Origin: Gammaproteobacteria bacterium
GTDB lineage: Bacteria > Pseudomonadota > Gammaproteobacteria > Burkholderiales > Rhodocyclaceae
Assembly (NCBI GenBank): GCA_029289265.1
Contig: JARFTX010000001.1
Span: 147,849 to 211,848, forward strand
DNA length: 64,000 bases
Direction: 5' to 3'
Shown here: one piece after another, positions 1 through 64,000 of the stretch
How the letters are laid out: each line of letters opens with the position of its first letter
Numbering within the stretch: the first letter of the stretch is position 1
The notes under the pieces: model-generated
Database searches by the model: none
What the model saw: the letters and a program-made list of their open reading frames with translations, nothing else
Told to the model about the DNA's origin: nothing
Position numbers and translations under genes: made by a program

Positions 1-2334
1 GGCGACCGGGTCGGGCTCATCGTGTTCGGCTCGCAGGCCTACCTGCACACGCCGCTGACCTTCGATCTCGACGCGGTACGGGCGGCCCTCGCGGATACTG
101 GCATCGGACTGGCTGGGCGCGAGACCGCCATCGGCGATGCGATCGCGCTCGCCGCGCGCCGCCTGCGCGAGTTCGGCGACAGCGCCCGCGTGCTGGTGCT
201 CCTCACCGACGGCGCCAACACCGCCGGCGAGCTCACCCCGCAGCAGGCACTGTGGATCGCCCAGCGCGAGGGCCTGCGCATCCACACGGTCGGCATCGGC
301 GCCGAGCACATGCGCGTCGTGACTCCCGAAGGCGTGCGCGAGATCAACCCGTCCTTCGATCTCGACGAGGAAACCCTGCGGGAGATCGCCGCCCAGACCG
401 GCGGCGCCTACGTCCGCGCGACCGACGGCGACGCGCTCGCCGCCTTCTACCGGCTGGTCGACGAGCTGGAGCCCACCGCCGCCGCAAGCGCCGAATTGCG
501 GCCCGTGCGCGAACTCTACCGCTGGCCGCTGGGTCTCGCGCTGGCGCTCGCCCTGTGGCCGCTCTGGCGCGCGGTGCGCCGCCTCGCCCACGGCCCGGGC
601 GGGCCGTGGCGCGATCTGGTCGACGCGCGCCTGCGTCCTTTCGTGCTGGCGAGCGACGAAGGGCGCGGGCGTCTCGGCGCGCTCGCCTTGCTCGCGCTCG
701 GCGGTGGCCTTGCCTTGGCCGCGCTGGCCGGGATCGCGCGCCCGACCGTCTCCGAAATCGCCTGGCGAGCCGACGCGGCGCGCGTGCTGGTGGTCGATCT
801 GTCGCCGGCCATGGAGCCGGACGGCGTCGCGCCGTCTCCGATGGAGCGCACCCGCCTCAAGCTCCTCGACCTGCTCGCCGCGCTGCCTTCGGGTCAGACC
901 GCGCTCATCGCCTATGCCGAGGAGCCGTACCTGGTCGCGCCGCTCACCACCGACGCCGCGACCATCGCGCTGCTCGTGCCCGAGCTTGGTCCCGACGCGG
1001 TGCCGGTCGCCGGCAACGAGCCCGAGCGGGCGCTGCGCATGGCGGCGGACGTGCTCGAGCGCAGTGGCGCATCGGCCCGCGATCTCGTCTGGATCACCTC
1101 CGCGATACCGGACGCTGAAATGCTGGAAGCACTCGGCGAGAGGTTCGGGACGGGGCTGCGCGCGAGCATCCTGCACGTCGGCGAAGACGGCGGCGGGGTC
1201 CTGACCCGCTTCACCGAGTCGACCGGTGGTCGCTATCTAGCGATGACCGCCGACGCCGTCGATGTCGAGGCACTCACGGCCCTGCTCGCCGAGACCGGAC
1301 CGCTCGTCGCCGAGGGCCGCCGGGCCGGCCTGGGCGTACGTGAGCTCGGCCCCTGGCTGGTGCTGCTGCTCCTGCCGCTCGCCGCGCTCGCCTTCCGGCG
1401 CGGCGTCCTGCTGGCCGCGCTGGCGTTGCCGCTGCTCCTCCTACCCGCCGCGGTCGAGGCTGACAGCGGCTTGGCTGGACTCTGGACACGCGCCGATCGC
1501 TACGCCCTGCGGCTGCTCGAAGCCGGCGACGCCGAGGCCGCGGCCCGCGCGTTCACCGATCCGCGCTGGCGGGCCGTGGCGCTTCACCGTGCCGGCCGCC
1601 ATGCCGAAGCCGCCGCCGTGCTCGCGCCCCTCGACGACTGGCTCGCGCACTACAACCGCGGCAACGCGCTCGCTCACCTCGGCCGCCTCGACGAGGCGCT
1701 CGCCGCCTACGACCGGGCGCTCGCCCTTCGTCCGGGCGATCCCGACATCGCCCACAATCGTGAGCTCGTGCAGGTCCTCCTGCAGCGTCCTCCACCGCCG
1801 CCTGAGGGCGGGCCCGAGGGCGATGCGGACGACGACAGCGTCGAAAGCAGCGGCGGGGCAGACCCGCAGCCGAACGGTACGGATGACGCGGAAGCAGGCG
1901 AGGGTGGTGAGATACCAGCGGATTCGTCCGGCGCGGTCGGAGGCGAACACGACGCGCCAGAAGGGCAGGTTGGGGAGCGGGACACGGCGCCAACGTCGCT
2001 GACCCAGGACACGGAGCACGCGGCGTCTGAGTTGAGCGGATCGGCACCCTTCGACCGATCCGAGGATGAGGGCTCCCGACCCGAACCAGACCGATCGCCG
2101 GATTCGACCCCCGGGGCGGATGGACCTTCAGGTGAAGCCACCCGCCGCGACACCGCCGCCGCGCAGCCTGCCGATCTCCCGCGCGGTCAAGCCGATCCAG
2201 CCCGAGAGGCCGATCTGCTCGCCGAACAATGGCTGCGGCGCGTGCCCGACGAACCCGCGACCCTGCTGCGCCGCAAACTGCAGTTCGAGCACGAGCGTCG
2301 CCAGCGCGGCGAGGGGGAGCAGTCGTGGCGATAA
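1..2334 (+). CDS. BatA-BatB-BatC-like fusion protein (VWA, VWA, TPR), 5' end outside window
   Basis: The frame is open from base 1, so the start lies upstream. The first part is the end of a BatA-type von Willebrand factor A domain (GDRVGLIVFG near the edge) closing with a membrane segment at about nt 514-580. A second, BatB-like VWA domain follows (DLSPAM near nt 800; the third MIDAS position is Ala, not Ser), then more membrane helices, a TPR pair (about nt 1560-1770, YNRGNALAHLGRLDEALAAY) and a long acidic, Pro/Ser-rich tail, as in BatC. Bat proteins are inner-membrane and periplasmic proteins linked to aerotolerance and envelope stress in other bacteria; the mechanism is unclear. BatA, BatB and BatC are usually separate genes. 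The stop overlaps the BatD start region, so the two are probably translationally coupled. Confidence 0.85.
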   Translation, partial: GDRVGLIVFGSQAYLHTPLTFDLDAVRAALADTGIGLAGRETAIGDAIALAARRLREFGDSARVLVLLTDGANTAGELTPQQALWIAQREGLRIHTVGIGAEHMRVVTPEGVREINPSFDLDEETLREIAAQTGGAYVRATDGDALAAFYRLVDELEPTAAASAELRPVRELYRWPLGLALALALWPLWRAVRRLAHGPGGPWRDLVDARLRPFVLASDEGRGRLGALALLALGGGLALAALAGIARPTVSEIAWRADAARVLVVDLSPAMEPDGVAPSPMERTRLKLLDLLAALPSGQTALIAYAEEPYLVAPLTTDAATIALLVPELGPDAVPVAGNEPERALRMAADVLERSGASARDLVWITSAIPDAEMLEALGERFGTGLRASILHVGEDGGGVLTRFTESTGGRYLAMTADAVDVEALTALLAETGPLVAEGRRAGLGVRELGPWLVLLLLPLAALAFRRGVLLAALALPLLLLPAAVEADSGLAGLWTRADRYALRLLEAGDAEAAARAFTDPRWRAVALHRAGRHAEAAAVLAPLDDWLAHYNRGNALAHLGRLDEALAAYDRALALRPGDPDIAHNRELVQVLLQRPPPPPEGGPEGDADDDSVESSGGADPQPNGTDDAEAGEGGEIPADSSGAVGGEHDAPEGQVGERDTAPTSLTQDTEHAASELSGSAPFDRSEDEGSRPEPDRSPDSTPGADGPSGEATRRDTAAAQPADLPRGQADPAREADLLAEQWLRRVPDEPATLLRRKLQFEHERRQRGEGEQSWR

Positions 2335-3692
2335 TGGCGAAGTGCGCAGCAGGCGTGCTGCTCGTCGCAGCCGCGCTCGCCAGCCCTGGCGGTCCGGCTG
2401 CATCCGAAATCGGCACAGCGGCGCCTGCGTCGTCGCACCCCGGTCTGCTGCTCGAGGCCGGGTTCGACACCGGGCAGGTCTACCTCAATGCCCAGGCGGT
2501 CTACACCGTGCGCTTCTATCAGGCAATCGACGTGCGCGAGCTTCACCTTCAGACGCCCGAGATCCAGTTCGCCGAGCTGCGCCGGATCGGCGAGGATCGC
2601 ATCGACCAGGAGACCCTGGACGGGCGCCGCCACCGCGTCACTGAGCGACGTTACGCGGTCTTCCCGTTCGCCAGCGGCACGATCTCCGCGACTGGCGCCC
2701 ATGCGGCCGGCCTCGTCGCGGTTCCCGGCGCTGCGCCGGGCACGCGTGCCCCGGTTCGCTTGGAAGCCCCGGCGGCCACGCTCGACGTTCTCCCCATGCC
2801 GGCGCAAGCCGGCAGCGGACCGTGGCTGCCCGCCCGCGATCTGACCCTGACCGAATCCTGGAGCCCCGACCCGCGCGACGCCCGCGTCGGGCAGGCGCTA
2901 ATTCGCACGATCCGCATTGAAGCGACCGGCCTTGAGGCCGCGCTGCTCCCGGAGCTCGTCCCCGTCGGCGACGGCATCACAGCCCACCCCGGCCCGCCGC
3001 GTCTCGCGAACCGCTTCGATGAACTGTGGAACGTTGGCAGCCGCGAGCAGGACTGGCGCATCGTCCCGACCCGCACCGGCACCGTCGCCATCCCCGAGTT
3101 CCACCTCGACTGGTGGGACGCCCGCAGCGGCGAGCGTCGCACCGCCCGCCTGCCCGGGCGCACGCTAGAAGTGGCGCCGGCGCCGGCGCTGTCGCTGAGT
3201 CGGCTACTGGCTGCGGCGCCCGCCGCGGGTGAAAACGTCGACGTTCGAGAAGCCGATGCGGGCGCCACTGCAGGCGATGTGTCCCCACAAGCTTCCGATC
3301 CGGTCGAAGAAAGGAGCGCCGGGCAGTATCTTTCTGGCACCGAAGCCCCGCCGGACGATTCCCGGCTCCTGATCTTCTCCGCCCTGTTCGCAGTCGCAAT
3401 GGCACTTGCCGCCTATGTGGCGTGGCGCTGTACACGCCGCCCCGACCGGGCCGCCCTTCGCGCGCTACGCACAGCCTGCCGCCGCAACGACCCCCACGCC
3501 GCCCGCGACGCGCTCTTGGCGTGGGCTGAAGCTAGCCGGCCCGATTCTCGTGCTCAGACTCTGAACAATGTGATTCCACTGGTACCCGGTCCGTTGTCCA
3601 GGCGCGCAATTGCCGAACTCGACCGCCACTTGTACGGACCGGAGCCAGAGAGTTGGCAGGGCACCCGGTTGATGCGGTTTCCTCGCAGTTGA
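2325..3692 (+). CDS. BatD-like membrane protein
   Basis: A 455-residue protein with an N-terminal signal peptide (hydrophobic stretch ending in AALASPGGPAAS), a long beta-rich periplasmic part and one membrane helix near the C-terminus (LLIFSALFAVAMALAAYVAW, about nt 3366-3425), followed by a short cytoplasmic tail. This is the BatD layout and it directly follows the BatA/B/C protein, as in other bat operons. The GTG at 2325 is chosen because GAGGGGGAG lies five bases upstream; an in-frame ATG at 2334, overlapping the previous stop as TAATG, is the alternative. Its role is presumably as a scaffold or partner of the VWA proteins in the inner membrane. Assignment rests on order and architecture more than on catalytic motifs. 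Confidence 0.75.
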   Translation: MAIMAKCAAGVLLVAAALASPGGPAASEIGTAAPASSHPGLLLEAGFDTGQVYLNAQAVYTVRFYQAIDVRELHLQTPEIQFAELRRIGEDRIDQETLDGRRHRVTERRYAVFPFASGTISATGAHAAGLVAVPGAAPGTRAPVRLEAPAATLDVLPMPAQAGSGPWLPARDLTLTESWSPDPRDARVGQALIRTIRIEATGLEAALLPELVPVGDGITAHPGPPRLANRFDELWNVGSREQDWRIVPTRTGTVAIPEFHLDWWDARSGERRTARLPGRTLEVAPAPALSLSRLLAAAPAAGENVDVREADAGATAGDVSPQASDPVEERSAGQYLSGTEAPPDDSRLLIFSALFAVAMALAAYVAWRCTRRPDRAALRALRTACRRNDPHAARDALLAWAEASRPDSRAQTLNNVIPLVPGPLSRRAIAELDRHLYGPEPESWQGTRLMRFPRS

Positions 3693-3746
3693 AGTGGCAC
3701 TCCGCGTCCGGCGGCAGTCGTGCCCGTCGGACGAAAGTTGGCCGCC

Positions 3747-4751
3747 CTACGGCTTTACCGGATGAAACACCCGCGAGATGTACGCGATGATCGCGTCGAT
3801 CTCGGTGCCGGTCAGCACCGACTTCCACGCCGGCATGGAGGTGTTGGGCAGGCCCTCGCGGATCACATGGGCGAGCCGTTCGTGCGTCATGTCGCCCATG
3901 AAGGTTGGGTCGGTCAGGTCGCGCGGGTGGGGCTCCATGAAGCTGCCGATCCAGTTGCGGCCCGTGCCGGTCGCGGCGTGGCAGAAGGCGCAGTTCGCCT
4001 GGTACAGGTGCTCGCCATGCTTCTCCAGCGTCGAAAGACCCTCCACCTGCGGAATCACGTCGTGCAGCATGTATGGGCTCGCGCTGCTGATCGCATCGAC
4101 CAGGGTCGGCGGCTCGCCGGTGTAGTCGCCCGGATCGAAGTGGTTGCGCGGGTACGACAGGGGCCGGCCGCGCCAGGTCGCCGGGCCGGGCTGCTCGAGG
4201 CGGGCGCGGTCGTGGCAGGAGACGCAAGTCGACAGGAACAGCCGCTTGCCGCGCTGCTCCACCGGGCTCAACTGGTCCCACGGCCGGTCGAGCGGGATCT
4301 CGCCGGTCGCGAAGGGAAACGCGATGCGATGCCGCTCATGGTTGGGCCAGCCGTTCTCGACCGTGTGGTAGCGGGTGTTCTCCGCCTTGCGGCGGATGAA
4401 CTCCTCGCGCACGAAATCGACCACCAGCTCGATGTCGCGGTCCGAGATGATGCCCTTGAAGCCCTTCATCGCCGTGCCCGGCTTGCCGTCGCGGGTCGCC
4501 GCGATCATCTGCTTGCGGCTGATCGAGTCCTCGGTGTCCTTCGTGAAATCCCGAGGCGGCGGCACCACGAAGGTCGAGGTGAGCGTCTTCGCGTCGCCCG
4601 AGTAACCGTGGCAAAAATAGCAGCGGAAATTGTAGATGGCGCGTCCGGCCTCGTGACGCTCGTCGAGCTTCGGCGCGTCGGCGGGAGCCGCCCACGCGGG
4701 GGACTGGACGGCCAGGGCCGCGACCAGTCCCACAATCCAACCTCCCCGCAT
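3747..4751 (-). CDS. Triheme class-I-like c-type cytochrome
   Basis: A 334-residue exported cytochrome with a signal peptide (residues 1-22) and three heme motifs: CYFCH (44-48), CVSCH (176-180) and CAFCH (254-258). The first and third modules share a pattern in which CXXCH is followed by a PRD-F/L-T segment (PPPRDFT, PHPRDLT), also found in both modules of the neighbouring diheme protein, so the pair looks built by duplication. Methionines suited to axial ligation (GTAMKGF, NTSMPAW) suggest His/Met hemes. The start ATG overlaps the upstream stop by one base (TGATG), so the two genes form one transcript, divergent from the tetraheme operon. A likely periplasmic electron carrier for the island; substrate and partner are not visible. 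Confidence 0.85.
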   Translation of the reverse strand: MRGGWIVGLVAALAVQSPAWAAPADAPKLDERHEAGRAIYNFRCYFCHGYSGDAKTLTSTFVVPPPRDFTKDTEDSISRKQMIAATRDGKPGTAMKGFKGIISDRDIELVVDFVREEFIRRKAENTRYHTVENGWPNHERHRIAFPFATGEIPLDRPWDQLSPVEQRGKRLFLSTCVSCHDRARLEQPGPATWRGRPLSYPRNHFDPGDYTGEPPTLVDAISSASPYMLHDVIPQVEGLSTLEKHGEHLYQANCAFCHAATGTGRNWIGSFMEPHPRDLTDPTFMGDMTHERLAHVIREGLPNTSMPAWKSVLTGTEIDAIIAYISRVFHPVKP

Positions 4752-5692
4752 CAGTTCGCCTTTGCCGCGGCCTTGGGCGGCGAAACGACGAACTCCTGGA
4801 ACACGAACTCCGACACGTCGGCGATCTGCTGCTCGCTGATGACCCGGTGCCAGCCCGGCATTTCGGTGCCGACGCGACCGAAGTACGTCGCCGCGTAGAT
4901 CGCCGGGCGGTTCAGCGTCGCGCGCGAGCGCTCGTCGCCGAAGTCGCGCGGCACAGGGCGGATGAAGTAGGCGCGCGGCCCCTGGCCGTCGCCCTTCACG
5001 CCGTGGCACTCGGCGCAGTTCGCCATATAGAACTCGCGGCCCTTGGCGACGTCGCCGACCAGGTCCGACGGCATCGGCGCAGCCATGTCGGCCTTCTCGT
5101 GCTCGGCAACCGGCGGGCGCGGCGGAATCGGCGCGGCGATCGGTGGCACCGGGGCGCCGGAGCTGGAACCCGGCGCATGTCCGCCGTGCGGATGGCCTGC
5201 CGGCATCTGCGACGCGCCCGGCTGCGCTGCCGGCTGCTGTGCGCCCGTCGCGGCGCGACGCTCCTCCGGCGACATCGTGCCGGACACGCCGGACACGCCG
5301 CCGAACTGGCCGGTCGCGATCGCCGCCGCGCGGTTGAGGATCTCGGCCTGGATGTAGTCCGCGAGCATCTCGATCTGCTCGGGCTTGAGTCGAGTCTTGT
5401 AGCCCGCCATCGCCGTGTTGGGCTTGCCGTTGGCGATCACGTCGATCAGATAGTCGCGCGGCAGCGCGGTGACCTTGGTCAGATCGCGCGGCGGCGGGTT
5501 CAGGCTGCGTGCCGCCATCGACGCGCCGTCGCCGCGGTCGCCGTGGCAGACCGAGCAGTTGCGGTGATAGAGCACGTCCGCACCGACCGGGCCCCCGGCC
5601 GCAGGCGCGGCCACGGCCGCAAAGCTCGCGACGGCGCTGAATCCGACGATGCCCGCCAGTGCCGCCTGTCTGAAATGCTTGCTGTGATTCAC
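4751..5692 (-). CDS. Diheme c-type cytochrome with Pro/His-rich linker
   Basis: A 313-residue exported protein with heme motifs CSVCH (46-50) and CAECH (226-230). The two class-I-like domains are separated by a flexible linker rich in Pro, Ala, Gly and His (about 140-205, including HPHGGH). Each domain carries a PRD-F/L module (PPPRDLT, PVPRDFG) like those in the downstream triheme protein. The GTG at 5692 is preferred because AGAGG stands six bases upstream and it gives a normal signal peptide; an ATG at 5728 has no clear ribosome site and would add twelve residues. The stop overlaps the next start. Probably a periplasmic electron shuttle. The His-rich linker could bind metal, but that is only a possibility. 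Confidence 0.83.
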   Translation of the reverse strand: MNHSKHFRQAALAGIVGFSAVASFAAVAAPAAGGPVGADVLYHRNCSVCHGDRGDGASMAARSLNPPPRDLTKVTALPRDYLIDVIANGKPNTAMAGYKTRLKPEQIEMLADYIQAEILNRAAAIATGQFGGVSGVSGTMSPEERRAATGAQQPAAQPGASQMPAGHPHGGHAPGSSSGAPVPPIAAPIPPRPPVAEHEKADMAAPMPSDLVGDVAKGREFYMANCAECHGVKGDGQGPRAYFIRPVPRDFGDERSRATLNRPAIYAATYFGRVGTEMPGWHRVISEQQIADVSEFVFQEFVVSPPKAAAKAN

Positions 5693-5762
5693 GAAGGACC
5701 TCTGCGTTGAAAGATTCGCGCTGCCCATGCAAGAACCGAACCGGGTCGGTCACTGCCCGAGG

Positions 5763-5779
5763 TGGCATGTGCGTTGCTT
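5763..5779 (+). promoter_or_regulatory. Sigma54 (-24/-12) promoter candidate, full consensus match
   Basis: TGGCATGTGCGTTGCTT fits the sigma54 consensus TGGCAyrNNNNTTGCW at every defined position, with GG and GC exactly 12 bases apart. Transcription would start near 5789 and reach the tetraheme gene at 6066 after a leader of about 277 bases. A cluster of TTCCC/GGGAA elements lies at 5977-6012, inside that leader. Confidence 0.55.
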
Positions 5780-5802
5780 GAGTCTACCGCTTGCAACACA
5801 TT

Positions 5803-5820
5803 GCCGGAAGCGTTTCCGGC
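5803..5820. repeat. Inverted repeat (7-bp arms, 4-base loop)
   Basis: GCCGGAA and TTCCGGC flank GCGT in the divergent intergenic region between the diheme and tetraheme cytochrome genes. There is no T-run on either side, so a terminator is unlikely. It sits just downstream of the +strand sigma54 candidate and could be an operator or an RNA hairpin in the leader. Confidence 0.3.
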
Positions 5821-5976
5821 AGCCCGGCAGGATTGGAAGTAAAATGAAAATGTACGCGCCCACAGCGGCGATACCGCGATTCTATAGGACTTGCGCCGTC
5901 GCGCGTGCCGCGCCCGAGCGGCCGTGAGCAGCGTGGATTCCACAGGTGTCGGCTCGGTGTGCGGGGGCAGGGCCGG

Positions 5977-6012
5977 TTCCCTTGCGGTCTCGAAGTTGGG
6001 AATCGCGTTCCC
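5977..6012. promoter_or_regulatory. Cluster of TTCCC / GGGAA elements, possible activator site
   Basis: TTCCC (5977-5981), GGGAA (5998-6002) and TTCCC (6008-6012); the last two form a GGGAA-N5-TTCCC inverted repeat. The same half-sites recur upstream of the sigma54 candidates at 8200 and 19748. The 373-base gap 5693-6065 otherwise shows the sigma54 candidate and the inverted repeat, and no gene. Confidence 0.35.
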
Positions 6013-6065
6013 TGTGCTGGTAATTTTCACCCATCGAACCACGAGAAGACGAAGCTGGCTGACGC

Positions 6066-6809
6066 GTGACCCGATTTTCACTGTTTCTCTCCTGGCGGGC
6101 CTGGACGGTTGCGGCGCTCTTGCTGGCGACGGCGGCACCTGTGGCTGCGCAGCGCATCGACATGCGCAACACCGAGCACAACCTCGCGCGCGGCGAGAAC
6201 ATGGAGGTCACCGACTCGCGCCAGATCTGCGTGTTCTGCCATACTCCGACCGAGAACGGAAACGGCGAAGCCACGCAGCCATTGTGGCAGCGCTCGATGC
6301 CGAACGATTTCTCCTTCGTGATGTTCGACGACATCGGCCAGGCCGGGCGCGAGGGCAACGAGTCGGTCGGTTCGCAGTCGATCGCCTGCCTGTCGTGTCA
6401 CGACGCCGCCCAGGCCTTCGGTGTGGCGAACAGCAGCCTCGATCATCCGTTCGGAGTCCCTTACCGGGGCGCGCTGACCGCCGAAGAGCGACAGCGCGCG
6501 CGCGAGGAAGCGCGCCGTGCGGGCAGGCTCATTCACCAAGGTCAGTTCGTCCGATCGGGCGAGGGTTTTCGCGAGGCTTCGCGCGGCATCATCGACAACC
6601 GCCCGGTGTGGTGGGTGTCGCGCGGCGGGCCGACCGCCCAGCGCGGCCGCCTCGATGTCCCGCTCTACGTCCGTATCGACGAGGAGGACCAGACCGAGAT
6701 CCCGTTCGTCGAGTGCGCGAGCTGCCACGATCCGCACAACGTTCAGCCCATGTTCCTGCGCGCCGAGGCCGACGCGAGCGGTCTGTGCATGACCTGCCAC
6801 GTCAAGTGA
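6066..6809 (+). CDS. Tetraheme c-type cytochrome, OmcE-like paralog
   Basis: A 247-residue exported protein (signal peptide to about residue 29) with CVFCH (55-59), CLSCH (108-112), CASCH (217-221) and CMTCH (241-245). It shares the framework of the protein at 8333: EHN or PHN near the N-terminus, ICVFCHTP, ACLSCHD, DHP, ECASCHDPH, and CHVK as the last four residues. In place of HTPH after the first heme it has HTPT, and an extra His appears in LIHQ (about 156), so one distal ligand has probably changed. A central Arg/Glu-rich insert (about 138-175) is predicted helical. The GTG start at 6066 gives the signal peptide; its ribosome site is weak. Followed by an NHL lipoprotein gene 55 bases later. 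Confidence 0.87.
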   Translation: MTRFSLFLSWRAWTVAALLLATAAPVAAQRIDMRNTEHNLARGENMEVTDSRQICVFCHTPTENGNGEATQPLWQRSMPNDFSFVMFDDIGQAGREGNESVGSQSIACLSCHDAAQAFGVANSSLDHPFGVPYRGALTAEERQRAREEARRAGRLIHQGQFVRSGEGFREASRGIIDNRPVWWVSRGGPTAQRGRLDVPLYVRIDEEDQTEIPFVECASCHDPHNVQPMFLRAEADASGLCMTCHVK

Positions 6810-6864
6810 TCCGTTCGGGCTGTCGCGCGTCCGAGTCCAACCATCTGTCCGGTATTCGAAGCCA

Positions 6865-8019
6865 ATGAACCGATTTGCCCTCTCCCTCGTCTCCCGTCTC
6901 TCGATCGCTGCTGGCCGCCTGCCGGTGCGGGCCATGGTCGCCGCCTCGGCGCTCGGCCTGATCGCGGGGTGTGCCCAGTTGCCGCAGGAAACCGCTGCGG
7001 GGCCGACAGACTCCGGACCATTGCTTTTTCCGGCGCCGCCGGATGAGCCGCGCTTCGTCTTCGAGCGCACGCTTCGGAGCTCGGCCGATGTCGAGGCCGA
7101 TTCGCGCGATGATGCGTTTCGCAGAATGGTCACCGGCACGCAGCGCGGCGGCTATTTCATGAACAAGCCCTACGCGGTCGCGGTGCACCGAGGGCGCGTG
7201 TTCGTTTCCGACACCGTCGAGCGCAACGTCAAGGTCTTCGACGTGCCCGAACAGCGCTACTTCACGATCGGCGAGCGCGAGCCGGGGCTGCTGGTCAAGC
7301 CGCTCGGCATCGACGTCGATCGCGCCGGCCGGCTGTATGTCGCGGATGCCACCCAGAAGATGGTGTTCATCTACGACCGCGACGGCAAGTTTCTCCGGCG
7401 CATCGGCGGCAAGGACTTGTTCGACCGGATCTCCAGCGTCACCGTCGACCCGTCGGGGGCGCGTCTCTACGTCGTGGATATCGGCGGCGTGCGCTCGGAG
7501 AACCACCGCGTGCGCGTGTTCGAGACCGCGACCGGACGGCACGTGATGGACATCGGGCGGCGCGGCATGGGGCCTGGCGAATTCAATTTGCCGCGCGACA
7601 TGGCAATCGGCCTCGACGGCCGACTCTACGTCGTCGACGGCGGCAATTTCCGCGTCCAGGTGTTCAACGCGGACGGCACCTATCGAGACAGTTTCGGCGC
7701 AGTGGGGCGGCAGCTGGGCAACTTCGCCAGGCCCAAGGAGATCGCCACCGACCCGGAGGGCAACGTCTACGTCGCGGATGCCGCCTTCGGCAATTTCCAG
7801 ATCTTTTCGCCCGACGGCGAGCTGCTGATGTTCATCGGCAACCGTTCCGAGCGCGGCGGGCCGGCGGAGTACATTCTTCCATCCGGCATCGCCATCGACG
7901 ACGATGGTCGGGTCTACTTCGTCGATCAGTGGTTCGCCAAGGTGGATGTCTACCGGCCCTATTCGCTCGGTGTCGAGGAGGGGTTCCTGGTGCCGCGCGC
8001 GCGGACGGCTGCGCGCTGA
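6865..8019 (+). CDS. NHL-repeat beta-propeller lipoprotein
   Basis: A 384-residue protein with a lipobox (LIAGC, Cys36 as the acylated residue) and repeated NHL-type blades such as PLGIDVDRAGRLYVAD and LPRDMAIGLDGRLYVVD, spaced about 45 residues apart from residue 100 to the end; this predicts a six-bladed propeller. The lipid anchor places it on a membrane facing the periplasm or the cell surface. It is one of three such lipoproteins in this island (also 13678 and 14660). NHL proteins recur next to multiheme cytochrome genes in dissimilatory metal reducers, where they are suspected of assembly or scaffold roles; no enzymatic motif is visible. It probably shares a transcript with the cytochrome at 6066. 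Confidence 0.85.
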   Translation: MNRFALSLVSRLSIAAGRLPVRAMVAASALGLIAGCAQLPQETAAGPTDSGPLLFPAPPDEPRFVFERTLRSSADVEADSRDDAFRRMVTGTQRGGYFMNKPYAVAVHRGRVFVSDTVERNVKVFDVPEQRYFTIGEREPGLLVKPLGIDVDRAGRLYVADATQKMVFIYDRDGKFLRRIGGKDLFDRISSVTVDPSGARLYVVDIGGVRSENHRVRVFETATGRHVMDIGRRGMGPGEFNLPRDMAIGLDGRLYVVDGGNFRVQVFNADGTYRDSFGAVGRQLGNFARPKEIATDPEGNVYVADAAFGNFQIFSPDGELLMFIGNRSERGGPAEYILPSGIAIDDDGRVYFVDQWFAKVDVYRPYSLGVEEGFLVPRARTAAR

Positions 8020-8041
8020 TTTGGGGAATTCTGGGGGATTG

Positions 8042-8086
8042 TTCCCAATATCGGGAATAGTCCCATGTCGATATCGGGAACGGTCC
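8042..8086. promoter_or_regulatory. Candidate enhancer (upstream activator) sites
   Basis: An inverted repeat TTCCC-N6-GGGAA (8042-8057) overlaps a direct repeat with the unit ATATCGGGAA, two bases and GTCC, at 8048-8063 and 8071-8086, 23 bp apart. The block lies about 140-185 bp before the start predicted from the sigma54 candidate at 8200, the usual range for NtrC-type activator sites. The gap 8020-8332 holds no gene. Confidence 0.45.
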
Positions 8087-8199
8087 TGTTCGTCATCGGG
8101 TGCGTTGCGGGGCAGGTTTCGCAGGCGACATGCGCAAATCGTTTCGCAGAGCGGGTTCGATGCGAGTGGCGGGGCGGCTGCGAGTCGATTGAACGAAAC

Positions 8200-8216
8200 T
8201 GGCACGCAACATGCTT
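8200..8216 (+). promoter_or_regulatory. Sigma54 (-24/-12) promoter candidate
   Basis: TGGCACGCAACATGCTT matches TGGCAyrNNNNTTGCW with one mismatch (A for the first T of the -12 box); GG and GC are 12 bases apart. The predicted start is near 8226, giving a leader of about 107 bases to the tetraheme gene at 8333. Confidence 0.6.
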
Positions 8217-8332
8217 AAGAAGTAAGTGCTGACGAGTGTGTAATAGTTGGTTTCCGATCGTGGTTTTGTCGATCACGGCGGGGGTGGACAGGTAGAATTT
8301 CAGGAATCAAAGCTCATCCATAGGGGGTTGTA

Positions 8333-9166
8333 ATGAAGAAGATGTTCAAACAGACGCTGGTGTTTGCAGCGCTCGCGATGGCGAGCGGCTTTGCCGCGGC
8401 GCAGATCACCAATACGCCGCACAACCTGACCTCGACCGGGCCGGGGCCGAATACGCAGTCGAACACCGACCAGATCTGCGTGTTCTGCCACACCCCGCAC
8501 GGTTCGAATCAGAACGTCGAGGCGCCCCTGTGGAACAAGGCGAATACCGCGACGACCTTCACGACCTATTCGACCCAGAACTCGTCGACGATCGACGGCG
8601 CGGTGCTCGAGGTCGGTTCGGTGTCGCTCGCCTGTCTGTCGTGCCACGACGGTACGCAGGCGATGGACAACATGTTCAACGCGCCGGGTAGTGGCACGGG
8701 TGTCGGTGACGGCACCGCGGGCGTGAGCCAGAATTACTCCTGGACGGGCAGCAACGTCGTGACCGGCATCGCCAACCTGGGGGCCGACCTGACCAACGAC
8801 CACCCGATCGGCATCCAGTACTGCGGCGGCGGTGTCAGCGGGACCGGCACTACGGTCAATGGTACCTGCGCCGATGCCGACTTCATCGGGCCGGGCGGCT
8901 CGCAATCGACCCGTCTGCGCACGGCAAACATCAACAATCAGCAGGTGTTCTGGGTGAATGTCGGTGCCGACAACGCGATTCGCAGCTCTACCGACATCAT
9001 TCTCTATACCCGTGACTTCGTGGGCAACGGCGGTTTTGGTCCGTCGGTGGAGTGCGCCTCCTGCCACGATCCCCACGTCAGTGCGGCTAACCGCGGCGGT
9101 GAGATGAACTTCATGCGCGTCACCACGGCCGGCAGCCAGATCTGCCTGGCGTGCCACGTGAAGTGA
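8333..9166 (+). CDS. Tetraheme c-type cytochrome, candidate extracellular filament (OmcE-like) subunit
   Basis: A 277-residue exported protein with a signal peptide (1-23) and CVFCH (49-53), CLSCH (101-105), CASCH (241-245) and CLACH (271-275). It has exactly eight histidines: four in the heme motifs and four others (H30, H56, H157, H248), just enough for four bis-His hemes. The rest is Gly/Ser/Thr/Asn-rich with few charges, unusual for a soluble periplasmic carrier and typical of extracellular material; Cys164 and Cys179 could form a disulfide. Order and motifs (ICVFCHTPHG, DHPIG, ECASCHDPH) resemble the OmcE family of polymerising tetraheme cytochromes. The gene stands alone between a sigma54 candidate and a strong terminator, with AGGGGG six bases before the ATG, which suggests high expression. 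Confidence 0.85.
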   Translation: MKKMFKQTLVFAALAMASGFAAAQITNTPHNLTSTGPGPNTQSNTDQICVFCHTPHGSNQNVEAPLWNKANTATTFTTYSTQNSSTIDGAVLEVGSVSLACLSCHDGTQAMDNMFNAPGSGTGVGDGTAGVSQNYSWTGSNVVTGIANLGADLTNDHPIGIQYCGGGVSGTGTTVNGTCADADFIGPGGSQSTRLRTANINNQQVFWVNVGADNAIRSSTDIILYTRDFVGNGGFGPSVECASCHDPHVSAANRGGEMNFMRVTTAGSQICLACHVK

Positions 9167-9242
9167 CGAGATCTGCGGCATAGCGGTGCTGGCGCGGAGA
9201 GAGTGATTTCGCACTAGACGCCCGGTTGCCGCGCACCTGAAG

Positions 9243-9276
9243 GAGGTCAGGCGGGGAACTCGCCTGACCTCTTTTT
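9243..9276 (+). terminator. Rho-independent terminator after the tetraheme gene
   Basis: A perfect 11-bp stem (GAGGTCAGGCG pairing with CGCCTGACCTC) with a 7-base loop is followed directly by five T. A second small hairpin around a T-rich loop follows at about 9285-9302. It separates the tetraheme gene from the isomerase operon. Confidence 0.9.
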
Positions 9277-9339
9277 GCCAAATGGGGGCTTTTTTTCGCC
9301 CCGGGGCGCAATCCCCGATCACCAGGAATCCAGACCGAC

Positions 9340-10389
9340 ATGAACACCCCGATCCGCATCCTGTCCGGCGCGCTGGTCACGGCCGCTGTCTTCTTCAGCC
9401 CTTTCGCACTGGCCGCCGAACCTGCATCTTCGGCCGCCGCCGAGGCCCAGGCGCCGGCCGGTCACCACAGCTCGCCGCCATTCGTCGCCGTGGTGAACCG
9501 TACCGTGATCAGCTCGGCCGAGTTCGAGGCGGCGGCCAACGAGGCCGCGCGGCAGAAGTTCTATCACGGCACCCCCCCGGAGGGCGCTGTGGACGAGTTG
9601 ATCAGGGAAGTGGCGAATCGCATGATCGATCGCCTGCTGGTGCTGGAGGAGGCAAAGCGCCGGGGCGTCGAGGCGGATACCGCGGCCGTGGATGCCCGTA
9701 TCGCCCAGTACGAGCAACGCTATGGCAGCGCGCCGCGCTGGCAGGCGGAGCGCGAGACGATTCTTCCGGTGCTGCGTGAGCGCCTCGAGCAGGACAGCGT
9801 TCTCGACACGCTCGAAGCCGAAGTGCGCAAGGTGGCGCCGCCGGCCGAGGAGGCTGTGCGGGCCTATTACGCTGCGAACCCCGAGAAGTTCACCGAGCCC
9901 GAGAAGATGCGGCTCTCGGTGATTCTGCTGCAGGTCGATCCTTCGTCTGCGACCGCCGTGTGGGACGCAGCCGAAGCCGAGGCAGCGGCCCTGGTCCGGC
10001 GGCTCGAGGCGGGTGCCGACTTTGCGGAGCTCGCGCGCCTGCATTCATCGCACGAGTCTGCCGGGATCGGAGGCGACCTGGGCTACCTGCATCGCGGAAT
10101 GCTGCCCGACGGCATACAGGACAAGATCGACTCCATGAAGCCCGGCGACCTGTCGCCGCCGACGCGCGTTCTCCAGGGTTACGCGGTGTTCCGCTACGAG
10201 GCGCTGGAACCGCAGAAGCACCACGTTTTCGAGACGGTGCGCGAGCGCGCCACGGACCTGCTGTTGCGCGACCTCGCCGAGCAAGCCTGGGACGAGTTCA
10301 TCAAGGACTTGCGCAAAGCGGCACGCATCGAACTCAACACGCAGCGCTATCCGGCGCTCGCGGCGCAAGCAGGGGCTGCCGGGCGGTAA
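9340..10389 (+). CDS. Periplasmic peptidyl-prolyl isomerase, PpiC/SurA type
   Basis: A 349-residue exported protein: signal peptide (MNTPIRILSGALVTAAVFFSP), an N-terminal helical SurA-like chaperone region with EFEAAANEAARQKFYHG, and a parvulin domain at about 185-290 (motifs SVILLQVDPSS, GADFAELARLHS, GGDLGYLHRGMLPDG). Parvulins catalyse cis-trans isomerisation of X-Pro bonds and help fold outer-membrane and secreted proteins. It lies between the tetraheme gene and the beta-barrel gene, so its likely clients are those two. PpiC-type isomerases recur beside filament-cytochrome genes in Geobacter-like bacteria. No good Shine-Dalgarno sequence stands next to the ATG; AGGA lies 13 bases upstream. 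Confidence 0.88.
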   Translation: MNTPIRILSGALVTAAVFFSPFALAAEPASSAAAEAQAPAGHHSSPPFVAVVNRTVISSAEFEAAANEAARQKFYHGTPPEGAVDELIREVANRMIDRLLVLEEAKRRGVEADTAAVDARIAQYEQRYGSAPRWQAERETILPVLRERLEQDSVLDTLEAEVRKVAPPAEEAVRAYYAANPEKFTEPEKMRLSVILLQVDPSSATAVWDAAEAEAAALVRRLEAGADFAELARLHSSHESAGIGGDLGYLHRGMLPDGIQDKIDSMKPGDLSPPTRVLQGYAVFRYEALEPQKHHVFETVRERATDLLLRDLAEQAWDEFIKDLRKAARIELNTQRYPALAAQAGAAGR

Positions 10390-10401
10390 CTCGGGCATCG
10401 G

Positions 10402-12609
10402 ATGCCGAGACGCTTTCACGACCCCGTTGGCGGGACCATGCCTGCGTCGCGGGCAGGATCACGCTCGGAACCCTCACGCACCTGCCTCGCTCGGCTGGTG
10501 GGGGGGATGCTGATCGGTGTTTCGGGGCCTGTTCTCGCCGTCGGCCCAGGGGATACGTACCCCCATGCTGTGACTTTGGCGCTCGCAGCCGGTGGCGATT
10601 TCGGCGTCCGGAACCCTTTCGTGCCTCCCCGGCCGGAAGCGCCGCTGCAATTCGCGCAGGCTGCCGCGCCGGTTGCGGCGGACGTCTCGACCGGGGACGG
10701 TACTGCGCCCCCGGAGGAGCAGCTCGAGTCTGCGACGGCAAGCGAGGCCGGGGGCAGCGGTGAGGGCGGCATCGCGGCCGAGGTCGTCGGCGACGACGAG
10801 TTTCTGCCCGCGGACGAGCTCGACGTACCTTTGCCAGCGGGGCCCCGGCCGGCACCCGGAGCGCAGGTTGCGGTCGAGCGGCCGGCCGGGCGGCAATGGG
10901 GACTTGCACCGGTGCGATGGGGCGGGCAACTTTCGGCCGGCTTGCGCTACAACTGGGCGGACGACGCGCCGAATCAGAACTCGCAAATCTACGAGGGGCG
11001 ACTGCGCGTCAACTCGTACATCATGCAACCGTACATCGCCCTGGTCTCGGGTGATTTCGGCCTCACCTTCTTCCGCTCGCAGGTGGTCGGGGGTGGGGGC
11101 ACCGATTCCGGCAGCTTCACCGGCACCTCGATCAACGGTAACGGTTCGCTCAACGTTTTTCCGCAAAGCCGCTTTCCGTTCCAGGCGACGCTGGCGCTCT
11201 CGGACAGCCGCAGTGATGGCACGCTTACGGCGACCAACACCCAACGCCGCCGGCTGAGTCTGCGGCAGGATTATCGCCCAGCCCTGGGCAATTGGCGTAC
11301 TTCAGGGCAATACGACCGCAGCGAGCTGTCGGGGAGTTTCGGGCGCGACACGGTCGACCGACTGGGGGCCGAGTACTCGATTCAACTCGGACAACACAGC
11401 CTGGGCGCGAACGGATCGTGGTCGAGCAACCGCCGCACCGACGGCACCCAATCGGACGTGATCGGGATCTTCCGACACGGCTTTCGTGCCAGCGACAGCC
11501 TGAGCATCGACTCGACCGCGACCTACACAGGGCAGGAGTTCGACATCGATCGCGCCAATCTGCGCTTGAGCGGCGACACCCGCAGCGCCCAGCTCTTTTC
11601 CTTCGCGTCCTGGACGCCCGCAGATTCGCCGTGGCGCGGCACGGCCAACCTGCGTTTCTTCGACAATCGCAGCACCGTCGGCATCAGCGAGTTCGCCAGC
11701 CGCAGCCTCGGCGGGAGCGCCAGTCTATCGTACGAGGCGAGCCGGAACCTGCGCCTGTTCGGTGTTTTGTCGGCCAACAGCAGCGAATCCGGCGGGGCGC
11801 GCAATGTCACGACGAGCCAGACGGTCGGTGCGAACTACAGCAGCGATACGCACATGTTCGGGCAGTACGGCTACAACTGGTACGGGTCCACGTCCTTCGT
11901 CAATTCGACCGCCTCCGAAGGCGACGGGCAGCGGTCGGTCAATGCCTCGCTCGGCCATTCCGTGCAGCGGACCTGGAACCCGACGGCGGTGACGCAGCTG
12001 CGGGGCAGCTTCAACCAGTCGGTCAATGCCAACCGCAGCTCGGGCGGCGACGCGGTGAGTTCGAGCACGCTCAACAACACGGCGAGCCTGACCCTGCAGG
12101 CGGCGCCGTCCGACCGTATCTCGGGCTTTCTCAGCGCGAGCCTCTCCGACAGCCGCACCTTCGGCGATAACGAGGGGTCGTTCCAGTTGCTCAACACCCA
12201 GTTGAGCGGGAATTGGCGCATCGACGCCGTGTCGCAACTGACGTCGAATCTGACCTGGCAGGTGTCGCGCCAGAGCAGTACGCTCACCGACATCCTCGGC
12301 GCGGGCACCACCACGCGCTCGAATACGAACAACATCTCCGGAAGCCTGGGCTATTCCAACGTGCGCTTTTTCGGCGTCCGAAACCTGCGCTACACCGCGG
12401 ACTTCCGCGCCGACACCAGCCAGTCCTCGCAGCGAGCGGCGGGAGATCCCGATGCCGGCCGCGATCGCGTCAGCCTCGACCTGGACCAGAGGCTGCGCTA
12501 TCGTATCGGCCGCCTCGACACCGAGCTGCAGGCGCGCATCGGGCGGGTCGAGGACCGCAATCAGGGCTTGATCTTCTTCAAGGTCAGCAGGGACTTCGGG
12601 GCGTTCTGA
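10402..12609 (+). CDS. Large outer-membrane beta-barrel protein (porin of a possible electron conduit)
   Basis: About 735 residues. After a signal peptide (hydrophobic part LVGGMLIGVSGPVLA) comes a low-complexity Pro/Ala/Glu region to about residue 170, then some 550 residues of alternating amphipathic strands with Tyr, Trp, Phe, Ser and Asn at turns (LSAGLRYNW, LSLRQDYRP, FFKVSRDFGAF). The C-terminal Phe after aromatic alternation is the usual outer-membrane insertion signal. Size suggests a barrel of more than 20 strands. With the isomerase upstream and triheme cytochromes downstream it could be the porin of a porin-cytochrome conduit or the export channel for the tetraheme protein. It is not recognisably MtrB. 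An in-frame ATG at 10438 may be the true start. Confidence 0.75.
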   Translation: MPRRFHDPVGGTMPASRAGSRSEPSRTCLARLVGGMLIGVSGPVLAVGPGDTYPHAVTLALAAGGDFGVRNPFVPPRPEAPLQFAQAAAPVAADVSTGDGTAPPEEQLESATASEAGGSGEGGIAAEVVGDDEFLPADELDVPLPAGPRPAPGAQVAVERPAGRQWGLAPVRWGGQLSAGLRYNWADDAPNQNSQIYEGRLRVNSYIMQPYIALVSGDFGLTFFRSQVVGGGGTDSGSFTGTSINGNGSLNVFPQSRFPFQATLALSDSRSDGTLTATNTQRRRLSLRQDYRPALGNWRTSGQYDRSELSGSFGRDTVDRLGAEYSIQLGQHSLGANGSWSSNRRTDGTQSDVIGIFRHGFRASDSLSIDSTATYTGQEFDIDRANLRLSGDTRSAQLFSFASWTPADSPWRGTANLRFFDNRSTVGISEFASRSLGGSASLSYEASRNLRLFGVLSANSSESGGARNVTTSQTVGANYSSDTHMFGQYGYNWYGSTSFVNSTASEGDGQRSVNASLGHSVQRTWNPTAVTQLRGSFNQSVNANRSSGGDAVSSSTLNNTASLTLQAAPSDRISGFLSASLSDSRTFGDNEGSFQLLNTQLSGNWRIDAVSQLTSNLTWQVSRQSSTLTDILGAGTTTRSNTNNISGSLGYSNVRFFGVRNLRYTADFRADTSQSSQRAAGDPDAGRDRVSLDLDQRLRYRIGRLDTELQARIGRVEDRNQGLIFFKVSRDFGAF

Positions 12610-12732
12610 GGTGAAGGCCGAACTTTTTGCCGGGCCGGATTTCCACCTTGACGCGATTCGAACGCGCACAGGCGGGCTCTTGTGGACCCGTGAGGCGGCA
12701 GACGCCGGGCTCGACCCGGGAAACTCAGGGAA

Positions 12733-13329
12733 ATGGTGAAGAGACAGGTCGGCTTGTTGAGGGTTTGGGTTGTGGCCGTGCTGGTCGCGGCCGGTTCGAT
12801 GCCGTCGGCGTGGGCGCAGCAGCGATGGCTGCCGATCGCGGAGGACGGCTTGCGTGATCCGGCGAGTCCGGCGGTGCGCCTGCTGCAGCCGCCGGAAGAG
12901 GCATTGTCCAAGCTCGAGCCGGATACGGCCGGCAATCAGGTCCGCTGGGTCAAGGCGCTGGACAAGGGGCAAATCGAGCCGCGGAGCAGCATCCTGCCCG
13001 GGACCGAGGTCGAGGTGTACGACGGCGACGTCTATCTCAACCTCCGCGGCGGCATGCCGCCGGTGCGCTTCCCGCACCGGGAACATACGCTGTGGCTCGC
13101 GTGCAGCAATTGCCACGACGAGATCTTCAAGAAGGAGCCCGGCTCCAACAAGCTGAGCATGTTTGTGATTCTGCAGGGGGAACAGTGCGGGGTGTGCCAC
13201 GGCGCCGTGGCTTTCCCGCTGACCGAATGCAGCCGTTGCCACAATACGACGCGTGAGGAAGCGCTGGCGGCAGTCGAACGGCAGCAGGCCGAGCGTGCTG
13301 CCGCCAAGGCGAAAGGGGCGGCTCGATGA
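12733..13329 (+). CDS. Triheme c7-type cytochrome
   Basis: A 198-residue exported protein (signal peptide to about residue 29) with three heme motifs clustered at the C-terminus: CSNCH (124-128), CGVCH (152-156) and CSRCH (166-170). Histidines at FPHREH (115, 118) can serve as distal ligands. The module (VRFPHREHTLWLACSNCHDEIF, then QCGVCHG-VAFP, then CxxCH) is shared with the C-terminal halves of the proteins at 20376 and 28669. The N-terminal 100 residues also share a segment (NQVRWVKALDKGQI) with those proteins. c7 domains are small electron-wire modules. The stop overlaps the next triheme gene by four bases. Confidence 0.87.
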   Translation: MVKRQVGLLRVWVVAVLVAAGSMPSAWAQQRWLPIAEDGLRDPASPAVRLLQPPEEALSKLEPDTAGNQVRWVKALDKGQIEPRSSILPGTEVEVYDGDVYLNLRGGMPPVRFPHREHTLWLACSNCHDEIFKKEPGSNKLSMFVILQGEQCGVCHGAVAFPLTECSRCHNTTREEALAAVERQQAERAAAKAKGAAR

Positions 13330-13706
13330 CGGTGCGCTGGCTCGTGGTTGTGCTGGCGGCGATGTTTCTCGCCCTGATCGCGATGCCGGCGCAGTCCGAG
13401 TACGCGGACGTGGTGCTGAACCGCTTCTCGGAGAAGGAAGGGATGCGTCCGGTGGTTTTCCCCCATTGGTTTCACCGCATACGCTTTCGCTGCAAGGTGT
13501 GCCATTCGGAACTCGGCTTCAAGATGCGCGCCGGGGCGAACGAGGTGCGCATGACGGACATCATCGAGGGCCGCTTCTGCGGCATGTGCCATGACGGTCA
13601 GATCGCCTGGGCCGCGGACAACTGCGACCTTTGCCACTCGGGCAAACCCGGCCTGCCCCCGGGAATCTTCGGTGGACATGAAACCTCCGGTCCTGGCCGC
13701 TGGTAG
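13326..13706 (+). CDS. Small triheme c7-type cytochrome
   Basis: A 126-residue protein: signal peptide, then CKVCH (56-60), CGMCH (85-89) and CDLCH (100-104), with distal-ligand candidates in VFPHWFHRIRFR (47, 50). It is the close paralog of the gene at 19948 (same FPHWFHRIR-R-CKVCH block and II-G-FCG-CH-G-IAW block). ATGA overlap with the upstream triheme gene indicates coupled translation, so the two c7 proteins are probably made together, as the paralogous pair 19948/20376 also is. Likely a periplasmic electron carrier between inner-membrane and outer-membrane partners. Confidence 0.87.
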   Translation: MTVRWLVVVLAAMFLALIAMPAQSEYADVVLNRFSEKEGMRPVVFPHWFHRIRFRCKVCHSELGFKMRAGANEVRMTDIIEGRFCGMCHDGQIAWAADNCDLCHSGKPGLPPGIFGGHETSGPGRW

Positions 13707-14655
13707 GCGGCTTGCCCGCCTCGGGCGTGTCGCAGCCTTGGCGCTGCTGCTCGGGGCGTGCACGCTCCCGGCGGGTCAGGTCGTGCCAGCGGGATCGGGC
13801 GTTCCGAACCTTCTGGTGCCGCAGGGCGTGATCGTGGGTGGCTTCGCTGCGCCGGCGCAGCGCGCGTCCGGGTTTCCTGCGGAGAATGCCTTCGTCAAGC
13901 TGATGTATCCGTCGGCCCTGGCAGCCTCCGGCCCCGATCTTTTCGTCGTGGACAGCGGCCTGGGCGTGCTGCTGCGCGTCGATACGATTGCCCAGTCGAT
14001 TGCACGGATCGCGCCGGTGCCGACGGTTCCGGGCGCACGTGTAGCGGCTGGTCCGGACGGCAGCGTATACGTACTGCGGCCTGGACGCGGTTTCGTGCAG
14101 CGCTTTACCCGGGAGGGGATCGACTTGGGGAGTTTCGCGTCGCCCCCGGAAATCCTGCAGCCAGCGGGGTTGGTGATCGAGCCGATGCTGAATCGCCTGT
14201 GGGTCTCGGACAGCGCCGGGGGAGTCTTTGCGTTTCACCCTTCGGGCCGGATGGGTGAGCCGATTGCCGGCCGTGGCGACGGCTTTGCAACCCCCGAGTC
14301 CGGGGCGACGCTCCTGGCTGCGGGCGGGCGGCGTGTTTTCGGAGTCGATCCCGGTTGCCGCTGCCTGATCGAGTTCGATCGCAACGGCGCAGTGATGGGG
14401 CGCGTTGGCGAAGGCGAGCTGATCAATCCGGCCGCGATCGCAGTTGACCCGTTCGGGCGCGCCTGGGTGATGGATCGAGGCGATGGTCGGCTGAAGATCT
14501 TCGACGGCGACCGGCTCGCCTTCCATGCGCTGCCGGGTGAGCTCGGTTTGTCTGAGGTCACAGCGATCGCGATCAGCGATCAGAATGTCTACATTGCCGA
14601 TGGGCCGGGTGGCCGGATCGGCATGTTCGGATTGCTCGCGCCCGCTCGGAGGTAA
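13678..14655 (+). CDS. Propeller-type lipoprotein (divergent NHL)
   Basis: 325 residues with a lipobox LLGAC (Cys28) and about six propeller-like repeats (YPSALAASGPDLFVVD, INPAAIAVDPFGRAWVMD, AIAISDQNVYIADG). The repeats are weaker than those of the lipoproteins at 6865 and 14660, but spacing and position agree. The ATG at 13678 is chosen because GGTGG precedes it and the signal peptide begins there; this overlaps the upstream cytochrome by 29 bases. Cys-rich spot DPGCRCL (about residues 223-229) is unusual for the family. Likely surface or periplasmic scaffold of the cytochrome system; no catalytic motif seen. Confidence 0.78.
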   Translation: MKPPVLAAGRRLARLGRVAALALLLGACTLPAGQVVPAGSGVPNLLVPQGVIVGGFAAPAQRASGFPAENAFVKLMYPSALAASGPDLFVVDSGLGVLLRVDTIAQSIARIAPVPTVPGARVAAGPDGSVYVLRPGRGFVQRFTREGIDLGSFASPPEILQPAGLVIEPMLNRLWVSDSAGGVFAFHPSGRMGEPIAGRGDGFATPESGATLLAAGGRRVFGVDPGCRCLIEFDRNGAVMGRVGEGELINPAAIAVDPFGRAWVMDRGDGRLKIFDGDRLAFHALPGELGLSEVTAIAISDQNVYIADGPGGRIGMFGLLAPARR

Positions 14656-14659
14656 TTGA

Positions 14660-15763
14660 ATGACGAGGCAAGTGTCGCGACTGGCTGTGATGGGGGGGCT
14701 GCTGCTCGGGCTGCTCCTGACCGGGTGCGGGACGACCCCGACCACCCCGGCGCGTTTGCACCTTGGCGTGGTCGATGCGCCCGAGGGTGCGCGGATCATG
14801 TGGCCACCGGAGCCGGACGAGCCCCGCTATCAGTTCGCAGGGCAACTCACCGGCGAGGAAAATTTCGTCCGCGATGATCGCGCGGCGCGCGGCATGCGCA
14901 GCTTTCTCGCCTGGGTGGTGGGCCTCTTCGAGGAGGACCAGCCCAATGTGTTGCAGCGTCCGCAATCGGTGATCGGCGACGGTGCGGGCCGCATCTTCGT
15001 GACCGACGTCAGCCGCGGCGCCGTTTTTGTGTTCGACGAGCCGGAGGGCGAACTCAGGGTCTGGGAATTTGCGAATGGACTTCGCCCGTTCGTCGGGCCG
15101 GTGGGGATCGCGCTCGACGGACAGGGCGGCATCCTGGTTGCCGACGCTGAACTAGGCATCGTCGCTCACCTCGACCGCGACGGAAACAGCCTGGAGCCGC
15201 TGGGAGCCGGGCTGCTGCAACGCCCGACCGGTGTCGCCCGCGATCCCGCGACCGGCGAGATCTATGTCGCCGACACCCACGCCCACGACATCAAGGTCCT
15301 GTCGCCCGCGGGCGAGCTGCTGCGCACCCTCGGCCAGCGCGGCGAGGCGCCGGGCGAGTTCAATTTTCCCACCCACATCACCATCGTCGACGGTCGGCTC
15401 TACATTACCGACACGATGAACAGCCGCGTGCAGATCCTGCCGCTCGCCGGCGGCGAGCCGCGCATCGTCGGCGAACGGGGCCTCTTCTACGGCAATCTGG
15501 TGCGGCCCAAGGGGGTCGCGGTCGACAGCGAGAACAATCTCTACATCGTCGAGTCGTATTACGACAACCTGCTCGTCTTCAACGAGGAAGGCCAGTTCCT
15601 GATGCCGATAGGCGGCGTCGGGCACGGCACAGGCCGCTTCTACCTGCCATCGGGAGTGTGGGTAGACGCCTACGATCGGGTATTCGTCGCCGACACCTTC
15701 AACGGAAGGGTGACGTTGTTCCAGTACCTGGGCGGAGCCAAGGCCGACGGCGAAGGGCGTTGA
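14660..15763 (+). CDS. NHL-repeat beta-propeller lipoprotein
   Basis: 367 residues with lipobox LLTGC (Cys23) and clear NHL blades (RPTGVARDPATGEIYVAD, FNFPTHITIVDGRLYITD, RPKGVAVDSENNLYIVE, LPSGVWVDAYDRVFVAD). It shares the segment PPEPDEPRYQF with PPDEPRFVF of the lipoprotein at 6865, so the two are true paralogs. GGAGG stands seven bases before the ATG. It lies four bases after the preceding lipoprotein gene and ends shortly before resB; an operon from 9340 to 19629 is plausible. Function is inferred only from context: assembly or scaffolding of secreted cytochrome. Confidence 0.86.
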   Translation: MTRQVSRLAVMGGLLLGLLLTGCGTTPTTPARLHLGVVDAPEGARIMWPPEPDEPRYQFAGQLTGEENFVRDDRAARGMRSFLAWVVGLFEEDQPNVLQRPQSVIGDGAGRIFVTDVSRGAVFVFDEPEGELRVWEFANGLRPFVGPVGIALDGQGGILVADAELGIVAHLDRDGNSLEPLGAGLLQRPTGVARDPATGEIYVADTHAHDIKVLSPAGELLRTLGQRGEAPGEFNFPTHITIVDGRLYITDTMNSRVQILPLAGGEPRIVGERGLFYGNLVRPKGVAVDSENNLYIVESYYDNLLVFNEEGQFLMPIGGVGHGTGRFYLPSGVWVDAYDRVFVADTFNGRVTLFQYLGGAKADGEGR

Positions 15764-15801
15764 TTTCGGCAGGTCGGTCGCGGACCAGAACGGACGGCTC
15801 G

Positions 15802-16848
15802 ATGCGAGAGGACTTGGCGAAGGACGGGATCGACATCGGGGGAGTCGCCGGCGCGCTCGGCGGCGCGCGACGCGAGGCTGCACCGATGCGTCTGCTTCGA
15901 TCGGTCGCATCGCTCAAGGTCACTCTGGTCCTTATCGCGATGCTGGCCGTCGGGCTGGTGATCGCGTTCCGCTTCGAGCATTCGCGCATCTGGCCGATGG
16001 TGGTGCCGCTCGCGCTGCTTTCGCTGAATCTGATGGCCGCGATCGCGACGAATGCGGTGTTTCGGCGGCAGATGCCGTTGCTGGTGTTTCACCTGTGTCT
16101 CGTGGCGGTACTGTTGCTCGTGTCGGCGGGGCGGCTCACCTATCTCAAGGGCTTTGCAGGCGTGACCGACGGCGCGGTGTTCGACGGCGAATTGGCCGTG
16201 CGGGAGCAGGGGCCTTGGCATCGGGGGGCGCTCGATGAGGTGCGCTTTGCCAGCAGCGGCTTCACCATCGACTACGCACCCGGCTGGCAGCGGGGCGCGA
16301 CGCGCAATCAGGTGCTATGGCAGACCCCGGACGGGCGATGGGAGAAGGCCGAGATCGGCGACCAGGATCCGCTCGTGATTCGTGGCTACCGCTTCTACAC
16401 GACTTTCAACAAGGGCTTCGCACCGACGTTTCACTGGCAGCAGCCGGGCGGGCCCGAGTTGTACGGCTCGGTGCAGTTGCCGTCCTATCCACTCAATGAG
16501 TATTCGCAGGCGGTCGAGTGGATACCGCCCGGCAGCGATGTGGCGGTGTGGGTGATGCTGGACATCGACGAGATCGTGATCGATCCGGACGATTTCGCCC
16601 ATTTTCGGCTCCCCAACGACTACACCCTGGTCGTCAGGGTCGGTGACGAGCGCACCGAGATGCGGCCGGGCGATGCCATTGCGCTGGGCGACGGCACCCT
16701 GACCTTCGATGGACTGCGGAGTTGGATGGGCTATCGCGTGTTCTACGATTGGACCCTTCCGTGGCTGCTCGCCGCCTGCACGGTCGGGGTGTTGAGCCTG
16801 GGCGCTCACTTTTGGCAGAAATTCACGGCAAAACCCTGGGATGCGTGA
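15802..16848 (+). CDS. resB: ResB/Ccs1-like cytochrome c biogenesis protein
   Basis: 348 residues: three membrane helices near the N-terminus (about 37-57, 63-84, 91-110), a large periplasmic domain, and a C-terminal helix (WTLPWLLAACTVGVLSLGAHFW). This is the ResB (CcsB) topology, in a compact form compared with many of 450 residues or more. ResB works with CcsA/ResC to carry heme across the inner membrane and attach it to CXXCH motifs (System II). The next gene is the CcsA partner. ATG 15802 gives the usual cytoplasmic N-terminus. An apparent dedicated maturation pair for the island's 31 hemes. Confidence 0.82.
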   Translation: MREDLAKDGIDIGGVAGALGGARREAAPMRLLRSVASLKVTLVLIAMLAVGLVIAFRFEHSRIWPMVVPLALLSLNLMAAIATNAVFRRQMPLLVFHLCLVAVLLLVSAGRLTYLKGFAGVTDGAVFDGELAVREQGPWHRGALDEVRFASSGFTIDYAPGWQRGATRNQVLWQTPDGRWEKAEIGDQDPLVIRGYRFYTTFNKGFAPTFHWQQPGGPELYGSVQLPSYPLNEYSQAVEWIPPGSDVAVWVMLDIDEIVIDPDDFAHFRLPNDYTLVVRVGDERTEMRPGDAIALGDGTLTFDGLRSWMGYRVFYDWTLPWLLAACTVGVLSLGAHFWQKFTAKPWDA

Positions 16849-16850
16849 GG

Positions 16851-17663
16851 ATGGAGCAAGAGCTGCAAGTACTGTGGGCGGCGATCGTCACCTATGTCGT
16901 GGCCGGGGTGGTCTCGGTGGTCAGCGTGGCGCTGGGCAAACGCCCCGAACGCACGGTGCTCGCGCTGATGCTCGGGGCGCTCGCGCTCCATACCTTCTCG
17001 CTCGGGATCCGCTGGGAGCGCCTGGGTCACGGCCCCTTCATCACGATGTTCGAGATTCTGTCCTCGAACGTCTGGAGCCTGATGCTCGCCTATAGCATCG
17101 TGTATTGGTGGTTACCGCGCATCCGCGCTTCAGCCGCCGTGGTACTGCCCATCATGTTCGTGATGATGGGCTGGCTGATGGTGGTCCATCCCGGCGAAGG
17201 CCATTATCCGGCGACCTATCACACGCCCTGGCTCTACATCCACATTGGGCTCGGCAAGGTGTTTCTCGGGGCCGTGCTGGTGGCGGTGGGGCTGGCCGGG
17301 GTGGTTCTGCTGCGGCGCGCCGGGCTCGGGGTGGCGCGACTCGCAGTGTTGCCAGGCGACAAGCAACTCGACGAGCTGGCGTTTCGCTGCATGGCGATCG
17401 GGCTGGTCTTCCACACGCTGATGCTGATCGCTGGTGCGATCTGGGCCCAGGATGCCTGGGGGCGCTACTGGGACTGGGATCCGCTCGAGACCTGGGCATT
17501 TCTGACCTGGCTGACACTGGTCTTCACCATCCACGCCCGCGTGACCTACCGCATCTCGCCGCCGGTGCATGCGGTGATGATCCTCGGGGTCTTCGTGGTC
17601 GCTTACCTGACCTTCTTCGGTGTGCCTTTCGTCTCGCAGGTGCCGCACCAGGGGGCGGTGTGA
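16851..17663 (+). CDS. ccsA: CcsA/ResC-like heme attachment protein
   Basis: 270 residues, about eight membrane helices, with the tryptophan-rich heme-handling loop WGRYWDWDPLETW before TFLTWL-type helices and conserved histidines in SLGIRWERLGHGP and TPWLYIHIGLG. Together with ResB it forms the System II cytochrome c synthetase. The ATG at 16851 has GGGA nine bases upstream; a GTG at 16845 overlapping the resB stop is possible. The stop overlaps the next start (TGATG), so the oxidase-like protein is translated in step with it. Confidence 0.88.
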   Translation: MEQELQVLWAAIVTYVVAGVVSVVSVALGKRPERTVLALMLGALALHTFSLGIRWERLGHGPFITMFEILSSNVWSLMLAYSIVYWWLPRIRASAAVVLPIMFVMMGWLMVVHPGEGHYPATYHTPWLYIHIGLGKVFLGAVLVAVGLAGVVLLRRAGLGVARLAVLPGDKQLDELAFRCMAIGLVFHTLMLIAGAIWAQDAWGRYWDWDPLETWAFLTWLTLVFTIHARVTYRISPPVHAVMILGVFVVAYLTFFGVPFVSQVPHQGAV

Positions 17664-19003
17664 TGGGTGCCGCGCGGACTGCCTTGCCGAGTGCTGTCGC
17701 GCCGCCGCTGGTGTCCCAGTTCTGGCTCGCGCTGGCAGTCGCTTCCATCGGTTTGGCTGCGCTGGCGGCCGTTGCATTGGTACTTGCCCGCACGCCGCTG
17801 CTCACTGCGCTGATCGCGCCCGATGCCTTTCCGCGGGCGCTGGTCGTGCATGTCAATTTTGCGACGCTGGTATGGTACTTCGCGATGGCCGGCACCCTGT
17901 GGAGCGAGCGCCTGCCGCCTGCCCGATTGCCCGCTGCTACTGCGGCCTTCGCGCTCGGCTTCGGCGGCGCCCTCGGCATGGCGCTCGCGGGCGTGGTGGG
18001 CATCGGTGCCCCGGTACTCGCCAACTATGTGCCTTACCTGAGCAGCGCGGTGTTTGTCGCGTCGCTGGCGTGCTTTGCCGCGGGGGGACTTGCGACGGCA
18101 CTGCTCACGCTGCAACCGCCCCGGGACGAGGCGGAGTGGGGCTTTCTGCTGGCGCGTTGGCCCTTCGTGATGGCGGCCCTTTATCTGGTTGCACGGCTCG
18201 TAGGCGGGGCGACGCTGGTCGAGGCGGTCTGGGGTGCCGGCCACATCCTGCAGTTCGGCTACGTGACCTTGCTCATGGCGATCTGGCTGCGGCTAGCCGA
18301 GCGGACCGGGGGTGAAGGTCTGGCGGTGCGCGCTGCGATTCCCTTGTTCGCGGCGTCTGCTGCGCCGGCGACGCTTGCGCCTGTGCTCTACCTTGCTGGC
18401 GCCCTCGACGGCGTCGCCCTGCACGATTTCCACACCACGCTGATGCGCTGGGCGAACTGGCCTGCACCGGTGGTGTTCGGCCTGCTGCTGCTGGCAAGCC
18501 CTGCCGGGCGGCGCAGCCTCGCCATCGTCGCCTCGTTGGCACTGCTGGGGGTGGGCTGCCTCGCGGGCATGGCGATCGATGCACACACGACCATGGTGCC
18601 CGCCCACTACCACGGTACAATCGGCGCCTTCACGTTGGCGCTGATGGCTGCGGCGCTTGCGCGCATCGGTCCGGCAGGCGCTGTCGAACGGAATGCCAGG
18701 CGAGGGATCCGTTTGCCCTTGGCCCTCTATGCGGGCGGGAGCCTCCTCCTGATCGCCGGTCTCGGCTGGAGCGGGATGCTGGGTGCGCCGCGAAAGGCCG
18801 CGTTCAGCGCCGAAGGCGCCGAGTTGGCCGCGACCCTGTCCGCAGCGCTGACCGGCCTGGGAGGGATCGTTACTATCGGTGGTGTGATCCTGTTCGTTGT
18901 CGTTGCCGTACCTGGAACACTGAGACTATGCATGCTGCATCCGGATCGGGCCAGTCCCGGTCACCCGCCGCGCCACGCCGCGACGTTCGCGGCCGCGCGC
19001 TGA
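17663..19003 (+). CDS. Stand-alone heme-copper-oxidase subunit I-like membrane protein
   Basis: 446 residues, about 12 membrane helices. Histidines fall at oxidase-like places: H63 in VVHVNFATLVW (low-spin heme position), H194 in VWGAGHILQFGY (like the WxxGH CuB site), H254 and H257 in LHDFHTTLMRW, and the pair H315/H317 in VPAHYHGTIGA, which resembles the HFH heme ligands. There is no subunit II or III nearby, and the usual adjacent HH of the CuB site is split. It may be an inner-membrane quinol-cytochrome redox protein or a heme-transfer protein rather than an oxygen reductase. It overlaps the ccsA stop by one base and the next gene by 76 bases. Confidence 0.7.
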   Translation: MGAARTALPSAVAPPLVSQFWLALAVASIGLAALAAVALVLARTPLLTALIAPDAFPRALVVHVNFATLVWYFAMAGTLWSERLPPARLPAATAAFALGFGGALGMALAGVVGIGAPVLANYVPYLSSAVFVASLACFAAGGLATALLTLQPPRDEAEWGFLLARWPFVMAALYLVARLVGGATLVEAVWGAGHILQFGYVTLLMAIWLRLAERTGGEGLAVRAAIPLFAASAAPATLAPVLYLAGALDGVALHDFHTTLMRWANWPAPVVFGLLLLASPAGRRSLAIVASLALLGVGCLAGMAIDAHTTMVPAHYHGTIGAFTLALMAAALARIGPAGAVERNARRGIRLPLALYAGGSLLLIAGLGWSGMLGAPRKAAFSAEGAELAATLSAALTGLGGIVTIGGVILFVVVAVPGTLRLCMLHPDRASPGHPPRHAATFAAAR

Positions 19004-19629
19004 CGATTGCCGCGATCGCCACGATCACCCTGGGGGCGCTGCTCGCCTGGGCGCCGCAGCCGGCCTCGTGGCCGCGCCTGCCCGACCTGGAGTTCAGCGA
19101 GGTCTTCAGGATGCGCGCCCCCGCGGCGGGCAGCCCGCTCGAACAGGAGTTGCGTACGCGCTTCCAGCAGGGCGTGGTGATGATGCACATGCGGGAATAC
19201 GAGTACGCACTTTCGTCCTTCCACCGCGTGCTGGCGATCGCCCCCGACATGCCCGAAGCGCACGTGAACATGGGCTTCGCACTGATTGGTCTCGAGGAGT
19301 GGGCCAGCGCGCGCACCTTCTTCGAGGCGGCGATCGAACTCAATCGCAACCAGATCAACGCCTATTACGGCCTGGCCGTGACGCTCGAGGCTCTTGGCGA
19401 CATGCCCGGCGCGCTGGGCGCAATGCAGGCCTATGTCCATCGTGCGCCCGAGGATGATCCATTCAGGACACGCGCGGTTGCTGCGCTCTGGGAGTGGCGA
19501 ACGGCTGCCCGCGAGGCCGCCGAGAATGCGATCGAGGCTGCGGAGGACGGTGCGGGCGAGGTCGGAGGGGAGGCTACGCCTGACCCACAGGGCGCTGCGA
19601 CGGCCGGCGAGGGGCTGCCGAGCCATTGA
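18928..19629 (+). CDS. Membrane-anchored TPR protein
   Basis: 233 residues: one N-terminal membrane segment (about 25-42, ALTIAAIATITLGALLAW), then TPR repeats from about 75 to 170 (EYEYALSSFHRVLAIAPDMPEAHVNMGFALIGLEEW is typical, given here in two overlapping blocks of the helix pairs), and an acidic Ala/Glu/Gly tail. TPR proteins dock partners; a periplasmic docking role for cytochrome assembly, like the TPR subunit of System I, is conceivable. It overlaps the preceding gene by 76 bases in another frame; a later start is possible but no better one was seen. Last gene before a new sigma54 promoter candidate. Confidence 0.78.
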   Translation: MHAASGSGQSRSPAAPRRDVRGRALTIAAIATITLGALLAWAPQPASWPRLPDLEFSEVFRMRAPAAGSPLEQELRTRFQQGVVMMHMREYEYALSSFHRVLAIAPDMPEAHVNMGFALIGLEEWASARTFFEAAIELNRNQINAYYGLAVTLEALGDMPGALGAMQAYVHRAPEDDPFRTRAVAALWEWRTAAREAAENAIEAAEDGAGEVGGEATPDPQGAATAGEGLPSH

Positions 19630-19637
19630 AAGCGTGA

Positions 19638-19653
19638 TTCCCGAAGGCGGGAA
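19638..19653. promoter_or_regulatory. Candidate activator site TTCCC-N6-GGGAA
   Basis: The same inverted repeat with the same spacing as at 8042-8057, here centred about 128 bp before the start predicted from the sigma54 candidate at 19748. A further half-site (TTTCCCG) follows at about 19657. A TGGGG-N6-CCCCA repeat lies at 19712-19727. The 318-base gap 19630-19947 holds these sites and no gene. Confidence 0.45.
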
Positions 19654-19747
19654 GATTTTCCCGCAACTGAAACACCATGTATCGGCTGTAACGCCCTGTT
19701 GGTGCGGAATTTGGGGCAATTTCCCCATTTTGAGCGCCGGTCTTTAC

Positions 19748-19764
19748 GGGCTTGCAAATTGCTT
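19748..19764 (+). promoter_or_regulatory. Sigma54 (-24/-12) promoter candidate
   Basis: GGGCTTGCAAATTGCTT has a perfect -12 element (TTGCT) and GGC at -24 with GG and GC 12 bases apart; two positions of the -24 box differ from consensus. The predicted start is near 19774, giving a leader of about 174 bases before the c7 gene at 19948. Confidence 0.5.
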
Positions 19765-19947
19765 TAAGATTGCATTCCGTTTGCAGACTTGGGCGCCCGG
19801 ATCGCCCGTTTCGGTCCGGGTCCGGCGCGGCGTTGCCGTGTCTTTCGCCCGAGGGTACGAAATTTTGCAATGCTCGGCTTGTCAATCAGGGTGCTGCCGT
19901 TCATCCTGATCGACCGCATCGATTCTCGTTCAGATGAGGGTTCAACC

Positions 19948-20376
19948 ATGAAGCAGTTCCAGTGGGCAGCAAGGGTGCGCCGCAGCCTTGTCGGGCTCAT
20001 CTTCGCGGTAGCGGCGGTGACCCTGTGGGTTCCCACCCAATCGCACGCGGAGTTCGGGGATGTCGTGATCAACAACTTCTCCGACGCCTCCGGCATGCGG
20101 CCGGTGATCTTCCCGCACTGGTTCCACCGTATCCGCTATCGCTGCAAGGTGTGTCATGCCGACCTCGGCTTCGAGTTCAAGGCTGGCGGCAACGACATCA
20201 GCATGCTCCACATCATCGACGGACAGTTTTGCGGCGCTTGCCACAACGGCGAGATCGCATGGTCGGTCGAGAACTGCAACCTATGCCATACGGCCAAGCC
20301 GGGCACGCCGACCCAAGTGCACGAAAGCACCATCCAGAAACTCGCGGTGCCCGCCGGTCAAGGAGGGGCCAACTGA
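19948..20376 (+). CDS. Small triheme c7-type cytochrome
   Basis: 142 residues: signal peptide (to about 34), CKVCH (66-70), CGACH (95-99), CNLCH (110-114), and distal His candidates in IFPHWFHRIRYR (57, 60). Paralog of the protein at 13326, with a longer C-terminal tail. Start at 19948 is supported by GATGAGGG upstream and the signal peptide that begins there. The stop overlaps the next ATG by one base (TGATG), so it is coupled to the c5/c7 fusion. First gene behind the sigma54 candidate at 19748. Confidence 0.88.
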   Translation: MKQFQWAARVRRSLVGLIFAVAAVTLWVPTQSHAEFGDVVINNFSDASGMRPVIFPHWFHRIRYRCKVCHADLGFEFKAGGNDISMLHIIDGQFCGACHNGEIAWSVENCNLCHTAKPGTPTQVHESTIQKLAVPAGQGGAN

Positions 20377-21410
20377 TGAAGCTGCGTATGTCCCATTTCC
20401 TGTTCGCCCTGCTGTGCGCTGGGCTTCTGGGCTCCAATGCGGCCCTCGCCCAACAGAACGGCAAGGCCAAGGCGCTCTACGACAAGAGCTGCGCGGGCTG
20501 CCACGAGACTGGTGTGGGCGGCGCGCCCAAGCTCGGCGAAACCGCCAACTGGGAGCCGCGGATCAAGGCGGGTATCGATTCGCTTTACGAATCTGCGCTC
20601 AAGGGCAAGCCGCCGATGATGCCGCCCAAGGGTGGTGCCATGGATGCGTCGGACGCCGACATCAAGTCGGTCGTTGACTACATGGTGGCGTCGGTGAAGG
20701 GCGGGGCGGCTCCGGCTGCTGCCTCGGCTGCGCCCGCAGCGGCTGCGGCTGCTCGGGCGCCCGCAGCTGCTCCGGCACCCGCGGCGGCTGCGGCTGCTCC
20801 GGCACCCGCGGCGGCTGCGGAGGCTGCGCCCGCGCGTCCGGCCGCCGTCGCTCAGGCTCCAGCGGCTCCGGCTGCAGCACCGGCTCCGCGTGCTGGCGTC
20901 TCTGACGTCAATACCTTCAACCGGCTGCTTCGCCCGATGAGCCAGCGTACGGTGCATCCGTCCGAGAGCGGCATTCACGATCCGGGCAACGATGGCACGC
21001 TTGCGTTGCAGTCCCCGGTGGATGCCTACGCCACCCTGCCGCGTGCCGGCTCGGGCAATACCGTCAATTGGGTGCGCGCGCTGAACGACAAACTGATCTC
21101 GCCGCGATGGGATCGTGTCGACGACAGGGCTGCGCCGGTGCTGATGGATCTGAACATTGTCCGCGAGGTCAAAGGTTCGATGCCGGACGTTGTGTTCCCG
21201 CACTTGCAGCATACCGAGTGGCTGGATTGCTCGAACTGCCATCCGGGGATCTTCATCCCCCAGAAGGGGGCGAACCAGATGAGCATGGCGGCGATCCTGC
21301 TGGGTCAGCAGTGCGGCGTCTGCCACGGCAGGGTGGCCTTTCCGGTGTCGGAATGCCGGCTCTGCCACTCGAAGAAAAAGGACGGTCCGATCGCCCGGAC
21401 CGGCCAGTAG
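20376..21410 (+). CDS. Tetraheme fusion cytochrome: c5-like domain plus triheme c7 domain
   Basis: 344 residues: signal peptide (1-25); a class-I cytochrome c5-like domain with CAGCH (39-43) and a Met ligand in PPMMPPKGG (about 81-82); an Ala/Pro linker (about 110-173); then a c7-type domain with CSNCH (285-289), CGVCH (313-317) and CRLCH (327-331) and distal His in FPHLQH (276, 279). The c7 half matches the protein at 12733. The His/Met heme should have a much higher potential than the bis-His hemes, so the protein could link high- and low-potential segments of a chain. AGGAGGGG lies eight bases before the ATG, an unusually strong ribosome site. Confidence 0.9.
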   Translation: MKLRMSHFLFALLCAGLLGSNAALAQQNGKAKALYDKSCAGCHETGVGGAPKLGETANWEPRIKAGIDSLYESALKGKPPMMPPKGGAMDASDADIKSVVDYMVASVKGGAAPAAASAAPAAAAAARAPAAAPAPAAAAAAPAPAAAAEAAPARPAAVAQAPAAPAAAPAPRAGVSDVNTFNRLLRPMSQRTVHPSESGIHDPGNDGTLALQSPVDAYATLPRAGSGNTVNWVRALNDKLISPRWDRVDDRAAPVLMDLNIVREVKGSMPDVVFPHLQHTEWLDCSNCHPGIFIPQKGANQMSMAAILLGQQCGVCHGRVAFPVSECRLCHSKKKDGPIARTGQ

Positions 21411-21546
21411 CGGTGGGCGGCCTCAGGGCCGCTGCGGCGTGAAGTGGAAACACATGCGCGTCTGCCCCGCCCGAGGGGCGGGCGCGCATCGGTCTTTGAT
21501 GGCTTGCGCCGGCGGCCTGTCTCCGGCGGTTGAATGAGAGAGTCGA

Positions 21547-22458
21547 ATGATGAAGTCTAGCCTCATTGCGCGCATGGTTGCGCTGGCCCTCGCCGGCCTG
21601 GTTCCGGCGGTGGGTTCGGCCGCAGAGCCGGCTATCGGAGCGGCTGGACGGATGCAGGCTCAGGAACCGGACCGGGCCCAGTTGCAGCGGCGCTTCGAGT
21701 CGGTCCAGTTGCTGATCGAGAAGTCTTCCGGTGCCCGCCAGATCGAGAGCAGCGGCGAACCCGATGCGGTCGAGCGGCGCGAACGCGCCCGTGCCAGCTA
21801 TGCCGAGGCGCGTGCCGCCTTCGAGGCCGGCAATGTCGAGCGGGCCGGGGAGTTGCTCTCGTCGGCGAGCGTGCTGATGTTCGAGGCGGTCCGGCTGGCC
21901 TCGCCACAGATGGTGACGGCCAAGAAATCGGAGACCGATTTCGCCAACAAGCTCGAAAGCGTCAAGGCGCTGCTCGCGGCGCAGGTGCGGATTGCGCAGG
22001 AAAAGGGCATGGCGGGCGAGGGGCGCGAAAGCACCCGCCAGATCGAGATGCTGATGGGCGAGGCGGAGCGGCTGGCGGCTGCGGGGCAGGTCGATACCGC
22101 TCGCACCACGCTGGAGCAGGCGTATCTGGCTGCCAAGGCGGCGATCAGTTCGATGCGTACCGGCGACACCCTGGTCCGCTCGCTCGAGTTCGCCACGAAG
22201 GAAGAGGAGTACCACTACGAGATCGACCGCAACGATACGCATCAGATGCTGATCAAGGTGCTGCTCGAGGACCGTCCGGGGGGTGCCCAGATGACTCCGA
22301 CCGTTCGCGCCTTCCTGGAGAGTGCCGGAACGCTCAGGGGGCAGGCCGAGGTGGCGGCGGCCCGCGGCGATTTCGAGGGCGGTATCGATCTGCTCGAGCA
22401 ATCCACGCGCGAACTCGTGCGCGCCATTCGCATGTCTGGCGTCTTCATCCCGGGCTGA
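21547..22458 (+). CDS. Exported helical protein of unknown function
   Basis: 303 residues with a signal peptide (1-26) and an almost wholly alpha-helical mature part with heptad-like Ala, Leu, Glu and Arg (ERARASYAEARAAFEAGN, AERLAAAGQVDTARTTLE), reminiscent of TPR-like or coiled-coil helical bundles. No cysteine, no heme motif, no enzyme motif. It is encoded between the c5/c7 cytochrome and ccmC, so a periplasmic structural or chaperone role in cytochrome handling is the best guess. The ATG at 21547 follows GAGAG; a second ATG follows at once. Confidence 0.75.
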   Translation: MMKSSLIARMVALALAGLVPAVGSAAEPAIGAAGRMQAQEPDRAQLQRRFESVQLLIEKSSGARQIESSGEPDAVERRERARASYAEARAAFEAGNVERAGELLSSASVLMFEAVRLASPQMVTAKKSETDFANKLESVKALLAAQVRIAQEKGMAGEGRESTRQIEMLMGEAERLAAAGQVDTARTTLEQAYLAAKAAISSMRTGDTLVRSLEFATKEEEYHYEIDRNDTHQMLIKVLLEDRPGGAQMTPTVRAFLESAGTLRGQAEVAAARGDFEGGIDLLEQSTRELVRAIRMSGVFIPG

Positions 22459-22460
22459 TC

Positions 22461-23303
22461 ATGCTCGCCTGGGCACGTCAATTGCTTGACTTCCGGTCGC
22501 TGGCTGATCGTTCCCGGAGTCGTGCGTTGCTCGGCGTTTTCCCATCGTCACTCCAGTCCGCGCGTGCCTTGCCCTCGATCCGGGCAGTGAATGCGCGCGA
22601 CTGTTACCCGCTCGCTGGTCGACTGGCGCCTTGGTTCGCCTGGACAGCGGCGTTGTTGTGCACGATCGGTCTGTTCATCGCCTTGCGCGTCGTGCCGACC
22701 GATCCGGTCTTTGGCGACCACTTCCGCATCGTCTTCATCCACAACCCGGCAACGTGGATGGCCGTTCTGATATTCCTGGGTATGCTGGTGCTGGCGCTCG
22801 CGGGCCAGGTCGCAAGTCATAGCGTGGCATCGATACTGGCCGCCTCACTCGGTCCGACGGGCGCCATGTTTGCGTTTCTGGCCCTGTGGTCCGGTTCCCT
22901 GCTGGCAAAGCCTGAATGGGGGACTTGGTGGGTCTGGGATGCGCGCCTGACCGCCATCCTGGGTCTGATGCTGGTCATGCTGGCGTTCAATGCGTTGCAG
23001 GCAATGCTCGACGATCCGGGTCGGGCCGATCGTCTAGGAGCCTGGCTGCTATGCCTGGGCGTGATCGGAGCGCCGGCGACGTACCTGGCGATGACGTGGT
23101 GGGGTGGGGTGCCGGCAATGCCCACGTTGGTACTGAGTCACACACCCGGGGCGCTCGCCACCGTGCTCGCGGGGCTGTTGGTGGTCATGCTCGGTCTGTG
23201 TGCCTACAGTGTGGCGGTTGGCCTGACGCGGATGCGCATCGTGATCCTCGAGCGCGAACGCGGCACCGAGTGGGCTTCACGCAGTGCGGGGGACTGTGCG
23301 TGA
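22461..23303 (+). CDS. ccmC: CcmC-like heme transporter protein
   Basis: 280 residues, about six membrane helices, with the heme-handling Trp motif WGTWWVWD (153-160) and a His in IVFIHNPATWM (94), both characteristic of CcmC. The second conserved His region is divergent (WWGGVPAMPTLVLSH). An N-terminal extension of about 50 residues is unusual for the family, whose members are near 245 residues. CcmC presents heme at the periplasmic face in System I. No CcmA, B, E, F, G or H is seen in this window, so here it may feed heme to ResB/CcsA or to a System I complex encoded elsewhere. GTGA overlap with the next gene. Confidence 0.8.
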   Translation: MLAWARQLLDFRSLADRSRSRALLGVFPSSLQSARALPSIRAVNARDCYPLAGRLAPWFAWTAALLCTIGLFIALRVVPTDPVFGDHFRIVFIHNPATWMAVLIFLGMLVLALAGQVASHSVASILAASLGPTGAMFAFLALWSGSLLAKPEWGTWWVWDARLTAILGLMLVMLAFNALQAMLDDPGRADRLGAWLLCLGVIGAPATYLAMTWWGGVPAMPTLVLSHTPGALATVLAGLLVVMLGLCAYSVAVGLTRMRIVILERERGTEWASRSAGDCA

Positions 23304-23509
23304 ACGGGTCGATCTGGAGCGCATTGCTCACTGGCGCAGATTACGGTCTTTACGTCTGGGCGGCGTACATCGTCGCCTTCGTCGTCGTGATGAGCGAGAT
23401 CGTCGTGTTGCGCTTCAGTCGCCATTCCATTCTCGAGCATCTCGGCCGCTTTTCGGTCGGGCGTCGCAATTCGCGCCGGACCCGCCGGCAGCGGCAGCCG
23501 CACGCCTGA
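23300..23509 (+). CDS. ccmD: CcmD-like small membrane protein
   Basis: 69 residues from a GTG that overlaps the ccmC stop (GTGA). One membrane helix (YGLYVWAAYIVAFVVVMSEI) preceded by a short periplasmic stretch and followed by a basic Arg-rich tail, the topology of CcmD, which binds CcmC and helps release heme-loaded CcmE. Position directly after ccmC supports the name. The tail (RRNSRRTRRQRQ) is more basic than usual. The following 291 bases to the regulator gene contain a TGTCCGGACA palindrome (23572-23581) and no clear promoter. Confidence 0.75.
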   Translation: MNGSIWSALLTGADYGLYVWAAYIVAFVVVMSEIVVLRFSRHSILEHLGRFSVGRRNSRRTRRQRQPHA

Positions 23510-23800
23510 CCACAAAGGTCTGCGGCCGAAGAGTTGACATTCCCGCGGTTCGTTTCGAAGTCCGAAGTGTGTGTCCGGACATGAACCGTCGCGCCCGATT
23601 GTTGACAAAGAAAGTGCGCCCCGGGCTTGTGGCGAGAGCGCGATGGACGCGTGCGGTTCGGCGCGTGGGCACCTGTAGGATGGTCGTGGGCGCAGTGCCG
23701 GCGTGTGCCGACTGCCGCCGTGAAGAGGAACGGGCAAGACCTTTCACCGCGTACGCTTTTCAAGCAGAATACGCGTCGCGAGACGAGACAAGGGATACAA

Positions 23801-25226
<1,426 letters not shown>

Positions 25227-25246
<20 letters not shown>

Positions 25247-25883
25247 GAAGTTTTTTCCCGCTTTCAGGCATGGAATGCTCTTGTCTTGGCTCGTGCTTGC
25301 TCCCGGCATAACGCTTGCCGATCCTGTGGCGGACTATGAACGCGGCTTGCAGGCCTATCGGATTGGCGATGTGGTGGGTGCGATGGCGCCCTTGCGCAGC
25401 GCGGCCGACGCAGGGCATGCAGCGGCTCAGGCGCTTTACGGTACGATTCTGGACGCCGCCGAGATGGATGAGGATGCCGTGCGTTATTTGCGCATGGCTG
25501 CGGACCAAAACGACCCGGATGGCCAGTACGGCTTGGCGAAGATGTATCTGACTGGCGAAGCGGAAGCGCCGGACGAGAAGTCGGCTTCCCGCCTGATTCG
25601 TGCTGCTGCAGAGCAGGGGCACGAGCGAGCGATCATTACGCTCGGTCTTGCCTACATTGCCGGCAATGCTCGCCTGGAGGCCAACGATCCGAACGATCCG
25701 GATGCCGCGCGCTTTATCGTCAAGTCCGCCGAGTTGGGTGATGTGGGAGCGATGGATGCCCTGATCGATGCCTATCGTGAAGGGCAGTTCGGCCTGGAGC
25801 CGAATGCCGCACAGTCCGAGCGATGGGCAGCGCGGGTTGCAGAGATCCGCGGGCAGGGACAGCGAACCGGCAGCAGAAGATGA
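25227..25883 (+). CDS. Exported Sel1-repeat protein
   Basis: 218 residues with a signal peptide (to about 31) and Sel1-like repeats (AADAGHAAAQALYGTILDAA, AADQNDPDGQYGLAKMYLTG, AAEQGHERAIITLGLAYIAG). Sel1 repeats are alpha-solenoid protein-protein contact modules. The start at 25227 is set by AAGGAAG nine bases upstream and by the signal peptide; it overlaps the regulator gene by 20 bases, so the regulator and this gene may share a transcript. The stop overlaps the monoheme cytochrome start. A periplasmic adaptor role is inferred. Confidence 0.83.
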
Positions 25884-26221
25884 TGAGAGCTACGGCCATG
25901 AGAGATTTGCTGTTTGCAACAAGTGCCTGCGCAGGTCTTCTAGGTCTTCTGGCTGCGCTCCCGTCGACGGGGCATGCTGCAGATACCGCCGAAGGCCAGC
26001 GCCTCTACCAGATGCATTGCATCGCTTGCCACGGTGCGACGGGTGAGAGCCTGATTCCGAACACCCCCAATTTTTCGCGCGGTGAAGGCTTGATGCAGGC
26101 CGATATCGGCATCATGGCGAGCATCAAGGCCGGGAAAAATGCCATGCCCGCCTTCGCCGGCGTGCTGCGCGATCAGCAGATTCTCGATGTGATTGCTTAC
26201 TTGCGGACCTTTCAACGATGA
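25880..26221 (+). CDS. Monoheme class-I c-type cytochrome
   Basis: 113 residues: signal peptide (to about 34), CIACH (47-51), and Met89 in NAMPAF as the likely sixth ligand; ends with the usual class-I helix (ILDVIAYLRTF). A small His/Met periplasmic carrier of c5/c551 size. ATG 25880 overlaps the upstream stop (ATGA); an ATG at 25898 with GAGAG upstream would also give a good signal peptide. The stop overlaps the propeller gene start by four bases, so the three genes 25227, 25880 and 26218 are coupled. Confidence 0.88.
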   Translation: MMRATAMRDLLFATSACAGLLGLLAALPSTGHAADTAEGQRLYQMHCIACHGATGESLIPNTPNFSRGEGLMQADIGIMASIKAGKNAMPAFAGVLRDQQILDVIAYLRTFQR

Positions 26222-27297
26222 CTTTTTCTTTGCAGCAAACCCGATCCTCGCTGGCTGCGGCCGGCTTCGCCCTGGCTGTTGCTTCGGGCTCCGCCGTCGC
26301 GCAGGCAAGTCCTGAATACCGGATCGCCGAAACCTTCAATGTCGGCGATTCGGTCTATGTGCGTTCGCTGCTGTTCGAACCGGCGTCGAACAGTATGTGG
26401 GTGGGAACTTCGGTCGGGGTGCACGAGATTGATCTGGCTTCGCAGCAACCCAAGAACACGTTTACGCGCGCGGACGGGTTGGCCAACGAGTATGTGTTCG
26501 CGGTCGGCCTCGATACCGAGGGCTACAAGTGGTTCGGCACCAACGCCGGGGGCGCGTCGCGCTACAAGGACGGCGAGTGGCAGACCTTCTTTCCGATGCA
26601 CGGGCTGGCCGACTACTGGATCTACGCGTTCGCCAACGACAAGGACGGGAACCTGTGGATCGGTACCTGGGCCGGGGTGAACCACTACAATCTCAAGACC
26701 AGGGAGATGAAGACCTACGTCAAGGAACTCATCAACGAGTGGGTCTACGGGGTCGACGTCGATCAACAGGGGCGGACCTGGTTTGCCACCGAAGGCGGCG
26801 TCTCGATGTTCGACGGCAAGGAGTGGAAATCCTGGACCCACAAGGATGGATTGGGTGCGCCGAACGTATACGAATTGCCCGCGAGCAGCAACACGGGACT
26901 GGGCACGCGCACGCGCCACGACCTGACCACCATGGAGCACGGTGCGCCGACCTATAATCCCAATTACACCTTCGCGATGCACGTCGGGCCGGACGGCATG
27001 GTGTGGACGGGCACCTGGGGCGGTGGCGTTGCGCGCTTCGACGGCGAGAAGTGGCACAACTACACTACGTTGGATGGACTCGCTGGCAACATCGTCTACG
27101 CGATCGCCCGCGACGCGAACGGCGCGCTCTGGTTCGGCACGGACCGGGGTATGTCGCGCTTTGACGGCAAGAACTGGCAGTCCTTCACCGTCCAGGATGG
27201 CCTGCTCGACTCGCACGTATATGCGATCGCCGCTACACCCAAGGGAGAAATCTGGGCGGGCACCCGCCGAGGTGTGGCGATTCTGAACAGAAAATAA
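26218..27297 (+). CDS. Stand-alone two-component-type sensor propeller (exported)
   Basis: 359 residues: signal peptide (1-29), then regularly spaced blades of the regulator-propeller type, each with a pattern such as LWIGTWAGVNHYN, TWFATEGGVSMFD and VWTGTWGGGVARFDGEKW. In most proteins this propeller forms the periplasmic input part of hybrid histidine kinases or diguanylate cyclases; here no transmembrane or output domain follows. It might bind a ligand and report to a separate membrane partner, or be a structural surface protein. It is a paralog of the next gene. ATGA overlap with the cytochrome gene upstream. Confidence 0.84.
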   Translation: MTFSLQQTRSSLAAAGFALAVASGSAVAQASPEYRIAETFNVGDSVYVRSLLFEPASNSMWVGTSVGVHEIDLASQQPKNTFTRADGLANEYVFAVGLDTEGYKWFGTNAGGASRYKDGEWQTFFPMHGLADYWIYAFANDKDGNLWIGTWAGVNHYNLKTREMKTYVKELINEWVYGVDVDQQGRTWFATEGGVSMFDGKEWKSWTHKDGLGAPNVYELPASSNTGLGTRTRHDLTTMEHGAPTYNPNYTFAMHVGPDGMVWTGTWGGGVARFDGEKWHNYTTLDGLAGNIVYAIARDANGALWFGTDRGMSRFDGKNWQSFTVQDGLLDSHVYAIAATPKGEIWAGTRRGVAILNRK

Positions 27298-27388
27298 GAC
27301 TCACAGGACGAACGTTCCGTGGCCCCCGGCGCTTGCCTGAGGGGTGCGGGTTTGGGGCTTGGGAAACTGAAACTCGGAGTACTGGATA

Positions 27389-28591
27389 ATGAATCACAAG
27401 GTTTTGGCAGTAGCGGTGGTGGTCGGTGTGGTGGCCATTGCCGGCGCCTACTCGGTCGGCAAGAAGCAGAGCGCGACGCAGGCGCCGGTGGCCGCAGCAC
27501 CTCAGGCCGCGCATCCGCCTGTAGCCGGGCACGATCAGGTGCGCGAGGGCCGCGTGGGGGTTGATCCGACCGAGAAGTTCACGCACTTCCGAGTCGGCAA
27601 CAAGAACGTCAAGAAGCTCTACATCGAGAACGACACCGTCTGGGTGGCCACCTCGGGCGGCGTGGTCCGCTACAACACGACGACTGATCAGTTCAAGCTG
27701 TTCGACATCAACGACGGGCTGCTGTCGAACGGCATGTTCTACGTCGGGCGCGTGCAGGGCAGCCTCACCGTGGGCACTTACGGCGGCGGCATGTCCATCC
27801 TGAACGAGAAGGACAACAGCTGGACGCACTACAACATTCCCGAAGGTCTGGGCGATGCTTTCGTCTACGACGTGCTCGAGACGCGCACGGGAGACCTGTG
27901 GATCGCGACCTGGTCGGGCGTCAATCGCATCCGTGGCGGCAAGCTCGACGATGCGGCGAGCTGGGAGTTGCACACGGTCGAGAGCACTGGCGGCGGCCTC
28001 CCCAACGACTGGGTGTACGCGCTGGCCGAGGGCAAGAACGGCGAGATCTGGCTGGCCACTGAAGGTGGCATGTCCCGCTACGATAATGGCCAATGGGAGA
28101 ACTGGACGCATGCTCGCGGCGTCGGCGCGCCTTACGAAAAAGTGAAGGATGCGATTGCGTTCCGCAGCGATCCGGCTCAGCAGTCGGTGCACCATGCCAT
28201 GCAGAAGGAGGAGATGGGGCTGCAGGACGTCGATCAGGCGTATAACCCGAACTACATCATCTCGCTGGTGGTTGGCGAGGACGGCACCGTCTGGGCGGGC
28301 ACGTGGGGTGGCGGTCTGGCCTATTACAACGGCACTGAGTGGAACAACCTGACCACGGTCGAGGGTCTGCCGGGGAATCACGTCTTCATGCTGCATCGCG
28401 ACCACCAGAACCGCATCTGGATCGGCACGAATAACGGGCTGGCGGTTAAGGAAGGTGAAGGTTATCGCATCCTCAAGGCCGAGGACGGGTTGTTCAACAA
28501 CACGGTGTTCTCGATGGCGACCACCCCGACCGGCGACATGTGGATCGGCAGCTTTGGTGGCGTGGCGCACATCCGGCCGCACGGAAACTGA
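27389..28591 (+). CDS. Membrane-anchored sensor-type propeller, paralog of 26218
   Basis: 400 residues: an N-terminal membrane anchor or uncleaved signal (MNHKVLAVAVVVGVVAIAGAYSVG), a short Ala/Pro linker, then regulator-propeller blades (VWVATSGGVVRYN, LWIATWSGVNRIRGG, VWAGTWGGGLAYYNG, IWIGTNNGLAVKEG, MWIGSFGGVAHIR). It shares the YNPNY segment and blade order with the protein at 26218, but has an anchor instead of a cleavable signal. No output domain is present. GGAG lies nine bases before the ATG. A strong terminator follows, closing the plus-strand part of the island. Confidence 0.85.
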   Translation: MNHKVLAVAVVVGVVAIAGAYSVGKKQSATQAPVAAAPQAAHPPVAGHDQVREGRVGVDPTEKFTHFRVGNKNVKKLYIENDTVWVATSGGVVRYNTTTDQFKLFDINDGLLSNGMFYVGRVQGSLTVGTYGGGMSILNEKDNSWTHYNIPEGLGDAFVYDVLETRTGDLWIATWSGVNRIRGGKLDDAASWELHTVESTGGGLPNDWVYALAEGKNGEIWLATEGGMSRYDNGQWENWTHARGVGAPYEKVKDAIAFRSDPAQQSVHHAMQKEEMGLQDVDQAYNPNYIISLVVGEDGTVWAGTWGGGLAYYNGTEWNNLTTVEGLPGNHVFMLHRDHQNRIWIGTNNGLAVKEGEGYRILKAEDGLFNNTVFSMATTPTGDMWIGSFGGVAHIRPHGN

Positions 28592-28610
28592 TCTGGATCG
28601 GCCGGATCAT

Positions 28611-28646
28611 CGCGGGCCGGGGCGCTGCCCCCGGCCCGCGTGCTTT
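28611..28646 (+). terminator. Rho-independent terminator after the propeller gene
   Basis: A 12-bp stem (CGCGGGCCGGGG pairing with CCCCGGCCCGCG) with a 6-base loop, followed by TGCTTTT. It lies between the convergent propeller and triheme genes. Confidence 0.8.
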
Positions 28647-28668
28647 TGGGCGGCCGATCGGGAGCGGC

Positions 28669-29286
28669 CTACTCCTGAGGCACGCTATGGCAGCGGAAGC
28701 AGTTGCGGTGCGTGACGAAGGCGACGCGGTCATGGCAGGTGCCGCAGAACTGGCCGCGGAAGATGTTCTCCATCTTGATCGGCGTGATGCCGGCTTTCTC
28801 CGGGAAAATGGCGGGGTGGCAGTTCTTGCATGCGAGCCATTCGGTGTGTGCCCGGTGCGAGAAGCGCACATACGGCATGAGCCGTGTGTTGCGCATGATG
28901 ATGTCGAGGTCGAGAGGCGGATCGCCGGTCGAACCGTCGAGCTTGCCGTGCGGAGCGATTGCGCCGCTGCGCAGCGCATTCATCCAGTCGACGCGTCCGT
29001 CCCGGTCCTTCGGCAATGGCTGCAAGGCTTCGCCCGCTGCCTGCAGATGGACGAGATCCGGGTTGCTGCGATCGTAGAACACGTCGAAACCGTCGGGGCG
29101 TGAGTCCGGCGTCCGCGCGGGTTCAGGGGTCGGCTCCTGTGCCGGCACCTCGGCCGGGGGAGGGATATTCGGCGCAGGCCGCAGAAAGGCGCCGGTCTGG
29201 CCGCTGACGGCCGCAAGCACCGAGAACATCAGTGCCGCTCGTCCGCCGTGGCGAATGAATCGGTCGATCTCGAACTTCAACTGCAT
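28669..29286 (-). CDS. Triheme c7-type cytochrome
   Basis: 205 residues with an N-terminal hydrophobic segment (AALMFSVLAAVSGQTGAFL) that is a signal or an anchor, a Pro/Glu linker (about 37-65), and a C-terminal c7 module: CKNCH (153-157), CGTCH (181-185), CFRCH (196-200), with distal His in FSHRAH (144, 147). The segment GRVDWMNALRSGAI matches NQVRWVKALDKGQI and NTVNWVRALNDKLI of the proteins at 12733 and 20376. It is the only minus-strand c7 gene and has its own sigma54 candidate. Its ATG is 26 bases from the predicted transcription start. Confidence 0.86.
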   Translation of the reverse strand: MQLKFEIDRFIRHGGRAALMFSVLAAVSGQTGAFLRPAPNIPPPAEVPAQEPTPEPARTPDSRPDGFDVFYDRSNPDLVHLQAAGEALQPLPKDRDGRVDWMNALRSGAIAPHGKLDGSTGDPPLDLDIIMRNTRLMPYVRFSHRAHTEWLACKNCHPAIFPEKAGITPIKMENIFRGQFCGTCHDRVAFVTHRNCFRCHSVPQE

Positions 29287-29321
29287 CGACTACTCCGTGG
29301 CGATTACCCGAACTGGGGTCC

Positions 29322-29338
29322 ATGCAAAATTGACGCCA
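29322..29338 (-). promoter_or_regulatory. Sigma54 (-24/-12) promoter candidate for the triheme gene
   Basis: On the minus strand the bases read TGGCGTCAATTTTGCAT: TGGC and TTGCA match, with GG and GC 12 bases apart; two inner positions differ. Predicted start near 29312. No TTCCC-N6-GGGAA repeat is seen upstream. The gap 29287-29601 also contains the ribosome site of the GGDEF-EAL gene and nothing else recognised. Confidence 0.5.
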
Positions 29339-29601
29339 GCGGCGCAACTTCGGTGAACGGGCCGAATCCTGCCCGCATCGGCGGCGGGCTTCGGCGTAAC
29401 GGGCGAGAGTCGGATCACACCGGCTCGAAGGGCGCCGCGGCGCCGTTGCCAGAATATAGGCAGTCCTTGATGACGGTCAATGGCCGGAGTACGACTTTCG
29501 GCGTAGGATGCGCCCCGATGGCTCGATTCTTGCAATCTCCTGCAACAACTCTGGTAAATGCTGGCCATGGATTACTGGCTCGGGCCTACTTGAAGGGATA
29601 T

Positions 29602-32169
29602 ATGACCCGCACCATTCGGGGACTCCTGCTCAGCGCAGCCACGATTTTCGTGGTGAGCTTGTTCGTGCTGTTCTATTTTTCGCTTTCCGCGCTGTACGAG
29701 CGTTCGGTGCGCGCAGACGCCGTGAACAACGCGGGCACGCTGTCGAAAGTGACCTTCAACAGCATGTTCCAGCTCATGAGTACGGGCTGGAGGCGTGATC
29801 AGCTCGAGGGCTTCATCCTTTCGATCAGCGAGGCGGTGGCGAATAGTCCCACCCGCATCGAGCTCTATCGGGGTGTCCTGGTGAGCGAGCAGTACGGGGC
29901 GATCGAGCAGGGGCCGGCCGATGCGACCCTGCGCGAGGCCATGTTGTCAGGGCAGAAGGTCGAGGAGCACCTCGAAGACCAGGTGCGGTTCGTGTTCCCC
30001 TTGCTCGCGGAAACCCAGTGCCTGAAGTGCCATGCTAATGCGCGCATTGGCGATCCGCTGGGCGCCATCGACGTGCGTCAGTCGGTCGGGCCCATCATTT
30101 CCGAGAACCGGGAACGCTTTGCACTGGCCATTCTACCGGCCGTGCCGATCACCTTCGTGGCGGCCTTGTTGATGGTGGGCTACATCAATCGCCGGCTGCG
30201 CCGTTCGATCGAGTCGCTGGGCAGCGGCATCGCGACCATCAGCCGGGTCGCGGACCTGCGCGAATTGGGCGAACGCCGGCTCGATCTCGGCTTCGCCGAG
30301 TTCGATCTGATCGGTGGCGAGATCCGGCAGCTCACCGAGCGCTTGCGCTCCGTCGCGGTCGATCGCGAGATGCTTGAGTTCGAGATTCGCCTGCTGGAGA
30401 AATTCATCATCACGTCGGAAGTTGTGCTCGACTGGCGCGACTATGTCTGTCGGCTGCTGGCCGAGATCAACAATGTGGTGCCGACCTACGCATTGTTCTC
30501 GGTGTTCAAGACGGAGGAGGATCACTTCGATCTCGAAGTATTCTGGCTGCACAAGCCCGCAGACGCGCTCAAGGGACGGCTCGAGGCGACGATGACCGAA
30601 TCCCTGCGCGGCAGCGTGTTGTTCGGCGACGAAAGCACGGTGCGCATCGCCCATCATGTGACCGATCCCTCGCAGTCCGCACCCGAAGCGAGCGTGCAGG
30701 CCTTGCAGGTTCAGACCAAGTCTCTGGTGATCGATTCGCCCAAGATCGGGGGCATCGTCGGCATCGGAGTCCAGTCGATGCCCTGCGAAGATGCGCCGCT
30801 GCTGCTGGTCATCGAGAGCACGCTCGCGACGCTGATGAACGTGGTTGGCTCGGTCAAGGCCATTCACCGCTACACGACGGAGCTGGAGTACCACGCGACG
30901 CGCGACCCCCTGACCGGGCTCTACAACCAGCGTGTGTTTTGGGAACTGCTCGACAACGAAGTGGCTCGGGCCACGCGGCGCCATTACCGGGTTGCGTTGC
31001 TCCTGATCGACGTGGATAACTTCAAGTCGATCAATGACGGCTATGGGCACGGGTTCGGCGATCTCTACCTGAAGACCACTTCACGCATGATTCGCGATTC
31101 CATGCGCGTGGATGACACCCTGGCCCGCTACGGCGGCGACGAGTTCGTCGCGATCCTGCCCTGCACCACGTCGGATGAGGCGGGCGTCGTGGCCGCGCGG
31201 ATTCTCGACGCCTGCGCCCGGCTCGATCTGGTGGCGCCCGACGGGCGGTCGATCGCGGCTTCGGTGTCGATGGGGATGGCGGTCTATCCAGACCATGCCG
31301 GGGACAAGAAGGACTTGTTCCTGTTCGCCGACAACATGATGTACCGCGCCAAGTCCGAGGGAAAGAACCGCCTGGCGGTTCCGACGGCCGAGGATCTCGC
31401 GTCGGTGTTCCGCATCGAGGGGGAGATGACGCTGCGTGTTCTCGGCGCGATCGAGCAACAGCGCGTCGAGCCGTTCTTTCAGCCCATCATGGCGATCGGC
31501 GACCGATCGGTGGCGGCGGTCGAGGTCCTTTGCCGACTGCGCGACGACGACGGCGCGCCGATCGCCGCGCAGTCCTTCGTCCATATCGCCGAGCGGATGG
31601 GCTTGATGCACCGCATCGATCAGATCGTGATGCAGAAGGCGCTGACGCGCCTCGCCGCATCAGGATTCGAGGGTTTGATCTTTCTGAACACCTCGCCCAA
31701 GGCCATCGTTACCGACGGATTCATCGCCGATGTCGAGCGCATGGCCCGGGGTGCGGAGATCGCAAACGACCGCATCGTCTTCGAGATCACCGAACGCGAG
31801 ACCATTCGCAGCACCGAACAGCTCGATCGCTTCGTCGGCGAGTTGAAGGAGAAGGGCTTCAAGTTCGCCATCGACGACTTCGGATCGGGCTTTTCGTCGT
31901 TCCACTACGTGAAGCGCTTCCCGATCGACTTTCTGAAGATCGAGGGGGAATTCATCGTCAATGTCCTGATTTCCGGGAAGGATCGGGCGATGGTGCGCAG
32001 CATCGTCGCGCTGGCGCGCGAGTTGGGCATCAGCACGGTGGCCGAGCACGTGGAATCCGAGGAGATTCTCCAGGCGGTCGCCGAGTTCGGCATCGACCAT
32101 GCGCAGGGCTACCACATCGGTCGTCCCGCGCCAGAACCACCGCCCCGCAAGTCCGGACAAGGGCGCTGA
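29602..32169 (+). CDS. Membrane GGDEF-EAL protein with periplasmic heme-binding sensor domain
   Basis: 855 residues: TM1 (about 7-30), a periplasmic domain with CLKCH (140-144) of the DUF3365/Tll0287-like c-heme type, TM2 (173-194), a HAMP/GAF-like middle (200-420), GGDEF (511-515, with RxxD inhibitory site at 502-505) and an EAL domain (EVLCR at 641-645, NTSPK, FEITE, DDFGSG 758-763). Both catalytic motif sets look usable. It could make or degrade cyclic di-GMP according to periplasmic redox state or a gas bound at the heme. ATG 29602 is chosen for AAGGGA upstream and TM1 at the N-terminus. It lies divergent from the triheme gene and probably senses the state of the electron transfer system. 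Confidence 0.88.
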   Translation: MTRTIRGLLLSAATIFVVSLFVLFYFSLSALYERSVRADAVNNAGTLSKVTFNSMFQLMSTGWRRDQLEGFILSISEAVANSPTRIELYRGVLVSEQYGAIEQGPADATLREAMLSGQKVEEHLEDQVRFVFPLLAETQCLKCHANARIGDPLGAIDVRQSVGPIISENRERFALAILPAVPITFVAALLMVGYINRRLRRSIESLGSGIATISRVADLRELGERRLDLGFAEFDLIGGEIRQLTERLRSVAVDREMLEFEIRLLEKFIITSEVVLDWRDYVCRLLAEINNVVPTYALFSVFKTEEDHFDLEVFWLHKPADALKGRLEATMTESLRGSVLFGDESTVRIAHHVTDPSQSAPEASVQALQVQTKSLVIDSPKIGGIVGIGVQSMPCEDAPLLLVIESTLATLMNVVGSVKAIHRYTTELEYHATRDPLTGLYNQRVFWELLDNEVARATRRHYRVALLLIDVDNFKSINDGYGHGFGDLYLKTTSRMIRDSMRVDDTLARYGGDEFVAILPCTTSDEAGVVAARILDACARLDLVAPDGRSIAASVSMGMAVYPDHAGDKKDLFLFADNMMYRAKSEGKNRLAVPTAEDLASVFRIEGEMTLRVLGAIEQQRVEPFFQPIMAIGDRSVAAVEVLCRLRDDDGAPIAAQSFVHIAERMGLMHRIDQIVMQKALTRLAASGFEGLIFLNTSPKAIVTDGFIADVERMARGAEIANDRIVFEITERETIRSTEQLDRFVGELKEKGFKFAIDDFGSGFSSFHYVKRFPIDFLKIEGEFIVNVLISGKDRAMVRSIVALARELGISTVAEHVESEEILQAVAEFGIDHAQGYHIGRPAPEPPPRKSGQGR

Positions 32170-32193
32170 GCCGGGTCGAAACCGCGGCCCGAA

Positions 32194-32694
32194 TCAGTGC
32201 AGGTCTTCTTCGGCAGGCGGCACGGGCAGGATCATGATGCCCTCCTCGAGGAGTTCGCCGATGTCGTCGCGGGAGGCCTTGCCCTTGATGCTGCGCGCTT
32301 CGCTTTCGCCGTAGTGGATGCGCCGTGCTTCCTCGGGAAAGCGCTCACCCACGTCTTCCGACAGCTTTGCCGCGTTGCGTAGCACGGCGACGAGCTTTGC
32401 CAGGGTCTCGGGGGATGGCGCGGATACATCGCCGTACGCGGTCGCGTGTGCCGGCGCGAGGGCGGAGTTTGCGCTCGTCGGGGCACTCGTGGTGCCGGGC
32501 TGGGTGGTCGCAGCCGGCGCCTGGGTGGCGCCGACATTCACATAGGGTGCGCTGGGGCGCCGCACGATCCGGTCGGAACCGCACACCGGGCAGTTGAGCT
32601 GGCCCAGCTCGACCTGGGCCTCGAAGGCCTTGGCGGAGGCGAACCAGCCCTCGAAGAGGTGCTCGTTCTCGCAAAAGAGATTGAATACGATCAC
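32194..32694 (-). CDS. DUF1178 family protein
   Basis: 166 residues. The N-terminus is FNLFCENEHLFEGWFAS, followed by CPVCGSD; the two Cys pairs resemble a small zinc ribbon. A Thr/Ala-rich linker and a C-terminal domain with GERFPEEARRIHYGE and GKASRDDIGELLEEGI complete the usual DUF1178 form. Function is unknown. A GTG at 32694 is taken as the start because the conserved N-terminus begins just after it; reading further upstream would run into the tRNA. It lies just downstream of tRNA-Leu on the same strand. Confidence 0.82.
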   Translation of the reverse strand: MIVFNLFCENEHLFEGWFASAKAFEAQVELGQLNCPVCGSDRIVRRPSAPYVNVGATQAPAATTQPGTTSAPTSANSALAPAHATAYGDVSAPSPETLAKLVAVLRNAAKLSEDVGERFPEEARRIHYGESEARSIKGKASRDDIGELLEEGIMILPVPPAEEDLH

Positions 32695-32717
32695 GGTGCC
32701 ACCCAGATTGGAGCGCT

Positions 32718-32802
32718 TGGTGCCGGGGGCGGGACTCGAACCCGCAAGCCCAAGGGCGGGAGATTTTAAGTCTCCTGTGGTTACCGATTTCACCACCCCG
32801 GC
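32718..32802 (-). tRNA. tRNA-Leu (anticodon UAA)
   Basis: An 85-base cloverleaf on the minus strand: acceptor GCCGGGG pairs with CCCCGGC, discriminator A, CCA encoded, T-arm with GGGTTCGAGTCCC, anticodon stem GGAGA/TCTCC with loop CTTAAAA (anticodon at 32766-32768). A long variable arm fits tRNA-Leu. No integrase or direct repeat is seen beside it. Confidence 0.95.
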
Positions 32803-32818
32803 ATTCTACCGCCTGCGT

Positions 32819-34687
32819 TCAGGTGCGGGACTTGCCCCCGTGGCCCTTGCGCGGCGCGCCCGAGAAATCGGGGCGGCGGTCGTCGCGAAACGGCTTGCGA
32901 GGCTTGTCGGACGGCTTGGGCGAGAAACCGGGGCGCTTGCGCGCCGCGTCGCGGCGGCTTTCCTCTTCGTCGAGGCGGCGGATGCCCAGCATGAACTGGC
33001 GAATCCGCACGCGACGCAGCACGGCGAGGAGATCCTCGGGCAGCGTGGCGGGCAGTTCGACGGTCGAGTAATCCTCGTAGAGATTGATCTGGCCGATGAA
33101 GCGGCTCTCGATCCCGGCTTCGTTGGCGATCGCGCCGACGATGTCCTTGGGGGTGACTTGCTGATTGCGACCGACTTCGATGCGGTAGCGCTCCAGCTTG
33201 CCTTCTGCGTAGTCGCGGCGGCGCTCGAGAATCTGTTCGCGATTCTCGCGTGAGGCATGCTCCGGGCGGGCCGGTCGCTCGGTGCGATCGAACCTTTCGC
33301 TCCGCTCGAAGCGCTCGGTCCTCTCGGGACGGCCCTGCGCGATGTCGGCGATGTCTCGGCCGACTGCCGGCGGAAGCTGCAGCGGGCGCTCGCGTTGGGC
33401 GAGGAAAGCGAGCGCTGCGGCGATTTCGTGCAGTTCGGCCTCGCCGGCCGCTTCGAGATTGCGCACGACGTCGAGGAAGAAGCTCAGATCCTCGGACTTC
33501 AGCACGGCTTCGACCTGCTGGGTGAATTGCAGCACGCGCCGGTCGGCTACCGCCTCGCGCGAAGGCAGGGGCAGGAGTTCGATCTTCTGACGGGTGGCAC
33601 GCTCGATGTCCTTCAGCATGCGCACTTCGCGCGGCGTCACGAACAGGATCGCGGTGCCCGCGCGGCCGGCACGGCCGGTGCGGCCGATGCGGTGCACGTA
33701 GGCTTCGGTGTCGTAGGGGATGTCGTAGTTGATGACGTGGGTGATACGTGGAACGTCGAGGCCGCGCGCGGCGACGTCGGTCGCGACGACGATATCCAGC
33801 GTGCCGCGCTTGAGTTGTTCGACCACGCGCTCGCGCAACTGCTGCGTCAGGTCGCCGTTGAGCGCGGCGACCGCGTAGCCGCGCGCTTCGAGCTTTTCGG
33901 CCAGCTCGACCGTGGCGGTCTTGGTCCGGACGAAGACGATCGCGGCGTCGAAATCTTCCTCGACCTCGAGGATGCGCGTGAGCGCGTCCAGTTTGTGCTG
34001 CACGCCGAGCTGGACGAAACGCTGGCTGATCGCGGTGACCGTGGTCGTGGCCGACTTGATCTTGACTTCCTGCGGCTCGCGCAGATAGCGGTGGGCGATG
34101 CGCCGGATGCGATCCGGCATGGTGGCCGAGAAGAGCGCGGTCTGGCGCGTTTCGGGCGTCCGGCTGAGGATCCATTCGACGTCGTCGATGAAACCCATGC
34201 GCAGCATCTCGTCGGCCTCGTCAAGCACCAGCGCGGTGAGGCTTTCGAGGTTGAGACTCTTGCGCTCGATGTGATCCATGACGCGGCCGGGCGTACCGAC
34301 GATGACGTGTGCCCCGCGATTGAGCTGGCGCAGCTGCACTACCATGCTCTGGCCGCCGTACACCGGCAGGATCTGGAAACCCGGCAGATGCTTGGCATAG
34401 CGCTGGAAGGCCTCCGATACCTGAATGGCCAGTTCGCGTGTCGGCGTGAGCACGAGAATCTGCGGATTCTTGACGCTCAGGTCGATGCGGTTGAGCAGGG
34501 GCAAGGCAAAGGCAGCCGTTTTCCCGGTGCCCGTCTGTGCCTGGCCGATCAGATCGGAGCCGGCGAGCAGATGCGGGATGCACGCGGCCTGGATTGGGGA
34601 AGGCGTCTCGTAGCCAACGTCGGAAAGCGCCTGGAGAATGGGCGCGCGCAGCTCGAGCTGCGTGAAGCTTTCTATGGTGGTGTTCAT
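32819..34687 (-). CDS. deaD: DEAD-box ATP-dependent RNA helicase, DeaD/CsdA type
   Basis: 622 residues: Q motif near residues 28-33, Walker A AQTGTGKT (50-57), PTRELA, LDEADEM, SAT, and the helicase C-terminal motifs ARGLDVP and HRIGRTGR. After the core comes an Arg/Glu-rich linker (about 440-490), a DbpA-like RNA-binding domain (TPKDIVGAIANEAGIESRFIG) and a basic tail. This matches DeaD/CsdA, which remodels RNA in ribosome assembly and cold adaptation. A leader of about 160 bases before the ATG (34688-34852) is common for this gene; I see no distinct motif in it. Confidence 0.93.
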   Translation of the reverse strand: MNTTIESFTQLELRAPILQALSDVGYETPSPIQAACIPHLLAGSDLIGQAQTGTGKTAAFALPLLNRIDLSVKNPQILVLTPTRELAIQVSEAFQRYAKHLPGFQILPVYGGQSMVVQLRQLNRGAHVIVGTPGRVMDHIERKSLNLESLTALVLDEADEMLRMGFIDDVEWILSRTPETRQTALFSATMPDRIRRIAHRYLREPQEVKIKSATTTVTAISQRFVQLGVQHKLDALTRILEVEEDFDAAIVFVRTKTATVELAEKLEARGYAVAALNGDLTQQLRERVVEQLKRGTLDIVVATDVAARGLDVPRITHVINYDIPYDTEAYVHRIGRTGRAGRAGTAILFVTPREVRMLKDIERATRQKIELLPLPSREAVADRRVLQFTQQVEAVLKSEDLSFFLDVVRNLEAAGEAELHEIAAALAFLAQRERPLQLPPAVGRDIADIAQGRPERTERFERSERFDRTERPARPEHASRENREQILERRRDYAEGKLERYRIEVGRNQQVTPKDIVGAIANEAGIESRFIGQINLYEDYSTVELPATLPEDLLAVLRRVRIRQFMLGIRRLDEEESRRDAARKRPGFSPKPSDKPRKPFRDDRRPDFSGAPRKGHGGKSRT

Positions 34688-34852
34688 TGGGGAGGGGGTG
34701 CGGCAGAGGGTGGGGCGCGGAGCAGCCGGACTGGAGCGAACGCGAAACGGGCTCCGGCAAAGGCGGAATGATATAGAAGATCGCCGTTCTTTGCTCGGGT
34801 TTCGTCTGGATTCGTGCCTTGGCCTCCCCTCCTGCGTTCGATGGGGCGCTCC

Positions 34853-36184
34853 CTAAGATGCGTGGGGCGTCCGGGCGTCTGGCTTGGGTGTCGGGGCCGC
34901 GTCGGCTGCGTCCTCGGTCGAGGCCTCGCCGTCGACATCGAGTCCGGCATGGGCTTTCGCATGTTCGTCCTCGATCGCGACCATTTCCAGTGCCGCGGCC
35001 GAGGTCCGCACCATCGGCACAAAATGGGCCGCCTCTTCGACGATCTCGTCTCGGCCGCGGCGCAACTGTGTCAGTGCGAGCAACGCCGCCGGAGCGAGGA
35101 TCGCAGCAAAGAACAGCGGCAGGGCGACTGCGCCGACCTGCCCCATGAGCACGCCGGCGATCGCCGGCCCCACGGCCGATCCCGCGCCATGAAGCAGCAG
35201 AATGGCCGAGTTGCCAGGCAGGATCTCGTTGTGATGGAGATGATCCATCAGGTGTGCGATGACGACCGGGTAGACGGCGAAGGCGGCACCACCGAAGAGA
35301 AATGCCCCGGGCATCAGCGTGTGTCCCGCGGCGCCCATGGCAGCCATGATGAGGGCACCCAGCGCAGCCAGCGCGGTGACGAGAGCGAGAGCGGTGCGGC
35401 GATCGATGCGGTCGGATAGGTGTCCGATGGGCCACTGCAGCAGTGCCCCGGCGAAGATCGCGACGGTGATGAAGAGGGCGATGCTTGCGCCGTCCAGGCC
35501 GATGCGGGCCGCGTAAACCGGGGCAAGCGTCCAGAACGCACCCATGGTCAGCCCGGAGGCGAGCGCACCGACTACCGCGACCGGCGCGGCCTTCCAGATC
35601 GTGCGCAGCGACAGGCGCGGCATGTCGGTGAGCTGGGGCGGTGCCAGGCGGGTGGCGACAACCGGCATCAGCGCCACGACGACGAACACCGCCGCGACCG
35701 CGAACAGGGTGAAGGCTGCCGGCGAGTCGAGGCGGAGAAACTGCTGCGCACTCGCCAGCGCGAGGAGATTGACGATCATATAGACCGCGAAGACTTGACC
35801 GCGGCGCTCGGTCGGGGCCTGGGTATTGAGCCAACTCTCGATGACCGTGTAGAAGCCTACCAGTGCCACGCCCGTCACCACGCGCAGGAGCATCCAGAAC
35901 CACACGTCGATGACCAGTACATGGAGCAGGACGCAGGCCGCCGCCGCCGCGGCAAAGAACGCGAACGCTCGTACATGGCCCATGCGCCTGATCAGTCGCG
36001 GTGCCACGAAGGTGCCGGCGAAGAATCCGACGAAATACGCCGAGCCGATCAAGCCGAGCGCTTGATCGCTGAAGCCTTCGAGACTGCCGCGCAGTGCCAG
36101 CAGTGTCGTCACCAATCCGGTGCCGAGCAGGAGCAGCGCGATTCCCGACAGCAGCGATCCGATGGGCAGGATGTAGGGGAGCAT
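34853..36184 (-). CDS. MFS transporter
   Basis: 443 residues, about 12 membrane helices in two halves with a loop after helix 6 and a cytoplasmic Asp/Glu/Ala-rich tail. MFS signatures include GLIGSAYFVGFFAGTFVAPRLIRRMGHVR (helix 2-3 region, described in part) and GHLSDRIDRRT in the second half. It resembles the YcaD-like or UMF-type subgroup of putative sugar or drug carriers; the substrate cannot be read from sequence. A monocistronic gene on the minus strand between deaD and the DUF502 gene. Confidence 0.85.
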   Translation of the reverse strand: MLPYILPIGSLLSGIALLLLGTGLVTTLLALRGSLEGFSDQALGLIGSAYFVGFFAGTFVAPRLIRRMGHVRAFAFFAAAAAACVLLHVLVIDVWFWMLLRVVTGVALVGFYTVIESWLNTQAPTERRGQVFAVYMIVNLLALASAQQFLRLDSPAAFTLFAVAAVFVVVALMPVVATRLAPPQLTDMPRLSLRTIWKAAPVAVVGALASGLTMGAFWTLAPVYAARIGLDGASIALFITVAIFAGALLQWPIGHLSDRIDRRTALALVTALAALGALIMAAMGAAGHTLMPGAFLFGGAAFAVYPVVIAHLMDHLHHNEILPGNSAILLLHGAGSAVGPAIAGVLMGQVGAVALPLFFAAILAPAALLALTQLRRGRDEIVEEAAHFVPMVRTSAAALEMVAIEDEHAKAHAGLDVDGEASTEDAADAAPTPKPDARTPHAS

Positions 36185-36226
36185 GGCTGCCTGCTTCCTC
36201 CCTGTTGCGGCTGGAACGCTTGCGTC

Positions 36227-36859
36227 TCAGTTCGAATCGGCCACCGCCGGTTCGCTTCGCGCCGCCCCGATCGGCTTGGCGCCCGTGACGCCGGCAGTGA
36301 GGATGAAGCGCATCGCTTCGTCCATGCTCATGTCGAGCGGACGCAGGGCCGAGCGTGGCACGAGCAGGGCGTAGCCGCCGATCATGTAGCTCATGGGCAG
36401 ATACACCAGGACGTGGTCGTCGTCGCCGAAGTCCGCGGGCATGCGCGCGAGATCGGTCTGAGTCACGAGGCCGATCGCCTGCATGCCGGTATCGCCCAGG
36501 GTGACGGCGACGACCTGCTCGAACTCCTTTTTTTTCATCGGCGAAAAGTAGTCGATGAAGTCGCGGATCGCCGGGTAGACCATCTTCACGAGGGGTAGCC
36601 GGTGGAAGAGCGCTTCGGCGTGGGCGAACAGGCGCTGCACCACGTAGGTGTGCATGAGCATGCCGACCAGGAAGCAGATGCCCACGCCCGCGGCGACGCC
36701 GAGGCCGGGCCGGTATATGCCTTCGGGCAGCACGCGGATCAGCTCGCCGCCGAGCAGCGCCTCGGTGGAGACGATCAGCCAGTAGATCAGATAGACGGTG
36801 AGCACGATCGGCAGGACCGTGATCAGGCCGGTGAGGATGTTCTTGGTGATGATGCCCAT
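36227..36859 (-). CDS. DUF502 family membrane protein
   Basis: 210 residues with two membrane helices near the N-terminus (ILTGLITVLPIVLTVYLIYWL and LGVAAGVGICFLVGMLM) and a soluble C-terminal domain with PMKKKEFEQVV, DHVLVYLPMS and a GGYALLVPRS motif, as in DUF502 proteins. The function of this family in bacteria is not established. ATG 36859 has GAAGGG six bases upstream. No operon partner is certain; the MFS gene starts 43 bases beyond its stop. Confidence 0.86.
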   Translation of the reverse strand: MGIITKNILTGLITVLPIVLTVYLIYWLIVSTEALLGGELIRVLPEGIYRPGLGVAAGVGICFLVGMLMHTYVVQRLFAHAEALFHRLPLVKMVYPAIRDFIDYFSPMKKKEFEQVVAVTLGDTGMQAIGLVTQTDLARMPADFGDDDHVLVYLPMSYMIGGYALLVPRSALRPLDMSMDEAMRFILTAGVTGAKPIGAARSEPAVADSN

Positions 36860-36981
36860 GCTGCGCCCTTCACGATGCGGGAGCGGGCCCGATCGTGCAG
36901 CCCGAGCCAATCATTGTGCAACAGATCGGCCCGGCCCACACAGGGTGCAGGTATCGCGACGCCGGCGTCATGTCGCGCGCG

Positions 36982-37530
36982 CTACAGGGCTTGTTCTATC
37001 GCTGCCTGAAGTTCCGGCGAGTCCGGCTCGACGCGGCTGGGAAAAGCGGCGATCACGCGACCTTCGCGGTCGATCACGTACTTGTGGAAGTTCCAGCGCG
37101 GCGCCTCCGATTGTCGAGCCAGTTCGCGGAACAGTGGATGGGCGTCCGGTCCGCGCACCGCGATGGGCGCGAACATGTCGAAGGTCACGCCAAAATTCAC
37201 AAAGCACACCTCGGCAGTCTTAGCCTCGTCGGCGGACTCCTGACGGAAGTCGTTCGATGGAAAACCGGCCACCTTCAGACCGCGATCCCGATACTGCTGA
37301 TGCAAGGCCTCGAGTCCGGCGAACTGGCCGGTGAAGCCGCAATGGCTGGCTGTGTTGACCACGAGCACCGGCTGCCCGGCGAAACGCTCGCGCAGATCGA
37401 CCATCTCGGGCGAGTGCAGCCGGCGCATCTCGTGATCGAAAAGGCTGGCCCCGCTCGAGGCGCCGCCGGCCAGGCTCGTCGCCGGCAGTATCGCCAGCGC
37501 GGACAATCCTGCGACGATTGCTTTGAACAT
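36982..37530 (-). CDS. Exported glutathione peroxidase-like protein (Cys type)
   Basis: 182 residues: signal peptide (1-22), catalytic Cys64 in [12 protein letters not shown], the FPSNDF loop and WNFHKYVID near the end, as in Cys-type glutathione peroxidases, which usually accept electrons from thioredoxin. Export to the periplasm is less common. The ATG at 37530 follows GGAGG by eight bases. In the usual FPxNQF motif the Gln is replaced by Asp here, so activity may be altered. A palindromic possible operator lies about 155 bp upstream. Confidence 0.87.
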
Positions 37531-37984
37531 TGTGCGGTCCTCCGTCATGCGCCGTCTGACCGTCGGTAGCCCGACGAGTTCGGCACGCCCGGCGTGCGTT
37601 TCTGCGCAAGGGCTGGAACCAAGGCGTGCCGAAGCTAGTCGCAGGAGAAATGTGTCGATTTGTGTTGACACGCTCGGATATTTGATCGAACGTTCGATTC
37701 ACAAGCAAAACAAGTCTGTTGAACGCCTGAATGCGATCCGGGGCGGAATACGACGACATGCACACCAGAGGAGACGGCGTCTATTGCACGGCGCCATGGT
37801 CAATTGCCAGCGAGGTCCGGACGGCGGGTTCATGCCGGTCCAGTTGGCGCTGTCGTCCCGTCGCATTCTTTTTCTGAACCGTAATGCTCCCTCGCTCGAC
37901 GAGGGGGTTCGGTGAGACCGTCGATGGGTGGGCTCCAGGCCTGCCGCGGTGGTCGGCTGTGACCTTGTACATCCAGGAGGAGGA
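37531..37984. other. Intergenic region between gpx and TRAP genes
   Basis: 454 bases between divergent genes. It contains the perfect palindrome at 37685-37698, a small stem (CCCTCG with CGAGGG near 37889-37905) without a T-run, and GGAGGAGGA before the TRAP start. No supported coding frame. Confidence 0.6.
37685..37698. promoter_or_regulatory. 14-bp perfect palindrome, possible repressor operator
   Basis: ATCGAACGTTCGAT is fully self-complementary. On the minus strand it stands just after TTGTGA and 2 bases before AATATC, i.e. between a possible -35 and -10 pair for the peroxidase gene. This is a usual place for a TetR-like operator. The promoter itself is weak by consensus. Confidence 0.4.
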
Positions 37985-39178
37985 ATGGTCATGCAGGAAA
38001 AGGAGTCAAGCAGCACTGTCGCACCGCTGCCGGCAGAGAACGCGCCGGCTGAGCCCGAGGGCATGTCCCGTCGGAAATTCTTCGCAACCTCGGCAGTCGG
38101 CGCAGCGGCGGTCGGGTTCCCGATGGTGTCTTTCGCCCAGACGACGACGCTCAACTTCCAGAGCACCTGGCCCGCGCGGGATATCTTCCACGAGTTCGCG
38201 GCGGACTTCGTGAGGATCGCCAACGAGATGTCGGGTGGTCGGCTGCGCATCAACCTGTTGCCCGCGGGCGCAGTGGTCGGCGCGCTGCAGATGCAGGATG
38301 CGGTGATTGCCGGTGCGCTCGACGGGGGGCACGGCGTGTGCGCCTACTGGTATGGCAAGCACAAGGCCTTCTCGCTCTTCGGCACGCCGCCCCCGTTCGG
38401 CTGGGATGCTCACCAGTTCCTTGCCTGGCAGAAATATGGCGGGGGCCAGGAGTTGTACAACGAGCTGTTGCACGACATCCTGAAGCTCGACCTGGTGGGC
38501 TTCCTGACGGGGCCGATGCCGACGCAGCCGCTGGGCTGGTTCAAGGAGCCGATCACCTCGGCCGACATGCTGCGGGGAATGAAGTACCGTACGGTCGGCC
38601 TCGCGGCGGACCTGATGCGGGAGTTCGGCGCGGCGGTCACGATCATGGGCGGTGGCGACATCGTGCCGGCCATGGACCGCGGCCTGCTCGACGGGGCCGA
38701 GTTCAACAACCCGTCCTCTGACCGGCTCCTCGGCTTCCCCGACGTCAGCAAGGTGTGGATGCTGCGCAGCTATCACCAGGACGCCGAATCGTTCGAGATC
38801 ATCTTCAACCGCAGCAAGTACAACGCGCTCCCGGCCGAGTTGCAGGCCATCATCAAGTACGCGACCGAGGCGGCGTCGTCCGACATGTACTGGAAGGCGA
38901 TGCGGCGCTATCCCGAAGATCTGGAGAAGATGCGCAAGGAGCAGGGCGTGCGGACCTACATCACGCCGGACTCGATCCTCGAGGCACAGCTCCAGTCCTG
39001 GGATGTCGTCATCGCACGCGAGTCCGAGGCCAATCCCTTCTTCAAGAAGGTCATCGACTCGCAGCGCGCCTACTGCGAGAAGACCGTCGCCTACCATCTG
39101 GAAGGCAACACGCCCAAGGAGCCTGCTTACGAGCACTTCTTCGGGCGCAAGCCGACGGCGGATTCGACGATGTTGTGA
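37985..39178 (+). CDS. TRAP transporter substrate-binding protein (DctP type)
   Basis: 397 residues with a twin-arginine signal (MSRRKFFATSAVGAAAVG, from residue 27) and a DctP-family fold (TWPARDIFHEFAADFVRIANE, GVCAYWYGKHKAFSLFGTPP, GMKYRTVGLAADLMREFG). It captures a carboxylate or similar substrate in the periplasm for the DctQM carrier encoded next. The subfamily with the FGTPPPFG and Tat signal often binds 2-oxo or aromatic acids, but the substrate is not certain. ATG 37985 lies behind an unusually strong ribosome site, GGAGGAGGA, in line with the high level needed for a binding protein. Confidence 0.9.
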   Translation: MVMQEKESSSTVAPLPAENAPAEPEGMSRRKFFATSAVGAAAVGFPMVSFAQTTTLNFQSTWPARDIFHEFAADFVRIANEMSGGRLRINLLPAGAVVGALQMQDAVIAGALDGGHGVCAYWYGKHKAFSLFGTPPPFGWDAHQFLAWQKYGGGQELYNELLHDILKLDLVGFLTGPMPTQPLGWFKEPITSADMLRGMKYRTVGLAADLMREFGAAVTIMGGGDIVPAMDRGLLDGAEFNNPSSDRLLGFPDVSKVWMLRSYHQDAESFEIIFNRSKYNALPAELQAIIKYATEAASSDMYWKAMRRYPEDLEKMRKEQGVRTYITPDSILEAQLQSWDVVIARESEANPFFKKVIDSQRAYCEKTVAYHLEGNTPKEPAYEHFFGRKPTADSTML

Positions 39179-39366
39179 TGGCATGACGCGAGGCTTGGCG
39201 GCGTGCGAGGTGTTCGCCCGCCGCCTGCCTCGGAATTCGGGCCGATCCGCCGTGGGCAACGGGTCGCGGCGGACCGGCCCGATGTATGCGCGGCCGGCGG
39301 GTGCATCCGCCCGCCCGGTTCGTGCAGCGGACAGATACAGGGCAAGCATCGCATCCGGAGACCGCC

Positions 39367-39957
39367 ATGCAGCGATTCCTGTTCTTCATCGACCACGTCA
39401 GCATCTGGGCCGGCAAGCTGTTCGCCTGGGCTGTGGTGCTCCTCACCGGCGTGGTCTGCTATGAGGTGTTCATGCGCTACGTCGTGCGCTCGCCGACCGG
39501 CTGGGCCTACGACATGGGTTACATCCTCTATGGCACCCTGTTCATCATGGCCGGAGCCTATGCACTGGCAACCCAGTCCCACGTGCGCGCCGACGTCGTC
39601 TATCGACTGCTGCCGATCCGCGTCCAGGCGAGCATCGACCTGATTCTGTATCTGGTGTTCTTCCTGCCCGCGGTGGTGGCCCTGGTCTATGCCGGATACA
39701 AGTTCGCCCAGGTGTCGTGGATGATGGGCGAGCGAAGTCCGTACAGTCCGATGGGTCCGCCGCTTTATCACTTCAAGGCGCTGATCCCGATCAGCGGCGC
39801 GCTGCTGGCGCTCCAGGGCGTGGCGGAGATCATCCGCAGCGGCATCACCATCGCCACGGGCCAAAGGCCCGACCGTGTGCACGACGTGCGCGACATCGGC
39901 GAGGAGCTCATCGAGAGCCTGCAATCGCGCGGCTCCGATCAGGAGGGTGCGCGATGA
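39367..39957 (+). CDS. TRAP transporter small permease (DctQ type)
   Basis: 196 residues, four membrane helices (first FAWAVVLLTGVVCYEVFMRY, with the EVFMRY signature of DctQ). It pairs with the large permease. ATG 39367 has GGAG seven bases upstream. The stop overlaps the dctM start (ATGA). The cytoplasmic C-terminal tail (GQRPDRVHDVRDIGEELIES) is longer than average. The 188-base gap after dctP shows no terminator. Confidence 0.88.
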   Translation: MQRFLFFIDHVSIWAGKLFAWAVVLLTGVVCYEVFMRYVVRSPTGWAYDMGYILYGTLFIMAGAYALATQSHVRADVVYRLLPIRVQASIDLILYLVFFLPAVVALVYAGYKFAQVSWMMGERSPYSPMGPPLYHFKALIPISGALLALQGVAEIIRSGITIATGQRPDRVHDVRDIGEELIESLQSRGSDQEGAR

Positions 39958-41270
39958 GCAACCCCGAACTCGGCATCCTGATGCTGGTGATCTTCATCTT
40001 CACCATTCTGCTCGGCTTCCCGGTCGCCTTTACGCTGATCGCGCTCGCGCTCGGATTCGGTTATTTCGCGATCGGGGACATCATCATGTCGCTGCTGGTG
40101 CAGCGCGCCTATGGGGTGATGTCAAACGACGTCCTGATCGCCGTGCCGCTCTTCCTCTTCATGGGTTATTTGGTGGAGCGTGCGAATGTGCTCGACCGGC
40201 TGTTCCGCAGCCTGCAACTCGCCTTCAGCGCGGTGCCCGGTTCGCTGGCGGTGGCGAGCCTCATCACCTGCGCGCTGTTCGCGACCGCTACCGGCATCGT
40301 CGGCGCTGTGGTGACCCTCATGGGGCTTCTCGCACTGCCGGCGATGCTCAAGGCGGGCTATGACCGCAAGCTCGCTGCAGGGGTGATCTGTGCCGGGGGG
40401 TGTCTCGGCATCCTGATTCCGCCCAGTATCATGCTGATCCTGTACGGTGCGATGGCCGGTGTGTCGGTCGTGCGCCTGTACGCCGCGGCGCTGTTTCCGG
40501 GCTTGTTGCTCGCCGGGCTGTACATTCTCTACGTCGTCGCGCGGGCGCTGATCAACCCGAAGGTTGCCCCCAAGTTGTCGGCCGAGGAGCGCAATGTGCC
40601 GCTCGGCACCATCTTCACCAACCTGCTGACCTCGTTCTTTCCCCTCGCCTTTCTCATTCTCGCCGTGCTCGGCGCGATCCTTTTCGGTCTGGCGACCCCC
40701 CACGAGGCGGCCGGCATTGGCGCCTTTGGTGCGCTTCTGCTGGCCCTGAGCTACCGTCAGCTTACCTTCGGACGCTTCAAGGAGTCGGTATTCCTGACCG
40801 CGCGCACCTCCGCGATGGTGTGCTGGCTCTTCGTCGGCTCGTGGATCTTCTCGTCGGTGTTCTCGCTGCTCGGAGGCCACGCGCTGATCGAGGAATGGCT
40901 GCTCGGACTGAACATGTCGCCGCTGCAGTTCCTGATCCTCGCCCAGTTCGTGATCTTCCTGCTGGGTTGGCCACTGGAATGGACCGAGATCATCATCATC
41001 TTCGTGCCGATCTTCCTGCCGCTGCTGCCGGCTTTCGGCATCGATCCGCTGTTTTTCGGCGTGCTGGTCGCGCTCAACATCCAGACCTCGTTCCTGACCC
41101 CGCCGATGGCGATGTCGGCGTTCTATCTCAAGGGGGTCGCGCCACAGTTGCAGCTCACACAGATATTCGCGGGGATATTCCCCTTCCTGATGATGGTGTT
41201 CGTCGCGATGGTGCTGTTCTACACCTTCCCGGCGATCGGCCTGTGGCTGCCGGGGTATCTGTACAACTGA
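39954..41270 (+). CDS. TRAP transporter large permease (DctM type)
   Basis: 438 residues, about 12 membrane helices; typical segments include GFPVAFTLIALALGFGYF, AGGCLGILIPPSIMLILYG and the late TPPMAMSAFYLKGV. It is the sodium-coupled carrier subunit. AGGAGG stands eight bases before the ATG. The operon ends with a strong hairpin at 41298. Confidence 0.92.
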   Translation: MSNPELGILMLVIFIFTILLGFPVAFTLIALALGFGYFAIGDIIMSLLVQRAYGVMSNDVLIAVPLFLFMGYLVERANVLDRLFRSLQLAFSAVPGSLAVASLITCALFATATGIVGAVVTLMGLLALPAMLKAGYDRKLAAGVICAGGCLGILIPPSIMLILYGAMAGVSVVRLYAAALFPGLLLAGLYILYVVARALINPKVAPKLSAEERNVPLGTIFTNLLTSFFPLAFLILAVLGAILFGLATPHEAAGIGAFGALLLALSYRQLTFGRFKESVFLTARTSAMVCWLFVGSWIFSSVFSLLGGHALIEEWLLGLNMSPLQFLILAQFVIFLLGWPLEWTEIIIIFVPIFLPLLPAFGIDPLFFGVLVALNIQTSFLTPPMAMSAFYLKGVAPQLQLTQIFAGIFPFLMMVFVAMVLFYTFPAIGLWLPGYLYN

Positions 41271-41297
41271 CCGGGGCTTCGATCCCGGACGGGGAAA

Positions 41298-41329
41298 AGC
41301 AGAAAGGGGGCCGAGGCCCCCTTTCTGCT
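41298..41329. terminator. Bidirectional terminator hairpin
   Basis: AGCAGAAAGGGGG pairs perfectly with CCCCCTTTCTGCT around CCGAGG (13-bp stem). On the minus strand it is followed by TTTT, so it suits the minus-strand gene at 41358; it may also stop the TRAP operon. Confidence 0.85.
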
Positions 41330-41357
41330 GTAGCGCTACTTCAAGGTATCGAGTGCG

Positions 41358-41849
41358 TCAGCGACGGGTGCGGCTACCTGGAAACTGGGTCGTGATCGCC
41401 GCGCGGATCGCCTCGCGTTCGGGAGCCCCGGTAAGGCTTTCGCGCAGCCGCCCGTCAGGGGCGAAGAGCAGCACAGCCGGCGACTGGACGTTGTGCCGGA
41501 CGGCGAAGACCGCACCGTCCGATGTCCTGAGATCGGCGGTGCGGAACTGGACCGAGTCGCGAAACTCGCGCTCGACGGCCGCGACGTTGTCGCGGAGTTG
41601 CCGGCACTGGCGCTGCGAGTAGTCGCAGATTTCAACGACCGTCGGCGTGCCGTTGCCGATGACCGCAAGATCGAGGCGCGCCGACGCGCTGCGCTCGTAG
41701 AGCGAGATGCCGACGAGTCCCAACGGAATCATGATCCCGAGCGCGATCACGCCGCGGATCAGCAATCGCCGATCACGGCGTCGGATGCGTTCTGCGTGGG
41801 CTGCGTGGGGGTTCGAGATGGCTCGTGCGTGCTTGTGCGATCTTTTCAT
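41358..41849 (-). CDS. Membrane-anchored thioredoxin-fold protein
   Basis: 163 residues: a basic N-terminus, one membrane helix (LIRGVIALGIMIPLGLVGISLY), then a periplasmic thioredoxin-like domain (TPTVVEICDYSQRQCRQL, SPAVLLFAPDGRL). The usual CXXC is missing; two Cys are separated by six residues (CDYSQRQC). It may still transfer thiols or act as a DsbC/G-like partner. It directly follows msrB and msrA on the same strand, only two bases after msrB, so it could be the electron donor for the exported Msr enzymes; this is inference. Confidence 0.7.
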   Translation of the reverse strand: MKRSHKHARAISNPHAAHAERIRRRDRRLLIRGVIALGIMIPLGLVGISLYERSASARLDLAVIGNGTPTVVEICDYSQRQCRQLRDNVAAVEREFRDSVQFRTADLRTSDGAVFAVRHNVQSPAVLLFAPDGRLRESLTGAPEREAIRAAITTQFPGSRTRR

Positions 41850-41851
41850 GC

Positions 41852-42352
41852 TCAGGTTGCGGTCGGGATAAATTTCAAAGCTATCCCATTATTGCACCAA
41901 CGCTGCCCGGTCGGGGCTGGCCCGTCGTTGAAGACGTGACCTTGATGCCCGTCGCAACGCGCACAGTGATACTCGGTGCGCGGGAGGATGAGCTTGAAGT
42001 CGCGCTTGGTGCCGACCGCGCCCGGAAGCGTGGTGTAGAAGCTCGGCCAGCCGGTGCCGCTGTCGAATTTCATATCCGAGGTGAACAGCGCCAGCCCGCA
42101 GCCGGCACAGACGTAAGTGCCGGCCCGCTTCTCGTCGTTGAGCGGGCTGCTCCACGGCCGCTCTGTGCCCTCGCGGCGCAGCACCTCGAACTGATCAGGC
42201 GTGAGGATGCGGCGCCACTCCACTTCGCTCTTGTGGATCTTCTCGATCGGTGCCGCGTCGGCGCCGCCGGTCGCGGCCAGCCCGGCCTTGCTCATCAGTG
42301 GCGCCGATGCGGCGCCAAGCAGGCCGGTGAGGAAATGCCGTCTCGTCATCAT
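41852..42352 (-). CDS. msrB: Exported methionine-R-sulfoxide reductase
   Basis: 166 residues with a twin-arginine signal (TRRHFLTGLLGAASA). Zinc cysteines at 82, 85, 130 and 133 and the catalytic Cys153 in RWCNNGIALKF define MsrB, which reduces methionine-R-sulfoxide in proteins. The Tat signal places it in the periplasm, where it may repair oxidised cytochromes and other exported proteins. It is adjacent to msrA and the thioredoxin-fold gene. Confidence 0.93.
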   Translation of the reverse strand: MMTRRHFLTGLLGAASAPLMSKAGLAATGGADAAPIEKIHKSEVEWRRILTPDQFEVLRREGTERPWSSPLNDEKRAGTYVCAGCGLALFTSDMKFDSGTGWPSFYTTLPGAVGTKRDFKLILPRTEYHCARCDGHQGHVFNDGPAPTGQRWCNNGIALKFIPTAT

Positions 42353-42365
42353 GCGTGCCTCCGGG

Positions 42366-42980
42366 CTAGCCCCACAACTCGTGCAGGCGGCGGTCCCGCC
42401 CGCAGCCGGTGCGGTAGATCTTGTAGCGGATCGGGTTCTTCAGATAGTAGTCCTGGTGGTACTCCTCGGCCGCGTAGAAGGTCGAGGCCGGATCGATCGG
42501 CGTGACGACGTCCTGGTCGAAGGGCTTGGTCAGCTGCAGTTCGGCGAGCGACTGCTCGGCGAGCGCGCGCTGCACCTCGTCGTGGTAGAAGATGCCGGGC
42601 CGGTACTGGCTGCCGCGGTCGCAGAACTGGCCGGCGTTGTCGGTCGGGTCGATGTTGCGCCAGAACACCTCGAGCAGCCGCTCGTAGCTCACCTTGTCGG
42701 GGTCGTAGCGGATCTGCACGGCTTCGGTGTGGCCGGTGGTTCCGGTCGAGACCGAGGGGTAGTCGGGGTTTTCGGTGTGGCCGCCGGTATAGCCCGAGGT
42801 CGTCGAGACCACGCCTTCGAGCACGTCGAAGGGCGGCTCCATGCACCAGAAGCAGCCGCCCGCGAATGTGGCCGTGGCGAGTTCCGCGCCCTCGGCCGGC
42901 TGCTCGGCCAGCGCAGTAGTCGAAGCCAGCGCCATGCCGAGCGCGAAGGGCAGGGCGAAAACGATGGACCACGATTTCAT
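42366..42980 (-). CDS. msrA: Exported methionine-S-sulfoxide reductase
   Basis: 204 residues: signal peptide (1-25), catalytic motif GGCFWC with Cys43, GHTEAVQIRYDP, and a C-terminal Cys in RTGCGRD as resolving residue. MsrA reduces methionine-S-sulfoxide. ATG 42980 is chosen because GGAGA lies upstream and the signal starts there. Only 13 bases separate it from msrB, so the two form an operon for periplasmic protein repair, with separate polypeptides where many bacteria fuse the domains. Confidence 0.93.
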   Translation of the reverse strand: MKSWSIVFALPFALGMALASTTALAEQPAEGAELATATFAGGCFWCMEPPFDVLEGVVSTTSGYTGGHTENPDYPSVSTGTTGHTEAVQIRYDPDKVSYERLLEVFWRNIDPTDNAGQFCDRGSQYRPGIFYHDEVQRALAEQSLAELQLTKPFDQDVVTPIDPASTFYAAEEYHQDYYLKNPIRYKIYRTGCGRDRRLHELWG

Positions 42981-43035
42981 GCCGAGTCTCCGTTGTCTGA
43001 GGTAATGACTCGGACAGGCCTGGCAGCCGATCGTT

Positions 43036-45213
43036 TCAGCCCGGCGGGGTCGTGCCTCCAGGCAAGGGAAGCAGACCCTGAGACCACAGCACGGCAAGAA
43101 TAACCAGCAGGAGGATCACCGCCAGCCACGCCTTCCAGGGGCGGCGCTTCTCGGCGAAGGGGTCTTCGAGCGAGCGCTTTGCGCCTGCGGGCAGGGCGGC
43201 GACACCGGTGAGCGAGGCGCCGAATGGAATGTTGATGCGCGCCCGCGTGTTGACCGCCCAGCCGTTGGCGTCCAGCAGCGGGCCGAGGTTGCGCTGGCGC
43301 AGCTTGAGCCAGGCGAGCAGCATCGAAGGGCCCGAGATCAGCAGCATCACGCCGGCGACGACGAGCGGGATCTGCCACAGCGGCAGCGACAGCAGGGCGG
43401 CGACGATGGCCGCCAGCGCTGTGCCGATCGCACCGACTGCGAGGCCGATGGCGGCGAAGATGCCGGCGAACTTGGCGATGTCGAAAGCCTGGGGCGTGGC
43501 CGGCGCGGCGCCGGCCTCGGCCTTGGCGGCGGAATCGGCGACGCCCGCAGCGGCCTTGTCTTCGACCGCCTTGTCGCGCGAGGCGGCGAACTTCTGCAAC
43601 TGCGCGCCGATCATGCGGGCGACGCGCTTGTAGGGCGACCAGAAAGCCTGGCGGACGCTGATCGGGTTCTCGACGACCTTGGCGATGGTGGCGTTCCAGT
43701 CGCGTCCCTGGCGGTCGTAGAAGATGCCGTTGCGCCCGGCGACCAGCATCTCGTCGGCGTCGCCGCCGGTGAGCGCGGCGACGACGGTGATCGGCGCCTC
43801 GCCCTGACGTGTGCAGGTGCAATAGACCAGATAGGCGCCGCTCAAGGGTGCGAGCGCGCCGTGCTTGTCCATGTTGGCGACGCGCATGCAGAGCTCGCAG
43901 CTGCGCTGGTCGAGATAGAGCGTGCCGGCCTGGAAGATCGCCTTGTCCGCGCCGCCGTAGAAATCCGCGAGCGACACGAAGTTGCGCAGCAGCGTCACCA
44001 GATCGCGGTTGTAGCGGGCCAGGCGCTCGACCGCTTCGACCTGGCCGGCGGCGGTCTCGGCGTGGGCGTCGCGCTCGATCAGTTCGGCCAGTGCCTCGCA
44101 GGTGGAACCTTCGAGCAGCGCCCTCAAGGTCGATACCTCGATGCCGGCAAGCGGCGTGTCCGGCTTGCCGGCGAGCCAGCTTCGATAGGCGGCGAACTTG
44201 GCGGACAGGGCCTCCCAATCGGCGAAGGACAGCGCGTCGCGCTGACCGAGGATGGGTGTGACGACTTCGTCGCGCAGGCGCTCGATCCGCGCCGCCCAGA
44301 CCGGGTTGACGCCGGCGGCAAGAGGCAAGGGCTTGTCCGGGCCGGCCAGTGCGAGGGGCAGGGAGGCGATGTCGTCGGCGCCGGCGTTCAAGGCGAGCGG
44401 AGCCATTTCGGCGTAACGGCTCTCCGCGGGGTTGAGTGCCCCGGCCGCACGTTCGTCGAAGGCGGCGAGACGGCAGCGGGTGAAGTAGTCGTCGATCTTG
44501 ACCCGGACAGCATCGAAAACATCGGCCGCGGCGGCGGTGTCGTCGCCGAGCGGGCGGATCTCGCCGGCGCCTGTTTCGGCCTCGCGCCACCAGTCGGAGA
44601 CTGCGCGGGCCTGCTCGACGAAGGCGTCCAGGTGCGCGCGGGTCAGGCCCGGTTCGCCGCTGAGATCGGTCTCGCCGCCGAGATGGGCGACGATGAGCGC
44701 GATCGCGGCGCGCTGGGCCTCGTCGGCACCGAGCGCGACCGGCACGATCCCGTCGCCGTTGAAATGGTCGGGCGTGAACAGCCGGGCGCGATCGGAAGCG
44801 TCCGCGACGCCGATTGCATCGGCCTCGGGCGTGCCGAGGTAGGCGAGCATGCGCTTCGCTGCGGCGAGCAGATGGGCGCCTTCCTCGTCGGTCTCGTCGA
44901 TCGCGGCCAGCGGCAGTGCGTCCGACCCGGCGAACAGGACCTCGGGCGTTTTCAGCACGCGGCACACCCAGCGCACCGCCGCGAGGATCTCGGGTTGGCG
45001 GATCTGGCCGTCGCCGTCGGCGTCGAGCAACTGCAGCGTGCGGGTGTCGAACTCCAGGCCCGAGGTCGGGCACGCCAGCACCGACCACAGCTTCTGGTCG
45101 AGCGCATCGAGGTGGCGCAGGTCGTCCGCGGTCTCGATGCGAACCTGATCGAAACCACCGATCCGGAAGAAGCGCCAGGCGTGGACGGGGGATGCCGGGA
45201 TCTTGTCGCTCAT
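43036..45213 (-). CDS. Large membrane protein with EF-hand motif, function unknown
   Basis: 725 residues. A canonical EF-hand loop DADGDGQIRQPE (64-75) is near the N-terminus, and a partial one (DHFNGDGIVP) follows near residue 150. Most of the chain is soluble and Ala/Leu/Asp/Glu-rich with no catalytic motif seen; toward the C-terminus lies a hairpin of membrane helices (FAAIGLAVGAIGTALAAIVA, LVVAGVMLLISGPSMLLAWL) and a last helix (AWLAVILLLVILAVLWSQGL). Cys pairs (CELCMRV, CTCT) sit near residues 440-470. There is no signal peptide, so the long part is probably cytoplasmic. I do not recognise a named family. It lies 55 bases upstream of msrA on the same strand. Confidence 0.8.
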   Translation of the reverse strand: MSDKIPASPVHAWRFFRIGGFDQVRIETADDLRHLDALDQKLWSVLACPTSGLEFDTRTLQLLDADGDGQIRQPEILAAVRWVCRVLKTPEVLFAGSDALPLAAIDETDEEGAHLLAAAKRMLAYLGTPEADAIGVADASDRARLFTPDHFNGDGIVPVALGADEAQRAAIALIVAHLGGETDLSGEPGLTRAHLDAFVEQARAVSDWWREAETGAGEIRPLGDDTAAAADVFDAVRVKIDDYFTRCRLAAFDERAAGALNPAESRYAEMAPLALNAGADDIASLPLALAGPDKPLPLAAGVNPVWAARIERLRDEVVTPILGQRDALSFADWEALSAKFAAYRSWLAGKPDTPLAGIEVSTLRALLEGSTCEALAELIERDAHAETAAGQVEAVERLARYNRDLVTLLRNFVSLADFYGGADKAIFQAGTLYLDQRSCELCMRVANMDKHGALAPLSGAYLVYCTCTRQGEAPITVVAALTGGDADEMLVAGRNGIFYDRQGRDWNATIAKVVENPISVRQAFWSPYKRVARMIGAQLQKFAASRDKAVEDKAAAGVADSAAKAEAGAAPATPQAFDIAKFAGIFAAIGLAVGAIGTALAAIVAALLSLPLWQIPLVVAGVMLLISGPSMLLAWLKLRQRNLGPLLDANGWAVNTRARINIPFGASLTGVAALPAGAKRSLEDPFAEKRRPWKAWLAVILLLVILAVLWSQGLLPLPGGTTPPG

Positions 45214-45336
45214 TCTTGTTCCTTATTCGAGGTGGGTCAGGACGACGGGGCGCGGACGACCTTCAATTTATCCCATTCCCATGGGTCGGGTGTGAACGAA
45301 ATGCTCAGCTGCGACTGCGCTGGCGGGATGCGGCCT

Positions 45337-45909
45337 TCAAGGCGTCCGCGCCCGCCCGAGCACCTCGACGCCCTGTGCCGTGCGACGCAGGATCACCATC
45401 TCGCCGGAGCTTGTCGGTGCGCGGGTGAGGGCGGTGATATTGACCTGATGCGTGACGAGGACGGCGGGGCGGCTCAGGTCGGCGGCAGCGATCCAGGCGA
45501 GCAGGGCGGCCGTCTGCTCCGCCTCGCGCTCGCGCGCGCCGAAAAAGGAATTCAGCGCGGGCAATTCCTCGACGGGGCCCAACCCCAGGGCTTCGGCGGT
45601 CTGCAGGCAGCGGCACCACTGGCTGCTGAGCACGTGCGCCGCCGTTACGCCGGCCTCGCGAATGCGGGCGCCGATGCGCGCGGCCTGTGCGCGCCCCTCG
45701 TCCGACAGGTTGCGCTGGGTTGCGCAATCGCCGAGCCGAAAATCGGGCGGATCGCCCGTGCCGGGAGCCGTGGCATGGCGGATCAGCACGAGGCGGTCGG
45801 GGCCGTCGAGCAGCGTGCGAAGCTCCTGCTCGGCAGCTCCCGCGAGAGACGCGTGCAGGAGCATCAACGGCATCGCGACGAGCACTGTGACGATTCGACG
45901 CGCGATCAT
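45337..45909 (-). CDS. Exported histidine phosphatase-like protein
   Basis: 190 residues: signal peptide (1-26), catalytic RHA motif (LVLIRHATAPG, His45), SSQWCRCLQTAEAL with the second conserved region, and VLVTHQVNI with the second His. These are features of histidine acid/phosphoglycerate-mutase-like phosphatases; exported forms are often of the SixA-like or general phosphatase type, but the substrate is unknown. ATG 45909 has GGAGG upstream. Confidence 0.84.
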   Translation of the reverse strand: MIARRIVTVLVAMPLMLLHASLAGAAEQELRTLLDGPDRLVLIRHATAPGTGDPPDFRLGDCATQRNLSDEGRAQAARIGARIREAGVTAAHVLSSQWCRCLQTAEALGLGPVEELPALNSFFGAREREAEQTAALLAWIAAADLSRPAVLVTHQVNITALTRAPTSSGEMVILRRTAQGVEVLGRARTP

Positions 45910-46001
45910 GATCCGCCTCCGAATACGACCGGCCGAATGCGGCACCCAGGCGGAGACCCGTGCCGCCGAGCACTGCTCCGTTCCATGCCGGGGAAGCGGC
46001 G

Positions 46002-46505
46002 TCACACGTGGCCGAAGGCGTCGTGGTACTTCACCTTGCCCGAGGCGCCGGACAGGTAGCCGGGTTGCAGCTCCACGGCCATGAACGCCTCCGACGGGGC
46101 ATCGTATTCGCAGCCGATCCCGAATGAGGCGGCGGGCTGGAAACCGAAGCGGGGGTAGTAGTCGGGATGGCCCAGCACGACGACCGCACCGAAACCGAGT
46201 TGCCGGCACTGTTCGAGGCCGTTGCGCACCAGCGCGGAGCCGATGCCCCGGTCGCGGTGCTCGGGGGCGACCGTCATCGGTGCGAGGCCCATGATCTTGA
46301 GTGCGGGATGACCGGGCAGCGCTACCGGCGCGAACATGATGTGGCCGACGACTGCATGGTTGTACTCGGCCACCAGCGAGATCACGGGCCGCGCTTGCTC
46401 GCGCAACACGTCCACCAGATCGGCCTCGGTCCGTGTTCCGAATGCCGTGGTGTTCAGGACCTGGATCGTGCTGCGGTCGTCTTCCGTCTCGGGTCGGATC
46501 AACAT
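46002..46505 (-). CDS. GNAT-family N-acetyltransferase
   Basis: 167 residues with GNAT motifs: IRPETEDDRSTIQVLNTTAF, a central strand (VVGHIMFAPVAL), the acetyl-CoA-binding LAPMTVAPEHRDRGIGSALVRNGL and the FGFQPA region. Resembles YhbS-like acetyltransferases; the acceptor is unknown. ATG 46505 is preferred over a GTG at 46520 because GGAGG lies five bases before it. Confidence 0.87.
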   Translation of the reverse strand: MLIRPETEDDRSTIQVLNTTAFGTRTEADLVDVLREQARPVISLVAEYNHAVVGHIMFAPVALPGHPALKIMGLAPMTVAPEHRDRGIGSALVRNGLEQCRQLGFGAVVVLGHPDYYPRFGFQPAASFGIGCEYDAPSEAFMAVELQPGYLSGASGKVKYHDAFGHV

Positions 46506-46722
46506 CTCAGCCTCCACCACGTATCAACCGGCAACTGTGTCGACCGACTTCGGCGACTGGCTGACAACCGCGCAGCGCCAGGTGGGTCGAGCCTCGTGCG
46601 CTTTCGCTGACGGGCCACTTCAAGCATATTAGCACCTGCCGTCCCGCCTTCGTTCCACGGCCCGCGGCCGGGTGCTTCACGGCGTTGCGAGTCTCCTGCC
46701 TTGGTAGGCGCCGCATCCTGGC

Positions 46723-46977
46723 GTGGCCACCCCTGTCCATGCGAAGCAAACCGCGGTGCGCGGCTTCGACCTGGCCGCCTGCTACCGCGAAGAGGCCGGA
46801 CGCGCATCGCTTGTTGCGCCGCCGCCCGGCCAGGACGACTGGAACACCTGTGCGCGGCAATGCGGCGACCGCCTGTTGGCGTGTCAGCAGCGCGTGTGCC
46901 GCGGCCCCGACTGCGAACCCTGCGTCGCGGATTACGACGCTTGTGTGAACCGGTGCGATGCCGGGTTCCCGCGCTGA
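46723..46977 (+). CDS. Small Cys-rich hypothetical protein
   Basis: 84 residues from a GTG. Eight Cys lie in the C-terminal half in regular groups (CARQC, CQQRVC, CEPC, CVNRC), a spacing not expected by chance and suggestive of disulfides or metal binding. No signal peptide or clear ribosome site is visible, so the start and the reality of the gene are uncertain. The rest of the stretch 46506-47137 shows nothing recognisable. Confidence 0.4.
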   Translation: MATPVHAKQTAVRGFDLAACYREEAGRASLVAPPPGQDDWNTCARQCGDRLLACQQRVCRGPDCEPCVADYDACVNRCDAGFPR

Positions 46978-47137
46978 GAGCTGGGCAGGTCGAGCGGCGG
47001 GTCGGACCCGCTGCGCTCTCGAGGATGCCCGTGATCGAATTGCTCCGGCGCCTGTCGAATTCCCGTCCCTCCGATCGACTACGGGGCGTGGACAGTCCGA
47101 TCACAGGCGATGGGCGATGCACCAAGGAGACGCGATC

Positions 47138-48343
47138 ATGGCAAATCCAGGCAGCAGTTCGGCGGCGACCCTGACGAGGCCCGAACCCGGGACGGACGAG
47201 GCGCGAGGCGGATCGGCCGCGCGACGCATCGTCGTGCTCGTTGCGACGCGCAAAGGGGCGTGGATCTTCCACGGCGATTCTCGGCGGGCGAGCTGGCGCG
47301 TCGACGGTCCGCATTTCCTCGGCCATGTCATCAGCCATGTCGTGCTCGACCCGCGAGACGGTCGCACCCTCCTGGCGGCAGCCAAGACCGGACACCTCGG
47401 GCCGACGATCTTTCGCTCGACCGACCTGGGCCGAAGCTGGCAGGAGGCCAGGCGGCCCCCGGCTTTTGCCAAGGCGGACGACGGGCAGGGGCGGGCTGTG
47501 GACCACACCTTCTGGCTGACGCCTTGCCATGCCAACGAGCCCGGTGTCTGGTATGCCGGCACCTCGCCGCAGGGGCTGTTCCGCTCCGAGGACGGGGGTG
47601 AGAGCTGGGCGCCGTTCTCGTCGATGAACGACGATCCGCAGTTCCGCAGATGGATGGGTACGGTGCAGGACGGCACGCCCGACGGGCCCAAGCTGCATTC
47701 GATCATCGTCGATCCGCGCGATCCGGCGCACCTCGTCTTCGGCATGTCGGGGGGCGGCGTGCACGAGTCGTTCGACGGCGGCCGGACCTTCTCCCCGCTG
47801 CTCGCGGGGCTCGACGTGGTCGAGGGCTTCGACGCGGCCGATCCCACCTTCCACGATCCGCACTGCATCCGTATCTGCCCGACCAACCCCGATCGGCTCT
47901 ATCAGCAGAACCACTGCGGCCTTTACCGCCTCGATCGGCCCGACAACACCTGGCGGCGCATCGGCACGACCATGCCGAGCGAGGTCGGCGACATCGGTTT
48001 TCCCCTGGTGGTGCATCCGCGCGACGCGAACACGGCCTGGATCTTCCCGATGGACGGCCAGACGGTGTGGCCGCGCACCAGCCCCGACGGGCGGCCCGCC
48101 GCCTACCGCACGCGCGACGGCGGCGAGCGCTGGGAGCGGCTCGATGCGGGATTGCCGCGCGAGCAGGCGTGGTGGACGGTGAAGCGTCAGGCGATGAGCG
48201 CTGACCGCTGCGATCCGCTCGGGCTCTACTTCGGCACAACCAGCGGCGAGCTGTGGATGAGTGCCGACGAGGGCAACCAATGGCGCTCGATCGCGCGCCA
48301 CCTGCCGGAGATCTACGCCGTCGAAGTCGGCGAGCCGGCGTGA
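47138..48343 (+). CDS. BNR/VPS10-type beta-propeller protein
   Basis: 401 residues with repeated Asp-box (BNR) elements: FRSTDLGRSWQEA, FRSEDGGESWAPF, HESFDGGRTFSPL, YRTRDGGERWERL and MSADEGNQWRS. This predicts a sialidase-like or sortilin-like propeller, with no sialidase Arg triad evident. There is no signal peptide, so it is probably cytoplasmic. ATG 47138 lies behind AAGGAGA. It is 16 bases from a MoaD/ThiS-like gene; this pairing may point to a joint function in sulfur or metal-cofactor metabolism, but the role is unknown. Confidence 0.82.
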   Translation: MANPGSSSAATLTRPEPGTDEARGGSAARRIVVLVATRKGAWIFHGDSRRASWRVDGPHFLGHVISHVVLDPRDGRTLLAAAKTGHLGPTIFRSTDLGRSWQEARRPPAFAKADDGQGRAVDHTFWLTPCHANEPGVWYAGTSPQGLFRSEDGGESWAPFSSMNDDPQFRRWMGTVQDGTPDGPKLHSIIVDPRDPAHLVFGMSGGGVHESFDGGRTFSPLLAGLDVVEGFDAADPTFHDPHCIRICPTNPDRLYQQNHCGLYRLDRPDNTWRRIGTTMPSEVGDIGFPLVVHPRDANTAWIFPMDGQTVWPRTSPDGRPAAYRTRDGGERWERLDAGLPREQAWWTVKRQAMSADRCDPLGLYFGTTSGELWMSADEGNQWRSIARHLPEIYAVEVGEPA

Positions 48344-48359
48344 CCGACGAGGGCCGGCG

Positions 48360-48620
48360 ATGAAGGTGCTGATCCCGACGCCGCTGCGCGATTACACCGC
48401 GCACGCGGCCCGCGTCGAGGCGAGCGGGGCGAGCCTCGCCGACCTGCTCGCCGATCTCGAACGGCGCTATCCGGGCATCCGCTTTCGCATGGTCAACGAG
48501 CAGGACCGGCTGCGTCCGCACATGCGCGTGTTCGTGAACGGCGTGGCGGTGCGGGACTTGGCAGCGCGGCTCGGGCCGGACGACGAAGTCGCCATCGTTC
48601 AAGCCTTGAGCGGGGGCTGA
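48360..48620 (+). CDS. MoaD/ThiS-like ubiquitin-fold protein
   Basis: 86 residues with beta-grasp features (RPHMRVFVNGVAVRD, DDEVAIVQALSGG) and the C-terminal Gly-Gly that is adenylated and thiocarboxylated in MoaD and ThiS. No MoaE, MoeB or ThiF is nearby, so the sulfur acceptor and activating enzyme are not seen here. It directly follows the BNR protein gene. Confidence 0.87.
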   Translation: MKVLIPTPLRDYTAHAARVEASGASLADLLADLERRYPGIRFRMVNEQDRLRPHMRVFVNGVAVRDLAARLGPDDEVAIVQALSGG

Positions 48621-48741
48621 CGGGCGCGATCCCGAAAAACCTCCTACCATGAACCATGTCGCCCGCCGCGGCCGGCCTGCGCGCGGCGGCATCACGGCCT
48701 TGCGCGACACGAATGAACACGACAGAGGAGGACACTTCCGG

Positions 48742-49524
48742 ATGCGGAGCGAGACGATTGTTTACGAGGCCAGGGACGGGATTGCGGAGATCCGCCTGAA
48801 CCGGCCGCAGCGGCTCAACGCGGTCACCCAGCAGCTCTACGACGAACTGAACGCCGCGCTCGGCGAGGCCGAGGCCGACGGCGCGGTGCGCGTCGTGCTG
48901 CTCACCGGCGAGGGGCGCGCCTTTTGCGTCGGCGCCGATCTCAAGGAGCACAAGGCGGGTCGCACTGCCTTCGACCGGCGCCAGTACCTGCGCGGCGAGC
49001 AGGTCGTGTGCAAGCGGCTGATCCTGCTCACGAAACCGGTGGTCGCGGCGGTCAATGGCTACGCCCTGGGCGCGGGCGCCGAGATGGCGATCGCGTCGGA
49101 CTTCGTGCTGATGGCCGAGAGCGCGCAGATCGGGCTGCCGGAGCTGAGCATCGGCGCTTTCCTCGGCGGCGGCGTCACGTGGCTGCTGCCGCGCCTGGTC
49201 GGGCTCGCCAAGGCGCGCGAGCTGGTCTTCCTCGGCGAGCGCGTCGGCGCGGACGAGGCGGTGCGCATCGGGCTCGCCAACCGGGCCCTGCCCGACGAGG
49301 GCTTTCGCGAGGCGGCGCGCGCGTTTGCCGCCCGCGTCGCCGCCAAGGCGCCGTTCTCGATGCAACTCGCCAAGGAGCAGCTCAACATGGCCGCCGAGCG
49401 CACCCTCGACGCGGCGCTCACCGCCGAGTTGGAGGGCATGATGTTCGTCAGTACGACGCGTGACTGGCAGGAGGGCGTCGATGCCTTCGCCGAGAAGCGC
49501 GCGCCGCGCTTCAGGGGGTGCTGA
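48742..49524 (+). CDS. Enoyl-CoA hydratase/isomerase family protein
   Basis: 260 residues, crotonase fold: RLNRPQRLNAV, the oxyanion-hole stretches FCVGADLKEH and VNGYALGAGAEMAIASDF, and a catalytic-type Glu in GLPELSIGAFLGGG. Only the PEL Glu is in the usual place; the second Glu is not obvious. It hydrates or isomerises an acyl-CoA. ATG 48742 is chosen for the conserved N-terminus; AGGAGG lies 12 bases upstream. Adjacent to an ADP-forming acyl-CoA synthetase. Confidence 0.87.
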   Translation: MRSETIVYEARDGIAEIRLNRPQRLNAVTQQLYDELNAALGEAEADGAVRVVLLTGEGRAFCVGADLKEHKAGRTAFDRRQYLRGEQVVCKRLILLTKPVVAAVNGYALGAGAEMAIASDFVLMAESAQIGLPELSIGAFLGGGVTWLLPRLVGLAKARELVFLGERVGADEAVRIGLANRALPDEGFREAARAFAARVAAKAPFSMQLAKEQLNMAAERTLDAALTAELEGMMFVSTTRDWQEGVDAFAEKRAPRFRGC

Positions 49525-49526
49525 CC

Positions 49527-51713
49527 ATGGATGCCCTCGTCACCACCACGCTCAGCCCCAGCCCGCTGCACGACATCCTCGCGCCCAACTCGATCGCCAT
49601 CGTCGGCGCCTCGGCCGACCCCACCAAGCGCGGCTACAAGGCGATGGTCGGCCTGATCAAGGACGGCTTTCCCGGCGCGATCTATCCGATCAACCCCAAG
49701 GCCGACATGATCCTCGGCGTCAAGGCCTGGCCATCGATCGCTGACCTGCCCAGCCCGGCCGATCTCGCCCTGATCTGCACGCCGGCCGCGACCGTGCCGG
49801 GCCTGCTCGCCGAGTGCGGCAAGAAAGGCATCAAGGGCGCAATCGTCCTGGCGAGCGGCTTCCGCGAGACCGGCCCCGAAGGCGCGAAGCTCGAGCAGGC
49901 GCTCTACGACGCCGCCCAGGCGGGCGGCGTGCGCGTGATCGGGCCGAACACCTCGGGCATGTTCAACCTCCACAAGAAGGTGAACCTGCTCGCACTCGCC
50001 AACATCAAGCCGGGCGGCATCGGCTTCATCTCGCAGTCAGGCAACATGCTGCTCGCGCTGGTGCTCGAGGCCGAGCACAACGGGCACGTCGGTTTCAGCA
50101 CCTACGTCGGCCCGGGCAATCAGACCGACATCGGCTTCAACGACTACCTGCGCTACCTCGGCCAGGATCCGAATACCCGCGTCGCGACGCTCTACGTCGA
50201 GGGCTTCCGCAACGGACGGCGCTTCCTGCGGGTCGCGCGCGAGGTCACGCGCATCAAGCCGGTGGTGGTCTACAAGTCCGGCTCGACCGAGCAGGGCCGC
50301 AAGGCGGCGAGCTCGCACACGGGGGCGCTTGCCGGCAGCTACGCGATGACGGTCGACGTGCTGCGCCAGGCCGGCGTGAACGTGGTGCAGGACTCGGACG
50401 AGATCCTGCCTGTGGCCGAGGGGCTGGGCCTGCTGCAGCAGGCGCGCGGCAAGCGCGTCGCGATCGTCTCGGACGGTGGCGGTCAGGCGACGATCGCCTC
50501 CGACCGCATCGCCGAGGCAGGGCTGGAGCTGGCCGAGCTCACCGCCGAGACGCGCGAGCGACTCGGCGCGATCCTGTTTCCACAGGCCTCGCTGGTGAAT
50601 CCGGTCGATGTGGCGGGCAGCTCCGACGCCAAGCCCTCGCTGCTCGCCGACTGCCTGGAGATCGTCGCGGCCGACCCCAACGTCGACAGCGTCTTTCTGG
50701 TCGGCATGTTCGGCGGCTATCACGTCCGCTTCGCCGAGGACCTGCTCGGTGACGAGATGCGCGGCGCCGAGGCGATGATCGAGCTCGCCCGCAAGAAGAC
50801 CGACAAGCCGGTGGTCGTCTACAGCCTCTACGCGCCGGTACGCCCGCCCGCGCTGCGGCGCTTGCACGAGGCGGGGCTGCCGGTCTACAGCTCGATCGAG
50901 CATGCGGTGCGGGTGCTCGCGGCGCTCGGCGAGCGTGGCCTGCATCTCGCCGAAAATCCCGAGAAGGTGCTCACCCCGCCCGTGACGCCCGACAAGGCAG
51001 TGCAGGCGCTCTTCGTCATGGCCCACAACGAGGACCGCGACCTCTTCGAGTTCGAGGCGAAGGCGATGCTGCGGGCGCACGGTGTGTCGGTGCCGGATGA
51101 AATGGTCGTACATGACGCCGATGATCTCGCCGAGGCCGTCGCCCGCTTCGGCGACCAGCCGCTCGCGATGAAGGTCGTCTCCAAGGACATCCTGCACAAG
51201 TCCGATGCCGGCGGCGTCAGGCTCAACATCCGAGGCGAGGACGACTTGCGGGGTGCCTATGCGCGCATCCTCAAGTCCTGCCGCGACTACGACCCGGCGG
51301 CGGTGATCCGCGGCGTGCTGGTGACGCCGATGGCACGAAAGGGGACCGAAGTCATCATCGGCGTGATCCGCGACCCGATCTTCGGCCCCGTGCTGATGTT
51401 CGGCCTCGGCGGCATCTTCGTCGAGGTGCTCGAGGACGTCGCCTTCCGCTCGATCCCGCTGTCGCGCTACGACGCGCGCACCATGGTCGAGCAGATCAAG
51501 GCGCGCAAGATCCTGCGCGGCGTGCGCGGCGAACCGGCGCTCGACCGCGAGGCGCTGGTCGATCTGCTGCTCAAGGTGTCGAGCATCGTCGAGGCCTACC
51601 CGGAGCTCTCCGAGCTCGACCTCAATCCGGTGATCTCCTACGAGCACGGCTACGCCATCGTCGATGCACGGGTGATCGTCAATCGGGCAGCGGTAACGCT
51701 GGGGGAGGGGTGA
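49527..51713 (+). CDS. ADP-forming acyl-CoA synthetase (single-chain)
   Basis: 728 residues: N-terminal CoA-binding Rossmann domain (SIAIVGASADPTKRGY), succinyl-CoA-synthetase-like domains with the catalytic His264 in SSHTGALAG, and a C-terminal ATP-grasp domain (LAMKVVSKDILHKSDAGGV, ELDLNPV). It interconverts acyl-CoA, ADP and phosphate with acid, ATP and CoA, so it can save an ATP from acyl-CoA. ATG 49527 has AGGGGG five bases before it. Between two crotonase genes, with overlaps of only a few bases, so the three form an operon. Confidence 0.9.
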   Translation: MDALVTTTLSPSPLHDILAPNSIAIVGASADPTKRGYKAMVGLIKDGFPGAIYPINPKADMILGVKAWPSIADLPSPADLALICTPAATVPGLLAECGKKGIKGAIVLASGFRETGPEGAKLEQALYDAAQAGGVRVIGPNTSGMFNLHKKVNLLALANIKPGGIGFISQSGNMLLALVLEAEHNGHVGFSTYVGPGNQTDIGFNDYLRYLGQDPNTRVATLYVEGFRNGRRFLRVAREVTRIKPVVVYKSGSTEQGRKAASSHTGALAGSYAMTVDVLRQAGVNVVQDSDEILPVAEGLGLLQQARGKRVAIVSDGGGQATIASDRIAEAGLELAELTAETRERLGAILFPQASLVNPVDVAGSSDAKPSLLADCLEIVAADPNVDSVFLVGMFGGYHVRFAEDLLGDEMRGAEAMIELARKKTDKPVVVYSLYAPVRPPALRRLHEAGLPVYSSIEHAVRVLAALGERGLHLAENPEKVLTPPVTPDKAVQALFVMAHNEDRDLFEFEAKAMLRAHGVSVPDEMVVHDADDLAEAVARFGDQPLAMKVVSKDILHKSDAGGVRLNIRGEDDLRGAYARILKSCRDYDPAAVIRGVLVTPMARKGTEVIIGVIRDPIFGPVLMFGLGGIFVEVLEDVAFRSIPLSRYDARTMVEQIKARKILRGVRGEPALDREALVDLLLKVSSIVEAYPELSELDLNPVISYEHGYAIVDARVIVNRAAVTLGEG

Positions 51714-51714
51714 C

Positions 51715-52503
51715 ATGAAACAGCCCGTACTCGTCGACGCGCGCCTCGCGCTGGAGAACCGCGTTGCCACCCTGACCCTCAACCGCGACGACGTGCGCAA
51801 CGCCCTCACCGGAACCGGCCTGATCGACGACATCGTTGCGGTGGCCGAGTGGGCGAACCGCTGCGACGAGGTCTCGGTGCTCGTCGTCACCGGCGCCGGC
51901 GCGGCCTTCTCCGCCGGCGGCAACGTCAAGGATATGGCCGAGCGCGGCGGGGACTTCGCCGGCGACGTCGCCGAAGTCGCCGAGCGCTACCGGCGCGGCA
52001 TCCAGCGCATCCCGCTCGCGCTGCAGGCGGTCGAGATCCCCGTGATCGCTGCGGTGAACGGGCCGGCGATCGGTGCCGGCTTCGACCTCGCCAACATGGC
52101 CGACATCCGCATCGCGTCGAGCAAGGCGAAGTTCGGCGAGACCTTCCTCAACCTCGGCATCATTCCCGGCGACGGGGGCGCGTGGTTCATGCAGCGGCTG
52201 ATCGGCTACCAGCAGGCCTTCGAGCTCACCCTCACCGGGCGCATCATCGACGCTGCCGAGGCGCGCGAGCTCGGCATCGTGCTCGAGGTCTGCGAGCCCG
52301 ACGAGCTGATGCCACGCGCCGGCGCACTCGCCGCCCGCATCGCGGCGCAGCCGCCAAAGGCGCTGCGTCTCACCAAGCGGCTGATGAAGATGGCCCAGCG
52401 CATGGAGCTCAAGGACTTCCTCGACCTGTGCGCGAGCTTCCAGGGCATGTGCCACAACGAGCCCGAGCATCTGGAGGCAGTGCGGCGGTTTCTCGCGCGC
52501 TGA
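51715..52503 (+). CDS. Enoyl-CoA hydratase family protein
   Basis: 262 residues, crotonase fold: LNRDDVRNAL, oxyanion hole FSAGGNVKDM and VNGPAIGAGFDLANMADI, and the Glu in FGETFLNLGIIPGDGGAWF. Second crotonase of the operon, starting one base after the synthetase stop. Together they would convert an unsaturated acyl-CoA toward a hydroxyacyl-CoA and free acid; the precise substrate is not visible. Confidence 0.88.
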   Translation: MKQPVLVDARLALENRVATLTLNRDDVRNALTGTGLIDDIVAVAEWANRCDEVSVLVVTGAGAAFSAGGNVKDMAERGGDFAGDVAEVAERYRRGIQRIPLALQAVEIPVIAAVNGPAIGAGFDLANMADIRIASSKAKFGETFLNLGIIPGDGGAWFMQRLIGYQQAFELTLTGRIIDAAEARELGIVLEVCEPDELMPRAGALAARIAAQPPKALRLTKRLMKMAQRMELKDFLDLCASFQGMCHNEPEHLEAVRRFLAR

Positions 52504-52683
52504 GGGCACAAGGGGCTCGAACTCGGTGGATGTGGCGCGCGGGCTCGCGTTCATGGTCATGCGCGATGCGAACATCCTGCCGGTGTGACGAAGTACTGCG
52601 ACCACAATGCAGACCTCATGATCCAATGCTCGTGCATAATCCGATGCGATACGCTTCCGGATTCGAGCATTGGAGTGGTGTTC

Positions 52684-54117
52684 ATGACGGACAGTGGGGA
52701 TTCCGGATCGGCGGTAACGCGGGCTTTCTTCCGGTTGTTCGTCGTGCTGGCGAGCTATGCCGTCGCCTGGCGTTTCGCCGGATTGCTCGACGTCCATCCC
52801 GACGTGAGCGCGCTGTACGTGCCGGCGGGGCTGACCGTGACCTTCGCGGCGCTGTTCGGCTGGCGCTATCTGGCGGTCATATGGGCCGCGATCGTCGTGG
52901 CCCGGATGCAGACGGTTCCCTTCACCGGTGCGGACTCGATCGACTTTCTGGGGGCGCTTCGCCAGACGCTCATCTATGGCGCAGCCGGGCTTTATCTACG
53001 CAAGAATGCGCTCAGGGCAGACTTCCGCTGGTCGCTGGGACAGGCGCGCCGCTTCGTTGGCATCGCGTTTGTCGCCAGCCTGAGCTCGGCGGCGATCACG
53101 CTCCGGATTCCCCCGTTCGACACGATTCCGCCCGAGCGGGTCGACGCGGTGTTCTTCTCGTTCTGGGGCGGAGATTTCGCCGGGGTGATGCTCACGGTGC
53201 CGACCGTGCTCATTGCGCGCCAGCTCTGGCAGGCCTATTTCGAGCAGGGCGATGAGTTCGTCCTGAAGCGCGAAGAGCTGGGCGCGAAGGCGCGCTCGGT
53301 CGCGCTGGTGCTGGCACTCGCGGTGACCCTGTCCGGGTTCGTCGCGTGGCTGCCGGTGCTGATGTCGTCGAGCATGCGACTTGGGGTGCTGGTTCTCATC
53401 CCGGTCCTGCTTGCCGGGCTTCGGCACGGCGTGGTTACCGGGTTTGCGGTCGCGATCACCTCAGGATGCGCATTGCTTCTGGCCGGTGCATACGAGGGTG
53501 TCGACGCGCGCTCGGTACTCGATCTGCAGCTGTTCCTGGTGATGGCCTCCGCGATTGCCCTGATCGCCGGGGGTGCCCACGACGACATGAAGCATGAATG
53601 GAAGCGGGCAAATTTCGACGCATTGACCGGGCTGCCCAACCGCCACATGCTTCAGGATCGTCTGGATCATGAGTTGCGCAAGGCGCGCCGGTCGGGTGAG
53701 GGGCTGGCGGTGCTCTACCTGGATCTCGACGGTTTCAAGGAGGTCAACGACACCCACGGCCATGGCCTTGGAGACGGTCTGCTACGCGAGGTTGCGAGGC
53801 GATTGAAGGCCAGCGTGCGCGACTCCGATACCGTGGGACGTCTGGCAGGGGACGAGTTCCTGGTGATTCTGCCGGCTCAGCACGAACAGAGCGCTGTCGA
53901 GGCCGTGACGCGAAAGATCCTCAAGTCGCTCAACCAGCCGCTGGCGGTCGATTCCCAGTCCGTACGGATCTCCACGAGCATCGGCGTCGCCTTCTGGCCG
54001 GACGATGGCGCGAGCGCACCGGAACTCATTGCGAGGGCCGATCACGCGATGTACGCCGCGAAAGCGCAGGGGCGCAATCGCTACGCGTTGGCAAAGTCGT
54101 CTCCTTCCGGAGCCTGA
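52684..54117 (+). CDS. Diguanylate cyclase-like protein with MASE1-type membrane sensor
   Basis: 477 residues: about eight membrane helices in a MASE1-type sensor (SYAVAWRFAGLLDVHPDVSALYVPAG), then a GGDEF domain (DALTGLPNRHMLQ, LDLDGFKEVNDTHGHGLGD). The signature reads AGDEF, not GGDEF, which some active cyclases tolerate. The RxxD site upstream is RDSD. No EAL domain. ATG 52684 has GGAG eight bases upstream. It interrupts the CoA gene block and is probably regulated on its own. Confidence 0.87.
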   Translation: MTDSGDSGSAVTRAFFRLFVVLASYAVAWRFAGLLDVHPDVSALYVPAGLTVTFAALFGWRYLAVIWAAIVVARMQTVPFTGADSIDFLGALRQTLIYGAAGLYLRKNALRADFRWSLGQARRFVGIAFVASLSSAAITLRIPPFDTIPPERVDAVFFSFWGGDFAGVMLTVPTVLIARQLWQAYFEQGDEFVLKREELGAKARSVALVLALAVTLSGFVAWLPVLMSSSMRLGVLVLIPVLLAGLRHGVVTGFAVAITSGCALLLAGAYEGVDARSVLDLQLFLVMASAIALIAGGAHDDMKHEWKRANFDALTGLPNRHMLQDRLDHELRKARRSGEGLAVLYLDLDGFKEVNDTHGHGLGDGLLREVARRLKASVRDSDTVGRLAGDEFLVILPAQHEQSAVEAVTRKILKSLNQPLAVDSQSVRISTSIGVAFWPDDGASAPELIARADHAMYAAKAQGRNRYALAKSSPSGA

Positions 54118-54305
54118 GGTCGATGTGCGGGCGCGGCTGTCTCTTCCTGCGCGCAGGACTGCCATGGCAGCGCGTATTGTTTCAGAGCCTCACCCGACCG
54201 CCCTGTTGTCCGGCATGCCCCTGCAATTCACCTTTCTTTCCTTCCCGGCGCACCTAAACTGAACGTGCGGGACCGCCGCCGCGCTCGCCAGGGAGGATCC
54301 GGATC

Positions 54306-56024
54306 ATGGCGCTCACTACCGGACGCACGGCTGCCCAACTGGTCGTCGACTTCCTCGAGGCACGCGGGGTGGACCGCGTCTTCGGCCTGCAGGGTGGGCA
54401 TATCCAGCTCGTCTGGGACCAACTCGCCCAACGCGGCATCCGCATCGTCGACGTGCGCGATGAAGGTGCCGCTGTGCATATGGCGCACGCCCACGCGGTG
54501 CTTACCGGCAGTCTGGGCGTGGTCATGGTCACCGCCGGGCCGGGGGTCACCAACTGCGTCACGGCCATCGCCAATGCGCTGATCGAGCGGGTTCCCCTGT
54601 TGCTGCTGGGCGGCTGTGCGCCGGGCCTGCAGGAGGATCTCGGCCCGCTCCAGGGCATCCCCCACACCGAGATCATGCGCCCGATCACGCGCGAGGCGCG
54701 CACGCTGCGCGCGCCGGACAACCTTGCCCGCGATCTCGACAAGGCGGCGAGCCTCGCGCTGGGCGACGGTTGCGCGCCGGGGCCGGTGTATGTCGAGATT
54801 CCGGCCGACGTGCTGCGCGCGCGGGTCCATCCCAAGCTCGTGCTCGCCGAGCACCTGCGGCCGAAGTCGCGGCGCCGCCTGCCGCCCGATTCGGATGCGG
54901 TCGTGCAGGCGGCGCGCCTCGTCGCCGCCGCGCGGCGCCCGCTGGTCATCACCGGGCGCGGCGCACGGGGCTGCGGGCCGGAACTCACGCGAGTGCTCGA
55001 TCGCAGCGGCGCCGCCTATCTGGACACCCAGGAAAGTCGCGGCCTTGTCTCTGTCGAGCACGGGGCGGTGGTCGGGGCGCTGCGCTCACGCGCGATGCAG
55101 GAGGCCGATCTGGTGATCGTCGTCGGCCGCAAGCTCGATTACCAGCTCGGCTATGGCTCGCCGGCGGTGTTCCCTGCCGCCCGGTTCGTGCGCATTGCCG
55201 ACAACACCGAGGAGTTGCGCGACAACCGGCGTGGCGAGGTCGAGCTGCTGGCGAGCCCCGGTCTCGCCCTCGCCCGGCTCGCCGCGGTCCTCCCCGACCT
55301 GCCGCCGGCCGAGGTGCTCGCCTGGCGGGACGGTCTGCATGGGGAGCATCTGCGGCGTGCCGCCCGGTATGCCGAGTCGCTTGCGACCGCGCCCCCCGGC
55401 AAGGACGGCCGGATGCATCCGAACCGGATCTTCGCGGCGCTGCGCGAGGTGCTCGGGCCCGACGCGATCGCGATTGCCGACGGCGGCGACATCCTGAGCT
55501 TCGCCCGCATGGGCCTGGAGGCGCGGACCTACCTCGATGCGGGCGCCTTCGGCTGCCTCGGCGTCGGCGTGCCGTTCGGGATCGCGGCGGCGCTCGCCTG
55601 CCCGGGCCGGCTGGTCGTGGTGGTGACCGGTGACGGCGCCTTCGGCATCAACGCGATGGAGATCGACAGCGCCAAGCGCCACGACGCAAAGGCAGTGTTC
55701 GTGGTCGCCAACAACGCCGCCTGGAACATCGAGCGGCTCGATCAGGAAATGAATTACGAAGGACGCGTCGTCGGCACTACCCTGGAATACTCCGACTACG
55801 CCGCGATGGCGCGCGCCTTCGGTCTCCACGCCGAACGGGTCGAGGCGCCGGACGCCCTCGCGCCGGCCCTGCGGCGGGCGTTCGCGGCCGCGCCGGCCCT
55901 CGTCGACGTCGTGCTGACCCAGGACGCGATGTCCTCGGACGCAAACAAGGGGCTCGGCTGGGTGCCCGACTATCAGGCGCTCACCGCCTGGGACGAGGCA
56001 GAGCGACGGCGCCGCGCCGAGTGA
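54306..56024 (+). CDS. Thiamine-diphosphate-dependent enzyme (acetolactate synthase/2-hydroxyacyl-CoA lyase superfamily)
   Basis: 572 residues, three-domain ThDP enzyme: Pyr domain with activating Glu53 (VRDEGAAVH), a central domain with [13 protein letters not shown], and a ThDP domain with [13 protein letters not shown] (the GDG...N motif). It is not obviously AlsS; the next gene is an acyl-CoA ligase, so a decarboxylase or lyase of a 2-oxo- or 2-hydroxyacyl-CoA is possible. GGAGG lies about nine bases before the ATG. Gap of 188 bases before it shows no feature. Confidence 0.8.
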
Positions 56025-56062
56025 GCCGGTTCGCCGGCTGGAGCGATGACGGGAGGTGCGCG

Positions 56063-57640
56063 ATGAGCACGATGCTGACCCTGGGCCAGGCCCTGACGGC
56101 CAATGCCAGTTTGTATCCCGACAAGATCGGTGCGCGCGATTCGGTCCGGCAGCTCTCGTATCGCAAGTGGAACGAGCGCGCCTGCCGGCTCGCCAACGCG
56201 CTGCTCGGCCTCGGGCTCGCAATGGGCGACCGGGTCGGCATCCTCGCGTTCAACTGCATCGAATGGATGGAGATCTACGCGGCGACTGCCAAGGCGGGCC
56301 TGGTCGCCGTGCCGGTGAACTTCCGCTTGCTCGGCGCCGAGGTGCGCTACATCGTCGAGGATGCCCAGGCGATGGCGGTCATCGTCCAGGATGGGCTGCT
56401 CGATCGGGTCGAGGAACTGCGCGCCGACCCGGCGAGCGGGGTCGCGCACTATATCCACTTCGGCGCCGAACCTGCGCCGACGGGCTTCCGTGCTTACGAG
56501 GCGCTGATCGACGCCGCCGCGGCCGCCGAACCGGAGGTCATCGTGCGCCCCGAGGATCCCTGGGCCTTGATGTACACCTCCGGCACCACGGGCAAGCCCA
56601 AGGGGGCGATCCGCTCGCACGGCGCAAGCGTGCTGCTCGTGCTCGTGACCGCGCTCGACCAATCCTTCTCGAGCCGCGACACCGGCCTGCTGGTGATGCC
56701 GCTGTGCCACTCGAACTCGATGTGGTATGCCACGCTGCTCGCCTATTGCGGTGCGACGACGATCGTCTATGACCGCCACAACATTGAGCCCGAGCACCTG
56801 CTGGCGAGCCTTGCGGAGAGCGGCCTGACCTTCACCTCGCTCGTGCCCACCCACTACATCATGATGCTCGGCCTGCCCGAGGCGGTGAGGGCCCGCTATC
56901 GCGGCAACAGCGTGAACAAGCTACTGGTCTCCTCCGCGCCGGCCCGCCGCGACACCAAGCTCGCCATCCTCGAGCAGTTTCCCGCCTCGCGCCTGTTCGA
57001 GGGCTATGGTTCGACCGAGGCCGGCTGGGTCACCCTGCTGCGGCCCGAGGAGCAACTCGAGCGGATCGGCTCCATCGGCCGCGAGCTGACCGGCTCGGGC
57101 CGGATCCGGCTCCTCGGGGCCGACGGCCAGGAAGTCCCCGACGGCGAGGTCGGCGAACTCTATTCGCTGACCCCTTACGCGTTCAATGGCTACTGGAAGC
57201 TGCCGCACAAGACCGCGGAGGCGCTTCGCGACGGCTACTGCTCGGTCGGCGACATGGCGCGCCGGGCCGAGGGCGGTTTTTACTACCTGGCTGACCGCAA
57301 GACCAACATGATCATAAGCGGCGGCGAGAACATCTATCCGGTCGAGATCGAGAACCTGCTCGGCGACCACCCCAAGATCAAGGATGTCGCGGTCATCGGT
57401 GTTCCCGACCAGAAATGGGGGGAGGCGGTCCATGCGGTGATCGTGCTGCACGACGGCGTGAGCGCGACCGAGGGCGAAATCGTCGGCTGGTGCCACGAAC
57501 GCATCGCCGGATACAAGGCCCCCAAGTCGGTCTCGTTCATCGCCGAAGCCGACATGCCGCGCACCGCCACCGGCAAGCTGCTGCACCGCGTCCTGCGCGA
57601 GCGCTACGCCCCGGCCGAGTCGCCGTCGGCCGTAGCCTGA
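56063..57640 (+). CDS. AMP-forming acyl-CoA ligase
   Basis: 525 residues: P-loop YTSGTTGKPKG (171-181), motif A5 YGSTEAGW, A7/A8 GYWKLPHKTAEAL and YLADRKTNMIISGGENIYP, and the catalytic Lys near the end (RTATGKLLHR). It activates a carboxylic acid with ATP and CoA. ATG 56063 lies behind GGGAGG by six bases. 38 bases after the ThDP enzyme. Convergent with frdD. Confidence 0.92.
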   Translation: MSTMLTLGQALTANASLYPDKIGARDSVRQLSYRKWNERACRLANALLGLGLAMGDRVGILAFNCIEWMEIYAATAKAGLVAVPVNFRLLGAEVRYIVEDAQAMAVIVQDGLLDRVEELRADPASGVAHYIHFGAEPAPTGFRAYEALIDAAAAAEPEVIVRPEDPWALMYTSGTTGKPKGAIRSHGASVLLVLVTALDQSFSSRDTGLLVMPLCHSNSMWYATLLAYCGATTIVYDRHNIEPEHLLASLAESGLTFTSLVPTHYIMMLGLPEAVRARYRGNSVNKLLVSSAPARRDTKLAILEQFPASRLFEGYGSTEAGWVTLLRPEEQLERIGSIGRELTGSGRIRLLGADGQEVPDGEVGELYSLTPYAFNGYWKLPHKTAEALRDGYCSVGDMARRAEGGFYYLADRKTNMIISGGENIYPVEIENLLGDHPKIKDVAVIGVPDQKWGEAVHAVIVLHDGVSATEGEIVGWCHERIAGYKAPKSVSFIAEADMPRTATGKLLHRVLRERYAPAESPSAVA

Positions 57641-57662
57641 GGCCGACGCGCACGCGCCACGG

Positions 57663-58004
57663 TCAGAGCGCCAGCGCGTACCAACCCGCCGCGAGACTGC
57701 CCACGGCGGCCGCGACATACACGACGACGGCGACGGCGTAGTCGGCCCGGACGCCGAAGTCGTGAAGCGTGATGCGCAGACGGTGTGCCGCATGCCAGAG
57801 CGACAGGACGACGATCGCAACGATCGCAAGCCGGCCCAAGGTGGCATCGGCAAAGGCGCGAAGACTGTCGTAAGTCAGCACATCGGGAAGCACGCCCAGT
57901 GCCGGCAGGAGGGTGAGCACGACGAGAACCGGCGTGACGAACGCCGTCACCGTGCCGCCTGCGGCGAACAGGCCCCACACCAGCGCCTTGTCGGATTTGG
58001 CCAT
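57663..58004 (-). CDS. frdD: Fumarate reductase membrane subunit D
   Basis: 113 residues with three membrane helices (WGLFAAGGTVTAFVTPVLVV, AIVVLSLWHAAHRL, AVAVVVYVAAAVGSLAAGW). FrdD anchors FrdAB and, with FrdC, takes electrons from quinol. It ends the frdABCD operon, two bases after frdC, and faces the CoA-ligase gene tail to tail. Confidence 0.9.
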   Translation of the reverse strand: MAKSDKALVWGLFAAGGTVTAFVTPVLVVLTLLPALGVLPDVLTYDSLRAFADATLGRLAIVAIVVLSLWHAAHRLRITLHDFGVRADYAVAVVVYVAAAVGSLAAGWYALAL

Positions 58005-58006
58005 GG

Positions 58007-58399
58007 TCAGAACACTCCTGCCAGGATCAGCACGGCGAGCGACAGGACGATCCAGATCGCGTAGTGGGCGCCGACGATCACGCGCCCGGGCACGAAGCCG
58101 TCGCCGAGCTGGATCGGCATCGCCTTGGGCGTCACGTTGAACCACGAGGTCGTGTGATAGAGGGCGAACGCGAGCACGGCGACGTGAAAGACCAGGCTCG
58201 CGGGGCTTGCCAGCGCCTGCACGAAGGCCTCCCAGGCTTCGCGCCCTTCGGCGAGCCGCTTCAGTCCCACCAGCATCAGGAATGCATAGGCGCCGATGAA
58301 GACGCAGGTCACCTCGCGCGTGATGTAGCGCAGGTAGCGCGAGTGGGCGAGGAACCAGGTGTAGCGCGGCACGGCGCGCACATAGGGCTTGACGGTCAT
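58007..58399 (-). CDS. frdC: Fumarate reductase membrane subunit C
   Basis: 130 residues with three helices and the FrdC segment LAFALYHTTSWFNVTPKAMPI, very like the E. coli form that carries no heme. It shapes the quinol site with FrdD. ATG overlaps the frdB stop (ATGA). Confidence 0.92.
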   Translation of the reverse strand: MTVKPYVRAVPRYTWFLAHSRYLRYITREVTCVFIGAYAFLMLVGLKRLAEGREAWEAFVQALASPASLVFHVAVLAFALYHTTSWFNVTPKAMPIQLGDGFVPGRVIVGAHYAIWIVLSLAVLILAGVF

Positions 58400-59139
58400 G
58401 TGCGCCTCCACGGCATCAGGTGCTCGCGAAACCAGTCCAGGGTGCTCTTGATCTTGACCTGCTGCAGCGCGCCGGCCGGGTCGACGTGCTCGGGGCACAC
58501 CTCCGAGCAGGCGCCGACGAACGAGCATTCCCAGACGCCCTCGGTCGCGGCGATCTCCTGCTGGCGGGCCTCGCGGCCGGCGTCGCGCGAGTCGAGGTTG
58601 TAGCGGTGGGCGAGCGAGATCGCCGCCGGCCCGATGAATTTCGGCTCCAGTCCGTATTCGGGGCAGGCGGCGTAACAGAGCATGCAGTTGATGCACAGCG
58701 TGTATTGCTTGTACGTCTTGAGCTGCGCCGGCGTCTGCCGATACTCGCCCGCCTCGACGGGGCGCGCCTCGCCGGCGACCAGATACGGCTTGACGCGCTT
58801 CAGCTTGGTGACGAAATCGTCGATGACGGTGACGAGGTCGCGCTGGATCGGGAAATGCGCCAGCGGTTCGACGCGGATCACGCCCTCGTAGTCGCGGAGG
58901 AACGACTTGCAGGAGAGCTTCGGTTCGCCGTTGATCATCATGCCGCAGCTTCCGCACACCGCCATGTGGCAGGACCAGCGGTAGCTGAGGGTCGGATCGA
59001 CCGTCTCCTTGATATGGTTGAGCGCGTCGAGGACGACCCACTCCTCCGGGCACTCGACGGCGTAGCGCTGAAACGTCGGTTCGGCATCCGTCTCGGGATT
59101 GAAGCGCAGCACTTCGAGTTCGACCAGGCGCTGGCTCAT
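58396..59139 (-). CDS. frdB: Fumarate reductase iron-sulfur subunit
   Basis: 247 residues: [2Fe-2S] cysteines 57, 62, 65 and 77 (CHMAVCGSCG), then CINCMLCYAACP and CSFVGACSEVCP for the [4Fe-4S] and [3Fe-4S] clusters. It passes electrons from FrdCD to FrdA. Start ATG overlaps the frdA stop (ATGA); the reading frame continues upstream but the usual N-terminus begins here. Confidence 0.94.
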   Translation of the reverse strand: MSQRLVELEVLRFNPETDAEPTFQRYAVECPEEWVVLDALNHIKETVDPTLSYRWSCHMAVCGSCGMMINGEPKLSCKSFLRDYEGVIRVEPLAHFPIQRDLVTVIDDFVTKLKRVKPYLVAGEARPVEAGEYRQTPAQLKTYKQYTLCINCMLCYAACPEYGLEPKFIGPAAISLAHRYNLDSRDAGREARQQEIAATEGVWECSFVGACSEVCPEHVDPAGALQQVKIKSTLDWFREHLMPWRRT

Positions 59140-60971
59140 TTCTGCTCTCCCGAATAGTCGCGCACGCCGGGTGGCGATCGGGTGATCACGACATCGCGGT
59201 AGTCGATGGCCGGGGCTTCGTCGCCGCGGTAGCAGGCGAGGGAGTGGCGAAGGAAGTTCGCATCGTCGCGTTCGGTGAAATCCAGCCGCTGATGGGCGCC
59301 GCGCGACTCCCGGCGCGCCAGCGCGCTGGCGGTGACGGCCTCGGCGCAGTCGAGCATGCAGCCCAGCTCGAGGGCCTGCAGCAGGTCGGTGTTGTAGACG
59401 TTGGTCTTGTCGTGCAGCGTGACCGAACGATAGCGTCGCCGCAGGTCGGCCAGCGTCGCACAGGCTTCGGCGAGGCCTTCGCCGCTGCGATAGATGCCGG
59501 CGTGCTCTTCCATGGTCGTCGTCAACTCCCGGCGGAGGCCGGCGACGGTCTCCGTCTCGCCGCTGCGGCCGAACAGCTCGCGCAGCCGGGCCTGCGCCTC
59601 GCCCGCGCGCGCGGCGAGCACACCGGCGTTGCCGGCGGCAGGGCTCGAGTCGAGAAATTCGAGCGCGCTCAGCGCCGCGCGGCGTCCGAACACCAGCAAC
59701 TCGGTGAGCGAGTTCGAACCCAGCCGGTTGGCGCCATTGATGCTGACGCACGCGCATTCGCCGGCGGCGAACAGCCCCGGCAGCGGCGTCGCGGCGCGAA
59801 TGTCGGTGTCAATGCCGCCCATCATGTAATGGACCACGGGCCGGACCGGCACGGGGTCGGTGACCGGGTCCACGCCGAGATAGCTGATCGCCATGTCTCG
59901 CACCAGCGGCAGGCGCTCGTCGATCTTCTTCTCGCCGAGGTGGCGCATGTCGAGCAGCATGCAGTCGCCCCACTGCGTGCCGACCATGTTGCCCTTGCGC
60001 TGGTCGTGCCAGAAGGCCTGGCTCACCCGGTCGCGCGGGCCGAGCTCCATGGTCTTCAGCACCGCTTTGCCGAGCGGGGTCTCGGGGCCCATGCCGTAGT
60101 CCTGGAGGAAGCGACGGCCGTGGCGGTTCAGCAGCACCCCGCCTTCGCCGCGGCAGGCCTCGGTGAGCAGCGTGCCGGTGTTGGGCAGGCCGGTCGGGTG
60201 GTACTGGACGAACTCCATGTCCTTGAGCGGGACGCCGGCGCGGTAGGCGAGGGCCATGCCGTCGCCGGTCTTGATCGCCCCGTTGGTGGTGAACGGGAAC
60301 ATCCGTCCGGCGCCGCCGCTGGCGATGATCACGGCGCGGGCGAGGAAGCACTTCATCTGCCCGCTGCGCATCTCGATCGCGGTGAAACCCCGGCAGCGGC
60401 CGTCATCGACGATCAGATCCGTCGCGTAGTACTCGTCGTAGCGCTCGATCGACGGGAACTGCAGCGAGGTCTGGAACAGGGTGTGCAGGATGTGAAAGCC
60501 GGACTTGTCGGCGGCGAACCAGGTGCGCTGCTTCTTCATGCCGCCGAACGGGCGCACCGCGACCGACCCGTCCGGTTCGCGGCTCCAGGGGCAGCCCCAG
60601 TGCTCGAGCTGGATCAGCTCCCTGGGCGCTTCGCGGACCAGATAGTCGACGGCGTCCTGGTCGCAGAGCCAGTCGCCCCCGCCCACGGTGTCGTTGAAAT
60701 GATGCTCGAGGCTGTCGTCGCCCTTGATGACCCCGGCCGCGCCCCCTTCGGCCGCGCAGGTGTGGCTGCGCATCGGGTAGACCTTCGAGACCAGCGCGAT
60801 GCGCAGGGCCGGGCTCTCTTGTGCGAGCGCAATCGCCGCCCGCAGGCCGGCCCCTCCCGCGCCCAGTATGGCGACATCCGCGTGTAGGGTTTCCAAGATC
60901 CGCTCGACCTCCGCGTTGCGGTAATTGACACCGCTGCCCGTGGGGGTGCGGCGGTTGGGGCTGGAGTTCAA
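59136..60971 (-). CDS. frdA: Fumarate reductase flavoprotein subunit
   Basis: 611 residues: FAD-binding GAGGAGLRAA, the covalent-FAD His in RSHTCAAEGG, substrate region HPTG and the NRLGSNSLTELLVFGR block. It reduces fumarate to succinate with electrons from FrdB. The ATG at 60971 gives about 25 residues before the flavin fold; a GTG at 60929 is possible. First gene of frdABCD, with an FNR-like sequence just upstream. Confidence 0.94.
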   Translation of the reverse strand: MNSSPNRRTPTGSGVNYRNAEVERILETLHADVAILGAGGAGLRAAIALAQESPALRIALVSKVYPMRSHTCAAEGGAAGVIKGDDSLEHHFNDTVGGGDWLCDQDAVDYLVREAPRELIQLEHWGCPWSREPDGSVAVRPFGGMKKQRTWFAADKSGFHILHTLFQTSLQFPSIERYDEYYATDLIVDDGRCRGFTAIEMRSGQMKCFLARAVIIASGGAGRMFPFTTNGAIKTGDGMALAYRAGVPLKDMEFVQYHPTGLPNTGTLLTEACRGEGGVLLNRHGRRFLQDYGMGPETPLGKAVLKTMELGPRDRVSQAFWHDQRKGNMVGTQWGDCMLLDMRHLGEKKIDERLPLVRDMAISYLGVDPVTDPVPVRPVVHYMMGGIDTDIRAATPLPGLFAAGECACVSINGANRLGSNSLTELLVFGRRAALSALEFLDSSPAAGNAGVLAARAGEAQARLRELFGRSGETETVAGLRRELTTTMEEHAGIYRSGEGLAEACATLADLRRRYRSVTLHDKTNVYNTDLLQALELGCMLDCAEAVTASALARRESRGAHQRLDFTERDDANFLRHSLACYRGDEAPAIDYRDVVITRSPPGVRDYSGEQK

Positions 60972-61006
60972 CGGGTCGAGCGTAAATCACCTCGCTAGCG
61001 TCGGGG

Positions 61007-61020
61007 TTGATCTAGGTTAA
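61007..61020. promoter_or_regulatory. Imperfect FNR-type box upstream of frdA
   Basis: TTGATCTAGGTTAA has the first half of the FNR consensus TTGAT-N4-ATCAA and two or so mismatches in the second half. It lies about 36-50 bases before the frdA ATG, near a weak -10. Anaerobic control of frdABCD would fit, but the match is weak. Confidence 0.3.
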
Positions 61021-61124
61021 GCGTCTGTCACATCCCGGCGCGCGGCCGGGCGGACGTCGTGGACTCACGGCCGCCGGCAATCCCCATGGTAGACCGGCCA
61101 GGCCGATCGATCGGCGGTCGTGCC

Positions 61125-62819
61125 TCAAGTGCGGCGCCCCGGCGCCGGACCGCGTCGCCCGCCGCCCTCGGCCACGTAGCGCCTGACCCGCGGCGGCTCG
61201 GTGCCGACGTGGAACGCGAGGCGGCGCTCGCGCAGGCCGACGTCGGCGGCGGTGAAGCGCTCGAGCCGGCGCTGGTGCTCGATCCAGTTCTCGTCGAGGA
61301 AGTACTCGATGTAGCGGCCGGGTTGCGCCGCGTCGCGGAACAGCCCCCAAGACAGCGCCCCCTGGCGCAGCCGTGCCTGGCGCGTCTCCTGCATCACGGC
61401 GGTGAAATCGTCGGCGCGCTCGGGGTCGACCAGATACTCGACGGTGACCATGACCGGGCCTTCATCGGGGCGGATCTCGATCGCCGGAGGCGGCGCGCTG
61501 CTCTTCACCTGGGCCGGGCTGAGGTCGATGTCGTGCGTGCCGCCCACGCTCAGGCGCCAGGTCGCGACGAGGCCGAGCGGGCCGAACACAGCGGCGGCAA
61601 CGATCGCCGTCTCGACCGCAAACTGCTGCGCGACCGCGCCCCACAGCGCGGCGCCCGCGGCGCTGCCGCCCATCAAGGCCATCTGGTAGATCGACATGCC
61701 GCGCGCGCGCACCCAGTTGGGCAGGGCCATCTGGGCGGCGACGGTGAGCGAGTTCGCGACCGTGATCCAGGCCATGCCGGCAACCGCCATCGCCGCGACG
61801 GCGAGCCACAGGGTGGGTGCGGCGATCACCGCGAGCGAGGCCAGGGCATGCACGCACACGCCCGAGCGCACGAAGGCGTCGCGGCCGATGCGGCCCCGCA
61901 GGCGCGGCAGCACCAGCGCCGCGGCCACCGCGCCGCCGCCCATCGCCGCGAGCAGTGCCGTGAAGGCCGTCGGCCCGCCGCCGTGGATGTGCAGCGCGAC
62001 CAGCGGCAGCAGCGCGGTCAGCGCGCTCGATTGCAGGAAGAACAGCCCGATGCGCACCAGCACCGAGCGCATCCGGGGCGACTGGACGACGTGTTGCAGG
62101 CCCACCCGCATCGCGCCGAAGAAGCGCTCGCCCGGCAGCACGCTGGTCTTGGGCAGCGAGCGCCAGCGCGTGATCAGGAAGAAGGCGATCACCGCGAGCA
62201 CTGCGTTGAGCAGGAACACGTAGTGGCTGCCGGCCGCGGCGAGCAGTGCGCCGGCGACGATCGGCCCGATCACGCGCGACATGTTCATCGCGATGCCGTT
62301 CAGCGCGAGCGCCGCGGGCAACTGCTCGCGCGGCACGACGTCCGGGACGATCGCTGCGAAGACCGGCCAGCGCATCGCCATGCCGATGCCGTTGGCAAAA
62401 GTGAGCGCGAGCAGCAGCGGCGCCGTGAGCCCGCCGACCAGCGCGAGCACGCCCAGCACGGTGGCGACGGCTGCGACGTAGAGCTGGGTGAAGGCGAAGA
62501 AGCGCCGCCGGTCGACGATGTCGGCGAGCGCGCCGCTCGGCAGGCCGAGCACGAACACCGGCAGGGTCGAGGCCGCCTGTACCAGCGCGACCATCATCGC
62601 GTTGTCGGTGAGCGTGGTCATCAGCCAGGCCGCCGCGACCTCGTTCATCCACATCGTCAGGTTGGCGGCAAGCCACGCCAGCCACAGCATGCGGAACACC
62701 GGTCCGGAGAGCGGGGCAAGCGCAGACGGGGGTGGGGTCGAGTCGGCACCGTCCACCCAAGCGGGACGACTCTGGCTATGCTCTAGCCCGTCCGACTTAT
62801 CAAACCCCTTTTTCTTCAT
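61125..62819 (-). CDS. MFS exporter fused to a C-terminal ABM-like domain
   Basis: 564 residues: about 12 membrane helices of the MFS_3 (EntS-like) group (WLAANLTMWMNEVAAAWLM, LALNGIAMNMSRVIGPIVAGAL), then a soluble domain of about 95 residues (MVTVEYLVDPERADDFTAVM, LFRDAAQPGRYIEYFLDENW) of the antibiotic-biosynthesis-monooxygenase/dimeric ferredoxin-like fold. Exporters with this added domain are found in several proteobacteria; the domain may bind the exported compound. It starts seven bases from the divergent GAPDH-like gene, so they may share a promoter region. Confidence 0.86.
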   Translation of the reverse strand: MKKKGFDKSDGLEHSQSRPAWVDGADSTPPPSALAPLSGPVFRMLWLAWLAANLTMWMNEVAAAWLMTTLTDNAMMVALVQAASTLPVFVLGLPSGALADIVDRRRFFAFTQLYVAAVATVLGVLALVGGLTAPLLLALTFANGIGMAMRWPVFAAIVPDVVPREQLPAALALNGIAMNMSRVIGPIVAGALLAAAGSHYVFLLNAVLAVIAFFLITRWRSLPKTSVLPGERFFGAMRVGLQHVVQSPRMRSVLVRIGLFFLQSSALTALLPLVALHIHGGGPTAFTALLAAMGGGAVAAALVLPRLRGRIGRDAFVRSGVCVHALASLAVIAAPTLWLAVAAMAVAGMAWITVANSLTVAAQMALPNWVRARGMSIYQMALMGGSAAGAALWGAVAQQFAVETAIVAAAVFGPLGLVATWRLSVGGTHDIDLSPAQVKSSAPPPAIEIRPDEGPVMVTVEYLVDPERADDFTAVMQETRQARLRQGALSWGLFRDAAQPGRYIEYFLDENWIEHQRRLERFTAADVGLRERRLAFHVGTEPPRVRRYVAEGGGRRGPAPGRRT

Positions 62820-62826
62820 TTATTCC

Positions 62827-63855
62827 ATGAGCTTTCGCATTGCCATCAATGGCTACGGGCGCATCGGGCGCTGCTTCCTCCGTGCGCTGCATGAATCGCC
62901 TCTGCGCGAGACGCTGTCCATCGTCGCGATCAACGAGCCGGCCAACCTGGAAAGTATGGCCTATCTCACGCGCTTCGACTCCACGCACGGCAGTTTTCCG
63001 GGATCGGTCGCGGTGCGCGACGGGCACCTGGATGTGGCGGGCACGAGCATCGCAGTCTCGCATGCCACGGTGCCCGACGGCGTGGAGTGGCGGGCGCTGG
63101 ACATCGATCTGCTGGTCGAGGCCTCCGGCTGCTACCGCCGTCGCGACGAGTTCGAGACCTTCATCGCTGCCGGTTGCCCGCGCGTGCTGGTTTCGCATCC
63201 CGCCCACAGCGCCACCGACGTCGATCGCACGGTCGTCTTCGGCGTCAATGACGAGACCTTGCAGGGCGACGAGCGCATCGTCTCGGCCGCCTCCTGCACC
63301 ACCAACGCGGTCGTTCCGGTCCTCGCGATCCTCGACGCGACGTTCGGCATCGAGCACGCACTGACGACGACGCTGCATTCGGTGATGAACGACCAGCCGC
63401 TCATCGACGGCTACCATCACACCGATCTGCGCATGACGCGCTCGGCGATGCAGTCGATGATCCCCGTCGACACCGGTCTCGCCAAGGGCATCGCGCGCCT
63501 GCTGCCGGCGCTCGAAGGGCGCATCGCGGCCAAGGCGATCCGTGTCCCCGTGGTGAACGTGTCGGCGATCGACGTGGTCTTGACGCTCGGGCGCGGCACG
63601 ACCGCCGAAGAGATCAACGAGCTCCTGCGCCGCCGCGCCGCCGAAGACCCCCACGCGATCCTCGCCTACTCGGAGGGACCGCACGCCTCGATCGACTTCA
63701 ACCACAGCGCCCACTCGGCGATCGTCGACGGCAGCCAGACGCGCATGAGCGGCGACCGGCTCGCCAACCTCGTGCTGTGGTTCGACAACGAGTGGGCGTT
63801 CGCGCGCCGCATGGTCGACGTCGCCGCCCTCTGGGCGCACCGCCTGGGACGCTAG
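62827..63855 (+). CDS. epd: Erythrose-4-phosphate dehydrogenase-like (GAPDH family)
   Basis: 342 residues: Rossmann start AINGYGRIGR, catalytic Cys157 in AASCTTNAVVP, and features of Epd rather than glycolytic GAPDH: INEPAN with Glu, HSVMNDQPLIDGYHHTDLRMTR and MIPVDTGLAKGIARLLP. Epd oxidises erythrose-4-phosphate to 4-phosphoerythronate, the first step to pyridoxal phosphate; Gap activity cannot be excluded. Start ATG 62827 has no clear ribosome site and is seven bases from the divergent MFS start. The last 145 bases of the window hold only a weak TATACT near 63973. Confidence 0.82.
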   Translation: MSFRIAINGYGRIGRCFLRALHESPLRETLSIVAINEPANLESMAYLTRFDSTHGSFPGSVAVRDGHLDVAGTSIAVSHATVPDGVEWRALDIDLLVEASGCYRRRDEFETFIAAGCPRVLVSHPAHSATDVDRTVVFGVNDETLQGDERIVSAASCTTNAVVPVLAILDATFGIEHALTTTLHSVMNDQPLIDGYHHTDLRMTRSAMQSMIPVDTGLAKGIARLLPALEGRIAAKAIRVPVVNVSAIDVVLTLGRGTTAEEINELLRRRAAEDPHAILAYSEGPHASIDFNHSAHSAIVDGSQTRMSGDRLANLVLWFDNEWAFARRMVDVAALWAHRLGR

Positions 63856-64000
63856 GCGGCGTAGGGACCACGGGATCGGGATTCCCCGTATGCCGAACCC
63901 GGAGCGCCAGCGGCGGCGCAACGGACCGGCCGCGGTGGGCGGCGTCCTGGTCCGCCATCGATCCGGAGGGACCTATACTTACGGGACCCGGACGGTTACC

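Follow-up and report, generated by a model that had tools for sequence, protein, structure and literature searches.

UetA of a Rhodocyclaceae Uet-type cluster is a relative of OmcE and a candidate subunit of a cytochrome wire for electron uptake

The tetraheme cytochrome gene at 8333-9166 of the window, a stretch of 64,000 nucleotides of Rhodocyclaceae DNA, is identified from its conserved neighbours as uetA of a Uet cluster. Its product is homologous to Geobacter OmcE, of which it is a clear relative, and is most likely a secreted protein of the OmcE fold that forms an extracellular polymer with an insulated chain of hemes. UetA is a good candidate for a protein wire used in electron uptake, and the concrete claim is that an OmcE-type wire serves in a pathway that has been proposed to take up electrons from outside the cell. 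The Uet cluster unites an OmcE-type subunit, an isomerase, a barrel and propellers with a conduit bearing an OmcE-like module. This conduit and a second tetraheme protein, the uetA companion, may form a new variant of wire. Anchoring, export and assembly of cytochrome wires are called unresolved in a 2025 review, which also reports OmcE homologues across domains (PMC12307469); Uet itself is already in print. A literature search, outside whose scope the key Uet and OmcE papers lay, did not find a link between the two. The OmcE paper is reportedly Wang et al. 2022 and the Uet paper Eddie et al. 2022.

The gene and its product are delimited as follows.

8333-9166, plus strand: uetA-type gene for an OmcE-like tetraheme cytochrome of 277 aa (open reading frame, CXXCH motifs, OmcE match, predicted fold)
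8402-9163, plus strand: mature part of UetA, residues 24-277, following a putative signal-peptide cleavage between AAA and Q placed by eye; used for folding

A phmmer search of UetA against all PDB chains (up to E 1) returns two matches only, Geobacter OmcE (7tfs_A, E 2.2e-31) and 9yuq_N, a 'putative multiheme cytochrome c' (E 9e-27). The phmmer alignment with OmcE spans residues 9-173 and 237-277, thereby covering both ends and leaving 174-236 unaligned, and the match includes non-heme positions. Both PDB proteins carry His at all eight UetA His columns of a 108-sequence alignment. An AlphaFold2 model of UetA, built without hemes from 106 aligned sequences (alignment A5), reaches pLDDT 77 and pTM 0.77. 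In a Foldseek search of 350,542 chains with this model, the sole match at E ≤0.001 is OmcE (7tfs, E 4.7e-8, probability 1.00, TM-score 0.51 by query length). VIA-align superposes 193 of the 202 residues of 7tfs with Z 12.3, rmsd 3.6 and 39% identity; among the 258 Foldseek chains compared in this way, no other reaches a Z of at least 2. The sequences excluded from A5 are L049, L052:3558, L052:2115, L026:7870, L078:7895, L088:7898, L082:8059, L084:71 and L090:2146. An earlier model from the 60 sequences of alignment A3 was poor (pLDDT 55), gave no significant fold match and is superseded. The original prediction had proposed an OmcE-like protein and called for a structure prediction of the monomer. 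The sequence, the ligand positions and the predicted fold all support that proposal, and the heme-free monomer model bears it out in its match to OmcE. The NCBIfam labels DmsE and NrfH and the Pfam MtrC/MtrF domain label came from matches below the cut-offs and were left unused.

The CXXCH histidines of UetA are residues 53, 105, 245 and 275, and the further histidines are 30, 56, 157 and 248. The 277-aa reading frame thus confirms the predicted set of four CXXCH motifs and four other His, eight in all. The mature part (254 aa from residue 24) is rich in Gly, Ser, Thr and Asn (43%) and poor in charge, with 8 Lys and Arg and 17 Asp and Glu, also as predicted. An extra Cys pair, C164/C179 (8822-8869), perhaps forms a disulfide and occurs in 15 of 60 aligned tetrahemes from the best 80 of 545 relatives.

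Relatives were compared in a scan of named genome contigs that covered the best 80 of 545 confirmed relatives (79 loci); these are the nearest relatives, and several of their contigs end inside the cluster. Among the 38 UetA-type relatives in these best 80 of 545, eight His are found in 24, nine in 11 and ten in three, so that 14 of the 38 have one or two to spare. Their non-ligand His amount to 17 in about 8749 residues (0.19%), compared with a His content of 0.8-2.3% in four neighbouring window proteins. The eight-His feature is therefore a property of the family, since His is nearly absent outside the ligand positions. In alignment A3 (60 tetrahemes including the window protein, best 80 of 545), seven of the eight His are present in 60/60 and His56 in 59/60. 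Because an N-terminal H[DN][LFM] motif and the presence of four CXXCH were among the grounds for choosing its rows, some of the invariance of His30 and the CXXCH His follows from the selection. One sequence, from Ramlibacter (L043), has CHTPQ and no Uet neighbours, and for the His counts it is placed among 21 'others' outside the 38. L050:9910, whose first motif is out of frame, and L092:231, with three CXXCH, were omitted from the alignments.

The identity of the gene as uetA rests on its surroundings.

6865-8019, plus strand: NHL beta-propeller protein directly upstream of uetA (sequence match, neighbourhood)
9340-10389, plus strand: UetB-type PPIC/SurA-like prolyl isomerase (sequence match, neighbourhood)
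10402-12609, plus strand: predicted UetC-type outer-membrane barrel (position and conservation), ending in Phe
12733-13329, plus strand: triheme c7-type cytochrome
13326-13706, plus strand: triheme c7-type cytochrome
13678-14655, plus strand: NHL protein (UetH/I-type)
14660-15763, plus strand: NHL protein (UetH/I-type)
15793-17663, plus strand: ResB-like and CcsA-like cytochrome c assembly proteins
19942-21410, plus strand: two more c7-type cytochromes, of which the second has an additional CXXCH domain at its N terminus (similarity and reading)

The described Uet set comprises an extracellular tetraheme (UetA), an isomerase (UetB), a barrel (UetC), trihemes (UetDEG), NHL units (UetHI) and an undecaheme (UetJ) (PMC10734462). 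The window gene is followed by the prolyl isomerase, barrel and triheme c7 genes, the barrel being recognised by conservation and position; Pfam, NCBIfam and PDB sequence searches gave zero matches for it. The conserved neighbours match the Uet set and recur in a Candidatus Tenderia contig (42% identity; order tetraheme, isomerase, barrel, c7, c7), and it is on these grounds that the gene is assigned as uetA. The original prediction makes no mention of Uet.

This arrangement is widespread among the best 80 of 545 relatives. A script count places the prolyl isomerase directly after the UetA-type gene in 35 of 39 loci, with the barrel gene next in 33 of those 35 and an NHL gene no more than 1.5 kb upstream of the UetA-type gene in 25 of the 39. 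A 36th isomerase neighbour is found in L036 if the start of its reading frame is moved; as drawn, the frame begins about 200 nt inside uetA. In many of these best 80, the best matches of the c7 proteins at 19942-21410 come after the barrel gene. The named isolate Aromatoleum toluolicum strain T carries the cluster. Within the family UetA is sporadic, occurring in 17 of 199 genomes searched. The omcS-companion (osc) genes of Geobacter, whose products help OmcS wires to assemble, encode a prolyl isomerase, channel-like proteins and a beta-propeller, protein kinds that are also present here.

Several other genes lie in and around the cluster. Two cytochrome c genes on the minus strand (3747-5728) point away from the companion gene; one is of class-I type, and each has relatives in 20 of 79 loci (best 80 of 545). 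A hydrophobic protein at 17660-19000 has no Pfam match and contains HVNFATLVWYFAMAG, which is reminiscent of heme-copper oxidase subunit I. A 303-aa protein at 21547-22458, also with no Pfam match, has relatives in 23 of 79 loci (best 80 of 545), and 26218-28591 encodes two adjoining proteins with Reg_prop propeller repeats.

Putative regulatory elements flank the gene.

8042-8086, no strand assigned: activator-site candidate, a TTCCC-N6-GGGAA palindrome with repeated ATATCGGGAA
8200-8215, plus strand: sigma-54 -24/-12 promoter candidate, TGGCACG-N4-ATGCT, matching 11 of 12 consensus positions (one mismatch)
9239-9275, plus strand: intrinsic terminator hairpin with a T-rich 3' arm (-31.2 kcal/mol, z -4.5)
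23627-25246, plus strand: sigma-54-dependent response regulator, candidate activator of the cluster

The sigma-54 candidate, put forward in the original prediction, gains nothing from the window itself, where the pattern with up to two mismatches gives 11 matches against 11.1 expected and hence no excess over chance. What speaks for it is recurrence: among the best 80 of 545 relatives, a site scoring at least 10 of 12 is located 165-230 nt upstream of the mature start in 20 of 40 UetA-type genes. It is on this basis, the window alone being insufficient, that the site is accepted. Of the remaining 20, three score 9 at that distance and 17 have no site there; the Tenderia UetA-type gene is one of these 20. 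The strong terminator that had also been predicted is present at 9239-9275, where a simple terminator scan of the window missed it. A hairpin-plus-T scan finds such sites after 13 of 40 UetA-type genes, the window hairpin not counted, against 0.45 expected, and none after the other 27 (best 80 of 545). The 40 rows of the sigma-54 count include L043, which is replaced by L034 in the terminator count. The earlier description of a 'single gene' holds for the transcription unit and falls short for the locus, as the gene sits within a conserved cluster. It is reasonable to suppose that such a unit, with its own promoter and stop, suits a subunit needed in many copies and probably highly expressed.

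TCGGGAA, half of the 8042 palindrome, is present in 13 of the 23 upstream regions compared (best 80 of 545), whereas no 7-mer of a single shuffled set reached more than 7; these regions are partly coding, which raises 7-mer counts (ACATGCT and ACCACTG each occur in 12). A second upstream TTCCC-N-GGGAA palindrome lies at 19638, some 300 nt ahead of the c7 genes that start at 19942, and a third, at 13069, is within a coding region. The response regulator has relatives (E ≤1e-15) in only 6 of 79 loci (best 80 of 545) and is therefore not a fixed part of the cluster.

UetA might instead keep the OmcE fold and act as a surface monomer or short oligomer between an outside donor and the UetJ/UetC conduit. 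The available description of Uet terms UetA merely an extracellular tetraheme cytochrome (PMC10734462), conservation of fold and ligands does not by itself prove polymerisation, and the large multiheme proteins that the genome also encodes could suffice as conduits. Against this, one heme of OmcE takes its His ligand from the adjacent subunit across the interface (PMC12954529, PMC9473688), and the conservation of all eight His, with hardly any surplus, fits a chain in which every subunit donates and accepts one ligand. The separate promoter and terminator also suggest that many copies are needed, and a non-polymeric UetA is accordingly considered unlikely. Far less credible still is an ordinary periplasmic multiheme carrier of the c3/c7/c554 type that resembles OmcE merely in its CXXCH spacing, since the generic Pfam matches that alone pass the cut-off (Paired_CXXCH_1 and Cytochrome_C7) are outweighed by an OmcE match extending to non-heme positions, by the absence of PDB matches up to E 1 other than OmcE and 9yuq, and by a fold search significant for OmcE alone.

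A second OmcE-like tetraheme protein is encoded upstream of the NHL gene.

5763-5778, plus strand: sigma-54 site before the companion gene, 11/12
6066-6809, plus strand: companion OmcE-like tetraheme without the His of its CHTPH motif

The companion matches 7tfs with E 9e-18. Like UetA it contains four CXXCH motifs and a total of eight His, although it lacks one of the ligand His and has one that lies off the ligand positions. It accompanies UetA in 17/17 family genomes that have UetA (199 searched). In all 17, the genome of the window included, the CHTPH His is missing and the other three distal His are invariant. The mature start is untrimmed in L123, L125-L127 and L129 and L120 is trimmed at a second motif, so total His counts across this set are not comparable; the missing His is unaffected. 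Apart from six companions, L043 and a tandem copy in L100, every row of the 108-sequence alignment has this His; it is also absent from a tandem copy in L052. No Met or Lys is invariant among the 17 companions, and hence no replacement ligand is evident. With one distal His missing in 17/17, one heme may be open, either five-coordinate or completed by another subunit. In the named loci companions are recognised in 7 of 79 (L025-L028, L035, L037 and L040; best 80 of 545), and none is seen in the Tenderia contig. Their sigma-54 site scores 11/12 in 4 of 8 loci, at distances varying from 350 to 557 nt before the mature start.

The companion also bears on the value of the histidine count, which the original prediction had used as an argument for polymerisation. 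That argument is weaker than the outcome it led to. Although surplus His are nearly absent in relatives, the companion shows the same totals, four CXXCH and eight His, with one ligand missing. The count therefore cannot serve to test function and was rejected as a diagnostic of polymerisation.

A putative undecaheme component of Uet is encoded in the same genome. Two proteins with 11 CXXCH each (L009:15548-18319 and L010:2094-4571), both with an N-terminal OmcE-like module, lie on the same contig, outside the window and about 24-33 kb upstream of uetA; they are candidate UetJ-type proteins. The first ~270 residues of one of them match OmcE with E 2e-25. Among 21 UetJ-type proteins from the best 80 of 545 relatives, all eight His of this OmcE-like module are kept in 21/21. 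Canonical CXXCH motifs number 11 in 18 of them and 10 in three (L060, L072 and L082). Twelve distal His are conserved in 21/21, one more in 20/21 and another in 17/21, giving 13 or 14 for 11 hemes. Of the 17 family genomes that have UetA, 15 also encode a UetJ-like protein. A separate OmcE-like tetraheme or pentaheme gene lies within the fetched stretch in 12 of 17 named UetJ-type loci (best 80 of 545). At L011 (contig C80, ~4530-6069, minus strand) an OmcE-like pentaheme protein with one extra CXXCH is encoded, and similar proteins occur in L018, L021 and several other loci. The complete OmcE-like module at the N terminus of UetJ-type proteins is a possible seed for the wire.

In the proposed assembly, the prolyl isomerase and barrel would fold and export UetA, and each subunit would supply a heme of the adjoining subunit with a ligand, the N-terminal His30, and receive one ligand itself. 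In OmcS, the N-terminal His is the ligand given to the neighbour, and His30 is proposed as the donor by that precedent. Because each subunit would give one ligand and take one, exactly four distal His are needed, and four are seen. The undecaheme UetJ-type conduit would be the cell-side anchor, its OmcE-like module serving as a ready-made first subunit. The wire would lead electrons from a donor outside the cell to UetJ, which would sit in the barrel, and the triheme c7 proteins would then carry them inward across the periplasm. By analogy with Tenderia, uptake is the likely direction. RuBisCO and narG are present in the genome and fit a nitrate-using autotroph; uptake therefore fits, which falls short of proof.

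A more tentative extension, and on balance a doubtful one, is that histidine book-keeping determines the ends of the Uet wire, which would be a heteropolymer. UetA, with four distal His for four hemes, would give and take one ligand; UetJ, with 13 conserved distal His for 11 hemes, would be the cell-side seed; and the companion, with three conserved distal His for four hemes, would be a tip or branch subunit whose open heme docks a partner His or meets substrate. If true, the start and the end of a cytochrome nanowire would both be encoded.

Compared with the OmcE filament of Geobacter sulfurreducens (PDB 7TFS), UetA is alike in its four CXXCH, its eight aligned His and its predicted fold, and both proteins end two residues beyond the last CXXCH. 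UetA differs in a mature part longer by ~45-50 residues (254 versus 202 in the 7tfs chain) and in the C164/C179 pair, while OmcE has nine His, one more than UetA. UetA is moreover encoded in a Uet-type cluster, and its polymer, unlike the OmcE filament, is inferred. Compared with Uet (UetA-J of Candidatus Tenderia electrophaga and some Gallionella), the tetraheme, PPIase, barrel, triheme c7, NHL and undecaheme components are shared. Here, in contrast, the c7 genes at 19942-21410 are displaced, the two undecaheme genes lie upstream of uetA beyond the window, and an extra OmcE-like companion and candidate sigma-54 sites are added.
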